Shown here: piece after piece, positions 1 to 64,000 of the stretch
Layout of the letters: each line of letters begins with the position of its first letter
How positions within the stretch are numbered: the first letter of the stretch is position 1
Source of the DNA: Craspedostauros australis
Lineage: Eukaryota; Bacillariophyta; Bacillariophyceae; Mastogloiales; Achnanthaceae
Reading direction: 5' to 3'
Assembly (NCBI GenBank): GCA_026770025.1
Contig: JAMXDE010000008.1
Location: forward strand, 744,001-808,000
DNA length: 64,000 nucleotides
Notes under the pieces: generated by a model
What the model was told of the DNA's origin: nothing
The model's database searches: none
Seen by the model: only the letters and a program-made list of their open reading frames with translations
Program-made: the position numbers and the translations under genes

Positions 1-519
1 CGTTCCTTGCCAACATTCATTGCACCATGAATGGCAATCAGCAGTCTGCACGGTACCAATCGCACAAGCTGACATTCGAAGAATACATCAACCTGATCCC
101 ATGATCATACACACAGTTAGAATTAATGAGGTACATGTAATACGTATTCGACTAACTATTATGTAGTACTCATGGCGCGCGGGCATTTGTGTTGTGTGGG
201 TTGTGCTGCGTGCGGTGAGCGAATGCTGGGAATGGTTTTCTGATGGAATGCATGTCAACGCGGAAGGAAGCATGCAGCTGTGCGCACAAGGGATTCAGTG
301 CATCGGCTTCTCTACTTGGTGTCGCTCTGTATGCTGTGGCGGAGTGTCTTGTGCGTGGAGAGAGGAATGGATGGATGCATGCATTGAAGGATGGATCGGC
401 GAATTGGATCGGCGAAAGTATCGACGAATGGGTGGGTTGATGTGTTGCGAAATGTGAGGGGTTGCGGGAAAGAAGGTATGGAATGTGGAAATATGCAGAG
501 ACGAAAGAATGGGTGAGTA
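1..519. other. No gene seen
   Basis: Only short overlapping reading frames with no recognisable product. It lies 3' of the minus-strand gene that ends at 520, so part may be its 3' UTR. Confidence 0.5.
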
Positions 520-806
520 TCATTTTCCCGCGTCGTCGTTGCCGTTGCGGCTGTTGCTGTTCTTGCCGTCGCCGTCATTGTTGTTGTTGTTGTTGTTGTG
601 GTTGGTGTCGGTGTTGGTGTTGTGGTTCTGGTGGTGTCGAGCTTCGGACATGGCATTGACGAGAGACCTGACATCGGATGAGAGTTGCATTTGCGACTCG
701 CGCAACTGCGAGGTCTCGCGCTGCATCCGGTTCCTATCCTCCTCCAGATGGCGGTTCATGTTGAGCATCATTTGTTGCTGATTCAACATGAGCTGGAGGA
801 GATCGC

Positions 807-855
<49 letters not shown>

Positions 856-2151
856 GGTGGTGGTGGTGGTGTTGCCATCATTGGAAGCCGCTGCCCCCAC
901 AGTTGGAGCGAGTGGAGAAGCGGCGAGCGATGCTGCAATCGGAGAATTTTCTCCGCGTTCCGCACGAATCGGAGGCGTGGCCGTAGCGAGCCATGCCTGA
1001 AACTGACGCTGAGTTTCGTCGAGCTTCTCCAGGAGACCAACTGTGCACTGGATCTGCTGCTTGGCATTTCGCACTTGGTTCGGGGAAGTCGCCACCTCCA
1101 CAGACGACAAACTCGAGGTCGTGTCGTCGCCATTGCTCGCCACCACATTCTGTTGCCGCGCCGTTTCCGCTGCTCCACGCGCAGCCACATTCTGTTTCCG
1201 CGCCGTTGCTGCTGCTCCAGCTTGTGTCTGCGTTTGAGGAGGGCGCAGTCCTAGCATGCGATACTGCTGCCTTGCAGTGATCCTCTTGCGCCCAGCAATT
1301 CTTGTCTGCGATGCAATGACATCGTCAATGTACTCCTGGCGCTCCTGCTGCAGGGCAGTGAGGTCGTCCAGCCACAATTTCACACTCTCAGCCATGCCGC
1401 TCCTGCGAGGATGGGTGTGATTGTACAGAGCTGTGAACTTCATGAGATTTTCGAATCTCCCCTTCAGCCCTTTCTCTTGTGGGACAGTGGGGAAGACTGT
1501 CGAATTCTCAACGTGCACCGCGTTGCGGATCGCGCTCCATGCCACTCCGATTGGCGGTATCCAAGGCTTTTTCAGAGTCCTGGTGACAACGTCAATGAGG
1601 ATTCGGTCGCATGGCTGGGGGTTCACGAGCCATGGGAAGTGGTCCACCTTCCCCTTGAGATTGTAGTACATGGGAGGGAAGAATTTTCGTCTGGATTTGC
1701 GGACGATGGGAGAGGTTGGCGTGTTGCCATCACTGGCTGTCGCCACCGCAGACGATATGGAAGGTGCAGGTGCCTTCTTGCGACGGTACGCCCGCTTCTT
1801 GTTTTTGTTGCTGCTGCTGCTGTTGCTGTTGCTTGGTGGCGATGGTTCCGCCGGAGGCTGATGGGTGACTGATGGCGAAGTATGAGGCTTGCCAGAGTCG
1901 GTCATCGCGTCGACGTTGTCGCCGTTGCTCGCGTCGAAGGCAGCACCAACTTTGGCTTGAGGCTGTGCCACCGTGAACCTGAAAGTGCAGCGTTCGAAAC
2001 CAGGTGGGAGTTTCTCATCCTTGCCCAACACTGATGGTGGGAAGACGAAGGTCGCTGGTGTGCCAGTCGTTCCACTTGGTGTGACCTCGCTGTCGCTGTT
2101 GGTCTCCGACGGAGCAATGGATGGATCCGTGGGAGGAGGAGAGCCGTCCAT
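520..2151 (-). CDS. Low-complexity protein with a possible Myb/SANT-like core
   Basis: Single-exon frame of 543 residues with a true ATG at 2151 and TGA at 520. Residues 1-115 are Ser/Thr/Pro-rich and acidic. A basic patch (KKRAYRRKK) lies near 120-130. The only ordered-looking part is about 155-300, with a pattern of conserved aromatic and basic residues (W-x-x-I, then LKGRFENLMKF, then WLDDLTALQ) resembling the Myb/SANT-like or trihelix DNA-binding proteins often linked to Harbinger elements in algae. That comparison is inference. Downstream come long Thr and Asn homopolymers, a predicted coiled coil (DLLQLMLNQQQMMLNMNRHL region) and an Asn/Asp-rich tail. I do not recognise a named family. 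A DNA-binding role is the best guess; a structural disordered protein is the alternative. Confidence 0.7.
807..875. repeat. Coding trinucleotide repeats (GTT)n then (GGT)n
   Basis: Two adjoining pure trinucleotide runs within the minus-strand gene at 520-2151. They encode an Asn run (AAC codons) preceded by a Thr run (ACC codons). Single-codon purity suggests replication slippage and likely length polymorphism. Confidence 0.9.
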
Positions 2152-3009
2152 GACGAATAGCAGGAAGAAGACTACGCGTCAGAAGCGACACGTGTGGTGG
2201 TATGTGGTGGGAATGTTGATGTCTCGTGCAAGGTGTTGGTCGATGTGGAGCATCGAGGTATAGTCATAAGGTGGGTTGTGATGGATGATTGTCTTGAGAT
2301 GAGAGAATCGAACGATGGTGATGTGACGGTGATGTGATGGCGATGTGATGGATGATGTTTTTCTCTTTGTTGTTCCAAAACGAACGCAAAAGTCTACGAT
2401 GGCGGCCAACGTAGACGGATGTGGAGGACAAGAAGGACTAAACTAGAACGAAATAACACAACATGATTGGCCAAAGTCTATTATCCATGTGGAAGTGACA
2501 CTTTTTCCGGGACTCTCTGAGTGGAATTGATTTCCATTTCTGCACCAGAAATGGAAATCAATTCCACTGAGCGAGGGGGTGATTTCTCGCCACCCCCGGA
2601 TAAATGTCGCTATCAGGTTATGACTCCCTCGCGGGAATGGCTGAGTGGAATGCGAAACCTCTCTACTGCCGCCGCTCCACAACACATTTGATCACTGGAA
2701 TGGCGCGAAGATGTGTGCGCAGAGAGGCAATACCGATACGGGAGGTGATGTCACAGTCCAAATACGCGTCGTCATAACATTACGGCCCACACAAGCGACG
2801 AAGGAAGAGGACCGTGTGGGAAGGAATGTGAACATCTTCCAGTTCCTTGCTCGCCCAAACCCGAGGTTGTTCAATCGAATGGCGTCCGAGCAGTTCCGCG
2901 ACACCAGCAGACGTCATCAGACATCACCGATCACAAACACACACCATACACAAACCATATCACACGAATATAAACATACCAAGGATACTCGCAGAACACT
3001 CAGAGCACG
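2152..3009. other. Divergent intergenic region
   Basis: Separates the minus-strand gene starting at 2151 from the plus-strand gene starting at 3010, so both promoters should lie here. It contains a perfect 23-bp-stem inverted repeat (2520-2568) and a GGGGGTG/CACCCCC pair just downstream. No coding frame is convincing. Confidence 0.5.
2520..2568. repeat. Perfect inverted repeat, 23-bp arms and 3-base loop
   Basis: Arm 2520-2542 and arm 2546-2568 are exact reverse complements around the loop CAC. The arms start AGTGGAATTGATTTCC and end with its complement. As RNA it would be a near-uninterrupted hairpin; as DNA a cruciform. It could be a short foldback element or a small-RNA precursor; the sequence alone does not decide. 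Confidence 0.9.
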
Positions 3010-5310
3010 ATGGTCTTGACGAAATCCAGTCCTGTAGGCGCTGTCGGCAGTAGCAAACACAGCCGCGAGGGAGGCCTCGTCTACCCACAGGCACATCCTC
3101 GTTGTGGAGATGGCATTTCTTGTAGTCTTCTCACCAACAGGGCCACTGCCAGCATCTTCACTGGAGCAACAGCTGTGCCGGCCAAAACCACGGCTGCTGG
3201 TGGAATGACCGCCGCCGCTGCCTTGGACGGGCGCGCAACCACCAATGCGCGATCGACGCCGTTTTTGACCAACGCCCCGCTGCCACAGAAGGAGAACGAC
3301 GCACCAAAACCGGGCGTCAGCGTGCTGGACTCGTACAGCTACCGGCAGCTCAAGACGATGGATCCGTCCACTGGCGAGCGTTTAATGATCGCCGAGCTCA
3401 ACCAGATGACGTTGGAAGATCGCAACCACATGTACGAAGACATCCACGGCGTCGCTCCCGACTTGGATGAATCGCCGGAAATCTTACGGACCAAGTTCCA
3501 GCTCATGCAGGACCGCATCGACAAGATCCGCACGAAGAAGGCGTACACGCAGGCGCACTTCATGAATCCGAGGTACACGAACGACCGCAAGCTGCGCTTG
3601 ATGTTCCTGCGTTCCACGTATATGGAACCAGACAAAGCGGCGAAGAACTTCGTGGCCTTCTTCGAATTCAAGCTTCAGCTGTGGGGCGTGGACAAGCTGG
3701 CGCGGAACATTGTGTACGCTGATCTGTCGAAAGAAGACAGAGAAGTGTACATGAGCGGGTGCTGCCAATTCTTTCCGGATACCAAGGATAGCATGGGCCG
3801 CGCTCTCTACTACGGTATCTTCACTGAAATCGTCTTCAGGAACAACGACAACTACGTGAGTTCATCCCCATGCGCTGCATGATTGTGTGCCACTTGCATG
3901 CGATACTGCTGTGCTGTTCGCTGTGGTCCAGACATGACCCATGGCCCGGTGGCCGACCGACCGACCGACGGCGGAGAACATCATTGCGTTATCGAAGCAC
4001 GCCGTGGCAATCGTCTTGCTACCTATGTCCTGTCACGTTGTGGCCCTTCCATGCCTTACTGGTACTCGTAATCATGTTCCAAGCCACCCACCTGACTTAT
4101 TGATGTCGATTCCATACCGTCCACTCACTCGTTCACTCACCCATCCATCATTCCATCCTTCCGTCTATATCCAACCGCCGAATGCGCAATCGCATGATAG
4201 CTGCGCGCGATTTGGTACGCCATCATGCAGGCGATGCACCGCTCAGAGGTTGCGCAGTCCAAGGGCGTCGTAGGGTGCTGTTACTGCGTCAACTTGGATG
4301 ATTATCGCCACTTGGTGACCATGGAATTCTTAATCGACGCGCCCAAGCTCAAGAATGTACTGCCAATACGCTATGCTGTTTTGCACAGTTGCTCCACTGA
4401 TAGCACTCTGATGAGAGCATCTGCGCTCATACTGCTGGCCTTTGAGAGAAGCACCAGGGTTCGATACCGCAGCCATTTCGGCACCCATCAGGAATGCCTG
4501 TATCATCTGCTGTCGTTCGGAGTGCCACCCCAAAGCTTTCCCGTCAATCAGCATGGCGAAATAATGAAGGAGTCTTTTCAGAGGAAGGCAGAGCGCTTCA
4601 TCGCGAACGAGGTTCACAGCCCCCGCACGATCGCACGCATAGCCTGCGAACAAGGCGAAAACAAGGAAGACGATAGGAGCACTGAGGAGGTAGCAGGCAT
4701 CGATTTCCCCACTTCGTTGGATGTTGTGTTGGGAAAGGGGCGTCCCTTTCAGGACTGGCCGGGAAACATCGAACTGACCAATCTCATCGACACCCATTAC
4801 CGCCCTATTTACGCGCAGAAGGGAAGCGACCAACGCGCCAAGTACGCCGTGACCATCGATGTCATCCGTCACATCCACAGCACAGGTGGGCGTTTCTTGA
4901 GACGCGTCCCAGCCAGCCTGGATGAGGCCAGCGGTGCCCAAGCCAGCAGAATGCCGGTGGAGAACACGGCGTCCTTACCCAGTTTGTGGGAGGTGGTCGA
5001 TGATAAAGCTGCGCGTTTGAAGATCTCGCATCTTCTCCGTGCAAAGGCTAGGAACTCAAGCAACTCCATGGCAACAAAGCCAGCAACGGCGAAACCGAAG
5101 CGCAGCAATACAAAGAGTGCAAAGCCAACGGCACAACCAGTTGCGACCAGAGCCGCTCAGAATCCGCCAGTTGACGCGCCAATGTCCGATGGAACGCTGG
5201 CACAAGATCACGTGGATCCGATAGAGTATGTTGAAGGGACCGGAGAACCGCTCACCATGGATGAAATCAACTTTCTGCTGGGAGAATCCAAGGATTTTCT
5301 CACTTGTTGA
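3010..5310 (+). CDS. CRAL-TRIO-like / DUF6824 diatom protein (two exons)
   Basis: Exons 3010-3855 and 4201-5310 join in phase 0 across a 345-bp intron (donor GTGAGT, acceptor ATAG), giving 651 residues. The junction reads ...RNNDNY|LRAIWYAIMQ, which restores a continuous domain. Residues about 130-410 resemble the CRAL-TRIO-like lipid-binding region common in diatom proteins (ALYYGIFTEIVFRN, then VVGCCYCVNLDDYRH). Residues about 455-565 match the diatom DUF6824 pattern as I remember it: DVVLGKGRPFQDWPGN, then RAKYAVTIDVI, GGRFL and WEVVDDKAARLKISHLLR. The N-terminal 90 residues and C-terminal 80 are Ala/Pro/Lys-rich and probably disordered. The biological role is unknown; the family is expanded in diatoms. 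It ends tail-to-tail with the next gene, 264 bp apart. Confidence 0.88.
3856..4200 (+). other. Intron of the DUF6824 gene
   Basis: 345-bp GT-AG intron (GTGAGT...GATAG). Chosen because both exon edges are in phase 0 and the joined protein continues the expected domain. It contains stop codons in the read-through frame, so retention would truncate the protein after the N-terminal half. Confidence 0.85.
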
Positions 5311-5574
5311 TGTCAATATTCTGCCTTACGAGTGTTCGTACGAACACAACAAGTTATCGATTGCTCCCCGCTTCCAACGGTGTCTGTCTTTGTTCGTTGG
5401 AGATGCATACGGATCTGATTTGAACAGGACACCGATGATGTTGTATCGTTCGACGGGTGGTTTGAATCGATTCAATTCTGCGAGTAGAAAATACTAGGGA
5501 GAGCGGGGGTACGAGCAGACTGAATCGTGTTTGGTCAAATCTAATCTTATCACTCACCGTACTTTTACGGGACT

Positions 5575-8313
5575 TTACAGGACTTCGCAAGCGTTTGGGT
5601 TTGGCCCAGGGCAGTCATCGCTTGCGTCGTCGATCACGTACGTCTTTGTCGCATCTCCACCACACAGCTCTGCCTGTGCACAACGTTTACATTCGTTGCC
5701 TGGTGTGCAGGTATCCTTCTTGATAAGGATATCATTGACTGCGGCGTTATTGTTGGCAAGCCCTACGCATGCTTCTTCTCCGATACATGCACCCTCCTCA
5801 ACGATCAAATTTCCTGCGATTTTTGGACCAACCGCGAACTCTGCATGCAGCACATTGCAAGTGAAAGTCCCTTGGCATGCATTCTTTCCAATGAAGATAT
5901 TTGCCACGATCGGTGACGTGGTAGCCCCCTGGCTAGTGCGGGAACCTAAATTGTTGCAGGCGCTTGTACCGCCAATGCATGCTCCTTCTTCCACTCGTAT
6001 GTTGCCAAAGACATTCTTTCCAACGCTGATGCAAGCATGCAATGCATTGTTGCAAGCTCGTGGTCCAATCACCCTGTATCCGACTTCGACATCAGCAGCT
6101 GGCTCTATCGGGCTAAACCACCCCAGTGCCTCACAAGGTCGATTGTCACTGCAGCTTTCAAGTATGATTGTGTCGGGGCGCATCGCGCCGCAAGCACGGG
6201 AGCCATTGCAAGACCCGTCGCTCACCGTCATCACGCCAGTTGTAGGCAAGGTGGTGCACACATTGCTACCGTCACAGCATGAGCCATTGCAAGCTGCACT
6301 CACCGCAGGCCCACTTCCAGTGTAGAGCTTCATGGTCGCCACTGTGTCCAACAACGCATTGGTCACACTCGCATCGTTCTTGATCTTGTTGAAACGTTTC
6401 TGTGCCACATCCAACGTCACGATGTTGGGAGTTGCTTCATCGTTGCATCCAAAGATACTCTTGATCATCTTCCCCTTGTCACCAAGACTGTCGATTGCGG
6501 CCACAAACTCTGTACATGTGTCTGTTGTACCATCGCAGAAGACCTCACCAGTGGTAATGATATTGAACGTCGATCCCGTATCTCCCGGACCCGCGAGACA
6601 TCCAACTTCCAAAGAGGTTCGGGGGATGATTGGCTGGGCGCTTGGCACAGCAGATGCCAAATTGGTGGGGCTGCTCGTTGGACTGGATGTGAGAGGTGTT
6701 GGAAAAGGAGTGGGGGAAAAAGTCGGACAGTCTGTGGGCAAGGTATCCTTGCCAACACAGTACTCATCCACCTTGTCTCCTGTTGGATTGTAGTTGGTGT
6801 CGCTTCCTCCCTTGGGACAGGCACCATCAACGTCACTGATAAGGTACACCTCATCAATAGCGCATTCAGTGTTCGTCATGCATCCTCTGCAGCTCTCAAC
6901 AGTGCTACATCCACCAGGAGGGACAATGATGTCCGTCTTCATCCTGTCGTTGAAACCCATCTTCTCACATGACCCATCAGCGGCGCAGCCACCATCGCCG
7001 ATGGCCAAGCTACCTGCAAGCTTGCCACCAGTACCGTGATTCACGGTCGAATGGGCATCCTTGCAGGCATTGCTGCCAACACAAGCATTCGAGCCAATGT
7101 GGATGTGGCTGCGGAAGCGGAAGGACGGGCCTGATTGTTCCACACGGCGTCCAGCTGAGTTACATGCTTCAGATCCGATGCATGCGCCAGGCTGGATGGT
7201 CACATCGCCATGGGATCGACGTCCCACTCCCTCGCAAGATCGAGAGCTGGTGCACGCCATCTCGCCAACGAAGGTGACTCCTGTGATGAAGGGATTGATC
7301 TCGTTCTCATTCATCAATTCACATGCACTCACGCCAGTGCAGGAGGAATCGAGGATGAGAGGATTGGGGCCCATGTCCTTGCAAGCGCTGTCGCCGGTAC
7401 ATGCAGTGACTGCGATGGTCATGAATGGAGGAGAGTCGGAGGCAGAACCGGTGGCTGAGGTGCATCCCGAAGATCCTTGGCAGCATGGATCGATTGCGGG
7501 TGGCGACTGGGCCATCCCGATGGCCATGCAGGTCGCCTTCATCGCGTCCGGTCTCTCGGTGATGAGGGTCGGCTTGGTGGTAGCGACCAGGGTCAATTGG
7601 CCAGCAAGGATATCGCTGGATGCGTACTGGTTGAAGAGCTTGCGTGCCGCTCCTTCGCCGAGGTCTCCTGCGCATCCGAAGAAGTTCTGCAAATCTGCGG
7701 ACTCTTTGACGGCGGTGACGGCCTCGCGGCAGGATGGCTTGGCGGGATTGCAGATGATGGTCTTGGTACTGGCTTCTTCTGGCGTGAGGGCAGTGTCGCC
7801 ATCTGGTTGGCAAGAGACTTCGATGGTGGAGTCGAAGGTGATTGCGATTGGGGCAGCTGATGGCTTGGATGCTGGCATGAGAGTGGGCTGGGAGGTGGGA
7901 GAAGAGACTGTTTGGGTGGCCGGTGGCATCGAGGGCATCTCGGTTGGCGAGGTGGTCGGTGGGCCTGTTGGTGACGCGCCCGCCTCATCTGTGGGAGATG
8001 AGGTCGGGGGACCCGTGGAGCTGGTAGTGGTCGGGCTGGCGGTCGGTGGTCCAGTCGGCAATGAGGTTAGTTCGGACACCTCTATGTCAGTCGGCTGTGC
8101 CGATGGTGACGCGTGGTTGAACTTGTTGTTCTTCCCAGTCTTGGTGTTGCCGACGTCGAGATCAGTCCTGAGCTTGCGAGTGGCTCGCAATGCCAGGTGC
8201 ATTTCATCAGCTGCATCTGTAATCTTGCGTCCATTGAGGCGAGCTTCGGTCATTGCCATGAAGATGACAAGGAGAGTAGCGGTGGTTGCGATTGTCTTGG
8301 TGTTGATCATCAT
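5575..8313 (-). CDS. Secreted Pro/Thr-rich, Cys-repeat protein
   Basis: Single exon of 912 residues, ATG at 8313 and TAA at 5575. It starts with a signal peptide (hydrophobic TTATLLVIFMAMTEA, cleavage near residue 24). A Pro/Thr/Ser-rich linker (about 75-150, many S-P-T and P-T-x-x-P units) follows. Two homologous modules are next, about 157-520 and 575-912, separated by a second S-P-T linker. Each module carries repeated Cys-pair units about 25-45 residues apart, such as ACIGSEACNSAG, ACVGSNACKDA and SCTGVSACELM, within beta-rich segments. Such proteins are abundant in diatoms and are probably cell-wall or extracellular-matrix components; that role is inference. The S-P-T linkers are likely O-glycosylated. 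The two modules look like an internal duplication. No transmembrane anchor is seen at the C-terminus. Confidence 0.85.
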   Translation of the reverse strand: MMINTKTIATTATLLVIFMAMTEARLNGRKITDAADEMHLALRATRKLRTDLDVGNTKTGKNNKFNHASPSAQPTDIEVSELTSLPTGPPTASPTTTSSTGPPTSSPTDEAGASPTGPPTTSPTEMPSMPPATQTVSSPTSQPTLMPASKPSAAPIAITFDSTIEVSCQPDGDTALTPEEASTKTIICNPAKPSCREAVTAVKESADLQNFFGCAGDLGEGAARKLFNQYASSDILAGQLTLVATTKPTLITERPDAMKATCMAIGMAQSPPAIDPCCQGSSGCTSATGSASDSPPFMTIAVTACTGDSACKDMGPNPLILDSSCTGVSACELMNENEINPFITGVTFVGEMACTSSRSCEGVGRRSHGDVTIQPGACIGSEACNSAGRRVEQSGPSFRFRSHIHIGSNACVGSNACKDAHSTVNHGTGGKLAGSLAIGDGGCAADGSCEKMGFNDRMKTDIIVPPGGCSTVESCRGCMTNTECAIDEVYLISDVDGACPKGGSDTNYNPTGDKVDEYCVGKDTLPTDCPTFSPTPFPTPLTSSPTSSPTNLASAVPSAQPIIPRTSLEVGCLAGPGDTGSTFNIITTGEVFCDGTTDTCTEFVAAIDSLGDKGKMIKSIFGCNDEATPNIVTLDVAQKRFNKIKNDASVTNALLDTVATMKLYTGSGPAVSAACNGSCCDGSNVCTTLPTTGVMTVSDGSCNGSRACGAMRPDTIILESCSDNRPCEALGWFSPIEPAADVEVGYRVIGPRACNNALHACISVGKNVFGNIRVEEGACIGGTSACNNLGSRTSQGATTSPIVANIFIGKNACQGTFTCNVLHAEFAVGPKIAGNLIVEEGACIGEEACVGLANNNAAVNDILIKKDTCTPGNECKRCAQAELCGGDATKTYVIDDASDDCPGPNPNACEVL

Positions 8314-9303
8314 GATTGCAGTGATGGATTATTTGTCGTTGAGTGGTGGAGTTTGCTGGTGCTGTCGTTTTCAATTCGAATTGGAGCTTGTTGATTTTGT
8401 GAGGAGGGCGATGATGGTGATGATGCTCCTTCCTCCCGTCCCACCTTCAAACGATGCCAAAAGCCAGGGGACCCCGCAGGTTGCAGTTGTGGGACCCCAT
8501 ACTGTTGGTGCTGTGCGCCTTGCCGTACCTGGTTGGCTTGAGTTCAGTTGAGTTCAGTTGTGTGTCTCCACTCATCGTGGAATCCATTCTGCGACGTCTT
8601 GAAATGCATGGTCAAGGTCAGCCACGAGGACGATCGAAATCTACGAGTTTGCGCGTTGATGCTCGTAGAGAGCTGATAGAGAGAGTTGACAGAGAGACAT
8701 ATCACCCCACATCGGGGAGGACGCTCCTCTGTTTCCCCACGCTCGCATCCCTTCTGTTCTTTCATTGCCTTTGATCTTGTTTCGTGAGTTTCGCACTTTC
8801 TCATGTTTCCTCACAACTGTATCATCTCCGACAATCATGTCACGCCAACATCATTGGATCTTGTGGTGCTCTTTGAGTTTGGGATTCTTAAACGAACCAA
8901 AGTGATCGTGGGAGAACAAGATAACGGAGTTGCGGTGATTATATATTCTTCTCAATTAATGGAACCAATTGCATACTGTGGTCCATCTAGTCAAACCGGC
9001 GTCTTTGCTCTTTTCTCTCTTTCCTCGCAGCTGTTGTCTTAGTTTCCGCAGGCATGCGAGTATGGTCATCCATTCTCCGTGTGATTCTCACTACATCTTT
9101 TGTTCTATAATAGTGGAATATTGCATGCTGGGTGATGGTCTTGTGAGGCGAAAATGCAGCGGCGTTTTGGCTGTCGAGGCAGTTGGAGCAAGTGTCCAAT
9201 GAAAATCTTGGGACAAAATCGAAACCGTGGAACGACCAGAATGTGTACCTGCCGCTCGGTACAACCATGAACAGATTTTCATGTGGGAGCGCGCAAAAAA
9301 AGT

Positions 9304-9379
9304 GATAGCAACAGTCAATTCAATTGGGTTGAAAAAGGAAGCGATAGCAACAGTCAATTCAATTGGGTTGGAAAAGGGA
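9304..9379. repeat. 39-bp tandem duplication
   Basis: Two copies of a 39-bp unit beginning GATAGCAACAGTCAATTC, at 9304 and 9343, differing at only a few bases. The second copy runs directly into a perfect inverted repeat. Confidence 0.85.
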
Positions 9380-9400
9380 CATACTACAGAGTATGTCCCT
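9375..9400. repeat. Perfect 11-bp-stem hairpin
   Basis: AGGGACATACT, loop ACAG, then AGTATGTCCCT. The stem is a perfect match and no U-tract follows, so a bacterial-type terminator reading is not appropriate. Confidence 0.85.
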
Positions 9401-10583
9401 CTCATATTCTTGTTCATTTCGCCGTACCATTTTGGATATTTTCCTCTGCACGGTCATCTTCTCTTCTTCTTTCCTTGGCTCCATTCATCTTCAGGTTGGA
9501 GGCCCGGCTGTGGATGGGTTGAATCACCTGGTATTCGTGCTTTGATTGGCGATGTCCTACCTTGCTTTGGTTCATGTGAACGCAGAATGGCCGCACATAG
9601 TCGTACGTATGCAGAGTCCACCGTCCCAGGATGTGAAGCAACTGTTTCTGACAACGCTTCTACAGGCATTGTGGGAACAGCGACACACAGGTACGCCGAT
9701 ATTGAGAGCTGCGAGACGACATGGCTGATCAGAATCACATGGTATGAGTTGTTCATACCCACTGGGACTCACCATGCGCTCTCAGGTCGCTTTGAGCCTT
9801 GAGCACTCCATATGTACGAGCATTTGCGTGTGATCGGATGTTGTCTAGTTTGGATATCTGCTTTCGAATATTTTGTCACATCGTGTCACAACATCACGAA
9901 AAGATCCAAGAAAAAGTGCTGGAGTCGTGGTTCTGGTTGAATCCGAATCACACACATGAAAAGCAAAGCCGCACTTTGCTTTGTTGTGCTGTTGGCACAT
10001 CCAAGAACATTTGTTATCACTTCGTTGCAACGGAAGCAAAGTGTGTACCACTCGCACGATGCACATGCTCACGCCGTGTCACTGTTCTCGTTTTGTGGGT
10101 TCTTTGTCCCACCATCCTCCTCGTGAACAACAGCATCTTCTTGTGGGGTGTTCTGATTATTGAAACGTGACACCAACACGGCGAAGGGAGTGCGAGCGTT
10201 CCCAAGATCGCGACCCAAGACCAAATCGAACGAGGTGGTGGCGGAAATGCAAAACAACCCGCCAACAGAGCGCGGATGAGAGTCGGGCGCGACAATCGTG
10301 TGCCAACGCGGCACTTCTTCATTGCTGCCATCATCGTGAGCGCCATCAGTGACATCGACACGATGGATAGCAGCATCCGAGTCATGGACACTTTCCTCTC
10401 ATTTATTCCATCTTGCCTTTCGGGCAATTGCATCAAAGCACGTGCCCACAGCTATAGCCGGACTGAAACCAACACTGATACCCTCCCCCACCTCCTTGCC
10501 ACCACCGTCATCGCCACCACCGTCATCGCTACCCACGCCATCACATATCTGTTGTGAAAACATCGACCCAAACCAACTCAACC

Positions 10584-13220
10584 ATGTCCACAACCTCCGT
10601 CATCACGAGTACGTCTCAAAGGACGAAAGAAGGCCTCGTCGTTTCGTCGTCGCCCATTGTGCGCGTGTCGCAACACTCGTCCCTATCGTCATCCATTGGT
10701 TCGGACTCTTCGCCAATCTCCGCCATCTTGCTGGCCACGCTGAGGCAGGAGCTGCGCCGCAAGGAGAATTACATTGAGCATCTCCAAGCGGAGCTCCAGC
10801 AGTTGCAAACGAGAGCGCTGCAACAAGAGCGAGCTCAGCACCAGCATGATCACGAGCATGCGGCTGCAAACACGCCACCGGGTGCGGCCCACACGAACCT
10901 GCGCTGTCCAAATTGCCAGTTCGTGTTCAACGCTGACCAAGGGATCATCCAAACTCTGGACTCAGCAGCAGCAGCAGCAGCAAAGCCGCCCAAAAGTCCA
11001 ACGCCACGAATCGGAAACGATGCCGATGTTGTTGATGTTGACAATGCTGGTTCTGATGCCAAGGTCCCTCCTGCTAGTACTCCAGCAGATGAGCATGACC
11101 TGCTTCAGATCGATGAGAGCACGAAGAAAAGGGAAGAAGGCGACGATGCCGACAGTGCGGTTGATACGGTGGAACCCATCAACGGTCGAATGATCCAGCG
11201 TGCGAAGAACTGCCGCCACCAGTCCGATGGTGATATGCAACTCTGCTCGGATGGCGCGAGAGACGAAAGCATGCCAGCGGACGCTCGCAACATTCGTCGC
11301 TGTGATGGAGATGACGATCCTTCTCCACCGCAGGAACCGGCTCGGAGGGTCACCACCACCTCATTTCTGCCAGCAGCAAACGACCTCAAGAAGCTTTCGA
11401 CCTCAGCTGTCCCGAGCAAGAGGGTGCCCAGGGCCGGCTCACCAGCCGACGTGTGTTGTGCGGAGGGTCTTCCGCATGTCCCCGTCGGTACCACCATCGA
11501 TGTCCATCAGCATGCTCTTCATGGCGCGCGCCTCATATCCAGTCTCACGCTTGCGTCGGCACTGAAGAGACCGTCGACGAAGACATTCGATTCCGACGAA
11601 GCCGTTGTCGATGATGGTGATGGCAATGGCAGTGACGACGCCAACGCCGACAATGTGAACGATAGGACCAGTGCTGAAGGCATCAGTGCAGACAAGGATC
11701 AGACCAAGCCCGATGGACCCGCGGCTACTACGGCAAAGATTCCTTTCACGCCAAGAAAGATGCTGCTGCCCCAACCAAGTTTCTCCGCGATGGATCAGAT
11801 CGCATCGTTTTCTCGCAACGGAACGATCAACCCGGCCGTTCGCAGCAGCGACAGGCGAAGCCATGCAAACGCCACACACAACGATGCAACCACAAACGTT
11901 GAGCTGTCATTGTCCACGCCAAGGACTCGTCAACGCAAGCACCAATACCGTCCACCAGCGCCGCTAAATGCCGAAGTATCTTCCCAAACCATGGATGCCT
12001 CGGCACATAGCTTTGGCGATCAGGTCTATCTGCCAGCCTTTCTCCAGATTCCGCGGGAAGACAAGGGTCCTCAGACCATCGAAACCGCCCCATTCCAACA
12101 AACAAATCAGCGCCGCCCAAAGCGAAACAGCGGAAATAGAACAACATCGTATGGCGATCGCCGTCCTGATTCTGATGCTGGCTCGCCAAACGTGCACCGC
12201 CCATCCGTCTACCATCCCGTCGTCGAGCAACCAACTACCACCGCCCCCGTTGTTCAGCCTCCAACCCATTTCCCGGACATGAAAGTGCATGATGCCGCTC
12301 CTGCAAGCATCATCAACAACGAAAGCGCAGCAGTCCGCACAAACCGAAGGAATCTCCGCGTCACTTCCGAGAGGTTCGTCAACTTCCCAAGAGAAGCTTC
12401 CTTGATGAAGCTTGAAGAGTCCCAGGCAAGAACAAGCACAAGCGCGGACATTGAATTCTCGTGGAGAGAATCAGGCGATGGTCACAACAACGTGAACAGC
12501 ATCGATGAGCTCGCGCCATTGCAACATCCGCAGAATTCAGCCAGCCAAGGCAATACGCCGAGCTTGAAACAAGTTCAAGACAGACCTCTGCGCGACGCCG
12601 ACGGCCGCAAGGGACGGTACACTGGAACGCTGTGCCGCATCTCGCAGCTCCCCGAAGGCTCCGGCACCATTCTATACCAACACAACGCCCAACCTCCTCG
12701 GGACTGCACAAAGTGCGAATCATACACGGGGCAGTGGCATTCTGGCGAATTCCATGGTCACGGCATTCTCGTACTCACCTCCGATGATCAATACACCGGG
12801 GCATTCCTCAATGGCCAAAAGCATGGCACCGGCACATACCGCTTTCACGATGGCCGTGTCTTCGATGGTCAATTCCAAGACGACGCCATGAAGGATGGCA
12901 CCATGGAATTCACTGATGGCACCAAGTACGTTGGCCTCTTCGCCAATCACAAGCGCCACGGCTTCGGCACATACTTCTTCGATGCCAGCGAACGCACGTA
13001 CTACGAAGGGCAGTGGAAGAATGATCAAGTCCATGGCCGTGGTCGCATGCAGTGGTCGGATGGCAGCCACTACAATGGCGACTGGAAGAATGGTCAGATG
13101 GATGGGTTCGGAACGCACTTCAACGAAGATGGCACAATCGAGCATCAAGGTAGATGGGTCCAAGGCCTCCCAGTGGTGGAAGATGTTGAGCTTCACACAT
13201 CCAGCACCGAAGCAAGGTGA
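10584..13220 (+). CDS. MORN-repeat protein, long-array type, tandem copy 1
   Basis: 878 residues; ATG at 10584 with A at -3 (the frame opens at a GTG 30 bp upstream, which I do not use). Residues about 48-85 form a coiled coil (ATLRQELRRKENYIEHLQ). A CPNC motif follows near 105, then a long disordered region with Gln, Ala and Asp runs. Short conserved islands are FTPRKMLLPQPSFS, NLRVTSERFVNFPRE and TPSLKQVQDRPLRDA. Residues about 678-865 hold seven to eight MORN repeats, the family unit being Y-x-G-x-W/F...G-x-G. MORN arrays commonly bind membranes or act as scaffolds; the target here is unknown. It shares every island with the next gene downstream (14314-16455), so they are tandem duplicates. 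The MORN part is about 96% identical in DNA while the N-terminal part is strongly diverged. Confidence 0.88.
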   Translation: MSTTSVITSTSQRTKEGLVVSSSPIVRVSQHSSLSSSIGSDSSPISAILLATLRQELRRKENYIEHLQAELQQLQTRALQQERAQHQHDHEHAAANTPPGAAHTNLRCPNCQFVFNADQGIIQTLDSAAAAAAKPPKSPTPRIGNDADVVDVDNAGSDAKVPPASTPADEHDLLQIDESTKKREEGDDADSAVDTVEPINGRMIQRAKNCRHQSDGDMQLCSDGARDESMPADARNIRRCDGDDDPSPPQEPARRVTTTSFLPAANDLKKLSTSAVPSKRVPRAGSPADVCCAEGLPHVPVGTTIDVHQHALHGARLISSLTLASALKRPSTKTFDSDEAVVDDGDGNGSDDANADNVNDRTSAEGISADKDQTKPDGPAATTAKIPFTPRKMLLPQPSFSAMDQIASFSRNGTINPAVRSSDRRSHANATHNDATTNVELSLSTPRTRQRKHQYRPPAPLNAEVSSQTMDASAHSFGDQVYLPAFLQIPREDKGPQTIETAPFQQTNQRRPKRNSGNRTTSYGDRRPDSDAGSPNVHRPSVYHPVVEQPTTTAPVVQPPTHFPDMKVHDAAPASIINNESAAVRTNRRNLRVTSERFVNFPREASLMKLEESQARTSTSADIEFSWRESGDGHNNVNSIDELAPLQHPQNSASQGNTPSLKQVQDRPLRDADGRKGRYTGTLCRISQLPEGSGTILYQHNAQPPRDCTKCESYTGQWHSGEFHGHGILVLTSDDQYTGAFLNGQKHGTGTYRFHDGRVFDGQFQDDAMKDGTMEFTDGTKYVGLFANHKRHGFGTYFFDASERTYYEGQWKNDQVHGRGRMQWSDGSHYNGDWKNGQMDGFGTHFNEDGTIEHQGRWVQGLPVVEDVELHTSSTEAR

Positions 13221-14313
13221 TTGCCACCTCGTCTCACCGCAATGCATTATATCAGATTAGTACGAATATATATTAGTGTGCAGTTAATGTACGACACCCC
13301 GGTGCGCACTTCAACAGCTCTGCTCGAGATGAGCGGGACAAGGCAGTGCGTGCAAAATCTGCGTTGATGTCGCGTATTCCGCTTCCGCTCATTCTGAAAG
13401 CGCATCCGCAACAAGTCCATCGTCCGCGTCGCATACTCACCCATCCTGTGGATAGACTGCTGCATGTCCGATTCGATTTGAAGTCCAAGTTTCATCTGGA
13501 GCCTCGATCCATCGCCGCTCAAGTTTCAGTCATTCCTCCCTTGCTTCGTCATTCCTGTCTGTTTCCATTCTACGATTAATATGATCAAAAGTATGCGCAT
13601 GTCTTCGCCATTTTCAAACAGTCAGTTCAAACACACGATTTACCAAACAGACATATGCCTCTTGCACATACTCCAAACTGACAATCAACCAAGCCCCGTC
13701 GATCGATAATACGTGTTTCGTCCGGGTGGCGTTTGTGGGACTGGGATTGCCACGACAGGAAGAACACAAATTGGTTCGTGGATGTCGTGGATGAATGGCT
13801 AACTTCCACGTCTGAAAACAAAATTTGTCACGATTGGTCGCGACGCGGCCGTTTCGCGCAAGACACACAACTATGACATTGACATCTGACAGGCAGCAAT
13901 CGGGCTTTCATGTCCTTGATGATGTGCCACAAGTTAGTCGCGGAGAACAGCGATTGCACAATCTCTCAGGTGCTGGAGGGCTTTGTGATGTCGACCACAA
14001 TCACATTTCGATTCTCTCATCACGCTGGCGAACAAACAAGCCAGCCAAAGCTATGCCAACTTCTCACACGAAGGCGAAAACGCACACATGTTGGACCGGC
14101 AACCTCGTGAGCCCGAAGAACTAGACAAGAGGAAATCAGGCGCTTGAGGAGTAGAGTAGAAGATCTTAATATAAAATTGTAATAGTATTATACGAACGAC
14201 TCCACCTCCAACTTCTAACGTATCGCATATCCGTATCGTAACATAGAAATCTATGATACTTCGCTCGGCTTCCACTTGAGTCATAAATCAAACACGCTGA
14301 GCATCAGACAACC
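13221..14313. other. Intergenic region between tandem MORN genes
   Basis: Nearly 1.1 kb with no convincing coding frame. It must hold the 3' end of copy 1 and the promoter of copy 2; an AT-rich stretch (about 14155-14200) lies 110-160 bp before the copy 2 start codon. Confidence 0.5.
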
Positions 14314-16455
14314 ATGACTTGGTCCATCGTACTTCTCACGCGGGCTAGATCACGAAAGACGCTACGGCAGCGCGGCTCTTCGGAATCGGTGACTTCAGTG
14401 CCGCCGATGCCTCGCGTCTCGCAGCGCCTTTCTCGTTCGCCTTCCGTAGGACCGGAGACTGATGTGTCATCCATCGTCTTGACGACCCTAAGGCAGGAGG
14501 TCCAGAAAAAGGATTCGTACATCCAGCATCTGCAAACCGAACTCCATCGCATGCAGAAGATGATGTCCGATCAGGAGCGTCGACTACAGGCTCAGGAAGG
14601 ACGCAGGGATTCTGTTAGTTTTCGTCCGGATTTCAGAGAAGATGCGCCCATCAAGAAGAAGCACCGGCAGCAGGCGACACCGCAGCAAACGAAGAAGGAT
14701 CGCTACGTATCCTACCTGCCAACCACGCCAATCGCGAACAACCTCTACAAACTCACGACAATGTCGATTGCGCGCAACCAAGCAGCACGCAGCGCTGCCG
14801 CAACCAAGCCTCCACTGGAAGAGATTGGATTGCCTACCACAAGCAATCGAACAAATGAGCCTGTTGGGACAACTATCGGCTTCCGGGATCGCGACCGCAT
14901 GCCAGGAAGCGTCGTGTCCGGCCTGACGTTGGGGTCGACGTTGAATGAGTCCATCGTGGGAACGGGTGACATAGACCAGACCATTCACAAGAATGAGCAT
15001 GCAAGGACCACCCGCATGGAAACCATCGAGCCGAAGAGAGCAAAGCTCGAAACAGTTGTGAGCTTTGCGGCGGAATCATCCTTCACCCCCAGAAAGATGC
15101 TGCGGCCTCAACCGAGTTTTTCAGTGCTGGATCAGTACGGCTCTTTCGCATCAAATAATGAGGCTGGTGGAGACCGACTCTCCGTCAGTGAACGAACCAT
15201 CGAAACGATCGGCAAGAATCATCATCATCGCCATGAATCAGCGAGGGCTCAATCGCTGCCTGCAGCAAAGCCCAACCGAATGAAGCACGAGTATCACCCA
15301 CCAGCACCGTTGGACTCACCTCCGAACATGCCGGAACAGGAAAGCACATCCGAGGCAAGACAGCCACAGTCCATTCCGGATATCCCATTCCGATTCACAA
15401 GGCAACGCCAAACGAAACGGAGCAGCCGGAACAGAGCACCATCCGATGGCGACGTTCATATCGATGCGCCAAAAGCGGATGGTGCGAACCCTCGGAATCT
15501 CCGCGTCAGCTCGAGGAGATTCGTCAATTTCCCCAGAGAAATGTCGTTGGCGAAGCTGGAACAGTCCGGGAAGCATCTTGTGAGCGATCTGAATTCGGGG
15601 CCTGACGAGTGGACGTCATCGTCGACAGTGGCGGGAGCGAGAGCGGAAGCGGAAGCAGCCGAACGAACAGAACGAGGTGATGGTGAAAGAGGAGGCAGCG
15701 ATGGCAGCATTGTCAGCCCCCATGGGGAAGAAACATCTCCGTCACGGCATCTGCAGCATCTAGCATCCACTGGGCTTACGCCGAGCTTGAAGCAAGTCCA
15801 GGACAGACCTCTGCGCGATGCCAAGGGTCGAAAGGGTCAGTACAGTGGAGCGCTGTCCCAAAATTCACAGCTCCCAGAAGGCTATGGCACCATCGTCTAC
15901 CAACGCAGTGTCCGTTGTCTCCAAGACCAGACGCAGCCGCAACAAGTCCATCTCCAACAACACTACGGATCGTACACGGGGGAGTGGCATTCTGGCGAGT
16001 TCCATGGTCACGGCATTCTCGTACTCACCTCCGATGATCAATACACCGGGGCATTCCTCAATGGCCAAAAGCATGGCACCGGCACATACCGCTTTCACGA
16101 TGGCCGTGTCTTCGATGGTCAATTCCAAGACAACGCCATGAAGGATGGCACCATGGAATTCGCGAATGGCACCAAGTACATCGGCCTCTTCGCCAATCAC
16201 AAACGGCATGGCTTCGGCACATACTTCTTCGATGCCAGCGAACGCACGTACTACGAAGGGCAATGGGAGAATGATCAAGTCCATGGCCGTGGTCGCATGC
16301 AGTGGTCGGATGGCAGCCACTACAATGGCGACTGGAAGAATGGTCAGATGGATGGGTTCGGAACGCACTTCAACGAAGATGGTGCGATCGAGCATCAAGG
16401 TAGATGGATCCAAGGCCTTCCAGTGGAAGAGGATGACATCAATGGAGTGACGTAA
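14314..16455 (+). CDS. MORN-repeat protein, long-array type, tandem copy 2
   Basis: 713 residues, ATG at 14314 (ACCATGAC context). The order of parts matches copy 1: coiled coil about 50-90 (TTLRQEVQKKDSYIQHLQ), FTPRKMLRPQPSFS, NLRVSSRRFVNFPRE and TPSLKQVQDRPLRDA islands, then seven to eight MORN repeats at about 510-705. It is 165 residues shorter because disordered spacers are reduced, and the CPNC motif of copy 1 is absent. DNA from about 15970 to 16430 is nearly identical to 12721-13180 of copy 1, including synonymous sites, which points to recent gene conversion. A scaffold or membrane-contact role is inferred from MORN arrays in general. Confidence 0.88.
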   Translation: MTWSIVLLTRARSRKTLRQRGSSESVTSVPPMPRVSQRLSRSPSVGPETDVSSIVLTTLRQEVQKKDSYIQHLQTELHRMQKMMSDQERRLQAQEGRRDSVSFRPDFREDAPIKKKHRQQATPQQTKKDRYVSYLPTTPIANNLYKLTTMSIARNQAARSAAATKPPLEEIGLPTTSNRTNEPVGTTIGFRDRDRMPGSVVSGLTLGSTLNESIVGTGDIDQTIHKNEHARTTRMETIEPKRAKLETVVSFAAESSFTPRKMLRPQPSFSVLDQYGSFASNNEAGGDRLSVSERTIETIGKNHHHRHESARAQSLPAAKPNRMKHEYHPPAPLDSPPNMPEQESTSEARQPQSIPDIPFRFTRQRQTKRSSRNRAPSDGDVHIDAPKADGANPRNLRVSSRRFVNFPREMSLAKLEQSGKHLVSDLNSGPDEWTSSSTVAGARAEAEAAERTERGDGERGGSDGSIVSPHGEETSPSRHLQHLASTGLTPSLKQVQDRPLRDAKGRKGQYSGALSQNSQLPEGYGTIVYQRSVRCLQDQTQPQQVHLQQHYGSYTGEWHSGEFHGHGILVLTSDDQYTGAFLNGQKHGTGTYRFHDGRVFDGQFQDNAMKDGTMEFANGTKYIGLFANHKRHGFGTYFFDASERTYYEGQWENDQVHGRGRMQWSDGSHYNGDWKNGQMDGFGTHFNEDGAIEHQGRWIQGLPVEEDDINGVT

Positions 16456-18427
16456 TAGAAGATTTTTGCATGATCATAATTGTGTCGACAGACATATGTG
16501 CAATTGAGGGCGTGTACTAAAGTTAGACCAAAGTAATGCTACAGTTGAAACCAATCGAGAGAGCAGAACAGTGAGAAAGCGTCGTGTTCTTATCATGCCA
16601 TACTTGTACTACGCTGGGTGGAAGAAATCGCATTGGTGATGTGGCTTCCACACCAACAGAGGGTGCCGTAGGCGACGCAGTGTGATGGAAGCGGCTTCCC
16701 GTGCATCTACGCCTGCCTTCTGCTCTTCCTCTGGTGCTCGTACTCGCGCCTTCCGCGGTAGAGTGTGGCACAGAAGGTTTGTTTCGTGGGATCCGCTGAT
16801 GCGTGGCTGTCAATCGAGAATAGGGAGCATCCGCGCCCATCGTTTGCCAGTATCACACCACGTAGATGCGTGCGAGTATGGTAGCTGCGTTTCCGCAAGA
16901 GTGCGGACGTAAATGGAAGAGTACCATTTGGGCAAACACACGTGAGGAAAGAGACCGTCGGAAGGAAGGGAAAGCAAATTCAGAAGGTGCGGAGGTAGGA
17001 AGCCAGCATGGGAACACGACGAAGGGCAAGACCAAGAATGAGCCACACAGACAAGACTGTGGGCTTCGGATTGTGCGTCGGTGTGTGTGTTACAGGGTTG
17101 GGTTCCGTCATGCAGCATTGGTTGTTTGTTGTGAGTCACAGGTTCCGACGACCCCACCAAATTGTGTGGAACACTTCAACAATCAGAGAACTGTGCAGAG
17201 CGAAAGAACGCATGCAGTTTCGCCATTTTCTCAAACCACGAATGAATCCACCTTGGAAACCGCACAGGTTGGCATGGTGGTGGCGGCGAAGGTGTCATGG
17301 TGTGTCTTGGCCTCTCTCTCTCTCCCTCTTTGTTTGGTTGGTTGGTTGGTTGGTTGGTTGGTTGGTTGGCTGGTTTCTATTGACTGGTCAAAGGATCAAA
17401 GGATCGAAGAGCTCACCCTTTCGCCTTCGAACCGAATTGGGAACCACGTTTAGACTACGAGCACCTTGGCAATGTTGCGCGATTTTGTTCATGCTGGTTG
17501 CCAGATCAAACCACCCTCACACAAGTGTAGAAGGTAAGCAGACAAGGGGGTATTCACACATGGTTCACGAGAGGCCACAGCGAAAGTGAAAGCGGCAGCT
17601 CCAAGCCCCTAACATAGCTGCTGACAGCCGCGACCAAAAACAACGGTGATCGCGGCGAGGTTGTTGCCTCCATCTAGTTGTCGAGCCAGGTGTTTCCAGT
17701 CGCATGCCATCTCTAGAAATGCTGCTTTGCTTGTACACTCGCACTCTCCATCGCATCTGCTAGCGGCGCTGCTTTCAGTATGACAACATGCACCGTGTCG
17801 TAGTCGTATGTTACTACAAGATAGACAAACCATGTTGCTCTCCACTCTGCCGATGTCCCAGAGGGTCGCCGGCTATCTCTTGTCGCTGGTATTGGTTGTC
17901 CATGTGGTCGAAGTAGTCGAAGCTCGGGAATCTTCGCGTTGTGTGATTCACAAAAGGGACCAGCAAAAACCTCAATCACACATCTCGCGCAGGTGCCTTT
18001 CCTGCATTCAAGAATTGTGACGCGGCGAAAAGTGCAGATGAACGAGCAGGAGCCATGTGTGAATTGATGGCAACCACGATGGGCGGCTCCAGTTCTTTGT
18101 CGCTGCATGGCATGTGCAGTCTTGTCTTGACATGGTGCGTACGAGCACTTCGTGTTGCCTTGTTGCAAGGATGGACTGGTACGAGCTGTCACACATACTT
18201 CTCGACCGATCCACCAAAGTGGTATCGGAGTCAAACATCCGGTCCAACAGAACCATCCACAGTTGTGCAATTTGTGACCGCAAAGAAGCCTCCCCTCCAC
18301 CAACACCGATACTGCGCTCCTGCTGATCGGATCGCCACACTCACAAAATCAAACTCAACCATCACACAACTTCACTACTGCACAACTGCACAATCGACAC
18401 TCACACCACCACCACCACTCCAACATC
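16456..18427. other. Intergenic region, no gene seen
   Basis: About 2 kb. Several overlapping open frames of up to about 195 codons have no recognisable sequence and are partly made of a GGTT microsatellite (Trp-Leu-Val-Gly reading). It should include the promoter of the gene at 18428. Confidence 0.5.
17335..17369. repeat. (GGTT)n microsatellite
   Basis: About nine uninterrupted GGTT units in non-coding DNA, preceded by a short CT-rich run. Confidence 0.9.
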
Positions 18428-19660
18428 ATGAACCTCTCAGAATCTCAACCGACCCAGCAGACACGGGCTGGATGCAAAAGACGAGAGGAATCTCCAGAGC
18501 AGGCGTCCGCACCACGAAAACGCCAGCGTCAAGATGTGCCACCAGCACATAGAGACGATGATGGTAGCAATGAAGGCAACAACAGCAGCGGAAGCAGCAG
18601 CATTGACTACGGAGCTAACCAATACAAGCAGTACACACAATACCTCGCCTCCTTGGTACAGGACATGAGGGATTCGGAATCGACCCACTGCACAGCCACG
18701 GATATTGAGATCACGCTGGGGGACTTTTGCAATGCGATCCGTTCGTTCTCCGCGCATCACAATGCCAGCCAGACCTCGGATAAGAAACTGCATGTCATCC
18801 TCACGCACCTGCACGAGGAGCACGGCGCGATGGATGTCATTCTCAACGTCCTCTCGCAGCCGCACCACACCGTGGAAACCTACAAGTGGGCGATGGCCGC
18901 ATTGGTATGGTTCATCTTCACGCCCGGCGAACGATCGACGCGTGCCGTTTCCACCGGCGCCCTCGATAGCATCGTCGCGATCATGCGACAGCACCGCAGC
19001 CAACCTCAGCAGAAATCGCGGCCGCAACCGACCGAGGCCGCAATCCCGAACCGAGAAGAGAAGCTGTATTCCGCGGCGCTTTCTGTTTTGGTGCAGCTCC
19101 TCGGCAACGCAGACTCGGACGTGCTGAGACGGACACTTCAAGCCCATCTGCAGGAAGAAGTCGACACGAGGTCAACTTCGACCGCCGATGAGACGACGCC
19201 AAACACTCGCCCCGTGACACCAGACCAAGCCACAAGCGACGGCCGCGCGACTCCTCCATCCCAGCAGAAACCATCGCCATGGTTCCTCTTGGAGGATATC
19301 ACCATGGCGTTGGAGATGTTCCCCTCCTCCGTGTCGATCTTCAAGCAGGGTTGCGCTCTCTTCGGCGGACTTCACATTCTGCTGATGAACGCAAAGCCCT
19401 CCACGCCAGCCACGACGACGACGACGGCAAGCCCCGCCTTGCACCATGTCATGCTGCAGAAGGCGCCAACGGATTGGCACATGCTGAAAGGTCGCACGGC
19501 GCAGTGCATCTACCGCAACGGTCTGTTGGATCATGGAATGTGGGATGCTGATGCCAAGATGATCAGCACGTCGATGCTGAGGCTGCTGTTGGGCAAGGTC
19601 TGCGCCAGAAAAATCGTGGCGCAGGCGGACAACGAGTATTGCCGCGGCGCGGCAGCGTGA
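18428..19660 (+). CDS. Armadillo-like helical-repeat protein, paralogue 1
   Basis: 410 residues, ATG at 18428, TGA at 19660. Residues 1-60 are disordered with a basic patch (CKRREESPEQASAPRKRQRQ), a possible nuclear localisation signal. From about 75 onward the sequence is alpha-helical with armadillo/HEAT character: DVILNVLSQPHHTVETYKWA, MAALVWFIFTPGERSTR, LDSIVAIMRQH, AALSVLVQLLGNADSDV. A spacer rich in Thr/Pro (about 240-290) precedes a conserved C-terminal block (FLLEDITMALEMFPSS, GCALFGGLHILL). It is a clear paralogue of the minus-strand gene at 26408-27637, with the same length and the same final GAAA-type ending. The armadillo assignment is by pattern; function is unknown. Confidence 0.82.
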   Translation: MNLSESQPTQQTRAGCKRREESPEQASAPRKRQRQDVPPAHRDDDGSNEGNNSSGSSSIDYGANQYKQYTQYLASLVQDMRDSESTHCTATDIEITLGDFCNAIRSFSAHHNASQTSDKKLHVILTHLHEEHGAMDVILNVLSQPHHTVETYKWAMAALVWFIFTPGERSTRAVSTGALDSIVAIMRQHRSQPQQKSRPQPTEAAIPNREEKLYSAALSVLVQLLGNADSDVLRRTLQAHLQEEVDTRSTSTADETTPNTRPVTPDQATSDGRATPPSQQKPSPWFLLEDITMALEMFPSSVSIFKQGCALFGGLHILLMNAKPSTPATTTTTASPALHHVMLQKAPTDWHMLKGRTAQCIYRNGLLDHGMWDADAKMISTSMLRLLLGKVCARKIVAQADNEYCRGAAA

Positions 19661-19778
19661 ATTGCTCCACTGCACCATAACCATCGAGTAGCATATTCAA
19701 TCTGTCATCATCTTCTCGCTCGCTTCCTCCATATATAGGTAAACGCGTGCGTATGTGTTGATGAGTGTATCTGAAGAA

Positions 19779-19811
19779 TCGGTGGTGGTGATGGTGATGG
19801 TGATGGTGATG
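19779..19811. repeat. GGTGAT-type microsatellite between convergent genes
   Basis: Imperfect (GGT/GAT)n run in the 300-bp gap between the tail-to-tail genes ending at 19660 (plus) and 19961 (minus). Nothing else is recognisable in the gap. Confidence 0.85.
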
Positions 19812-19960
19812 AGACGGCGCCGCCGTCAACTGACGATCGAGTGACTGCACAAGTGATACTACAAATGGCCGACATCTTGATCGAAGCCCTCGCTTGCATC
19901 TCTGCGCCGATCATACCAGCATGGTGCAGCAGCACGCCAGGAACCACGACCGCAACGACT

Positions 19961-21439
19961 CTACGCTGCGAAACCTTGATCGATCAAGGCATTGACGGCA
20001 AGGCCGAGGTTGCGAATGTCCTCCATCGTGACGAATCGTCCCAAGCTGATGCGCACACCCAAATGCTGGCCGCCAAAGACAAAGACGGGCACCTCGATCC
20101 CATGACCATCCCACAGCTGCAGGTTCACCTTCTTTTTGATGCGCCGCAGCTTCTGACTCAAGGACATATCGCGCGGCGCATCGAAACGGGCGGCCTGCAA
20201 CAATCGGTGCGTTGGCAGCGGCACGGACAGCAAAGGGATGCAATACGGCGGCGACGCTTCGCCGTACCATATGCGCGCCGCGGACGGTTCCAATTGCCAC
20301 AGCTCTTGCAGCACCTGCAAAGATCGTTGTCGCAGGGCGATGACGTGATTTTGGAATTCCGTCTCAAACTTCAACACCAAATCCAGGCAGTGCGGCAGGA
20401 CGACGACGTTCTCGTACTCTCGCGTGCTTTCGTCGTAGATCCCTTGCGTCAGGCCATCCGTGAAGATTCCTGGTTTGTTGGCGTCGTCCAAATAGAGTTC
20501 CACTGTGGTTGTCGCCGATGCTGCTGCGCCTGACGTTGCGGCACCGCCATTCGGAACAGCCCCCATCGGTTGATCGGCCCATCCGCCGTGCACCACCAAG
20601 CACGATACGTCGATGAACGACGCGTACTGCTCCTGAATGATCTTGCGATTGACCAAAAGCGCGCCCGATGCTCCGCGTGGCGTGTTGACCCACTTGTGAA
20701 ATGTGACGGCGTAGAATGTCGCACCGACCACGTTGATGAATTGGCTCGGTATCGATCCCGGCACATGGGCGCCGTCCACCAACGTCGGTATGCGCAATGC
20801 GTTGCACAGCTTGCAGATGCGTCGCGCGGGGAAGACGACGGACGGTTTGCTGGAGATGTGATCGACGATGACCAGCTTGATGCGTTGTGACTCGCGTTGG
20901 ATCGTGCGTTCGAAGCTGTCGTAGATATCATCCTGCTTGCAACCATGCGGCGATGAGACGATCACCCAGTTGAGCTGGTGCTTGTGCTGCAGATGCATCA
21001 AGGCATCCGTCAATGAATGGTAGAGCATGTCGGACGTGACGACGGTATCACCAGGCTCGAACTGGACGCTGCGCAACACGGCGAACAAGGCGCCCGTGAC
21101 GTTGACGAAGTTGAAGTCGTATTCCTTGCCGATCTTGAGGTATTCGCAGGCGCGATGCTTGGCGCGTTGCACCAACGTCGGGATCAGCGAACGATGGTAC
21201 ACCATGGGCTGCCGGTAGCACAGCTCATCCGTCACGTAGCCGCGCAGCTTCAGCGTCGATGGATGCGGGTCTCCGAACGCTCCGTGGTTCAGGTATCCGA
21301 CGCGTCGCGATTGTTGCGTCGCATCGCGCAAGGCGTCATTGTCGCTCGATATGCAATCGTAGGATCGCAGCAGCGTCGCCTCCAGCTCGAAGAAGTCTTC
21401 CAGAGCGCGTTGCGCCGAGTCTGGCCGGTCGGACGTCAT
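19961..21439 (-). CDS. Class V aminotransferase-like PLP enzyme
   Basis: 492 residues from ATG at 21439; the frame extends upstream only from a TTG, so that start is rejected. PLP-fold marks are visible. YLNHGAFG (49-56) is the N-terminal substrate loop seen in isopenicillin-N-epimerase-like proteins. VDGAHVPGSI (221-230) carries the ring-binding Asp222 and His225. TFHKWVNTPRGASGALL holds Lys249, the expected Schiff-base lysine. VRISLGRF near the C-terminus may supply the carboxylate-binding Arg. This subgroup includes isopenicillin N epimerase-like, cysteine desulfhydrase-like and ergothioneine-lyase-like enzymes; the exact substrate cannot be read here. A Gly/Ala/Thr insertion (VPNGGAATSGAAASATTTVE) interrupts the fold. 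No clear targeting peptide is visible from this start, though an unseen upstream exon is possible. Confidence 0.85.
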   Translation of the reverse strand: MTSDRPDSAQRALEDFFELEATLLRSYDCISSDNDALRDATQQSRRVGYLNHGAFGDPHPSTLKLRGYVTDELCYRQPMVYHRSLIPTLVQRAKHRACEYLKIGKEYDFNFVNVTGALFAVLRSVQFEPGDTVVTSDMLYHSLTDALMHLQHKHQLNWVIVSSPHGCKQDDIYDSFERTIQRESQRIKLVIVDHISSKPSVVFPARRICKLCNALRIPTLVDGAHVPGSIPSQFINVVGATFYAVTFHKWVNTPRGASGALLVNRKIIQEQYASFIDVSCLVVHGGWADQPMGAVPNGGAATSGAAASATTTVELYLDDANKPGIFTDGLTQGIYDESTREYENVVVLPHCLDLVLKFETEFQNHVIALRQRSLQVLQELWQLEPSAARIWYGEASPPYCIPLLSVPLPTHRLLQAARFDAPRDMSLSQKLRRIKKKVNLQLWDGHGIEVPVFVFGGQHLGVRISLGRFVTMEDIRNLGLAVNALIDQGFAA

Positions 21440-21997
21440 GTTGTTGAAGTGCGTAAACAATGTACGGATAGTGGCCTTGCCGAGACTTGTGCGGAGATCG
21501 ACTTGTGGCTCGATGGTGCAGAGAGGAATAGAGTGATGGCGGTGGCAGTGATGGCAGCATCAACGGCAGCACCAACGGCAGAGAGTATCGGTGCGGAGTA
21601 GGAGATCTTGTGGCGCCTTTGCGGTCATGTTCCACCCACTACACTCGCTTCAGGGAAACCAGACGTGGCGAACAAAATCGGGATTGTTGGCCTTTCCCGT
21701 TTTTATCGGTCATTTCAGTCCAAAAAAGTGGTAACGTCAAGCTACGCGTCGAGTCTAGATTGCGATTTGTTCTGCTCGTCAACGACAGACAAGCCGAGGG
21801 CGAGCCTCGACACAAATGCGCACACGTACGCACACGCATGCACGCATGGAGGCATTCAATGTTGCAATAGAGTAGGGTACGAGCTATTATATTTGTAAGA
21901 TGAGAGTCATCTCTAGAGTATTGCATTCGAGTTTTATGTAGGGTATGTGTACGAGCTCGTATCGTAGAACAAACTGGCTACGAGTAAGTTTGCGCAT
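21440..21997. other. Intergenic region, no gene seen
   Basis: 560 bp. It contains the putative promoter of the minus-strand PLP enzyme and the 3' flank of the minus-strand MORN gene ending at 21998. A CACACG-rich stretch lies around 21820-21845. Confidence 0.5.
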
Positions 21998-24703
21998 TCA
22001 TTTGTCCTTCTTGATGATCTTGCCATTGGACCATGTTCCCGCATGACGCGTCGTGCCGTCGGATCGGTATTCGATACCTTCTCCTTGTCGCACGCCGCAT
22101 TCCCAGGAACCTACGTACTTGCTGCCGTTCAACCAGAACAGAGTGCCGTGGCCGTCCATCATGTCGTTTTTGAACTGGCCTTCGTAGATGCTGCCATCCA
22201 CGAAGTAGTACTTTCCGCCGTCACGCTTTCCGTTGCTGAAGGTGCCCTTGTACTTGCTGCCATCCTGGTAGTTCATGACACCGTTGTGGAGCTGTCCGTT
22301 GTCGAATTGGCCTTGGACGACACGGCCGTCGTGGAACTTGATGGTGCCGTTACCATGCTCCTTGTCATCCCAGAACGTTCCGATGTACAGATCGCCAAGG
22401 GCGTTGCTGGACTTGCCGTGGCCGGAACGGATGCCGTTCACCCACTGTCCGTGGTAGTAGCACGAAGGGTGGTTATTGTACTCCATGCGACCGTATCCGT
22501 GCGGGACCTGGGTGCTTGCTTGGATGGTTCCGGTGTAGGTGCCAGGATTTCCCTGCCCGTCAATGGTGGGTGCATCCACGACATCATTTGTTGAGGAGAT
22601 CAACGAGGTGTCATCGCTGTCGAATGTTGGACAGCTGCGGTTGGCTTGATCCAGGAATGCCAGAGATCGAGAGGATTTGGAACGATGTGGCGAGATATCC
22701 GAGCGCTGCTTCATGCTGCTGCTCTTGGAGTACGACGAGAGTTGGCGTTGCAATTGCGAACTGCGGTGGGGTTGCTGGTCGTCCTCCTTGTCGTCGTTGC
22801 GGCGGCTCATTTGCTCACCGCGCTCGCTTTTTGCCTTGCTTGTGAGGTGTCGCTCGGAATGACTTTTGGAGTAGGTGTGACGCTTGGATCTCGGCATCGC
22901 TGAACGCATTGATGCCACGGAAGCCGAAGACGATGATCCCTTCTTCTTGGAAGACGACGACGATGATGATGCTTTGGGTCTCGGTGGTGAATGGTCCATC
23001 GTGTAGCCGGTGCTTCTACGACGGCTGGTCCTCGCAGATCTCGGAATGGAGATGGTGATCGATGGATCCGTGTTGGAACGATTCACGTTCTTCTTTCTGC
23101 CAGACGAAACACTCTTATCGTCTTTGTTGTTGTTGCCGCTGCTAGTGCCGCTGCTGTTGTTGGCACTACCTCGGGTGCTGGAAACCCGGGTGCGATGGAG
23201 CTTGCGTGAGGAATACGAATTCTGACTTGCCACTGAGCCGCTGCCCATCGCGGTGGAACGCGTCTGGATGGTTGTGCCACCGATCGATGGCAGCGAGTCG
23301 AGCTCGTCTGGGTATGTGACGGCGCTAGGGTCATCCAGGGCGCCGTACACGTCGGTGTAACTTCCATTGTTGCTGAGAGATGTGCCCCCCGATACTCCAA
23401 TGGGCAATGGCGGATAGTAATGGTTGTGGAAGTGGTCGTCCGCGATGCTGCTGCTGCTCCTGTTGTTGGAGGCATCAGTGGATGAAAGGGACATGGAAGA
23501 CGAGGAAGAGGATGCGAATCGTCTCTTGCCGCGGCTTTGGGAACGGCGGCGCCTTTCGCTGCTCTGCCTCCGCTGTTTGGGCGTGGGGCTGCGTCGTCCT
23601 GCGGATGCCCTGCCACCGTTGCCACGGCCGTTGAGTGCAAGCTGGTTGAGGAACTTTTCTGCCATCCTCTGAGTCTCCAAGAAGCTCTCCAGGTTCTCGG
23701 TGTCGGGATGCGTCGGCGTGTCCGACGAGTAGCGGTGTTCCGATCCCATGAAGTAGGGATCGTCATGGTGATGGTGGCTATTGCTGGGTGCGAAGTGTGA
23801 GCTGTTGCCAGGTGTTTTGGGCGGCTTGGTGGATGAAGAACGAGTTTTGGACTTGGGCTTCGTCGTTGTCTTGGCCTTGGCTTTGGACTTTGATCTCGAT
23901 TTGGACCTCGATCTGGACTTGGATCTTGGCCTGGATGCCGTCCTTGTCCTCGCCCTTCCCTTTGCGTTTGTCTTCGAGGTGGACCTGGACTTGGATGCGC
24001 CGCTTCGGTTTGTCGAAGCCGTGTCCATGGAACTGCGGCGTCTGGTGCGGCTTCGGCTCCGAGGCTTGCCGATGGAGGATGCGGCCAGGCTGTCGGAATC
24101 GATGATGTCAGATCGCGGTCCCAGATGTTGCGGAGGCTGGGGCTGCAGATGTTGCTGGGCAGTGAATGACCTTGTCGTGGTGCTGGTGGGTGACTGCGTG
24201 ATCTTGTCGCCGCTGGATGGATACGCTGCGTGCTGATTCTGATGTTGATCGCGCTTGCGCTGCCCGAACATCGTGCCGTTCTCATCGATGGAGGATGGGT
24301 AGGAGATATCTTCGCTCGCCATGCTGCTGTTGCTGGCGATCGTGCGACCACTGATGACGGTGGTATGAGGGTGGTAGTGGCTGCCGGCATTCCAGTTGCT
24401 CACGCTGGTGATGGTGGTGCAACCAGATGGGACGGATGAGTTGCATGGGTCGTTGGCATTGTCCATCTGTCCCTGCTGTTGCTGGTGCTGACGTTCGTTC
24501 TGGTGATGCAGGAAGTAGGTGTCCAAGCCAGGCCGCCGGTGGTTCGTCATCAGGTCATCGTTGCTGATGCCGTGCCCATCAGCGGCAACACCAACGAGGG
24601 TTGCTGGAGTGTCTTCGCCAACATGGTCGACATCGGTTGGCGTCTGCGGGCGATGGAATGGATCCTCCAGATGTGCGTTGTGGCTCATGACGACCGGGTT
24701 CAT
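21998..24703 (-). CDS. MORN-repeat protein with SR/SK-rich basic domain
   Basis: 901 residues, ATG at 24703, TGA at 21998. The N-terminal 160 residues are His/Asn/Gln-rich and disordered. About 215-300 is an Arg/Ser and Lys/Ser dipeptide region (RSKSRSRSKSRSKSKAKAK) like SR-type phosphorylation domains. About 300-720 is Ser-rich and basic. About 720-895 is an array of seven to eight MORN repeats beginning YTGTIQASTQVPHGYGRMEY and including YIGTFWDDKEHGNGTIKFHDG and YEGQFKNDMMDGHGTLFW. The array has the same register as the tandem pair at 10584 and 14314, but the N-terminal half shares no clear islands. It probably acts as a membrane- or cytoskeleton-linked scaffold; the target is unknown. Confidence 0.86.
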   Translation of the reverse strand: MNPVVMSHNAHLEDPFHRPQTPTDVDHVGEDTPATLVGVAADGHGISNDDLMTNHRRPGLDTYFLHHQNERQHQQQQGQMDNANDPCNSSVPSGCTTITSVSNWNAGSHYHPHTTVISGRTIASNSSMASEDISYPSSIDENGTMFGQRKRDQHQNQHAAYPSSGDKITQSPTSTTTRSFTAQQHLQPQPPQHLGPRSDIIDSDSLAASSIGKPRSRSRTRRRSSMDTASTNRSGASKSRSTSKTNAKGRARTRTASRPRSKSRSRSKSRSKSKAKAKTTTKPKSKTRSSSTKPPKTPGNSSHFAPSNSHHHHDDPYFMGSEHRYSSDTPTHPDTENLESFLETQRMAEKFLNQLALNGRGNGGRASAGRRSPTPKQRRQSSERRRRSQSRGKRRFASSSSSSMSLSSTDASNNRSSSSIADDHFHNHYYPPLPIGVSGGTSLSNNGSYTDVYGALDDPSAVTYPDELDSLPSIGGTTIQTRSTAMGSGSVASQNSYSSRKLHRTRVSSTRGSANNSSGTSSGNNNKDDKSVSSGRKKNVNRSNTDPSITISIPRSARTSRRRSTGYTMDHSPPRPKASSSSSSSKKKGSSSSASVASMRSAMPRSKRHTYSKSHSERHLTSKAKSERGEQMSRRNDDKEDDQQPHRSSQLQRQLSSYSKSSSMKQRSDISPHRSKSSRSLAFLDQANRSCPTFDSDDTSLISSTNDVVDAPTIDGQGNPGTYTGTIQASTQVPHGYGRMEYNNHPSCYYHGQWVNGIRSGHGKSSNALGDLYIGTFWDDKEHGNGTIKFHDGRVVQGQFDNGQLHNGVMNYQDGSKYKGTFSNGKRDGGKYYFVDGSIYEGQFKNDMMDGHGTLFWLNGSKYVGSWECGVRQGEGIEYRSDGTTRHAGTWSNGKIIKKDK

Positions 24704-26407
24704 GGTTTAACTGGAGTACTGCTATGATACGATGCGAGTATGACAGTATGGTACGACTGCAAGATGTGAAGAGATCCTGATCGATGGATCGAGCACCCGA
24801 GTTCTTCAGTGAACAGTTGTTGGTCGCTGGCCGAGATAGTGAGCTGGATGCGCCACCCTCTCTCTTGTGACTTGGGTTGTGCGGTGTTGCCTTTCTCCTT
24901 TGGGAATGTGTATGGTCGGTGTCTACTTGCCAAGTATTGTATTATATAATAGAATATAAGATTATGATTGTATGGGTTGTCCTCCAGCTCGTACAGTACA
25001 CGAGGGGAGCCTTGTGGAGGAGTCTGGTTGCGGATTGGACTCGTGAGAGGAGGCACAGCTGCTTTGGTGAGAATTGATTGTGTTGGAAGGGTTGTGGTTG
25101 GGTTCATCGTCAGTGAGGGAGATCACATGAACAATGCACCCAGCGTCAGTGATCGCAGTCTTGTGTGTTCCCTCTGCACACATCAGTTGTCCGTACCTCT
25201 GGATACATGTGAGTGGAGAGGAGCGACACCCTCCACCACAGAACAACGCATCCTCGCTTGCATCATTGGTGACGTTCATCGACTCCGCATGGGCGCAAAC
25301 AGAGCCGGCGACACAGAAATGCAACATCAACGACGTATCAACGACACATCAACCACGCATCAACTGCCGAAGCATTTTCGGCCGCCACAAAGACATTTCG
25401 TTCGTTCGTGTTCTGTCCGGTCTTGGGTGGCCTCTGTTTTGTGAACCTCAGACATTTCGTTGTTCACGCCAGTCATTACCATAAGTGTATCTGGACTACT
25501 TGTATGTCGCACCAAGATCAAGGACAATCCGAAAGATACCTTTTTGGTTCCCACAATCCCCGCATCCATGTGTGTCGTGAGTGCATCTGTCAAGATATAT
25601 GTTCACGAAGTGCATGGGAACGCGATGGTCCGAGTCACATGTTGTCACGGGAACATGTGTTGGGAGTGCAGCATCTATGGCAAGGGGGCTCCCATGCCTG
25701 TTGACTGAGGTTGTTGACCATCACACTGGGTGCATGCTTTGCCCTTGCTCTTGTTGCGGCTGTTGTGGGTACAGCATTCGAAGATGTTGCGTTGCGATGA
25801 TGCAATCCTCCACCGTTTCCACATGCGTTCTTGCATTCGTTCGCTCACAACCTGCGCTGCACTTCTTCGTGTTTGATCCGATTGCGCATTTCTGCCTCGG
25901 TGTCCCTCAACCATTCTCACCCGGCAATGAAGAACGTCACGTCCGAACTATTCTACCAAAATGGCATCGAAACGTGACACGGAATGGTGACAGCAACCAT
26001 GTGGATGACAAATGCGCAGTCACAGAAGAGAAAGCTCTTCTGTCTCTCGCCCCTTGCCGCGGACTCCATTTGCTTCAATGCAAGATGTGACCAAGACACG
26101 AGCAAGACACCGCCACCTCCGAAATTATTGGAGACAGAACCATGTCACAACCGCAACCAAGACGCCAGCCACAACAACTCCAAAGAAGAGCACAAACATC
26201 AACCTCAACAACACGCACGAACAACTTGCTCCACATTGCCATCGGTTTCAGGTCCGTGAGTCGAAGTTGGTGGTTATTATACGATTTATTCTATGATAAT
26301 ACTCTGCGCGTATCCAACTGATTGATTGGAGACATGGTGCACCGCCTCACATTTTTCGCGGTTGTGGATTGGTGGGCTCTCTCTCTACTCATGGTCGCGC
26401 TCGCACA
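24704..26407. other. Intergenic region, no gene seen
   Basis: 1.7 kb between two minus-strand genes. An AT-rich patch lies near 24935-24970, about 230-270 bp upstream of the MORN start. Overlapping frames of 75-170 codons show no recognisable sequence. Confidence 0.5.
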
Positions 26408-27637
26408 TCATGCTGCCGCGCCAAAGCAAACCTGGTTGTCCGCCACCCTCATCATGGTCTGCGCCACCGCGTCACCCACCAGCAGCCTCAGCAAGGAGTG
26501 ACTGATCTTTCGCGCCTCCTGGTCGGACATTCTGTGATCGAGCAGCCCATCATCGTAGATGCGATTCACCACGCGCCCTTTCAGCGCGCACCACGTGTCT
26601 GGAGAATGCAGGAGCAGCACATTCTGCGCCGGGCCATTCGAACTTGCGCACGGTGTTGATGTTGATGGTGTCAACTGGGTGTTCGCCAACAACATGTAGA
26701 TGCTACCGAACAACGCGCAGCCTTCTCTGTAGATGGTGATCGAGGATGGGAACATTTCCATGGTCAGCACGATATCTTCGAGAAGGAAAAGCGGTGAGCC
26801 ACCTTCAAAGTTGTCGGTGGACTCAGCGCACATGCTGTCACCATCGTCGTCGTCGTCGTCGTCGTCGTACCAATGGGATGAGGAGAAGGAGGCCGATGAT
26901 GACGACGATGAAGCTGTGGATACTGATTCGTCGTCATTGTCTTTGTCATGCTCAACTTGCATGCCAGCATCGAAATCGAATGTTGGGGCCGTGCGTGACA
27001 GCGAGACCTTTCTGCCTCGTCTCTTGAGCTCCTTTTCCAACCGAAACTGGATGCTGCGGCGGAGGACGGCAGGATCGGCATGGCCAAGCAGCTGAACCAA
27101 GGCTGACATTGCCGTGCAGAACAAAGTGTCTTCCTTGCCTTGATGGCCGTTGTGGCTGGAGCAGCGCTGGTGCTTGGCAGAGATACTTTGGCCGTGCCTG
27201 TGCCGCCGCATGACACGGACGATCGCGCTGAGCGCACCCATGTTCACAGCCCGGGTGGCCCGCTCGCTGCACGTGCAGACGAACCAAACCAATGCAGTCA
27301 GCGACCATTTGTGAATCGCAGGGTTTTCATGGGGTTGCTCCAGAATGCTGAGGATGGCATCCATCGTGTAATGCTGTTGCTGTAGATACGTCAGCACGTC
27401 CCTGATCGACACGCCTTGCGCTGTGGAGGAGTTCTTTGATGATGCTATTGAATTTGCGATTGTGCAAAAGTCGGACATGAGGATCTCGAGGTCGACGGGT
27501 GTGTACATGATGGGATCGTAGTTGTGCATTTCGTGCGTCAGCGCCACCAAGGATTCGATGCGGCGTCGCTGCGGATCCGGTTGCTGTGGTTGCGGCTGCT
27601 CAAAGCTCTGGTGAATCGCTGTGTGGGGTGTCGCCAT
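26408..27637 (-). CDS. Armadillo-like helical-repeat protein, paralogue 2
   Basis: 409 residues from ATG at 27637. The open frame continues upstream from a TTG, but the chosen ATG gives the same length as the paralogue at 18428. Matching blocks include DAILSILEQPHENPAIHKWS, TALVWFVCTCSERATRAVN, FCTAMSALVQLLGHADPAVL, FLLEDIVLTMEMFPSSITIY, GCALFGSIYMLL, a LKGR...IY...GLLDH block and the final GAAA-type ending. The variable spacer carries Ser and Asp runs (YDDDDDDDDGDS), coded by a repeated trinucleotide. Overall identity to paralogue 1 is roughly 40% by eye in the aligned blocks. The helical-repeat reading is inference; no function is assigned. Confidence 0.82.
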   Translation of the reverse strand: MATPHTAIHQSFEQPQPQQPDPQRRRIESLVALTHEMHNYDPIMYTPVDLEILMSDFCTIANSIASSKNSSTAQGVSIRDVLTYLQQQHYTMDAILSILEQPHENPAIHKWSLTALVWFVCTCSERATRAVNMGALSAIVRVMRRHRHGQSISAKHQRCSSHNGHQGKEDTLFCTAMSALVQLLGHADPAVLRRSIQFRLEKELKRRGRKVSLSRTAPTFDFDAGMQVEHDKDNDDESVSTASSSSSSASFSSSHWYDDDDDDDDGDSMCAESTDNFEGGSPLFLLEDIVLTMEMFPSSITIYREGCALFGSIYMLLANTQLTPSTSTPCASSNGPAQNVLLLHSPDTWCALKGRVVNRIYDDGLLDHRMSDQEARKISHSLLRLLVGDAVAQTMMRVADNQVCFGAAA

Positions 27638-30600
27638 TTTTCTTTGTCCGATGCAACAGATTATGCTTGTTGCTATTGTACACTGTTTTGTAAAATAGTA
27701 TAGTACGGTGTTGCAAGGTGCGGTGATTGAGCCCTGTATTCTTTTCTGTTGCGTTGTTGCGTTGTGCTGTGTCGTATTTCGTCGATGGAATTGCAGCGCG
27801 TCGTGATGTGGTGTGGCGTGACGTCTGTTGTTGTGCAGATTTGACTTTGTGAGCTCAAGGGGCATCGATGTTGTGAAGAATCCTTCCAATGCTGGATCTT
27901 GGCTCCTCTTATGTTGGATTGTATCAACTTGCCCTGGCCTGCTTTAAGTGTTAACAGGGATGCGGTGATGACGATGATGACGATGATGATACTGGTGAAG
28001 GGCTTTGATGATGGTGCGGCCCAGGCTGGTCGCTGATGTCCAATGTTGTGACTCTTGGGTCTGTGAGAGCTGCGGCCTGGCACTACACGGATACGAGGAC
28101 TGGTATCGCATTCGTCTCTCGTCACAACCTGTCTCGCCCCCTCGGCTTGTCCTTTGTTCAGCGTTCGTCATTGCTTGTTGTCCATTGGCCATCGCAGATC
28201 TGCTCTCGGAACAGTCGCCCGATGGTGCATTCGCCCTCCCTGGTCCGAATGTTGTTCGACCCGAAAGCGTTTCCAGCGAGATAGCTCGTGCTGGCGCGGT
28301 GGTGAGCAGGATGATGCGGAATAGCACGACGGCGGAGACAGGAATGGAAGGCCTCCCTGGTATTGATTTCCACCGTTGTGTGTTCTGTTGTGGTGACTGT
28401 TTGCTTTGTGGCTGGTTTGAGCGAACAGCCAGAACTGTGACTCGCATCGCCACAACCTGCATTGCGTTCGTAACTCCGACGAGAGGAAACAGCACAAGCG
28501 ATCATCGCTGTGCTACATTCAGGGCGTGTTAGGTTTGGCTTAGTCCACGTCCGTTGTTCAGCGCTGCATGGATCAGGAGAATTGTGTTCATTTGCAAGCT
28601 TCAGCATGTTTTCTGCTGAGCTACGTGAAGCTTGTGCTCAGACAATCCTTCCAAAGGAGCAGATATCTATCTGGATTTAAGCTAGACTGCTTGGCGAAAC
28701 CAAAAATGTCAACTTGCTCGTGCTAAGAATTTAGTCCGGGTCATGTCGTGGATGGACATTCTGTATCTGGTGGGCGCCTGCATTCGTGTTTGTGGGGATG
28801 CGGAGGTTTTTGTTCACGACAAGTTCGTCTTGTGGTGGCTTGTGCCATGGCTCGTACAATACTAATACCGCTGATCAACAAGGGTGCACTCGTGAAGAGC
28901 AGACCACTCGGAATCGTAGTCATACGACCTGGTCGTAGTCATGAGAATGAGAGCGCGCGCAGCACAGCAATACCAGCATCGGGTGCCGCAAAGGTCAAAG
29001 GCGCCGCAGCTTGCAGCGATACATCCGTACTCTGTTGTTTGATATTAGACAATACCATAGTGGTACACTCGCACGAGTACGCGTAAGTATCGCATGAGCA
29101 CTCCCAAAGCTCGTGCAGCATTTGAAGGAATCAGGATCCAGGCATCATCAGGTTTTGTTTGCACCTCTCTGGGTTTGGTGCAGTGGGAGGAATACGACTT
29201 GCAAACGTGCCCCATTGGCTATGCAGATCGCAACACAAGTGCTGGCCAGCATCCTCCCAGGTAGTGGAGAGATCGCATTGGTGGGCTTGAACACTCGCAA
29301 TATTGCATGAAATATATTATCCGAGCTAATCATTGCAAACGCATCACTGAGGCATTCGTATCTCACGACATTGCATGGAGCGGTTTGATGGCAACACATC
29401 GATGGATGCCCAGAACTACCTTGCATACTCGTTGTTACCCATCCGCATGCGTACTCGTACTCGTACCACGGTCGTGGTCGTAGCATGCAAACTCACAGAA
29501 TCATCCCATGAACTTCATGAAATTGTCGCGTCATGGTATCATGCGCAAACGGTCGACCTGATGCGATTCTGTTGATGTCGCCCCAACGCCTGACAGACTA
29601 ATACAATGTCGATTTAAATTGACGAACACGACTTGTCACGAATGATAGGGTAGGCCTCAATAGGCCTTTCATTCTTCCGCAGAGGAAGTAGCGCGGCAGC
29701 GTTGGTCACGACTTTGGTCGGTCTTGTTTGGATGAGCACGAGACGAACCGAATTCAAACTCCCAAGGCCCTCCGTTTTCTTCTCCTTCCTCGGTCGTGCA
29801 CGGATGATGTTGCGATAGCCATGTTGCACTCGGGCCGGCAATTCTCCGGGATTGGAGATGATCATGGACATGGACATGTCATGAGGTTGGTACCGAGCTA
29901 CTCCTGGAGATGTTGCCGCGCCTTCGATCGGCGTTGTTTCGACTCCGAAAGCGGGCCGGAACTTGTCGAATGAGCTTGGAAGTTTTAACTCGACGACGAG
30001 CCGCATCCGCCATCTTCACCGCTGCGCTCCCGTTGCCGGTGGCACCATCCGTCCGCTCAAGGACAATGGATGGCCGATGATGCTTGCGGCGACCAAGTCA
30101 GTATCTCCAGTCCCACCTTTAAACGTGTTTGTTGAGAAAGAGAGTGTGATCGAACTGCGCTTTCCAGATGGTGAAGATCGTGCGCATGTCGTGTGAAGAG
30201 CCTCATTGTGCTTTGACTTTCACACCAAGATTCGTCATCTGATTGTCGGCAGAATGTGTTGTTCTGCTTCATCTTGGATCTGAGGCAGCGATAGTGAGAC
30301 GGCGTGGCTGCATTTTATAATACGAGCTGTCGGTTTGGTGTTGAGCAGAGCAGAGTGCCAGCAGAGTAATAGTACATTGCTCCGCTGTGGGTCTGGTGGA
30401 TCCAGAGCTTCATTTTCCAATGTCAACAAGATCAGGGGGCTTGCATGTCCATCCCATTCATTCACCAACGACGGTATGAGAGGCATGCTTGTGGCTGCTC
30501 ATTCTCCAGTCAGAGACCATCGTGAGGAACTTGTTGGAACATGTGAGTGTCCATTGTGATGGAGGTTATGAACTTTGGATGCATCGTATTGCTCCATGTC

Positions 30601-30659
30601 GCATTTCAACATCAACCTTGGGGGATGCCGACGCGATGTTGCGGACAAAGCGCGCATCG
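27638..30659. other. Long intergenic region up to the transposon
   Basis: About 3 kb upstream of the armadillo-like gene and outside the transposon terminal repeat. Only one small frame (29614-30006, minus) looks mildly protein-like. The rest shows overlapping random frames. Confidence 0.45.
29614..30006 (-). CDS. Possible small protein, unknown
   Basis: 130 residues with a true ATG at 30006. The composition is ordinary for a protein (start MRLVVELKLPSSFDKFRPAF, a basic middle, LVLIQTRPTKVVTNAAALLP near the end), unlike the Cys/His/Arg-rich random frames around it. No motif, signal peptide or membrane segment is recognised. It could be a small gene, a fragment of a larger spliced gene or chance. 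Confidence 0.25.
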   Translation of the reverse strand: MRLVVELKLPSSFDKFRPAFGVETTPIEGAATSPGVARYQPHDMSMSMIISNPGELPARVQHGYRNIIRARPRKEKKTEGLGSLNSVRLVLIQTRPTKVVTNAAALLPLRKNERPIEAYPIIRDKSCSSI

Positions 30660-30674
30660 GGGAGGCGCGGTAAT
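30660..30674 (+). repeat. Left terminal inverted repeat core
   Basis: GGGAGGCGCGGTAAT, preceded by one further G. Exact reverse complement of 36616-36630. Similarity beyond the core is weak and gapped. Confidence 0.7.
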
Positions 30675-31691
30675 CCATTTGAGTGGTGCATTACAAAGGG
30701 CATTTTTCGTCACAAAACGGTGTCCTTCACCTTTTTTCTAAAAAATTTAAATCACAATTCCGGATGCTTTCGGACACGCCAAGTTTTGCGATGCGATCGT
30801 CGCTGATGTGCCGACGCTTCGGTGATTGTCTCGCTCACAATTTTTTGTGTTTTGCCCACGACATCACAGGGTGCGCTTCTGCCTGCGTCGTTCCTTGTCT
30901 CTCCGCCATTGACGTTGGAATGGTCGTCTGCGGCATCTGCTGCCTTTGGCCTCTCCGGTCTGTACTAACACTGACACATCACCATTGTGGCTTGGTGATA
31001 AAGCAACACACCACCACTCCTCCACAGTACAGTTGTTGTTGCTGTTGGACTTCGCCTCGTTGTCGCCTCGTTGTCGCCTGTGCGGAGGCACAAGACGTGC
31101 GCTGGTGTGCTGGACTGCGCGGAAGCACAAGACGGGGGCTGGTGTGCCGTGGTTTTTCGTCGTCATTCCTGCAGCTGTTTCGTCTGTGCTCCCGTTCATC
31201 GACCTTGGCCTTTCCACTCTGCACGATCGCACAGCGATTCGTCCGTGTTTCTGTTGTTGCCGTCCTCCCATTGACGGAGTCTGCGTGGCCGATCTTCCTT
31301 CGCGCTCCATCGCTTCCATTACACGAAAGCGCAACAGAGACACAGCCAACGCAACAGTCCAACAATGTTCGTGCCTTCTCAGCACCTGTTGTTTCCTCCG
31401 TTGATCGTGCCTCCGGGAAATTGTTGTTACGCCCCAAATTTGATGCCAACACGCGCAAACAACCCACTTACGTGTACTGGTTGTGTGTTAATGAAGTTTT
31501 GCCTGTTACCATCACACAACACTGGTGGTCGAGATGCAACTTCATCGATCAGGCTAATAGTAGTACACTCGTCGGTCACATTCGTTTGGCCCTGCGGCGT
31601 ATCAATCGCGGACACGATGGCAGAGACGTTTAATTGTTAGAGCAACGCCTTCAATACGAAACGTGTGTCTACTTTAAATGAAACATGCAGT
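30675..31691. other. Transposon left arm, no gene supported
   Basis: About 1 kb between the left terminal repeat and the transposase stop codon. A 316-codon plus-strand frame crosses it but is Cys/Ser-rich and unrecognised. It contains an 11-bp duplication (CGCCTCGTTGT) and a diverged repeat of about 30 bp (copies near 31082 and 31117). Confidence 0.5.
30745..30763 (+). repeat. AATTCCGG-type motif in left arm
   Basis: ATTTAAATCACAATTCCGG, similar to the two sites in the central intergenic region of the same element. Confidence 0.55.
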
Positions 31692-32927
31692 CTAGTCGTG
31701 ACCCATTCGCTGCCGAGCTGTGGCCAGCGCCTTGTCGGCGTCGAACGCTGGGTAGCCGTTAGAGAGCTCGATTTGGGTGATGACCACCACTGCATGAAAG
31801 GCTGTGTGATGCTTGTCCACGTGGTGACGCCACTTCTGCCCCAAACAGCCCCACTGCTTCAACCTGCCGTTAATTGTTTCATGACGAGCACGAAGAATGC
31901 CATCCGCTCTGTATGTCGGAGGAAATACTTTGTCATCTCCTCTGTAGCCGTTATCAGCAATCACGACCTCGTCTGCGCGAATTGCTTGCTTGAGGGCAGA
32001 CCGGAAGATGGACAGGTCATTCATGTATCCACATGGAAAGGGGCCATTCACCCAAACAATGTCTCCTCTACTGATGGAAACAGCCACTTCATACCTAACA
32101 CCAGCAGCTTTGAACTTGTGCGAGAACCACACCCTGTTGAACGGTTTGGGGTCGTTAGTGCGAAAGTCAGTGCCGTCCACAGTTAAGAAAGCGCTGCCAT
32201 CTCTGTCTGCATCAATAAAGCGATTGTCTAGGTCGATCTGTAGGCAAGCAAGATGGATACAATCAGTCACGAATGGAAATTGTGAGTGAGTCGTGGTAGG
32301 TAAAAAAGAGGGTTCGCAATTTTTGGGGGGGTTCTCATGTGCTGTACTTACGATGTCATGACGCAACTCGGCAACCGCTCGGGCCATGACCCACGCCCAC
32401 TTGCGGAAAGTTTTCGCGCTGACGTCCATCATCCGCGCAACCACTGTCTCCGCCAAATACATTCGGAGGAACGCGCACATCCAAAGGAGGTGTTTCGGCT
32501 TCGCATCGAAGGGGAGAAGACCTGTGCCAATCAGGTCTTCCCAGAGCAGGTGAGTGATCGATGGATCCGTGCCGAACATTCCACGAAACTCTCGCAGCTG
32601 TGAGTCGTTCAGCTTGTTGGCATCATGACGGTCCATGTCGCGTCCCATCAACAAAAAGCCTTCCACTGCGAATTCACCTGCGCAGCTGCCCTGTGACACG
32701 ACATCCATGTCTGTGAGTTTTGTGTTGGCGCTGCTTCGACTACGTGGAGTACAAGTTGGTGCGGGATTGTTGCAAGACAGCGTTTTGTGTGATGACAGCG
32801 AGAACGGCGAGTCCACTGGTCGTGAAGGAAGTGCCTGGGCTCCATCTCGTTGTCGCCAGCGTTGTACGCTGTCGACTACAACATAGTCTACAAAGTAGCT
32901 CCTCCAGTTCATGCCAACTAGTAGCAT
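31692..32927 (-). CDS. Harbinger-type DDE transposase (DDE_Tnp_4 family)
   Basis: Two exons: 32927-32352 and 32237-31692, joined in phase 0 across a 114-bp GT-AG intron. The junction reads ELRHDI|IDLDNRF. The catalytic triad is visible: VDGTDF (first Asp), VIADNGYRGDD (second Asp) and ARHETINGRLKQW (Glu). FNGPF-like context (WVNGPFPCGYMNDLSIFRSA) is typical of the family. The upstream helix-rich region (DPSITHLLWEDL, SAKTFRKWAWVMARAVAEL) probably includes the DNA-binding part. It should cut and paste the element through its terminal repeats. The start is uncertain: ATGs at 32927, 32912 and 32708 are all in frame, and the stretch between (VDSPFSLSSHKTL region) may hide another intron. The shortest start still keeps all catalytic residues. 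Confidence 0.85.
   Translation of the reverse strand: MLLVGMNWRSYFVDYVVVDSVQRWRQRDGAQALPSRPVDSPFSLSSHKTLSCNNPAPTCTPRSRSSANTKLTDMDVVSQGSCAGEFAVEGFLLMGRDMDRHDANKLNDSQLREFRGMFGTDPSITHLLWEDLIGTGLLPFDAKPKHLLWMCAFLRMYLAETVVARMMDVSAKTFRKWAWVMARAVAELRHDIVSTAHENPPKNCEPSFLPTTTHSQFPFVTDCIHLACLQIDLDNRFIDADRDGSAFLTVDGTDFRTNDPKPFNRVWFSHKFKAAGVRYEVAVSISRGDIVWVNGPFPCGYMNDLSIFRSALKQAIRADEVVIADNGYRGDDKVFPPTYRADGILRARHETINGRLKQWGCLGQKWRHHVDKHHTAFHAVVVITQIELSNGYPAFDADKALATARQRMGHD
32238..32351 (-). other. Transposase intron, frame-preserving
   Basis: 114 bp, donor GTAAGT, acceptor CTACAG. It is a multiple of three without a stop, so a retained transcript would encode 38 extra residues. Removal is supported by the continuity ELRHDI|IDLDNRF before the VDGTDF block. 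Confidence 0.75.
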
Positions 32928-33552
32928 GTCGGTGTGGCATGCTCTGTACAAGTAGTGCTTCAGCCTCCCATGACTTCGATTGCATCGGATGGTGTTTCAT
33001 GTCCCACTTGATGCAATCCGTCTCTACTGTGTGGCTTACATGTGGCTACAACAATGTAATTTGCAACAGCCACGGTAGTATACATAATAGAGCAACGCGC
33101 GATGCATTGGACTGTCTGCTGTACGCATGCCAATAGAGGAATGATTGTGGCATGGTGCGACCTATACAAACGTGCCTACATAGTGAGGTTGCGGTTGTCA
33201 TTAGGGATCTGTTGTCCTCCAATGCAATGCAGGACTTACACAGTATGAAAGGTAGACTGCTCCACTCAACGTCGTTGCAGCAGTCCATGCTGTCGGCTTG
33301 GCTGTCGCGTTCGATCAACACGTGACGATCAAACGACCGCGCATTTTGGTTGCGGGCGCGCGCTGCAGGGGGGTGCGTGACTTGAGTGGGACGCGGGAAC
33401 GCTAAGAGAAACGGAGGAGGTGCCTTCTCGTAGTGGAGCTTTTTAGGCATGCAGCGCAGTTCGTGACCTTCATCAGGTAGGGAAGTTACATCAGTTCTAC
33501 GTGGGGATGTGGAAAGATTCCCATCCAACATGGAAATACTACGAGGTCGAAC

Positions 33553-33712
33553 GGAATTGTAATGTAAATTAAATTATAATTCCGGCCCTCTCTCCCCAGC
33601 AATTCCACCCAAAAAGGGAAAGATCTCACACTGCCGTCGTGGTCACATGAAGAATACGCTCGGAATTCCAAAATAATTTAAATTATAATTCCGGGTGGAA
33701 TTACAATTTATT
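33553..33712. repeat. AT-rich palindrome cluster between the transposon genes
   Basis: Two imperfect palindromes bounded by GGAATT and AATTCC lie about 110 bp apart (near 33553-33585 and 33662-33694). They share the direct repeat AAATTATAATTCCGG. An inverted version (GGAATTACAATTTATT) follows at about 33697. All are in the divergent promoter region of the element, so binding sites for its own proteins are a reasonable guess. Confidence 0.75.
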
Positions 33713-34063
33713 TCTTTGGGAAGGTGGAACAATCCCTTCAACAATGAAGTGGGATTTCTTTTTACTATTGTACAGGGAGGAGCTCTTGCTGGCACTTGCG
33801 TCGATAGTGTTGTGCGACCCGCCATCGTCCATGTGGGATACCGCTGAACAAATGCTATGTAATATGCTACATAGAGGTTGTACTTTATTAGTTCCGCTGG
33901 AAGTACAGAACGAAGCGGGAATACCATGACTATTACCACCAGTACTATCAGGCAGGCAGGCAGGCCAATACACAACTCGTTTGTTTGTACCGCAAATAAG
34001 ACCATGTGCACATCAGGATGCACCACAAGAGTGTTTGGTGGAAAGGAGACACAAAACAGAAAT

Positions 34064-36364
34064 ATGGCCAAGCCGAAACGTTGGGTATACAGTTGCTCAC
34101 AGGTGCAACTACTTAAAACGCACATCCAGACCGGAGCCATCCGACCCGAGTGGACCGCAAAAGAGGTGTGGAACAACTCCGAAATCGCACGCCAATTCAT
34201 CCAAAGCGAATTTCCCCGGAATCTGTCGAATCTGCGTGCGAAGGTCAGACAGGAGCAAAGTAAGTACCTTGGATTCATGACGTGTGCAATCATGATTTGC
34301 TCGACTACTGTGTGCGTGACTCATAAAACGTGACTAAAATTTTTTTACTCGTGATTGGGGTTTTCAGTCCAGAGAGACGCCAACGAATCTCCAACCGTGT
34401 CGGAGCTTGCTGCGCACGCGAAATCGATTCGGGAAGCTTCTCGAATGGTCCGGAACGACATCAACCTGACGAACCTAGACAACAACAACAACAACGCAAC
34501 AACGCAGCCACCACCACCATCGCAACAAACAAACACCATGAAACACCCTCCTTCACCACCAGTCGCCACCACTGACGCCGATGTCATGAAGTGGCTCGAC
34601 GCAAACAACAACCACGCTCTGCCCGTCACGCGCACATTCTACCGCAACGCGAATGGCGAGCGTATCATCGACCTCACCTTCGAACTCACTGGTGGCACTT
34701 GCCACAAAGACCTTCGTGTGCATGTTGCGCCTGGGGGCATGTCTGTTGTGCTTGAAGTTGCACAAAATGCTGCTGTTGCAAACATCGAACGTGTTCACGA
34801 CCATTTGCGCGATGAGTTTACGGTTGCGAACGGTCTTTGGGTGTCTCCCTTCAACGACGAGAAGGCACGTGCAGATGCAAGCAAGACATCATTGTCGCGT
34901 ATGAAACAGCGCAATGGAGCACCAGTGCGCACACAAACTGTCGATTTGCCGTTCGCTGTGACAAATCGATGGGAACGCGCTGACGATCGCGTTCTCAACG
35001 GGATCAACTACCTTGAACTTGAAGTTCCAACGAACGACAAAGAAGCTTTGGTGCGGGCGCCTGTGCTTATCGTCCGTGTTGTTGAGCAAAACAGTTCTCA
35101 TCCCATCGTCTCTATCGTTCCCAAAGCTCGTTCTCCACATAATCGCCCTGTGTTCGCTGGCTTGTCGCGGGTTGGGGCGACTAAGCCCCAATTCCGTGTT
35201 GACATCAACACGCGTCATACATGTCTTCCCTCCCGTTGCGATGACTCCAGCATCGGTACTGGGACATTTCTTCAAGCGAAGACATACGAGAAGCCAGCCG
35301 CGATAGAGGTAAGTAAAAGCAGAATGACCCGATGACTTTCACGATCACCCACGACTCGATGGGTGACAAAAGCACACGGACTAACACATGCAATTTTCTT
35401 CCACTTTGCGAACTTCTTCTTCCAACAGCGCGGTGTGTTTGGGAAGGCTTTTCCCGAGGGTCCGGACGTGGTGAGCCTGTCCGGTAAAAGCCTGAGTGCC
35501 ACCAGCAGCCGCTTTGGTGCATCCACCAGCAAACACTCCAAGACCAAAAGCAAAGCACGCAAGAAAAAGCGGAAGGACAAGAAACACAAATCACCCACAA
35601 AAACCAAAAACGCCATCCACCACACCGAACCAACACCCGCACCAATCAGGCGTGGTGTTGATGCCGCGATCGCCCATGGCATCGCGATGGCAGCGGCCCG
35701 CTACCCCCGCACCCCCAAGAGAGCCCCCCCGGGCCACGATGAGGTCCTCATTGAGCGCGTGGTGCCAGCGGGGAAATCCCCGCGCGTCAAACCATCAGCA
35801 GTGGCGAGAGCCCGAGCGTTTGCGGTGAAGACCGCGGCTGTGGCGGCACGAGCGAAGAGGGAGGCTGATGCTGCAGCACAGGAAGAAGCTGCTGCTCGAG
35901 CCAAACAAGAAGAAGAAGAAGCTGCTGCTGCTGCTGCTCGAGCCCAACAAGAAGAAGAAGATGCTGCTGCTGCTGCTCGAGCCCAACAAGAAGAAGAAGA
36001 TGCTGCTGCTGCTGCACAAGCCAAACAAGAAGAAGAAGATGCTGCTGCTGCTGCTGCACAAGCCAAACAACAAGAAGATGCTGCTGCTGCAGAAGAAGGC
36101 CAGGACCCCCAGTGGGTTCCAGGTGGTGGTATTGATGCAACTCTCCCAGAGTACGCATTTGATGAATTCGACGGCCTCGACCTACTTGGAGACAACTTGT
36201 TGGGGACCGGCCTGAATGAGCCAATGAAGGAGGACAGCAATGACGAGGACAGCAGCTACGAGGACAGCAATGATGAGGGCAGCAATGATGAGGACAGCAG
36301 CGACGAGGACAGCAGCGAGGAAGAGGACAGCAGCGACGAGGACACCAGCGAGGAAGAGGATTGA
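34064..36364 (+). CDS. Transposon partner protein (three exons)
   Basis: Exons 34064-34259, 34368-35308 and 35429-36364; both introns have GTAAGT donors and CAG acceptors and the joins keep frame, giving 690 residues. Residues 1-66 (SQVQLLKTHIQTGAIRPEW, ARQFIQSEFPRNLSNLRAKV) match a small helical domain I recall from algal and oomycete transposon-linked proteins; the name is not known to me. An Asn/Thr/Pro linker leads to a folded middle (about 105-345; GERIIDLTFELTGGTCHKDL, LNGINYLELEVP) of no recognised family. Exon 3 encodes a Lys-rich basic patch, an Ala/Gln/Glu repeat region (about 530-600) and a Ser/Asp/Glu tail. It is divergent from the transposase, the usual layout for a Harbinger accessory protein that aids DNA binding or nuclear import; that role is inference. 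Confidence 0.8.
34260..34367 (+). other. Intron 1 of partner gene
   Basis: 108 bp, GTAAGT...TTTCAG, phase 1: the A before it joins TC after it to form an Ile codon. In-frame stops occur within it. Confidence 0.8.
35309..35428 (+). other. Intron 2 of partner gene
   Basis: 120 bp, GTAAGT...CAACAG, phase 0. The exon 2 frame meets a stop inside it, so splicing is required to reach the repeat-rich C-terminal part. Confidence 0.8.
35878..36090 (+). repeat. Coding minisatellite (Ala/Gln/Glu units)
   Basis: About five degenerate units of 36-48 bp built from GCTGCTGCT, GCCCAACAA and GAAGAAGAAGAT blocks. They encode alternating Ala runs and QEEED-type runs in the partner gene, predicted as a charged alpha-helix. 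A second low-complexity run (GAC/AGC/GAG codons) makes the acidic tail at 36230-36361. Confidence 0.9.
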
Positions 36365-36615
36365 TGACATCGTACCGAAATACATATAACAGTAAACAAG
36401 CCACACACACACTCTTGTACGCAGTAGCAAATAGTAAACCAGTAATTCGCCGCATACAAATAAGCAGCAAACATCAGTACTGTATGACAATGGAGCAAAA
36501 TTCTGTTGTTCCATCCACTTAAAGGTCACGAAATGAATAGAAATATCGGGCATGGCAGTTTGCTCGCCTTTTCGCGATATTTTGATGTTGATGCAATTAT
36601 ATTTCAACACATGGC

Positions 36616-36630
36616 ATTACCGCGCCTCCC
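36616..36630 (-). repeat. Right terminal inverted repeat core
   Basis: ATTACCGCGCCTCCC, exact reverse complement of 30660-30674, 252 bp beyond the partner gene stop. Confidence 0.7.
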
Positions 36631-37760
36631 GGCGCAATTCAGACATGCGATCGGTGGTGATGTGTAGCTGTTGCCGTTGACGAGAGAACAAGAGGAAACA
36701 AGCCCAACGGCCCAGCATGGACCCATTGCGCACTGTTGGTGCTTGGTTGGCGTCGGTGATGTTGGTGATGTTTGATGGCGCGTTGTGTGCTATGTTTCCT
36801 TTTTCCGCGTTTGTTATTGTGCTGCCCAAAGTGTCCTACTCCGATACTGTACCGGGCGACGGATGAGAACGGTACCGAGAGTGCTGTGAGTGTAACGCTG
36901 GGACATTTGAGGCTTGATTGAAGATACAACCGTGAAAATAAAGCCTCCAAAGTGTTGTGTGAGCAGCGAACCACGGCTCTTTCCCGCGGCGTTGGGGCTA
37001 GAATGGCCCTTGATTCACATCCAGCTATTGTCATTTAACGATCGTGATTCGAGTTCGCGATGTTGAAATCGTGAGTCACCCATTCCTCCTCATGTTTTCA
37101 CGTCAAAGTATCTCCTGAGATTCTCCCGCTTTGCTTTGGTGTCATCAGTACAGGTGCGTTTTGCGCGGTGCTTTCGCACCTTAGATGTTTGGCGGGCGTC
37201 CATGGTTATCTCTTGGCACGAGCAGCCTTCGACTTCGCTTCGTCTCTCTCCCTCCCTCCTTTCTCCTTGTGTAGCTCTTACCAGTACGTGTGCCATGATG
37301 TGTTTGTGTGAATGTGCGAGGAGATTTCATTTGCCTTCTCGTTGTTGTCGTTGAGACCCTTGGCCATGCCCAAGAAGCTGCGCAATCACATCAAGGCTTC
37401 GCGAACCAAACACAAAATCACATCACAGTTGACACCCAAGGCAGGAAGCAGAAAGCAAGAGCAGAAGCCGTATTCTCTACCTCATTGAAGCAGCTGCCCT
37501 TGGAGCCGCAGCCCTCACAGAGCCATCACCCAAGACGGCTTGGCCACGGCAAGTTGCCAATCAACCATTGTCCAGCGAGGCGATCATTTGATCACCAACC
37601 CTCCGCATCGTTCCCAAACGAGCAACAGATCACTCACACACCCACATCAGTGCGCCCACATCAGTAGTAGCACCCCCGCAACCCACCTGGCTCCTCTGTT
37701 GCTCTGCACATCTCCAAACACAGCAAGAGACGAAGTTGGCGATCGAAGGTGATATGCACA
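36631..37760. other. Intergenic region, no gene seen
   Basis: 1.1 kb between the transposon end and the next plus-strand gene. Frames of 65-130 codons are unrecognised. Promoter and 5' UTR of the gene at 37761 should be here. Confidence 0.5.
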
Positions 37761-39035
37761 ATGCACCATACATTCATGACGGAGCCAGCATTTTCCAGGA
37801 CCTCGTCCTCATCGTCGCTGGAGTCGGTGCTGTCAGTCTGCACGTTTGACTCGCCGGTGCATCAGAGAGTCATGCTGGACGCCGACATGCGTCCAAGGCG
37901 CACCGTCTCCCTGGAGGGGCCAGTGGATGTGGGCTCGCCGCCACCATCTCGAGGTCGCAGGCGACGACGCAGAGTTCAGTTCGATCTGAACCGCACGACG
38001 GTGCACACGATCCCTGCCAGACCGCACAGCAACAACGCGCACATCGATGAAGACCGAGATTCACAGATCGATCGCAGCGGCAGCTCGGACGACTATGACG
38101 GCGAGCTTGAGACGACCAATCAGGCTGAGAATGACGACGGCGACGACAACGGTGACAGCCACAGAAGCGAGACGGATGATGGATGCGACCATGCGGATCA
38201 TCCCACCGCGCATTGCGTGCGGACGGGCGCATTGGTGGAAGAAGCGCTGAGGTGCATCCGCGATGAACCTTGTGTCCTGCCTCCTTCTTCGACAACGCGA
38301 TTCATGAACCAACGGAGGAGACGGCGGTATCGAAGGAAGGGCCATAGCAGTTCCACATCTCACTTCGCATTCCCACCCGTCCACGATGCAGCAGGGTCGA
38401 AGGACGACTTGGCGCTCGATCAAGGCTTTCAGGCGTGGTTGGGGGCGAATGATGGCGACAACGTTTCCATGAACAATCAAGGGGGTCTTCGGTTAGCCCG
38501 ATTCGGTGGTGGAATGGAAGAGTACGGAGGTCGCAGCATCAGCGATGGTGATCTCAACTACGACAACGTTGGACTGGGATATCACTCTGCCAGCTCATCA
38601 TCTTCGTCCAGTTCGCAGGAACAGGGACGCGCGAAGGATCTCCCAGCATCCCACAACGCTGCTCAACCCCTGCCGTTCGGAAGCCTCCAATTCCCATGCC
38701 TCGATGACGAAGTGCTGAACGGTGGCAAAGGCAGCGATGACAGCAACGTGCGCGACCTGCCTCCGCTGCAACCAAAGCCAACCCACGAATATCGCAATCG
38801 CTTCGTCCAGCTCGACGAAGCCACCGGTCCACAGAAGCTTCGCTGCAAACGGCTGCCTCAGGGGGGAGACTTCCATTTTGGAGTGGATCACGGCAACAGC
38901 GACACTGACGCGGATTCTCAAACCAAGCTGTCGCCGAACAGTCTCATGTCCTTCCTCGTTCCACCGGTTGCCCCGAAACGGGACATGGCCCCACTACCTC
39001 CTCGTCGACGACGCAGCTCATCGTCGCAGGACTGA
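37761..39035 (+). CDS. Basic/Ser-rich protein with RVxF-like motif, unknown
   Basis: 424 residues from ATG at 37761 (the frame opens at an unused GTG at 37749; an internal ATG at 37776 is also possible). Residues 66-85 read GRRRRRRVQFDLNRTTVHTI: a poly-Arg run followed by RVQF, which fits the PP1-docking RVxF pattern and also resembles the VRF...VH-IP start of the stramenopile family seen at 61941-63161. An acidic Asp/Ser region (about 90-140), a second basic cluster (NQRRRRRYRRKG) and a Ser run follow. The C-terminus is Pro/Arg/Ser-rich. No enzyme domain is seen. It is probably a disordered regulatory or nucleic-acid-binding protein; this is inference. Confidence 0.65.
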   Translation: MHHTFMTEPAFSRTSSSSSLESVLSVCTFDSPVHQRVMLDADMRPRRTVSLEGPVDVGSPPPSRGRRRRRRVQFDLNRTTVHTIPARPHSNNAHIDEDRDSQIDRSGSSDDYDGELETTNQAENDDGDDNGDSHRSETDDGCDHADHPTAHCVRTGALVEEALRCIRDEPCVLPPSSTTRFMNQRRRRRYRRKGHSSSTSHFAFPPVHDAAGSKDDLALDQGFQAWLGANDGDNVSMNNQGGLRLARFGGGMEEYGGRSISDGDLNYDNVGLGYHSASSSSSSSSQEQGRAKDLPASHNAAQPLPFGSLQFPCLDDEVLNGGKGSDDSNVRDLPPLQPKPTHEYRNRFVQLDEATGPQKLRCKRLPQGGDFHFGVDHGNSDTDADSQTKLSPNSLMSFLVPPVAPKRDMAPLPPRRRRSSSSQD

Positions 39036-39187
39036 GCGCAGAGTGGTCGTCATGGGTCACAGTCACAGAGTAATGCAGCAGCACTCATAGAACGATCGTG
39101 AACGTCCCAAACACTCCTTTTTGTGTTCTTTTCGTGTGATGAGAATTCCTTCTTCGCAATCAGCGTTGGTGAAGGGCCAACTACGAG

Positions 39188-39210
39188 TACACTACACTAC
39201 ACTACACTGA
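39188..39210. repeat. (ACACT)n pentanucleotide repeat
   Basis: Between four and five ACACT units in the short gap between two convergent genes (39035 plus, 39265 minus). Confidence 0.85.
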
Positions 39211-39264
39211 AGCAAAGCACCTGCCACTGCAATACTCTTCATCCCAAATGAACAGCTACTGACT

Positions 39265-41067
39265 TTATGTCCCCCGAAATTCATCATGCTCAAATCGCCC
39301 CCGCTGCTTCTCTGGTGTGGCCCTGGGATAGAACGTGCCGATGCCGTGCATCTTGCCATTCTCGAAGGATCCGGCGTAGGTGTCGCCATTGTCGAAGCGG
39401 GCGACGCCGATCCCGTGTGGCAAGAACACGCTGGGATCTTCCCTGGATGGCATGACGGGGCCGCTGTACTTGACGTGCATGCCGCGCACTTGGAAGTCGA
39501 AATGTCGCACGCGTGTGGGTGTGCTTTGGGCCATAACTTCGTCCTCGAATGTGACTTGGCGTTTGAGCTTCTGCTGCGCCAGGCTGATGTTGTCTGGCGT
39601 CCCCGGTGGTCTTCGGTAGCCCATGATGTGACGTGGCGATGGGGCTGTCTTTCTCGGCGTAATGTAGCTGCTGTTGTTGTTGTTGTTGTAGCTATGCTGG
39701 CTCTGGCTCTGGCTCTGACTGATGATGCTGTCATCCATGGAAGGTCCCTTCATGATCATGGCTTCGACGCTTTCGGGTGGCTCCCCTTTCTCGGCCACTT
39801 GCTTCACCTGAACCGCCCGGTCGTCGTCTTGACGACCCGGCGTATTCTGCTGCTGTTGTTGTGTCTCGGAAGATGCAAGATCTGATCTGGAGATCATGGA
39901 GAACGACTGGGACATGGAGAGCGACATGGACATCGAAGGAAGCGGCCTGGGCGATTGCTGCGATGCGTTGGATCCGCTGTACTTGCTGGTGAGATCGATG
40001 ACGGACATGTCTGTCTGCTGTTGTTGTTCTGGCGTTTGCTGTTGTTGTTCTGGCGTTTGTTGTGGCGGAGTCGATGGAGACAGCGGTTCACGATTGCCGC
40101 CATGATTCGGACTGGTGACATTCTTATTGCTGCTGTGGTTGTTGACACGACCTTGCGCATTCCCATTGTCACCATAGTCTTGTTCCTCCTCCGAAATGAC
40201 GGAGATCGGCTCCTTGAAGGAGCGACCCAACGGATCATCGAGCAGACCTCCAATCTGCTTACGCAGATCCCGCACGGTCGCCTGCAGCAGACCGATCTGC
40301 TCCGCCTGCTTCTCGATGAGGATCGTCTGCAATCGAATCTCCTCGTCCTTGCACCCGCACAGATCGCATGGTTTCAAGGAAGGATGCAGGCTGTTGCCAT
40401 CCGTTTGATGTTGGGAGAAGTGCTGCAGGACGGATTGCGTACGCATGTGATGATGGCTGTGTTGCGCATCATCATCATCATCATCGTCGTCCTCCTCTTC
40501 CGATGAGATAGAATGCTCCTCCTTCTTCTCTTCGCCATCATGCGATGAGAACGAGAACGGGGACGACGTCGACGCCGCCGACGAATCCAGAATGGGCGAC
40601 AGAGGTGCGCCCACCGTCGGTTCCTGCCTCAGAAAGTGCGGATTGGACAGACTGGAGATGGTGGATTTGCTGGACAATCCGGAGGAAGCGTTGGGCAGCG
40701 ACAGCCGTTCGTGAGGCACCATGACGAGGGCGTCCTTGGGCAGCGACGCCGGCGGATCGGCCCGGTGAATGACCATGCCTCTGCCATTGCTGTTCATCGT
40801 CTTTTTGGGGACAAGCATGCCGACTCCGGCACCCAGATTGGCAGGTGCGTCTTCGCCCGTAGTGTGCTGCATCTCGGTGAGCTGTTGTGGCTGCGGATGC
40901 GTGAGTTGCTGTCGCTCTCCAGCAGCTGCGGCGGCCCTGTTCTCGACAGAGGGAGACTGCGTCGCCGATAAGGTGCCTTGCGTCGTTGGCGGGTCATTCG
41001 CCCCGAAGATGCCGTTCGACGTGAACTCCGTCGATGGCCAAAACGAGTTGCTGAACACGGATGTCAT
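39265..41067 (-). CDS. Short-array MORN protein with Cys/coiled-coil module, copy 1
   Basis: 600 residues, ATG at 41067. The N-terminal 230 residues are disordered with Asp (DDDDDDDD) and His runs. Cys234, Cys237 and Cys239 (PCDLCGCK) directly precede a coiled coil at about 240-273 (IEKQAEQIGLLQATVRDLRK). A Gln/Asn-rich spacer follows, then a C-terminal block from about 533: VKYSGPVMPSREDPSVFLPH, IGVARFDNGDTYAGSF, GKMHGIGTFYP, containing about two MORN units, ending QRGRFEHDEFRGT. The same layout recurs at 41824-43098 and 46205-48721, defining a subfamily distinct from the long-array MORN genes upstream. Function unknown; coiled-coil oligomerisation plus a MORN tip suggests a scaffold. Confidence 0.85.
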   Translation of the reverse strand: MTSVFSNSFWPSTEFTSNGIFGANDPPTTQGTLSATQSPSVENRAAAAAGERQQLTHPQPQQLTEMQHTTGEDAPANLGAGVGMLVPKKTMNSNGRGMVIHRADPPASLPKDALVMVPHERLSLPNASSGLSSKSTISSLSNPHFLRQEPTVGAPLSPILDSSAASTSSPFSFSSHDGEEKKEEHSISSEEEDDDDDDDDAQHSHHHMRTQSVLQHFSQHQTDGNSLHPSLKPCDLCGCKDEEIRLQTILIEKQAEQIGLLQATVRDLRKQIGGLLDDPLGRSFKEPISVISEEEQDYGDNGNAQGRVNNHSSNKNVTSPNHGGNREPLSPSTPPQQTPEQQQQTPEQQQQTDMSVIDLTSKYSGSNASQQSPRPLPSMSMSLSMSQSFSMISRSDLASSETQQQQQNTPGRQDDDRAVQVKQVAEKGEPPESVEAMIMKGPSMDDSIISQSQSQSQHSYNNNNNSSYITPRKTAPSPRHIMGYRRPPGTPDNISLAQQKLKRQVTFEDEVMAQSTPTRVRHFDFQVRGMHVKYSGPVMPSREDPSVFLPHGIGVARFDNGDTYAGSFENGKMHGIGTFYPRATPEKQRGRFEHDEFRGT

Positions 41068-41823
41068 CGCCCCTCTCAGATCCCCTTGATGCGTTGCTTG
41101 TGATTGATGATTGATGATTGATGGTCGGCACCCTTGGAAGGCACTGCTCTACTCTGACAATACGTTGAGTATGCAGATGTCACAGGTAATGAGACCCCCA
41201 CAATCACTGTTCAATACTGCGATTGAGGGTGGAATAATGAATGATTTCGTCGTCAAGGCGCAAGTGATTACTTTCACCTCAAATGCAGAATGCAGAATGC
41301 ACAATACAGAATGCGCAATGGAAATGGAGATTCATGTGGGGTTCAGTTTGTTGGAGCAGAGTGGGATGCCTCCAACGGTGCGTTCTGGGCCGCTTCTGAC
41401 CTCCTCTCATTCAAAACACGCACGGACAGATGATGATTAGCATTCCACGTTGGTGTGATACTTCCGCCCATCGGCCTCGCGTGGTTCAAAACCCGTGGCG
41501 ATAAAAGGGGTTCGTGTCAGGCGCGTTAGACGTTATTTACGGTTATGTCGGTGTATGATTCGAGGTTTCAAATTCGAGCAAAAACAACTCGTCAGAAAAT
41601 TGCCCTGGAAGAACATAGCAACAATTTACGGCCATCATCATGCTCGTAGCAACAGGATTTGGATGGTGGAGGTGCGAGTGCCTGCTCCAAGATTATTACC
41701 ATAGAGCAGAGCGATTCATTTCTGCTCCTCTATCCCAATGCAGGAACTGTTCTCCCATTCCCTTTTCATGCGTCTTACTATACGACCCAGGGCTCTCCCA
41801 TCCCCCCACCCCTACCCGCATCA
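41068..41823. other. Intergenic region, no gene seen
   Basis: 756 bp between two minus-strand MORN genes. It contains a degenerate 7-bp tandem repeat (CAGAATG, about five units, 41286-41320) and TGATTGA-type repeats just upstream of the copy 1 start. Confidence 0.5.
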
Positions 41824-43098
41824 TCACTGAACCAACCGATTGCGATCAAACCGCCCACGCTGACTCGGCGGCGCGTCAACGACCCCATCCTCTTTGGCCG
41901 GATACAAGGCGCCGAGACCATGCATCATGCCCATATGGAATTCCCCGGCGTACAGTTCCCCCGACTCGAACCGCGCCACGCCAACACCATGCGGAATCAG
42001 CGTGTGCGGATCGTCTGGCAGCGTCGTCGTGGGGCCGCTGTACCGCACCGTCTCGTCGCGCATTTGGACGAAGTGGTTGCGCACGCGTTGTGGTGACGAC
42101 GTTGATAGCGGGGAGACGGCGCTGTGTTGCGGCGCCGTGTTCAATCGGCGCGGCGGTGTGCTGTACGCAGTCGATGGCAGGCTCGTCGTCACGTTGTTCT
42201 TGGGGCTGCGTGAGCTGCTCGTGGTGGCAGCCGTGTCCACACTGCTCGTTCGAAGAAATCGGTGATTGCTTGTTTTCGTTGGTGATTCTGGCGGGTCCGA
42301 CCTGCCACGCGGTTTGGAGATGGGACTCTCGGTTACGTATCGTGGCGCTTCCACGTACATGCGAGCGACCGTCAAATCGACGGCGTTGCCTGTCTTGTGC
42401 TTTGGTTTCTGCGTCAGTTGAGGCGGTGCAAGTCTGTCTCGCGCTTGCTTCGATATTTGTGGCGGCCATTCCAATTCGTCGTCCATGATAGCAAGCGTTT
42501 GTTGGCGGTGCCGCAGAAGCGACGACCTGTGCTCCACGGCCTGCTGCACTTGATCCTCCTTGCTCTCCTCCAGCAGAGTCCGAACCATGCGGCGGTACGA
42601 CTGCTCCTGCTGCTGCAGGAAGGAATTGCGGTTGCGCAGCTGGTTCATCTCCTGCTCCATCCTGGAGATGGTCTCGTTCTGCCGTTCGATCAACGCCAGC
42701 TGATGCCGGATCTGATTCTGATTCTCGACGCAGCATGGCCGTCTGATTGGCACCTCCTGCTCATCGTGTGACTGCGAAAGATCGATGACGTGTTCCGGTC
42801 GGGGACTCTTCGATCGACGCCAGAAGGCGCGGCGAGACTTGGATTTGCTTTTCGAAGCGCGAAAGTCCTTGGTGCTCGCGATTGGGTTGGACGTTGGTGG
42901 TTCCATGCCTCTGGAAGCCTGCGGCGTCACGACGGGCCGGGACGTCACATGGCGATCTGGTTTGGGATCCGCGCTCTTGCGTTGGGCGGCATAGATGCCT
43001 CGGTTGGGCGCAACACCGCGAGGCTCTCGTCGACGCGATGGTTGCGAAGGTGGTTCCGGAGTCGACCACAACGTCACCAGCCATCCCAGGAAGTCCAT
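41824..43098 (-). CDS. Short-array MORN protein with Cys/coiled-coil module, copy 2
   Basis: 424 residues, ATG at 43098. A short hydrophobic start (MDFLGWLVTLW) is followed by a basic Arg/Lys/Ser region (to about 105). Cys122-Cys123 precede a long coiled coil, about 125-185 (ALIERQNETISRMEQEMNQL). The C-terminal block from about 352 has VRYSGPTTTLPDDPHTLIPH, VGVARFESGELYAGEF and HGLGALYP, ending QRGRFDRNRLVQ. It matches copy 1 across the MORN block and the QRGRF ending and is the most compact of the three. It lies 756 bp upstream of copy 1 on the same strand, consistent with tandem duplication. Function unknown. Confidence 0.85.
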   Translation of the reverse strand: MDFLGWLVTLWSTPEPPSQPSRRREPRGVAPNRGIYAAQRKSADPKPDRHVTSRPVVTPQASRGMEPPTSNPIASTKDFRASKSKSKSRRAFWRRSKSPRPEHVIDLSQSHDEQEVPIRRPCCVENQNQIRHQLALIERQNETISRMEQEMNQLRNRNSFLQQQEQSYRRMVRTLLEESKEDQVQQAVEHRSSLLRHRQQTLAIMDDELEWPPQISKQARDRLAPPQLTQKPKHKTGNAVDLTVARMYVEAPRYVTESPISKPRGRSDPPESPTKTSNHRFLRTSSVDTAATTSSSRSPKNNVTTSLPSTAYSTPPRRLNTAPQHSAVSPLSTSSPQRVRNHFVQMRDETVRYSGPTTTLPDDPHTLIPHGVGVARFESGELYAGEFHMGMMHGLGALYPAKEDGVVDAPPSQRGRFDRNRLVQ

Positions 43099-44309
43099 TG
43101 CACTGTGATTCTGTGTTTGCAGTGTTGTTGATTCTGTGTTGATGTTGTGATGGTGAAGTATCTGAGCTATGACAGCGACGATGGCAGTGACAACAGCACG
43201 GGCATCAAGCGTCGGAGCGACGAATTGGACGAGGAAGTGGGTTGCATGTAACCAGGAGTTCCAGTGTCATTCGTGAGAGGCCCGTTGGTTACCCTTCACG
43301 CTGATGGTGAAGCGTACTCGTCCTGTGACAGTCTGCGATTATATTGACAAGGCGAAGCCTGATTCAATTTGAAAGCAGCAGGAGTATGGAAGAGGAAGAA
43401 CGGTATCATCCCACATGCCATCTATCCTCACTGCCTCCTGTGCGAACATTGTATCCACGCATGCACGCATCGATGGCCATGAAGACGATCTGTTTCGCAA
43501 AAACCTGGAAGAATTGTGACGTTGGACAGCCGTTGGGGTGCGCTCTGAATCGTCGAAAACGTGACATGATGCGAAGCTCGGTGTAAAATCCGGACACATG
43601 CGCGCAAGACTCATCGGAATGCCACATGTTTGGAAACTGAGGTGCGTGATGGGATGAACGGTTTTACACGACCGTATGGATGAGGTGGGCATACCAGAAC
43701 GTGCCTCATGCCAATTCAACTGAAGACGTCTGTCGACATGGAGCTGGAATCAGGCAGATGCTCGTCAGATGGGAATGAAGTACTGGCAGGTCTGTTGCTC
43801 TGGGGGGCTCCTGTGCGTCATCTCCTTATCATTCATACTCGTATGCGTGCAGATGGAGAATGCACAGAGTGCTCGAATAGTAATCAATCTCAATGGATAC
43901 GTAGAGTATTAGATAGTTTGCAGATAACTATGATAGAATCCGGCAAGCCGTTGATGTGCCAGCCGAAAATCCGAGCGCATGGATGGGTCCAGTCGCCAAT
44001 ACGTCCTTGCCGTTCGCACGATGAACGACAAGTGATGGATGCGCGATCCGATCATTGATTGGAAATGAAGATGATGGCGGTGCATTTCGCCGATTATTCA
44101 AATGGGAGAGGTGAATCGATAGAGCAGATTGCTCGACAGCGACAGAGGCGGTTGCTTCATGAACCTTCCTCCGTCACCTTCCTATCTCCCATTGTATAAT
44201 GTGATAGGTACTATGTGGAAAACCTGCGTCAGCTTGTGCGTCGCAAGGGGGACGCAGTTGATGAGATCGCGGCTAAGTTGCGCGGAATTGGAGCATGCAA
44301 CCAGCCAAC
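43099..44309. other. Intergenic region, no gene seen
   Basis: 1.2 kb between minus-strand genes. Candidate frames up to 126 codons lack recognisable sequence. Confidence 0.5.
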
Positions 44310-45398
44310 TTACTGGCTCATGTCTTCACCGTCGCTGCCAATCGTGTCCTCTTCTGCCTGGATCTCGATGGAGTTCTCTTCTGGAATAGTGGAGCAACCG
44401 ATCTCAACCCCAAAGTCTTCCGACACGATCGTGGTGAACTGGTGGAAGCTTGTTCTCTGTGTGAGCTCGAAGATCTCTTCTATCTCTGTGTCTTCCTCTG
44501 TCTCTTCACGTTGCTCCTCCTCTTGCTGCTGCTCGTTCGTAACCTCTTCTTCCTCCATCAGCGAGCTGACGGTGTACTTATCGTCAACCTCCGTTGGCTC
44601 TGCAACCTCAACTTGCTGTTCCTCCTCCGAATCGCTGGCGTCGTCTGCCACGGTCTCGTCGTCCGTCTCGGCATCCATATCCACAAGGGACTTGATCACT
44701 GGCTCCACGACGGGTTCCACAACTGGCTCCACAACTGGCTCCTCGATGGGTTTCTCAACTGGCTGAGCCTTGGCCTTGGATCCAATTTGCACCCTGTCGA
44801 TGGTGAAGTTCCACGACCAACCACCCTTCAAATCCGAGAGCGATGGTTTGGAGGGAGATTTCTTCGTTGGGGCAGTGGTCTTGGTGACGACGGTGGGGCT
44901 AGCGACGGGCACCTCGACGACGGGCACCTCGACGACAGGCGGCTCTTCCACCACTTCCTCCGTCACAACGACTTCCTCCTTGTTCGCACGCTTACGCTCG
45001 GCCGCCTTGGCCTTGGCACGCTGCACGAGCGCCTGTGTGGAACCGCGCAGACCGTTGACCTCTTCCTCGAGCTTGCGAATCAAATCGGCCTGCCTGTAGA
45101 TCATGAGCTCCTTGATGCTGTCGTCGTTGGGATTGAGGCCAGCATCGAAGCTGTCTGCGACTGGCACGACGCGCTTGTGAATGGCGGCCGGTGGATCATG
45201 GCAGACGGTGCGGCGCGGGTAGCCGAACTCTTGCTTGGTGTCGGCAGGGATGCGCGTTCCGGCCGCTCGTCTCTCTTCGACGAGCTCGAGGATGCTCTTT
45301 GGTGCAGCCTTGATCTCCTCTGGGGTTGGGTCGGCCTCGACGTCGGTTGGGAGCGACGTGGTGGTGCTGAAGCACGGCATGAAGGCGACGTTGATCAT
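44310..45398 (-). CDS. Coiled-coil, Val/Glu/Pro-rich protein, unknown
   Basis: 362 residues from ATG at 45398; the frame runs about 300 bp further upstream but without an ATG. An ordered-looking start (PKSILELVEERRAAGTRIPA, EFGYPRRTVCHDPP) leads to a predicted coiled coil at about 93-142 (LMIYRQADLIRKLEEEVNGL, then Ala/Lys/Arg). A Val/Glu/Pro region with two VVEVPV repeats follows. A short island (LKGGWSWNFTIDRVQIGSKA, about 200) precedes four to five E-P-V-V repeats and a long Glu-rich tail. It resembles a filamentous or scaffold protein. I do not recognise a family. It lies between two short-array MORN genes on the same strand. Confidence 0.72.
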   Translation of the reverse strand: MINVAFMPCFSTTTSLPTDVEADPTPEEIKAAPKSILELVEERRAAGTRIPADTKQEFGYPRRTVCHDPPAAIHKRVVPVADSFDAGLNPNDDSIKELMIYRQADLIRKLEEEVNGLRGSTQALVQRAKAKAAERKRANKEEVVVTEEVVEEPPVVEVPVVEVPVASPTVVTKTTAPTKKSPSKPSLSDLKGGWSWNFTIDRVQIGSKAKAQPVEKPIEEPVVEPVVEPVVEPVIKSLVDMDAETDDETVADDASDSEEEQQVEVAEPTEVDDKYTVSSLMEEEEVTNEQQQEEEQREETEEDTEIEEIFELTQRTSFHQFTTIVSEDFGVEIGCSTIPEENSIEIQAEEDTIGSDGEDMSQ

Positions 45399-46204
45399 GA
45401 TTGCAGAGGGTGAGAGGGTGATGGATCGGCGATGGATGGGTGATGGAGATAGAAGTGGGGAATGGAAATAGAGTGGGAAAGATGTGAAGTTTCTTGAAAC
45501 AATGAATGTCAAGGTTGGAAGGTGACTTGGTTCGCTTGTTGTGTTTGTGCTGTTTGTGTTTGTGTCTGTTGCAGTGTTGGTTGTTATGAAGATCTCACCA
45601 CTGATGAGGATGCCGCTGCCGCTGATGATGCGCAAGTGCGCTGAGAATGATGGTGAAGTTCCACCATGGAATTTTGCCAGATCCGTCCGAACCACGAAGT
45701 TTTCACGTTGCGGAGAGAGGAGATGGCGAGTGACGAAACCAACAAAAATCTTGGCGGTTGGGAGCCGATGTTCTCGTCAAATTTATCGAAGCATGCGCAG
45801 CTCAACCGACAACGCGTCATAGTGAGAGCGCGCGCGGTTCCGCATCATACAAAGTTTTGTGTGTGGTCAATGTCGAATCGTTGAAAATTAGAAATTCACA
45901 CATACAACAGTGTGCGCGCAACGAATCTGCAGAGGTTCTCGCTCGGCTTGGCGCCAAAATGTCCACGACAAAAAACTTGAGCATGCTTCCCATAAATTCA
46001 CTTTCTTCCTCCTCTTGGAGCGGTACTTTTGTGCATGTGTGGAAATGTGATTGGCATGTCGGTCAGTGGTGATGTGAAGTGGAATAGATGTGCTGCTACT
46101 ATTACAGGTTTGCAAGTTAGGCAAAGTGATGGCACCTCCAAGAGGCCAAACACAAATAGCGAAGATCAGGCCGCCGTGAACGGACGTTGATCCTTACATG
46201 CAAG
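45399..46204. other. Intergenic region, no gene seen
   Basis: 806 bp between minus-strand genes. Overlapping frames of 72-104 codons on the plus strand are unrecognised. Confidence 0.5.
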
Positions 46205-48721
46205 CTAGCCCTTCTTGGTTGGAGCCAGCGACGTCCATGTCTGGCGAGATACCTGCCCATCCATTCCGACGATGCTGCAGTAGGTCTTGTCTCGTTGACC
46301 GTATGCTCCTCCTCGAGGTCGTCGGTGTTGCTGTCGTTGTTCCTGCTTCTGCTGCTCTTCCTGTTTGTTCTTCAAGCTGATTTTGTTGACACTTGTCTTC
46401 TTGACGCTACAGCTGGTTGTGCCAATGCTCTCGCTCTTGGGTAGCACCTGGGCTCGACGACTGCTCGCCGGATACAACGTGCCATGACCATGCATCTGTC
46501 CTCTGTGGAATTCTCCCAAGTACAGATCGCCCGATTCGAAACGGGCAACCCCCGCGCCCTCTGGCATCCATTGATCGGACTGATGGAGGGCGGGTCCGCA
46601 GTACTTGGCAGGACGGTTGTTGATCATGATGGAAACGTGTCGCACGCGCTCCACAGTAAGCACGGGCGCACGTTCATCACTTTGCTCTATTGTCTGGTCC
46701 TTGTTGGCGTTATCACGCGGGCTCTCATCAGACTGCGATGTGCAGGCTGATGGCGGCAACGACGATTGTGATACCGACATGGCTGCCGTGACCGCTGTGT
46801 TGTCAGCGCGGTCTTCTTCGAAGGAATCCTCGGCGACAGAATCGGCATAGGGCTGTGCTGGTTCCTTGAGGTGATGAGGCGTGGTCACGTCATCGTCGTT
46901 GGCTTTATCAGTCGTGCTTCTCGCAGTGTTGATGGAGTCGGAGCTGTCTGAATCGACGTTGGCGGCTCGTTCGCTCTCGTCGACTATCGGTGAGGTTGGA
47001 ACGGAGGAAGCCGACGTGGTTGCTGAAGTATGTTGAGAGGAGATGTCGCTTGGCTGGGATTGAATGACGTCGTTGGTGATCTCACCACGCCCTGCCTCGC
47101 AGGTTCCACTCTCGCAACAAGACGCGAGGATGTCTTCCTGCGGCAAAGGCCGGGATTGATCATCGTTCTCCAACTCGCAGTCATCCGTCTGCGTCGCTGT
47201 AAATGTAGACGTTGTCACCGGCTCGTGCTTCCTTCGGTGCTTCTTCGCTTGCTGCTTGAGCTGTCGGATGGTCTTCTCGAGTTCTTGGATGCGATCCTGC
47301 TGCCTTGCCACGAGTAGCGAGAGCTGCACCATGGCCTGGTCCTTGCCTTCACAATCCATGCAATCGCTCATGCTTTGCGATGTTGCCGACACCAACGACA
47401 TCGATGATGTTGATACGGATGCTGACGGAGACGCAGAACAGCAGGAAGGCTGAGTCGGACCTGACGCAGTGTCTTGGAGCATGGCGTCCATCTCCACGAT
47501 GCACTCGTACTTGTGAATGCTCTGATGCTTGCCGCCTTCCTTGTCATGACGGATGGACGGCTGCGGGCTTCCATCGAAGTTGCTTGTCTCGGTCCTGTCA
47601 GCATTGAAGCCATGACACTGTTCCCTTGCGATGTCCTGATGAATCTCATCGGCCCAGACAGAAAGGGAGCTTTGGTCCACGAGGTGATGGTCGCTGGTTT
47701 CGTTGGGATGGGTTATGGTTGGCATCATGAGATTGGCGCTTGGTGCGTCATCGACCTGGTTCATTGCTTTGGACACATCGCTGCTCTCACTGTTGCTGTC
47801 CAGGTCAGAACTGGTGCCGGGATGTGCAGTGTGGTTACTCTTGGCCACCATACAACCGGGCGATGGTGACGGCGATGCGGTGCTGACGGAGGCAGTACCT
47901 TCCAGCTGTTCCAACGGACGAGGATGGACAATTTGCTTGGGATGTGGCCGTGATGATGGGCTTCTCAGGACGTCCGAAAGAATGTCTTCTGGAGTGGGAA
48001 TGGGATCCACAAGATCGTGGATGCAGATGCTGGGAGAATCGCATTCCTGCTCAGCTTCGTTTGCTGTTTCGTCTACGTCAACGTCAACGTCATTCAGCTG
48101 CTCATGACCGTGGCTTTGCTGCTCCTCGACCTGATCCTCGCTGTTGCTGTCAACGGTGCGAATCTTGTGAAAGATGCATGAGAGAGCAACGGAGCTGAAA
48201 TCGTCGTCGTCGTCATACATATTGGACTCAGCATGATGATGGTGCTCGATGATCGCCGGGATGCCAGCGAGGTTCTGCGACGGGATGGATGCGGATGCAG
48301 ACGCAGATGCCAAAGATGGAATTGAGAGCGATCTCAGGATGTGATGGATACATCGAGGAGATTCCGAACCATGCAACGGTGTTTGCTCTTGTGCGCCTTG
48401 GCTCTCATCGTCAATATCTTCGCAATGGTAGGAGTCAACTTCCTCCAAAGGAGTATCGCATGGGGTGCCTTGCGCAATTGTTGCTAGTGCACCATCTGTT
48501 GGTGGAGCTGATGTGTTGTTGTCTGACTCTGGTGCAGACGATGATGAGCTGGTTCGCGATTGCGTCGTGAGCGTTGATGTAGACGACGCGATGGACACAG
48601 GCGATGTGTCGCCGGTTGCCATCGCAGGCAATGTTGGATACATGGATGCAAACCCAAATGCAGAGCCCTTGGTTGTCATCATCGCCATCGACACAAGCGA
48701 TGATTGCGGATTGCGCAACAT
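46205..48721 (-). CDS. Short-array MORN protein with Cys/coiled-coil module, copy 3
   Basis: 838 residues, ATG at 48721 (several further Met codons follow, so the start could be a little downstream). Long disordered N-terminal half with Ser/Thr, His and Asp-Val runs. CMDCEGKD precedes a coiled coil at about 455-500 (LLVARQQDRIQELEKTIRQL). A second acidic spacer leads to the C-terminal MORN block at about 700-760: AKYCGPALHQSDQWMPEGAG, VARFESGDLYLGEF, GQMHGHGTLYP. Unlike copies 1 and 2 it lacks the QRGRF ending and instead has a Gln/Lys-rich tail of about 65 residues. It is the most diverged of the three. A scaffold role is inferred from architecture only. Confidence 0.82.
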   Translation of the reverse strand: MLRNPQSSLVSMAMMTTKGSAFGFASMYPTLPAMATGDTSPVSIASSTSTLTTQSRTSSSSSAPESDNNTSAPPTDGALATIAQGTPCDTPLEEVDSYHCEDIDDESQGAQEQTPLHGSESPRCIHHILRSLSIPSLASASASASIPSQNLAGIPAIIEHHHHAESNMYDDDDDFSSVALSCIFHKIRTVDSNSEDQVEEQQSHGHEQLNDVDVDVDETANEAEQECDSPSICIHDLVDPIPTPEDILSDVLRSPSSRPHPKQIVHPRPLEQLEGTASVSTASPSPSPGCMVAKSNHTAHPGTSSDLDSNSESSDVSKAMNQVDDAPSANLMMPTITHPNETSDHHLVDQSSLSVWADEIHQDIAREQCHGFNADRTETSNFDGSPQPSIRHDKEGGKHQSIHKYECIVEMDAMLQDTASGPTQPSCCSASPSASVSTSSMSLVSATSQSMSDCMDCEGKDQAMVQLSLLVARQQDRIQELEKTIRQLKQQAKKHRRKHEPVTTSTFTATQTDDCELENDDQSRPLPQEDILASCCESGTCEAGRGEITNDVIQSQPSDISSQHTSATTSASSVPTSPIVDESERAANVDSDSSDSINTARSTTDKANDDDVTTPHHLKEPAQPYADSVAEDSFEEDRADNTAVTAAMSVSQSSLPPSACTSQSDESPRDNANKDQTIEQSDERAPVLTVERVRHVSIMINNRPAKYCGPALHQSDQWMPEGAGVARFESGDLYLGEFHRGQMHGHGTLYPASSRRAQVLPKSESIGTTSCSVKKTSVNKISLKNKQEEQQKQEQRQQHRRPRGGAYGQRDKTYCSIVGMDGQVSRQTWTSLAPTKKG

Positions 48722-50646
48722 GCTTGCAGTCCGATTGGTATTCTATGTTGATGGTCGAGCGACTAGTATGTAGAGTATGAATGGATGTTGCGAAGAAGTG
48801 ATGTGATGTGAACGAGTGAGAGACATGTGTTGGTGTGAGTGATATGAATGACAAGGCTGCGTAGGAGAGAATCCAAGAAGCACACAGAGATCAAGCAGCA
48901 GCTCCATGGGACGCCCACCGCAGGATCCAATGCCGCCAACTCAACAAAGGTCATCACACTCGTAGTCCTCACTCACCTTTTTGATTGATTGATTGATTGG
49001 TTGTTGGTATGGTAAGGGTTGGCACAGCACAAGGTCTTCCGTGGGATTGCTCAAACCGAGCTGGTTCAAGCCGTTAGTCGACGGGTGCGTCAAGTGCTGT
49101 GATGCGTCGCTGCTTGTGTGCCGTCCGCCCCTTGGTCTGCGCTTTATGAGTACACTCTATCTGGAACTCGATTGCTGTCGGCGTGGTCCTACGTCTGATG
49201 TCCCGTTGCGATATGTTTCTCGGATACCGATGGTTGCCAACTGCGTGCGTATCTGTACATGCGTCGATGTGTGTTTCCAAAACCACCTCGACGATGAACA
49301 TCACAACACCACAAGAGAGACCAGCAGCGACGATGATGGCCCGCCGACGGATTTGTGCAACGGGAAGCTGTGATGCACTCCCTCGCAAGAGAGAAGATGC
49401 AAGAGCCGCAAGATGGCGGCAGTATCTCGACAGCCGATGGCCGAAAATAGAAGCCGATCCCGACTGGCGATCTGCTTCCTTGTGTTGCCCGATGATCGCC
49501 TGTGCTCGGGAAGAGTGGAAGAGCTGATGAATGAGATCCCTCGCGCCATGCAGCGCAGCCATCAACCAGGCAGCGGATCGTCCCTGTGTCGCTTTGGATG
49601 CGCTGGACTGGTACCCGTGCCGCACTCGCACGGCGCGCATCGTTGATTCCTCTCTTTCCCACCAACGCTGATGGCGCTGTTCCCGAACTGAATTCCCATG
49701 ACTTTCTCCATCCACGCATTTCTGCTCTCTTGGTTCGTTGCCACGCGTTGCGACGACATCTAATCTGCATTCCTCTATCTGGGCTGAAATCGCTTCGCTG
49801 TCGGTGACCTTTGCGCAACATGGCGCACAAGTCGGCAGCCCCATCCCGCTTCTCGTTGAAACGAAGCAGAACCCCCACAGTACCCATGCTCCTACGATCC
49901 CTCCCACGTGCGAACCACGCACTAGCAGCCGCGCGCAGATCAGAACGCCGAAAACAAGACGAGAAGGGTGGTGGGCGAAACGTCCCAACAACTCCGCTGA
50001 CACAACGTCCTCTGTCTTTTCGGGTGTCATGATGAACTGCCGTTGCGGCGGATCGCGAAGGCCATCATCAGGAACAGAACAAATTCGCATTTTGACATGT
50101 CTGGCTGGAGTTGTGTGAACGAACGAAAACTTGGAATTTTGAGACATGCTGCGACGACTCACTCGAACAAATCGAAGAAAAAGAATGTTCGAGTTGGTCA
50201 AAGTGCGTCTGTCAATAAGCTACGGAGATAAAACAAGAGTCTTGACCCACCCGTTCGATTTGCGTGGTTGATCCAACGGCGAAGAAGCATGTCACAAGTG
50301 ACAACACTCAGCATGATCATCTCTGGCTCGTATTACATGTCTAAAAGTCTGCCTTGTGCAGCTCATTCCTATTCTGATAATATTCAATTACATTTACGTC
50401 CTGTTGCTGTATCGGTGAGTCGCCGCAGTTTGCACATCAGTCAGTTTGCGTCCGCGAGTTGTATTGCAGTTGCAATCTGTCTGCTTGTTTGTTCTTCAAT
50501 CTCACCCTTGGTGCTTGCGCATTTTAGCTCTTCATTTCATTCTTTGTTTGCTGTTGTGTGAGGGTGCTGCATGTTCCATTCGCCAAGGACCTGTACTCGT
50601 AGAGAGTCTTGCAGACGTTGTGCGGTGCTTTCGTTAACAATCGAAG
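48722..50646. other. Intergenic region with a weak long frame
   Basis: 1.9 kb. A minus-strand frame of 375 codons (49074-50201) opens at TTG, is Arg/His/Cys-rich and has one hydrophobic stretch (IIVAAGLSCGVVMFIVEVVL). Its first ATGs are internal. It could be a spliced gene fragment but is not supported. (TTGA)n lies at 48980-49000. Confidence 0.4.
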
Positions 50647-52014
50647 CTACGCGAAGGTGGCATCCTTCATTGGAACGTGCTGCTGGCTCTCCGATACCTC
50701 AGCGTCGACCTTGCTGGGGTCTGTTTCCGGCGCCGTCTCATCGTCACCGAGACCCGATCTTGCCGTGGTGTCATCGCCGACTTCTGTGTCGTCGTCGTCG
50801 ATGAGCTCCAGATTCTCGGCCTCTGCGGAGATGAAGAGTTGGTTGAGATAAAAGATGATGAAAAGAAGTTGAAGTCGAAGAAGTGATTAGAATAGAATAG
50901 AGTGGAGGAGGTGAGTGCGTCGATTGGTTTCATATTGTTCCATGCGCGGCAGACTGCAGGCACAATCACAAGCAGATGGAACATCATTCTCCCAACTAAT
51001 CCAAAACACGGGCGACTTACGTTCGTTCCACCACACATTGTAGTACACGCCTCCGGCGACACTGCCTGCGACGAGGATGAGGAGAAGGAACACCTCACCC
51101 CAGTTGGTCTTTGTCGGTTTTCGCTTCATCTCCCACCCGTTGATGTTGTTGCATCCGGTCTGGTCGGCTCCGAATCGGTTGACCTCCGTGATGGCATCCC
51201 AGTAGTAGTGGCTGGTGAAGTCTGGGGCCTCGCATCGGTAGTTGGCATACGTGTACATGTCGTCGCAGAGCTCCCTCAGCTCGTATTCCTGTCCGTCCGC
51301 CTGATCGTCGTTGTCGTTCCATTCGGCACAGGGGATGCAGCTCGTGGAGACGAAGCCGCCATCGTCGTCGTACGGCAGCGACCAGCCGCCCGAGATGTCC
51401 TCAAAGGCGCTCTCTGATTTCTGGGAGCAGTATTGATCGTCGTAAACGCCGATGGTGATGTCGATTTCGTTGCTGCTGCACATCGGTCCGAGGTAGAAGT
51501 AGGAGCCGTCGTCGTTGTCCTCTGGTTCGTACTTGGCGCACTCGGCATAATCCTCGAGAGCGAAGTTGTTGTCCTGGTCGTCGCCCTGGTTCATGTTGTC
51601 CTCCTGATCCTGCAGGAAGGATTGGACGAACGTGTTCAAACCGACGGCGTAGTCGGCCGAGTTGGTGCCGTCACACCCGCCGGTGCTGTCGCTGTCGCAG
51701 GAGTCCTTGGGACACAGCCGGAAGATGACCAGCGAGTAATCCGTCTCGCCCGTGTTCTGGTTGACGACCTCCTGATCCGAAAGACATTTGATGAGCTTGA
51801 GGGAGTACAGCTGGACGAACGATTCGTTGTCTCCGCCGGCATTGTTCTGGTCCAGCCGTCTGGCTTGCTGTACGAGGTTCTGTGTGGCGGATCGCGACAT
51901 GTTCATCCTTCGCGTGTTGCTTCTGCCGATCTCATGGGTGGATGCCGCTGCCGTTCTGCTGATGGTCGCCGTGGCCAGGAGGCTGGAGAGGAGGATGGTT
52001 GGGAACTTCATCAT
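50647..52014 (-). CDS. Secreted Cys-rich type I membrane protein (two exons)
   Basis: Exon 1 is 52014-51021 and exon 2 is 50822-50647. The 198-bp intron has donor GTAAGT and acceptor CCGCAG, phase 1, creating a Gln codon (WWNE|Q|AENLELIDDDD). The product is 389 residues. Residues 1-24 are a signal peptide (MMKFPTILLSSLLATATIS). The ectodomain (about 25-305) has about 17 Cys in pairs and clusters, is rich in Asp/Asn/Gln, and includes SLVIFRLCPKDSCDSDSTGG and CIPCAEWNDND. A transmembrane helix (VFLLLILVAGSVAGGVYYNV, about 306-327) leads to an acidic cytoplasmic tail of about 60 residues. I recall similar diatom membrane proteins with no assigned function. The spliced model explains an otherwise odd read-through tail, which supports it. 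Confidence 0.85.
50823..51020 (-). other. Intron of the type I membrane protein gene
   Basis: 198 bp, GTAAGT...CCGCAG, just after the transmembrane codons. Retention would replace the acidic cytoplasmic tail with an unrelated read-through sequence of roughly 50 residues. Confidence 0.8.
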
Positions 52015-54439
52015 CGTGGCTGTGCTTGTATTGATCCGCTGTGTTGTTGATTGATGTTGTCGTTTGATGCTGATGTTGGAGTGAGAGAGGGCTTCCGTTG
52101 TGGTGTTTCTGCGTGTGGGACGGAAGGTCGGATGGGATGATGCGGCCGATACTGTTTGTGACACAGCGAATGTTCTTCCTTTTATTTGTTGTCCGACAGA
52201 GAGAGGGAGTGAGAGAGAGCTGTGCCAGTATGGTGGGAGCAGAATCTCTGGAACAATACCTGCAGCGTTGGTGGACAGTGATGGACAGTGATGGACCGTG
52301 TTGGGGCAGCGTGCTGAGCGAAGACACCAAGGATGTGTTCGAAGAGGAAGGTTGAAGGGAGAATCGCCGCCGGCGACAACCACATGGAAGACAGCTACCG
52401 TTGATTTACGAGGCTGCCGAATGGACATGCGCAGCGATAGTCTTTGTGTCACATTGTCGAATTATTTTGTTTGAGGGTGCACACAGACAGATCGTCATAG
52501 CGCGTCCACGGTGCGACTTGAATCGGTAGCAAGCTATCCGTTAATTTGAATGTGCGCGTTATTCATCGCCAACACCATCATATTGCTTGATGTTGCACAT
52601 GGCTAAATTATTCACTGTGATGAAACAGCGAGGCACAAAGACTCATTTTGTGAGTGTTCAAATCGCCTGCTCTGTATCGTACAAAAACAGTTCTTCCGCA
52701 TCCGCTTCTGCATCCACTTCTGCATCCTCGCGCCACAGACATTCGCACCTTTGCCACAACCTCGACAACGAAAACGACGACGACAATGATGTTCAGTGAA
52801 CGGACAACCTCTTGCAGGCTTGAGAGTTGTGGGGTCTATTCATACTTTGCCCTTCGAATGATCCACTCTGCACGAATGTAGCCCGCTTGCATTGGTGTTG
52901 AGTGCTCCGTGCAAATGAGCAGCAGCAGATACCAGACACTCGGAACGCTTCGTGCTTGCGTTGGTGATGGCTCCATCCGAAAGATTGGTTTGATGCCACA
53001 CATCTGGTGGCGTTTTATTCCCCATTCGTACAGACTCGGCATTCCCCGATTGCATGAGCAGACACAATCGTCCAGTGGGAACATGTTCGCTGCCCTGCAA
53101 GCCACCTACGGCGTGAACACGGTGTCCTGTTGGACATCACATTGCCTTCGAACCGACACATCGAATCAGGTTGGTGACAAGTGCACTCATGTGCTGTCGG
53201 CCACGTGATGCACGAGCCTTTCGGGGAGTGGTTCATTCGGCAGTGCGACAGAAGAATTGGTGCCAGTCTGCATCAAGCGTGGTTGAACTCCGCATTCGCA
53301 GGTTGCATCATCATTGTGAGCTTCCTGGAATGCACTTGCAAGTCGACCTTCGACGGTTTGTTCCGACGGCCTTGCTCCTTCATCTCCGAACAGCCGCCGT
53401 TGTGTGTGCAATGAAGTAGAATAGAACTCAAAGCCGTTTGGGAGCATCGTCGGACCAAGCCATCGTGGTGGTCGGGAAACGCGGAGACTCCATCATTGCC
53501 GTGCTGCCGACAAGAGCCGGTCTGGCGGGGATGCCGCCATTTCTCTTGCGACCAAAAAATGGAGTGCCAGGCACGTGGGACTGGGGTTGCGGTCTGCACG
53601 ACTGAGGCGCAACACGAAGAGACAACAAATACAGCATTTGGCTCTTGTGCTACTCTGAACACCGCAAGTTGACGAACAGTCATGGTGCCGTTTCTCCATT
53701 TAGTCTGTGTGCTTCTTTTACCGTGACTGAAATACTGCGGCAACGTACGCAACAGCGTGCACAACAACACCACGAATCACATCGTTCGCCAACAAACCAA
53801 AATGTGAGACCCTTTCGATTGCGGCAACGGTGACACCAAGAGAAAGAGAGAGAGAGATGATGATGATGATGATAATGACGCAAGCAGGTACTGGTCGCAG
53901 CCCAGAGGCAATCAGAGGTCATGGATTGATTGTAACATGCTGTGTTTGGATAGCGTCGGAATGCGCAAGTGAGGAATTCAGCAGCATAGATGAAATGTTT
54001 GGGCCGGCCAAGAGCCGACAGCCGACAGCCAACGAGACACATTTGACGACAGCTCTGGTCGGTACTGGTGTGGCAAGTCGGAAGTGTTCAGAGACGTGCC
54101 TGGTACCATGTTCTTCCGCATCATTCGCACTAGTGGGTCGTTCACACTTCACCATTAAAACTCCATGATACATATATATTGCACCCACAGTCATATGACT
54201 GTCTACCGCGTGGGGATAACTTGATGTACTCAAGGAATGCTGCGGCGATGGCGGCAAACTGTTCCTTCATGACCTTGTTCATCACCAGACTGTCAGAATG
54301 AATTTGGAATGCTCACAAAATCAATCAACTTGCATCTCAAATCAACACTCGCATACAAACCGACACGCAAACGCACAAACAGCAGGAAGAAGAATACCCA
54401 TATATTTTACACTTTATCTCACCGCGTTACTCATCAATC
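52015..54439. other. Long divergent intergenic region, no gene seen
   Basis: 2.4 kb between the minus-strand membrane protein and the plus-strand deiminase. Overlapping frames of 70-166 codons are unrecognised. An AT-rich CCATATATTTTACAC element lies about 35 bp before the deiminase ATG and might be TATA-like, but the spacing to the start codon would leave almost no 5' UTR. Confidence 0.45.
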
Positions 54440-55726
54440 ATGCCATACTCCAAGAGAAAGTCCGCCACATCCATTCGCAACATTCTGTCCATGACGTTCT
54501 TACTCGGGATGCTGAAGAAATCCCGTGGAGCGAGATACGCACCCATTCGAGACCCCGAGAACATCTACACCCTCCCAGCCGAAGACACGGATCACGAAGG
54601 AACATGGTTGCAGTGGCCGCATGACTACGGCTGGGATCGCAACCACGTCGCGCGCTACGAGAGCAGCTGGGTGGAGCTCACGAAGGCATTGCACACCGGC
54701 GAGAAAGTCCACATCATCGTGTACAACAACCACGAGAAGAGCCGCGTGAGCAACCTGCTCAAGAACAAAGGAGTGACGATGTCCAACATCGACTTTTACA
54801 TTTCACCCACCGACGACGTTTGGGTCCGTGACAATGGTCCCATCTTCGCATTTGATTTGGATGGCAACATGGTCATCGAGGATTGGTCCTTCAATGGATG
54901 GGTAAGTCGTTTACATACTCCACAGTCCTGCTCAATTCTTGATCGCATTTGCTGCTCTTGCGATTTGATCTATGTCTAACCTCTTCTTCCCATCGCCTGT
55001 TCCCGATTGCCTCTCGCCATTTCGCAATGCTCCTTCCGCCACCATTGTTCTCACACCGACGTTCATCAACAGGGCAACAAGGCCGATTGGTACAACGACG
55101 ACTACATCCCAGGGTTCATCGCGTGGGAGATGTACCAGGACTCAAAGTACATCCGCATGGTGAACGAAGGCGGTTCCATCGAGGTGGACGGCCGTGGCAC
55201 GCTGATGGCCAAGCGCTCCTCCATCCTCAACCGCAATCGCAACCGTCGTTGGACGCAGAACAACGTCGAGGAGTACTTCCGCCGGTACCTCGGCGTGACC
55301 AACTTCATCTGGCTGGATGGTGTCAAGAACGGGGATATCACCGACGATCACATCGACGGGTCGGCCCGATTCGCCAACGGAGACACCATCGTGACCATGG
55401 AAGAGGAAGATCTGGTGACGCCGTCCGAATACGGCGTGCTGTCCAATGCCCGCGATGTGAATGGGCGCAAGTACAACATCGTGACGTTGCCCGTGACGCG
55501 GAATAAGGTGCAAGGCATCGATGACTATGGCATTTACATCAACTACTACGTTGGAAACGACGTGGTGATCGTGCCATCGTACAATGATCCCAACGACGCC
55601 GTCGCAGCGCGTGTGCTGAAGAAATTGTATCCAAGCCGCACCATGGTGCTGATCGACTTCCGTGAGCTGTACGCCGACGGTGGGCTTGTCCATTGCGTCA
55701 CCATGCAACAGCCAAAAGCTCTCTAA
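54440..55726 (+). CDS. Agmatine deiminase / peptidyl-arginine deiminase family enzyme (two exons)
   Basis: Exons 54440-54901 and 55073-55726 join in phase 0 across a 171-bp GT-AG intron; the product is 371 residues. The fold is the PPAD/agmatine deiminase guanidine-modifying type. Visible catalytic and binding motifs are WLQWPHDYGWDR (57-67), DDVWVRDNGP (125-134, Asp131), NEGGSIEVDG (185-194, Glu186), DDHIDGSARF (245-254, His247 and Asp249) and GGLVHCVTMQQP (357-368, nucleophile Cys362). The family hydrolyses agmatine to N-carbamoylputrescine and ammonia, feeding polyamine synthesis; length and motif order fit that activity better than protein-arginine deimination. The N-terminal 30 residues (SIRNILSMTFLLGMLKKSRG) are basic and hydrophobic, possibly a targeting sequence. 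A symporter gene lies downstream on the same strand. Confidence 0.92.
54902..55072 (+). other. Intron of the deiminase gene
   Basis: 171 bp, GTAAGT...CAACAG, phase 0. The joined sequence EDWSFNGW|GNKADWYNDD is the expected continuation of the family. Confidence 0.9.
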
Positions 55727-58700
55727 GGGCGCTTTTTAGGTCGCTGATGGGTGCATGATGATGCGCGACATGCGATGAAGGTCCATCAAATGGGCCGCTC
55801 GATCACCACCGTACCCATGAATGAATTCTACAGAGTCGTCAGGTCGTCGAGAGTACTCCAGCTGGTATCGAATGATACTCCTCCACTTTCTGTCTCCAGC
55901 AGTTCTCATGGAGAACCCTGGGCTTGGTCTGATGCGATGGGCTCCGTCTCACTAGAATCATATAATACGTAGTTTCGCTAAGAGTAGCTTTACGTGATAT
56001 GCGACTTGGAGTTGTCCTGTGATTCGCAGATAGAATCGGAATGCTCGCTGCTTGTTGATGGTTGCAGCGATCTCCGTTCCCACAGATGCGCTGTGCGCAT
56101 TGGGAGAATTCAGAAATTCACAGAATCGTTGGCGCAGCTGGGCCGCGTGTTCGCCAACGCATCGCATCACGAGAATCTACCTCTTGCATTGCAGTGCCTT
56201 GAATCGGAGTTGGTCTCGCCAACGAAATCGCCAACGTGATTGTCATGCGTCGCAATGATCAAATGGATTGGCGGGTGGATGGCATTTTACATCGTCGTTT
56301 CCAGAGATGCAATTTGCGAGGATTTCGCTTGATTGGATCGCTACGATGTACATTCCGACAATCTCCAGAGTGGAGTGATGCTGGCTGCCATCATAGTAGT
56401 ACGGCACACGATGCAGTCATTCGTTCGTTCGTTCGTTCGAGAGAGCCTGCTACGACACCGGATAAGACCCGATGTTCAGGTGCTTTTTGCGGAACTGAGC
56501 AATCTTTGGTCTATTATAAATCGCATCCAAATGATTCCACTTGCTACCTCGCGCAACCATTGTGGACTCCCGTGCCATTGCTGCTGCTGTTGGAGACGAG
56601 ATGCAGAGGTTGAGGAATGCAGGAAATGAAAGTCCAACCAAGATTCTGTTAGAAATCATTGTCGCAGCAATCATAATATATGTGATGCAGCGCGTTCCCA
56701 CAGAATTCCAGTGACCGTATTCACTGCTGCATCATCCATGACAATTGCATGAACGCACAGGTCAACGAATGAACCAGCGCCTCGCGACCACCACCCCAAG
56801 CAGACCGCAGTCGTCCAAAGTCAGATATGATATGAAATGTCGTTTCCTCCGCACGATTTTGGATATTCTCGGAATCTACTATCTATTGTGAACAAGGTTC
56901 ATCTTCATCCTTTGTCCATGCGGTCGCTTTGCTTGTGGTTGCCGGTGGATGATTGCTTTGCGCTGGTCCCTATTCGTCTCTTCCGGCCATTTCTTTCTCA
57001 TGTTGTACTCGCACGAGCGATGGAAGCAGGCAAGGAAGGTGCGTGGGATACCAGCGAAGCTATTGTCAAGTGGAGCGCCACGGGGTTACATCGCATGGGG
57101 GCGGGTATAGAGGAGCCACTTTCTCGCGAGGCAAGACAGCATGCCGCATGATGGCTTCGCCTATCAGACCTCCAAGCCTGCATGCACGCCATACCATACA
57201 CACCATGAACTCGAACACGTGCATCCATTCTCGGTGGTTCCATCTGAAGGTTGCGTACCTTCTCTCATCTTGCTTCAGCTCTTGGCTCTCTGCAAGTGTC
57301 GATGCCATACTTTCCGCATCTCGCCTCGCCTCTCCTTGCCTCCATCATTCTCCTCATTGTTTGTTGGACGTGACGCAGGTTCTCCCCCAAGAGCGGCTTT
57401 CTTGCTCATGTCTGCCACATGGCGTTGATGCTTCTGGCGCTGTCTCTCATGGCTTCATGTGTGGTGGGCCGGTATTCTTGGTGACCTTCTCTTTCCTTGT
57501 CCCTTCCATTGATGTTCTTGGCCCAATGGTTTGCGCAGAGAAGAGTGACGATCTTGGTGGTCGTTGTTCGGAGCGACGAGGAGGGTGTCAAGTCCATGTT
57601 CTCTTCTTCGCCACCGCATGGATCTTTGGTGCGTTGTTGTTATCGATGTCATCGTTGTTGCCGAATGAGTGGCTTCTTTCTCACCGGTTGCCGGTCAGAC
57701 GGTACTCGTGGATGACCAAGCACTTCGAGAACCGAACGCAAAGTTCCGACAGAACGCTTGACATGCGAACAGAATCCTGCGCACAAGCGGTATTAAATTC
57801 TACTTACGTACTACGCTACTGCTGTTGGATGTCACACCGATGCGAATCTGTTCTCATCACTCACGTATTCAAGTTTCCGCTGAGTGAGTCCGTCGTGAGC
57901 GCTTCCACGAAAACCGAACGCTGTTGTCACGACATCTACCCTCCGGTATATCTAGCGTTGCGCAAACAAAATACTGATCACAGCGCACTCCTGGCATCTC
58001 CATGAACCTCCTTGGCCACCATCGTTGTTTGGTCCATTTATGATTGCCTTGGTCTCACACATTCCATGCTTCTGGGCATGAAGAGCTGCGATGCCTCGTT
58101 CGTTGCACGTTCATCGAAGGTGTGTTCGTGGAGGTTGTGAAAAAACAGGGACAACCTTGTTGGCGCGTATCCAAAGTTCGCGAATCCTGTGATATTTTCA
58201 TTGGATACGACCACGCGACGAGCGACAAAGATGTGAGGTGCGCAGCCCGCAATCGTCAGCGAGGGTGGTGCCAAGAGGGCAAGGTGGTCGGCAACGAGCG
58301 GGATGCAAGTACAATTGGGCCCATCCAAACATGATCAACTGATCAAGCGAGGAATCTGTGGACCACTACATCGTCCGCCTTGTTGCGCTGCGACAATGTC
58401 ACTGAGAAAGTCAAGGGGACAGCCGATGGGTGGACACGAAGAATCCATCCTTGTGTGCGTTGGCTGATTGGTGCGACAATTCCCTCCACCTGTCAGGACC
58501 CGCGACAACCAACATTACTCGGGCGAGTACAAGTACTCGTAGAGCGGAATATCAAAGGGAACGGGTTTGGCACCGACGCTTCACCCCAAGCAGTTTTGGG
58601 TGAGCCATCATTCCACAGCTATCGCGCAACCGCAGGAGGAATACAACGCGCACCCACACCGATCCACCTATCGACACTCACATCCGCTGCCACATTCACC

Positions 58701-58874
58701 CCAAAGCACCCATTTGGGTTCCACCTCCGTTTCCGCGTCCAAAAAGCTTCTGACCAATCATCACAAATTTGCATCTGGTGCAGAACAACAACAGTTCATC
58801 ACCAGTCAGATCAAACAGACCAACAGGCTCAACAGACAAACGCCAAGAACAAACAAACAAACAAACACCACACA
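55727..58874. other. Long intergenic region, no gene supported
   Basis: 3.1 kb. A 350-codon plus-strand frame (56953-58005) opens at TTG, is Cys/Ser/His-rich and has no recognised motif. (CGTT)n lies at 56420-56439. A (CAAA)n-rich leader directly precedes the symporter ATG at 58875. Confidence 0.45.
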
Positions 58875-60584
58875 ATGGTATTCAACGTGAGCGAATCCGC
58901 AGCATGGGCCGTCCTCTTCGTGATCCTGATCATCTTCACGGTTCTGGCCGTCGCATCCGCCGACTTCATGTCGAGCATCGTGCCTGAGGGGGTCGCCAAC
59001 CTCCTGCTGCTGGGCCAGCGCAAGGACAGCAACGGCGTCGACATCTCCGGCGGCGCCATCGACTACTTCCTCGCCGCCAGGAACTCCGCCGGAACGTGGT
59101 CCATCGCCCTCTCCTACTTCGCCTCCGGAATGGGGGCGTGGATCGTCTACGGAACCACCGAGATGGGCGCCAACCCAAGGCTCTCCTGGCTGGGAGTCCT
59201 CGGCTACTCCGGCGCCAGCTCCATCCCGGCCCTCCTCGTGTGCTGGCTGGGACCCAAGGTCCGCGAGCACTCCGACGGCCACCGCGCCTTCTCCACCACC
59301 GACTTCGGACGCCAGCGCTACGGCCGCATCATGCAGGTCTCCATCGCCTGCATCTCCGGATTCTTCATGTTCATCTACATCGTCGCTGAGCTCACCTCCA
59401 TCAGCAACGTCTTCGCCCTCCTCACGGGAGAGTCCCGCGAGTGGTTCGGCATCGGCGTCACCATCACCATGGCCGTCTTCACGCTATTCTACACCGGCGT
59501 GGCCGGCCTCCCAGCCTCCATCGTCACCGACAAGTTCCAGGGCGTCATCATGTTCTTCCTGGTGCTCCTCCTCACCATCGCTGTCTCCTCCTACGAGGAA
59601 AACCAGATCACCTCCAGCGAGTTCTCCAAGGCCTCCGACATCACCGATGAGGGCCTCATGGCCGCCATCACCCTCGTCATTGCCATCGCCTCCGCGGAGT
59701 TGTTCAACCAGTCCACCTGGCAGCGCGTTTGGGCCGCCAAGGACATCCCAACCCTGCGCAAGGGCTTCGGCCTCGGCTCCCTCTTCGTCTTCCTCCTCAT
59801 GATGTTCTTCGGAGTCATGGGCATGATCGCCTACGCCAACGACCCGGAGGCCTACGACAACTTCGAGAAGTTCGCCTTCCTCGCCTTCTTCGACATCCTG
59901 GCGCCGCTGCCAAACGCGTGGCACATCATCTCGCTCATCCTGGTCACGGCCCTCGCCGCCTCCTCCATTGACAGTCTGCAGAACGGAATCACCTCCGTCT
60001 TCTACCACGACCTCGTCAAGCTAGGATACCAGCCGCAGACCACCGCGCGGATCTTGGTCGTCCTCCTCAACATCCCGGCCGTCTACATGGCGTCCGACAA
60101 GTACGACGTCATCTCGCTCTTCCTCGTCGCCGATCTCGTCTGCGCCACCGCCGCCTTCCCCACCTTCCTCGGACTCCAGAAGGAGGACATGCTCGGAGGC
60201 ATGCTGCCGGCACCAACCGAGCTCGGTGCCTTCCTCGGAATCATCAGCGGCATGGCCACCGTCCTCATCAACGGTGCCATCAACGACGTCGATGGCAACG
60301 CCTTCGACTACTTCTGGCTCAAGAACCAGGGCATCTGCTCCCTGTGCGGAAAGAAGACCATGGTCTCCTTCATCATCACCCCGATCGTCTCCGCCATCAT
60401 GACCTACGTCTTCTCCTTCCTCGACATCATGGTCCGCGGCGACCGCGCCCGTATGCCCATCATCCCAGTCTCATTCGATGACGACGACAAGGACACCGTC
60501 AACGAAGGCGACCACGACATGGAGGGCAACGATTACGATGACAAGAAGCTGGACTCCTCCCACCGCTCTGAGCTCTCTGCCTAA
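58875..60584 (+). CDS. Sodium:solute symporter (SSS family)
   Basis: 569 residues; ATG at 58875 preceded by ACA, with the frame open further upstream in sequence of quite different composition. About 13 hydrophobic segments span 8-520. Typical SSS features include YFLAARNSAGTWSIALSYFA (second helix region), FTLFYTGVAGLPASIVTDKF (the conserved Gly-rich block), LFNQSTWQRVWAAKD and LVTALAASSIDSLQNGITSV. The last is the late helix that usually carries sodium-site Ser residues. The C-terminal 60 residues are an acidic cytoplasmic tail. Substrate is not readable; a DUR3-like urea or polyamine transporter is one option given the nearby deiminase, and other solutes are equally possible. Third codon positions are overwhelmingly C, unlike every neighbour, suggesting high expression. 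Confidence 0.9.
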   Translation: MVFNVSESAAWAVLFVILIIFTVLAVASADFMSSIVPEGVANLLLLGQRKDSNGVDISGGAIDYFLAARNSAGTWSIALSYFASGMGAWIVYGTTEMGANPRLSWLGVLGYSGASSIPALLVCWLGPKVREHSDGHRAFSTTDFGRQRYGRIMQVSIACISGFFMFIYIVAELTSISNVFALLTGESREWFGIGVTITMAVFTLFYTGVAGLPASIVTDKFQGVIMFFLVLLLTIAVSSYEENQITSSEFSKASDITDEGLMAAITLVIAIASAELFNQSTWQRVWAAKDIPTLRKGFGLGSLFVFLLMMFFGVMGMIAYANDPEAYDNFEKFAFLAFFDILAPLPNAWHIISLILVTALAASSIDSLQNGITSVFYHDLVKLGYQPQTTARILVVLLNIPAVYMASDKYDVISLFLVADLVCATAAFPTFLGLQKEDMLGGMLPAPTELGAFLGIISGMATVLINGAINDVDGNAFDYFWLKNQGICSLCGKKTMVSFIITPIVSAIMTYVFSFLDIMVRGDRARMPIIPVSFDDDDKDTVNEGDHDMEGNDYDDKKLDSSHRSELSA

Positions 60585-61940
60585 GTGCTTCTTCCGTGAG
60601 GAAGGATGCACTCGCTGGAGCAACAACGGCACAACACAGGCAACTATCAATCTCGCTGACAATCCGTCGTGAGATCTGCCGTCGCTCGTTGCTTCCGGGC
60701 ATGAATATTTTACATACGACTTATGAAAAAGTAAGTGGCAACGGATGGCTACGACAGCGACCAATGGCGGCGGCGGTGTACAATGCGCATGCAGACGGAA
60801 GCGCGGAGGAAATATTCATCTTGCCTTGATCGCATTGCATCGCACCCCATCTCACAATCCAATTCAATCCGCCCATGCCACTCCATCTCTTCCTCTTCCA
60901 CCCGACGACCATCCAACAACAACGACCGCAGAAACAAAACTATCTGATGTGTCTGATTTTAAGACATTCCGTTTGCGGGAGCCATTGAGTGCTGAGATTC
61001 GTAAAATGTTGAATGAGCCAACGTTCAAACCGTTTGAACCTGATCGTGATAATGCGCGCGATAGGGAACAACTGGAATGTTCTTGGAATCACCAAAAACT
61101 ACACAACAAGAGAACATACAAACACAAAGACAATACAAAGATGAAACGCGGTGAGCCATGTTCACCAGGCATGCAACAGCGTGGGTACGATTTTGCATAC
61201 CCATGTCTTCACATGAATGAATGGATCGATAACCGAGATGAGTGGATGACGGGAATGATTGACTGATTGATTGACGTTGGCGGATGGATGAATGGATGGA
61301 TGGCGTGGGTAATTGTATCTGCTCGACACCATTTCATCGCTCAAACACCACCACCACCACCAACCAATGGATCAAACCAAACAACAATGACCATCAACTA
61401 CCTGACTCGGAAGGTCTCTATTCCTTGGGGAGAACATGGCAAACAACTCTACACACCATGAAATAATTAATTGTGGCTGTTTTATCCTTTCATCGTCAAT
61501 TTTCTTTCCTGGATGTTTGCGCGACGGCAGGAGGGGAGGGTCCACGTGCATCCACCTCATACTCTGTTCGTACCATCGGCATCAATGCCGACGCCCACAG
61601 AACGAGAGGACTACAATTATGCCGCTGCTCGTGTCCAGAACCAGATAATTGTCGGCAGCAAGGAACTCCATGCCATTTTTTGCTTTCTGCCACACACACT
61701 GTTGGTGTGCCGCGTTCCATGTTTCCTGCAGACAGAGTCCTCTCTGTCTCTCTAGACTTGATCCGAATAGTCTAATGGAGCCGAATCAAATCTACTTTAA
61801 TCCAACCTAGATATCAATCTACATACTCTACAATCAAACTGGGCGGCGTTGTGCCCAGTTGAATTGGGAAGCTATTTCATTGTCATCTATTGTATTGCAC
61901 AAGAGTATTATTATTTCATGCTTTTTTTCAATTTGAGCCA
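60585..61940. other. Intergenic region, no gene seen
   Basis: 1.36 kb between convergent genes. A 173-codon frame at 60745-61266 is of unremarkable composition and unrecognised. ATGAATGGATGG-type repeats occur near 61285-61305. Confidence 0.5.
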
Positions 61941-63161
61941 TCACTCCGAGCGTGAAGCTGCCACGGAAGACTGCGGTCTCGTTTTAGTGCACGATCTGTC
62001 CACGTGCCGCCTGGAACGACGGCCACTGGCGGACCGAGTCCTTCGTAGACTAGCGCCGCGGCTGTGAATGCGTCGCGGCGCTGTTCGCGCATCCGATTCC
62101 TGCGTGCGACGTTTCTTTCTCAGTCGCAGGCCACGGCTCTTGCACGATGCGACTTCCTTCTCGTCCGTCTTGGCGAGATCAAGGGCGCGCTGCACGGCAT
62201 CTTCGCTGATCTTTTGGCACGATCTCGCTAATCTATGCTGATCGGAGCAGGTTCCGTTGCTGCGGAGCTGGCGCACACGTGAGCGCCGCAATACGTTGCT
62301 GATCTGGCTTCGTTCCTTCAGCTGTTTGACCGCCAACTCGTTGTCGATGAGGCATTCGAGTCCGCGCATGCAGTATTCTTCTGCAAACCGTTGCTGCTGC
62401 TGCTGCTGCTGTTGAGTGGCATTGGCGTTGGTCTCCGTTGCGTTGTAGTGGTCCACGTCGACCACGGTTTGGAACTGATGCCGCAGCATCTCTTCGGCGG
62501 AGTACCAGTATCGCGATACCTCGCCGTCTGTCTTTGCAGGGATGCTGTGCACCATCGTGAACAACGTTGGATCCGTGGGGAATCGGACATTCTTCGTGGG
62601 CTTGCTGCTTCCCGCGTTCCCACTGACGAGGCAACCAGCCGGCTTCGGCGGTGGAGCTGTGCGTCGGACGGGTGACCTTCCTGTGCGTCTCTTCGGTGTG
62701 ATGGGCGAAACTGGCGCGGCACTGTCGTGGACGGTAGCATCGATCTCCGAGAATGAGTCCTCGAGGGATGACTGCGAACCGATCGTCTCGGCCGTCGATG
62801 AGTCCTTCACGTCCGAGGAAGCGGAAGCCGATGGCAATGATGAGAACTTCGACTGGAGCTTCGAGAGCTGAAGATCGAAGGAATAAAAGCGCTTTTTCTT
62901 TTCTGACTTGCCAGTTGGCCTCTTGCTCTCAGTCGCTGTTTGGTGAGCGTCTTTGAATGCTGACGGTGCAGCGGATCTCATTGGTGCTGCTGCCGACGAA
63001 GGCGACTTCAATCGATTCAGCGCCTTGACCATCGGGTTTTGCTTCTGCTTCTGCTTGGTGAGGATGCACCCATCATCTTCTAGAAGGAAAGTGTCGGATA
63101 GTCGCCGATGGCACGAGTGCTTACCGCGCGATGGTCTGTGGAATGAAGCGTGGCCCATCAT
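61941..63161 (-). CDS. Stramenopile-type unknown protein with VRF/WYS motif
   Basis: 406 residues, ATG at 63161 (a second Met follows at once). The N-terminal 180 residues are Ser/Lys/Pro-rich. A conserved block starts near 185: KNVRFPTDPTLFTMVHSIPA, then EVSRYWYSAEEMLRHQF, a Gln run (QQQQQQQQ), MRGLECLID and an Ala/Asp/Glu helix (DAVQRALDLAKTDEKEVASC). This VRF...IP...WYS-EE...RGLE order is one I recall from many unnamed stramenopile proteins. The C-terminus is very Arg/Ser-rich (LRLRKKRRTQ, RSASGRRSRR). A 45-nt in-frame GTAAGC...TTCTAG stretch near 63080-63125 could be spliced or read through. VRF is also a possible phosphatase-docking motif. Function unknown. Confidence 0.75.
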   Translation of the reverse strand: MMGHASFHRPSRGKHSCHRRLSDTFLLEDDGCILTKQKQKQNPMVKALNRLKSPSSAAAPMRSAAPSAFKDAHQTATESKRPTGKSEKKKRFYSFDLQLSKLQSKFSSLPSASASSDVKDSSTAETIGSQSSLEDSFSEIDATVHDSAAPVSPITPKRRTGRSPVRRTAPPPKPAGCLVSGNAGSSKPTKNVRFPTDPTLFTMVHSIPAKTDGEVSRYWYSAEEMLRHQFQTVVDVDHYNATETNANATQQQQQQQQRFAEEYCMRGLECLIDNELAVKQLKERSQISNVLRRSRVRQLRSNGTCSDQHRLARSCQKISEDAVQRALDLAKTDEKEVASCKSRGLRLRKKRRTQESDARTAPRRIHSRGASLRRTRSASGRRSRRHVDRSCTKTRPQSSVAASRSE

Positions 63162-64000
63162 GTTTTGTCGTGTGTTATCGTGTATTTTCGGGTATTGCTG
63201 TTGCTGTTGCTACTGTCAATTTTATGATTGGAAATTGTGACCAGCAACAGTTGTCTGTGTCCGTCCATGACTGGTCACGTTCGCACCCGACGCTCAGCTC
63301 ACTGGGCAACCACGTTGCGTGGATTGTGGAGGAGATGAGCGGAGCCGAAGATGGGAAAAGTGCACACATGAGTTTTGTGTCATTCGCACATGGCAATGCA
63401 ACTGTGATCGCTCGTTTTGTGTCGACCATCGCCGAAGGCGAAATGTCAACCAGCGATTGGAGATCCGATGAGGCACTCGGTTTGATAGGGACATGTGGCT
63501 GCGCAACGCGACAGAGAGAAGAGGGCTTCCTCTCTTCCTCCCCATGAAGCCTCTTCTGTTGGCGCACGATGTGAAAAGCTGTGATGTGCCGACGTGTGGC
63601 TGCGACACCTCTCTGTCCTGTTGTGCTCGAAGTGGCACACCATTCGGTGGCTCCAGTCGGACGTGTGCTCTTCTCTCTGTCTATCCTGCATGAATCGGAT
63701 GCATCAATAACGTGCCACTATGTTTGAGACAACACGATGCACGCATGTGTGCCTGTAAGTAATGCTCAACCCACTGTTCATCGAATCGAGTATCATAGTG
63801 AAGGTGGACGTTGTTGTTTTTGTTGTTGTTTCTCATCGTTATCTACTCTTGTTCAATATAGCCTCGCAGCCCATATGATCATCAGGTATTATGACCGTAC
63901 GTCACCAGTGTTTCTGCTCGCAGACAAACTGTCTCTCTTCGGTCTGACCGCCATCCAATACATCTGTCGCAATTGGTACTTGGTCAGTCGTTACAAATGA
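63162..64000. other. Window end, no gene supported
   Basis: 0.84 kb holding the likely promoter of the minus-strand gene starting at 63161. Several short frames (up to 138 codons) overlap one another and none is recognised. A larger spliced gene entering from beyond 64000 cannot be excluded. Confidence 0.45.

Follow-up and report, generated by a model that had tools for sequence, protein, structure and literature searches.

A very recently mobile Harbinger-like transposon with C-N-G target-site duplications and a conserved divergent partner gene in Craspedostauros australis

Our analysis of a 64-kb stretch of the Craspedostauros australis genome (GCA_026770025.1, contig JAMXDE010000008.1, positions 744,001-808,000 of the forward strand; hereafter the window, whose coordinates are used throughout) revealed a genuine DNA transposon of the Harbinger-like superfamily, 5,969 bp long (30661-36629, the ends being set by comparison with other copies), that is apparently complete and has moved very recently. 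It carries a DDE transposase and a partner gene in head-to-head order (Table 1), both of which are open and, judging from their substitution ratios, under purifying selection. The ends, the target triplet, the copies, the two conserved genes, their divergent order and the catalytic triad are read directly from the DNA, and with good confidence we take the whole to be an apparently complete cut-and-paste transposon of the PHIS (PIF/Harbinger-ISL2EU-Spy) superfamily, which has C-N-G duplications of the NuwaI type and in which the divergent partner would be an obligate accessory factor.

Table 1. Coordinates of the element and its parts in the 64-kb window.
Feature	Position	Strand	Remark
Left target-site duplication CGG	30658-30660	.	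equals 36630-36632
Left terminal inverted repeat GGAGGCGCGGTAAT	30661-30674	+	
20-bp motif AATTTAAATNANAATTCCGG, copy near the left end	30744-30763	+	begins at base 84 of the element
Second transposase exon, catalytic, with D140, D214, E239	31692-32237	-	Pfam match, triad; stop codon ends at 31692
Transposase intron, 114 bp, GTAAGT...CAG	32238-32351	-	predicted from sequence
Transposase exon 1	32352-32708	-	start codon ATG at 32708
Core of the region between the divergent genes, holding the 20-bp motif three times	33551-33694	.	
Motif copies in the intergenic core	33551-33570; 33566-33585; 33675-33694	-; +; +	
First partner exon, encoding the conserved and probably helical N-terminal domain	34064-34259	+	helices from low-confidence model
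Second partner exon, encoding a linker and the conserved middle domain	34368-35308	+	middle domain 34577-35137 in alignment A3
Third partner exon, encoding basic patch, repeats and acidic tail, with the stop codon	35429-36364	+	
Basic NLS-like patch in partner exon 3	about 35537-35596	+	
Ala/Gln/Glu repeats in partner exon 3	about 35846-36090	+	
Acidic tail in partner exon 3	about 36230-36361	+	
Right terminal inverted repeat	36616-36629	-	
Right target-site duplication CGG	36630-36632	.	

As for the ends, the exact 15-bp inverted repeat described in an earlier note on this DNA is indeed present (30660-30674 and 36616-36630), however the true terminal inverted repeat (TIR) has 14 bp and the fifteenth base belongs to the CGG target-site duplication. 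The apparent repeat is one base longer than the TIR because a C-N-G duplication places its G last on the left side and its C first on the right side, and thus any such duplication lengthens the inverted repeat, as it appears, by one complementary base. The TIR, a 14-mer GGAGGYGCGGTAAT, starts with GGAGG, or with GGGAGG when the last base of the duplication is included, and the pattern of C-N-G followed by the TIR has two matches in the 64-kb window against 0.00 expected from shuffling. With this 14-mer we picked 13 copies that have both ends, the window copy included, the other fetched loci being without one or both ends in the stretch fetched; the 14-mer is therefore common to all 13 by construction, and the flanking triplets played no part in the choice. 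Identical C-N-G triplets flank 12 of the 13 copies (CTG in 8, CAG in 3 and CGG in 1, the last being the window copy), the exception being the copy on C3 with mismatched CTG and CAG flanks, and a TWA duplication occurs in none of the 13. Moreover, the genome alignments end at the identical first base on C12, C3, C52, C18, C79, C8 and C28, and at the identical last base on C12, C9, C2, C3 and C52. The 14-mer has 112 matches in the genome, and taking all of them as element ends was rejected, as the T-form, at the two places viewed (C16 and C19), falls within repeated blocks of Copia-type LTRs.

Searching the whole element in its own genome (74.8 Mb in 90 contigs, with 40 of the 71 candidate matches scored) brought out the dispersed copies that the earlier note had proposed to look for. 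Among the matches scored are a full-length copy on C12, a pair at 87% on C3 and C52, a pair at 89/75% on C18 and C79, five copies at 73-79% on C14, C19, C1, C6 and C17, and partial copies too. The window copy and the C12 copy align over 5,930 bases without a substitution, and they differ solely by a 39-bp unit within the Ala/Gln/Glu repeat (36033-36071 in the window) which is missing in C12. The C12 copy is flanked by CTG, where the window copy has CGG, and over 700 bp its flanks are unlike those of the window copy; such near-identity within unrelated flanks indicates a very recent transposition. A search of the genome with the joined flanks of the window copy matched only the two separate halves, and thus the empty site hoped for in the earlier note was not recovered for this copy.

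The transposase was previously read as an unbroken protein of the DDE_4 type, and our results agree, since its 300 aa, encoded with one GT-AG intron, match DDE_Tnp_4 in Pfam with 34.7 bits (cut-off 24.8). The triad residues D140, D214 and E239 are spaced by 73 and 24 residues and remain unchanged in all 8 transposases of alignment A4, namely that of the window and 7 relatives down to 63% identity, where L028 was left out for a stop codon in its stretch. The D-to-E distance of 24 residues is shorter than in PIF/Harbinger, a distance of 35 or more being usual. No solved structure in the PDB was matched by the transposase using phmmer. In the catalytic exon the dN/dS between the window copy and those of C3, C18, C14, C1 and C12b is 0.09, 0.04, 0.08, 0.07 and 0.09, respectively; for C36 the dS is saturated and hence gives no ratio.

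The partner likewise conforms to the unbroken three-exon gene in head-to-head position that had been described; its introns are GT-AG and, under the splicing predicted from the sequence, it encodes 690 aa with no stop in between. Its N-terminus of about 60 aa and its middle domain of about 190 aa are both conserved: in the former W7, L17 and V35 are invariant and G24, I26, F50 and L57 nearly so across 17 sequences from several families, and in the latter 16 residues are invariant across 16 sequences. The alignments (A1 with 14, A2 with 17 and A3 with 16 sequences, as well as A4 with 8) exclude near-identical copies, and L020 is excluded from A2 for its interrupted exon 1. The basic run occupies residues 416-435 of the window protein, and the scan which found it detected no such run in the transposase. 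The Ala/Gln/Glu repeats and the acidic tail of the earlier description are present as well, 28 of the last 60 residues being D or E, with the qualification that the repeat is variable, as seen in the unit by which the window and C12 differ; several remoter relatives have, by eye only, basic and then acidic C-terminal stretches. For the window copy against those of C3, C18, C14 and C1, the dN/dS is 0.22, 0.17, 0.20 and 0.33 in the N-terminus and 0.22, 0.12, 0.20 and 0.20 in the middle domain, while between C14 and C1, which are nearly identical, the ratio for the N-terminus is 0.77 and comes from very few changes. Ratios below 1 imply that the partner is a selected protein, under weaker constraint than the transposase; according to the available text of PMC9179366, Myb-like partners are likewise less constrained than their transposases.

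The two genes travel together across the genome. Partner exon 2 has 73 matches, down to 21% identity, which merge into 71 loci, and the transposase has at least 98 matches merging into at least 89 loci; scoring covered 97 of the 517 candidates for the transposase, so that the pairing counts are lower bounds. A transposase match lies within 8 kb at 57 of the 71 partner loci, compared with about 2% expected at random, and 55 of these 57 pairs are divergent, one being on the same strand and one convergent. At 7 of the 14 unpaired partner loci a divergent transposase is found 9-26 kb away, a gap that insertions could explain. Conversely, among the candidates scored (97 of 517), 32 of 89 transposase loci have no partner detected within 8 kb; many of them fall in groups of 45-47% identity, and the partners of these groups may have diverged beyond detection. 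The N-terminal domain of the window partner has 27 matches in the genome, of which 25 are within 1.5 kb of a match to partner exon 2, while a transposase match lies no more than 2.5 kb from each of the remaining 2. It could be argued that the ends merely bracket two chance neighbours, a transposase element plus a host gene unconnected with it, as the second gene has three exons and a low-complexity end like many host genes. However, the dispersed copies keep both genes, their order and their ends, and the divergent order persists down to 25-30% partner identity, so this reading is refuted by the copies and we regard it as practically impossible. The earlier view of an intact two-gene DNA transposon is thus borne out by a partner that is conserved and co-inherited, nearly always divergent, and has a dN/dS below 1. 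That note had also named two findings which would speak against it, namely copies ending elsewhere and genes never occurring together; instead other copies end at the same bases and the genes co-occur at most partner loci, so neither was obtained.

Another conserved feature is a 20-bp motif, AATTTAAATNANAATTCCGG, which with up to 3 mismatches has 4 matches in the 64 kb, all within the element, where 0.02 are expected. As the pattern was derived from those window copies, the comparison between subfamilies carries more weight: allowing up to 4 substitutions, the plus-strand pair at a spacing of 109 bp is found in 8 of the 8 copies scanned, among them a deletion derivative; the copy near the left end recurs in 3 of the 8, and none of the 8 has one at the right end. 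Such a distribution would suit a promoter element; more speculatively, the motif may also be a binding site common to the promoter and the end.

What kind of protein the partner is can be approached by family and fold searches. No Pfam family reaches its cut-off with the window partner exons, and with the aligned members we obtained weak and scattered matches in one or two members each, the best E-values being 0.0032 (DHX37_C), 0.008 (DUF5798) and 0.013 (DUF1648). Profile searches of the PDB with the middle and N-terminal domains gave best E-values of 2, 2.4 and 0.13, none under 0.1, and the single-sequence structure models, with mean pLDDT of 34 and 59 (59 for the N-terminal domain), are too poor for a fold search. 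Hence the middle domain is unrecognised as formerly described, and for the N-terminus the small conserved domain stands while its helices appear only in the low-confidence model. A new type of accessory protein, as then proposed, is plausible; it is nevertheless unproven, because Myb-like partners are reported to diverge strongly between families (PMC9179366, in the text available) and no structure is confident.

In fact, we give almost an even chance to the reading that the element is an ordinary NuwaI/Harbinger one, where the N-terminus is a diverged Myb/SANT trihelix and the middle domain an unremarkable extension. The small size of the domain, its conserved residues from W7 to L57, the four helices (two of them abutting) in the low-confidence model, a position and pairing as in Harbinger, and the said divergence of Myb-like partners all agree with it. 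However, none of the 17 members matches a Myb family in Pfam, while PF00249 is detected at 35 places in the same genome, all of them more than 96 kb from partner matches, and comparing the N-terminal profile with 20 Myb repeats from there yields a score of 9.9, where 60 shuffles have a mean of 8.5 and a maximum of 16.2. PF13837 matched nowhere, controls included, and is thus uninformative. For the middle domain, a beta-sandwich of the HSP20/p23 type acting as built-in chaperone or as docking module for the transposase appears distinctly improbable, despite a resemblance which is local and concerns the first strands of those domains. Alignment A3 scores 25.6 against 10 HSP20 domains of this genome (E-value 0.0019 for one comparison, uncorrected) and 24.3 against 9 CS domains, where 100 column shuffles have means of 11.4 and 9.9 and maxima of 17.8 and 16.6, respectively, and reversed profiles reach only 10.6-11.9; the scores stay at 25.7 and 22.9 when a helical insertion is removed, and the related families HSP20 and CS score 36.4 against each other in the same test. 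On the other hand, the default alignment covers just 34 and about 42 columns, with probabilities of 11-19%, the second half of the middle domain alone gives no signal (10.4 and 9.1), and at E-values up to 10 Pfam reports neither HSP20 nor CS for any of the 16 members. Considering that the two families were picked by eye and the E-value is uncorrected, we treat the resemblance as a lead.

In the available text of Han et al. 2015 (PMC4482050), the PHIS superfamily is split by duplication into PIF/Harbinger with TWA, ISL2EU with AT, Pangu with ANT, NuwaII with C|TNA|G and NuwaI with CWG, where NuwaI is described from 16 animal genomes only, mostly with a Myb/SANT second ORF, and has a TIR of 12-61 bp usually starting with GGG. 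As in PHIS, the present transposase belongs to the DDE_Tnp_4 type and conserves the residues D, D and E; by its duplication type the element would fit beside NuwaI, with which it shares as well a G-rich start of the TIR, a TIR length of 14 bp, a DDE transposase and a second ORF; 11 of the 13 copies have CTG or CAG on both sides, in keeping with CWG. It differs from NuwaI, as far as that text goes, in that the CGG of the window widens the duplication from strict CWG to CNG, the TIR starts with GGAGG, and the partner has no detectable Myb/SANT domain. The host probably differs too: the 88 Silic_transp matches in this genome make an animal host unlikely. With PIF/Harbinger proper, such as Ping/Pong and Harbinger3_DR in the accessible parts of PMC2836001 and PMC2213677, the element has in common two genes, a DDE transposase, a short TIR, a 3-bp duplication and a second protein with a nuclear signal (here the NLS-like patch), while those elements have TWA and a Myb-like ORF1; the duplication being CNG and not TWA, an assignment to PIF/Harbinger in the strict sense is ruled out, and the earlier comparison with that group is corrected accordingly. 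ISL2EU belongs to the same superfamily and has a second ORF without Myb, as the present one appears to be, but its duplication is the 2-bp AT and its partner is YqaJ (PMC4482050, available text), for which Pfam gave no match in this element. Harbinger-like DNA transposons are also reported from a diatom, Thalassiosira pseudonana, in a text whose available part does not describe their duplication or partner (PMC2806351). In the literature searched, which left most subscription journals and Repbase outside and is thus weak evidence of absence, we found neither a CNG-duplicating PHIS element outside animals nor this partner.

For the mechanism, the most likely role of the partner, by analogy with Harbinger3_DR, would be to deliver the transposase to the nucleus and to recruit it to the element. 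In that system, as reported in the available parts of PMC2836001 and PMC9710019, the second protein is indispensable: it binds to the ends, and the transposase depends on it for nuclear localisation; in the same sources both Ping proteins are needed, ORF1 is nuclear, and mutation of its Myb-like domain leaves no detectable excision. In yeast, however, co-expressed Ping ORF1 left the location of the transposase unchanged (PMC2836001, available text), so a role of the partner in nuclear import is not universal. Applied to the present element, the two proteins would be expressed divergently from the shared intergenic region, and the basic patch of the partner would carry the complex into the nucleus, a task assigned to it because the transposase has no such patch. 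The N-terminal domain would contact the element DNA, plausibly at the 20-bp motif, and the middle domain would hold the transposase, which in turn would cut at the GGAGG...CCTCC ends and rejoin them at C-N-G triplets if the chemistry of its family applies; both proteins would be required, as elsewhere in the superfamily. Counting against this explanation as a whole are the lack of any Myb/SANT signal detected in the partner, the empty site missing for the window copy, the mismatched triplets of C3, the 32 transposase loci (among the candidates scored) without a detected partner nearby, and the absence of the 20-bp motif from the right end of the 8 copies scanned.

A bolder reading, which we hold to be rather unlikely, is that a PHIS lineage in silicified protists has swapped its Myb/SANT partner for an unrelated two-domain protein that combines a small, new DNA-contacting domain with an equally new, possibly HSP20/p23-like domain binding the transposase, the same protein binding the 20-bp motif, near one end and in the intergenic region, as an operator and thus recruiting and regulating the transposase. 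If the partner truly has no Myb fold, then the need for two proteins would be answered by different DNA-binding solutions, and what is essential, namely nuclear delivery and recruitment to the ends, could be separated from what is incidental, namely the Myb domain. Under the preferred reading of a complete PHIS transposon with an accessory partner, the two substitution-free copies already provide material for asking why the superfamily needs two proteins; and if the host is not an animal, as the silicon transporters suggest, the element would represent a CNG-duplicating branch of PHIS beyond the range of the 2015 NuwaI survey.

Finally, a few observations concern the relatives of the element. 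No relative was confirmed in viral and prokaryotic contigs. Across 33 hand-picked pairs of loci, which are not independent and for which some values are exon means, the identities of partner and transposase have a rank correlation of 0.71, which we do not count as evidence. In a remoter family represented by the copy on C2 (L029), 14 further genome places share the right-hand end base L029:5714, and the left end of this query copy is probably truncated, hence its duplication cannot be read. The copy on C8, 1,764 bp long, still has its two ends, the intergenic region and a partner fragment but no transposase match, and is an internal-deletion derivative. The copy on C9 resembles the C14/C1 subfamily in its left part and the window copy, at 98%, in its right part, and such a mosaic indicates that the subfamilies recombine.

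The copy of the transposon on contig C9 (L009) is chimeric: its left end resembles the C14/C1 subfamily, its right part is 98% like the window copy, and its transposase gene holds about 1.1 kb of extra sequence. The transposon subfamilies thus recombine. A remoter family is also found in this genome, with L029 as one member and with further places besides, in which identity is about 54% for the transposase and about 29% for the partner. Its right end, read inward, is GGAAGCGCGGTAAATACG, and 14 other places in the genome stop at the identical base.

The terminal repeat of the transposon exists in more than one form, and the 14-mer GGAGGTGCGGTAAT is one of them. The same 14-mer is also present in LTRs, within repeated TTGGGAGGTGCGG(T/C)AAT-like blocks, and these LTRs adjoin a Copia-type polymerase frame, with steps of 5.94 and 6.58 kb. 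Its occurrence in both may be a coincidence or may reflect a shared recognition motif.

As for other genes, a profile search with PF03842, the silicon transporter family, gave 88 matches spread over many contigs of this genome, 32 of which cover at least 480 of the 513 profile positions (four of these with an internal stop). Since a handful of silicon transporters per diatom is usual, the family would be unusually large here. In the window, MORN repeats occur in several long frames flanking the transposon on either side.

Features in the window and elsewhere in the genome
Feature	Location	Remark
Chimeric transposon copy, L009	C9:618808-625767	
Remoter-family member, L029	C2:1553500-1561000	
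PF03842 matches, examples	C2:977655-1028778; also C9, C11, C24, C37, C61	
LTR blocks with GGAGGTGCGGTAAT, L080, L081	C19	
LTR blocks with GGAGGTGCGGTAAT, L082, L083	C16	
MORN-repeat frames	window 10479-13220; 14287-16455; 21998-24706; 39265-41148	
MORN-repeat frame	window 46205-48742	below cut-off
DUF6824 frame	window 4201-5310	50.7 bits
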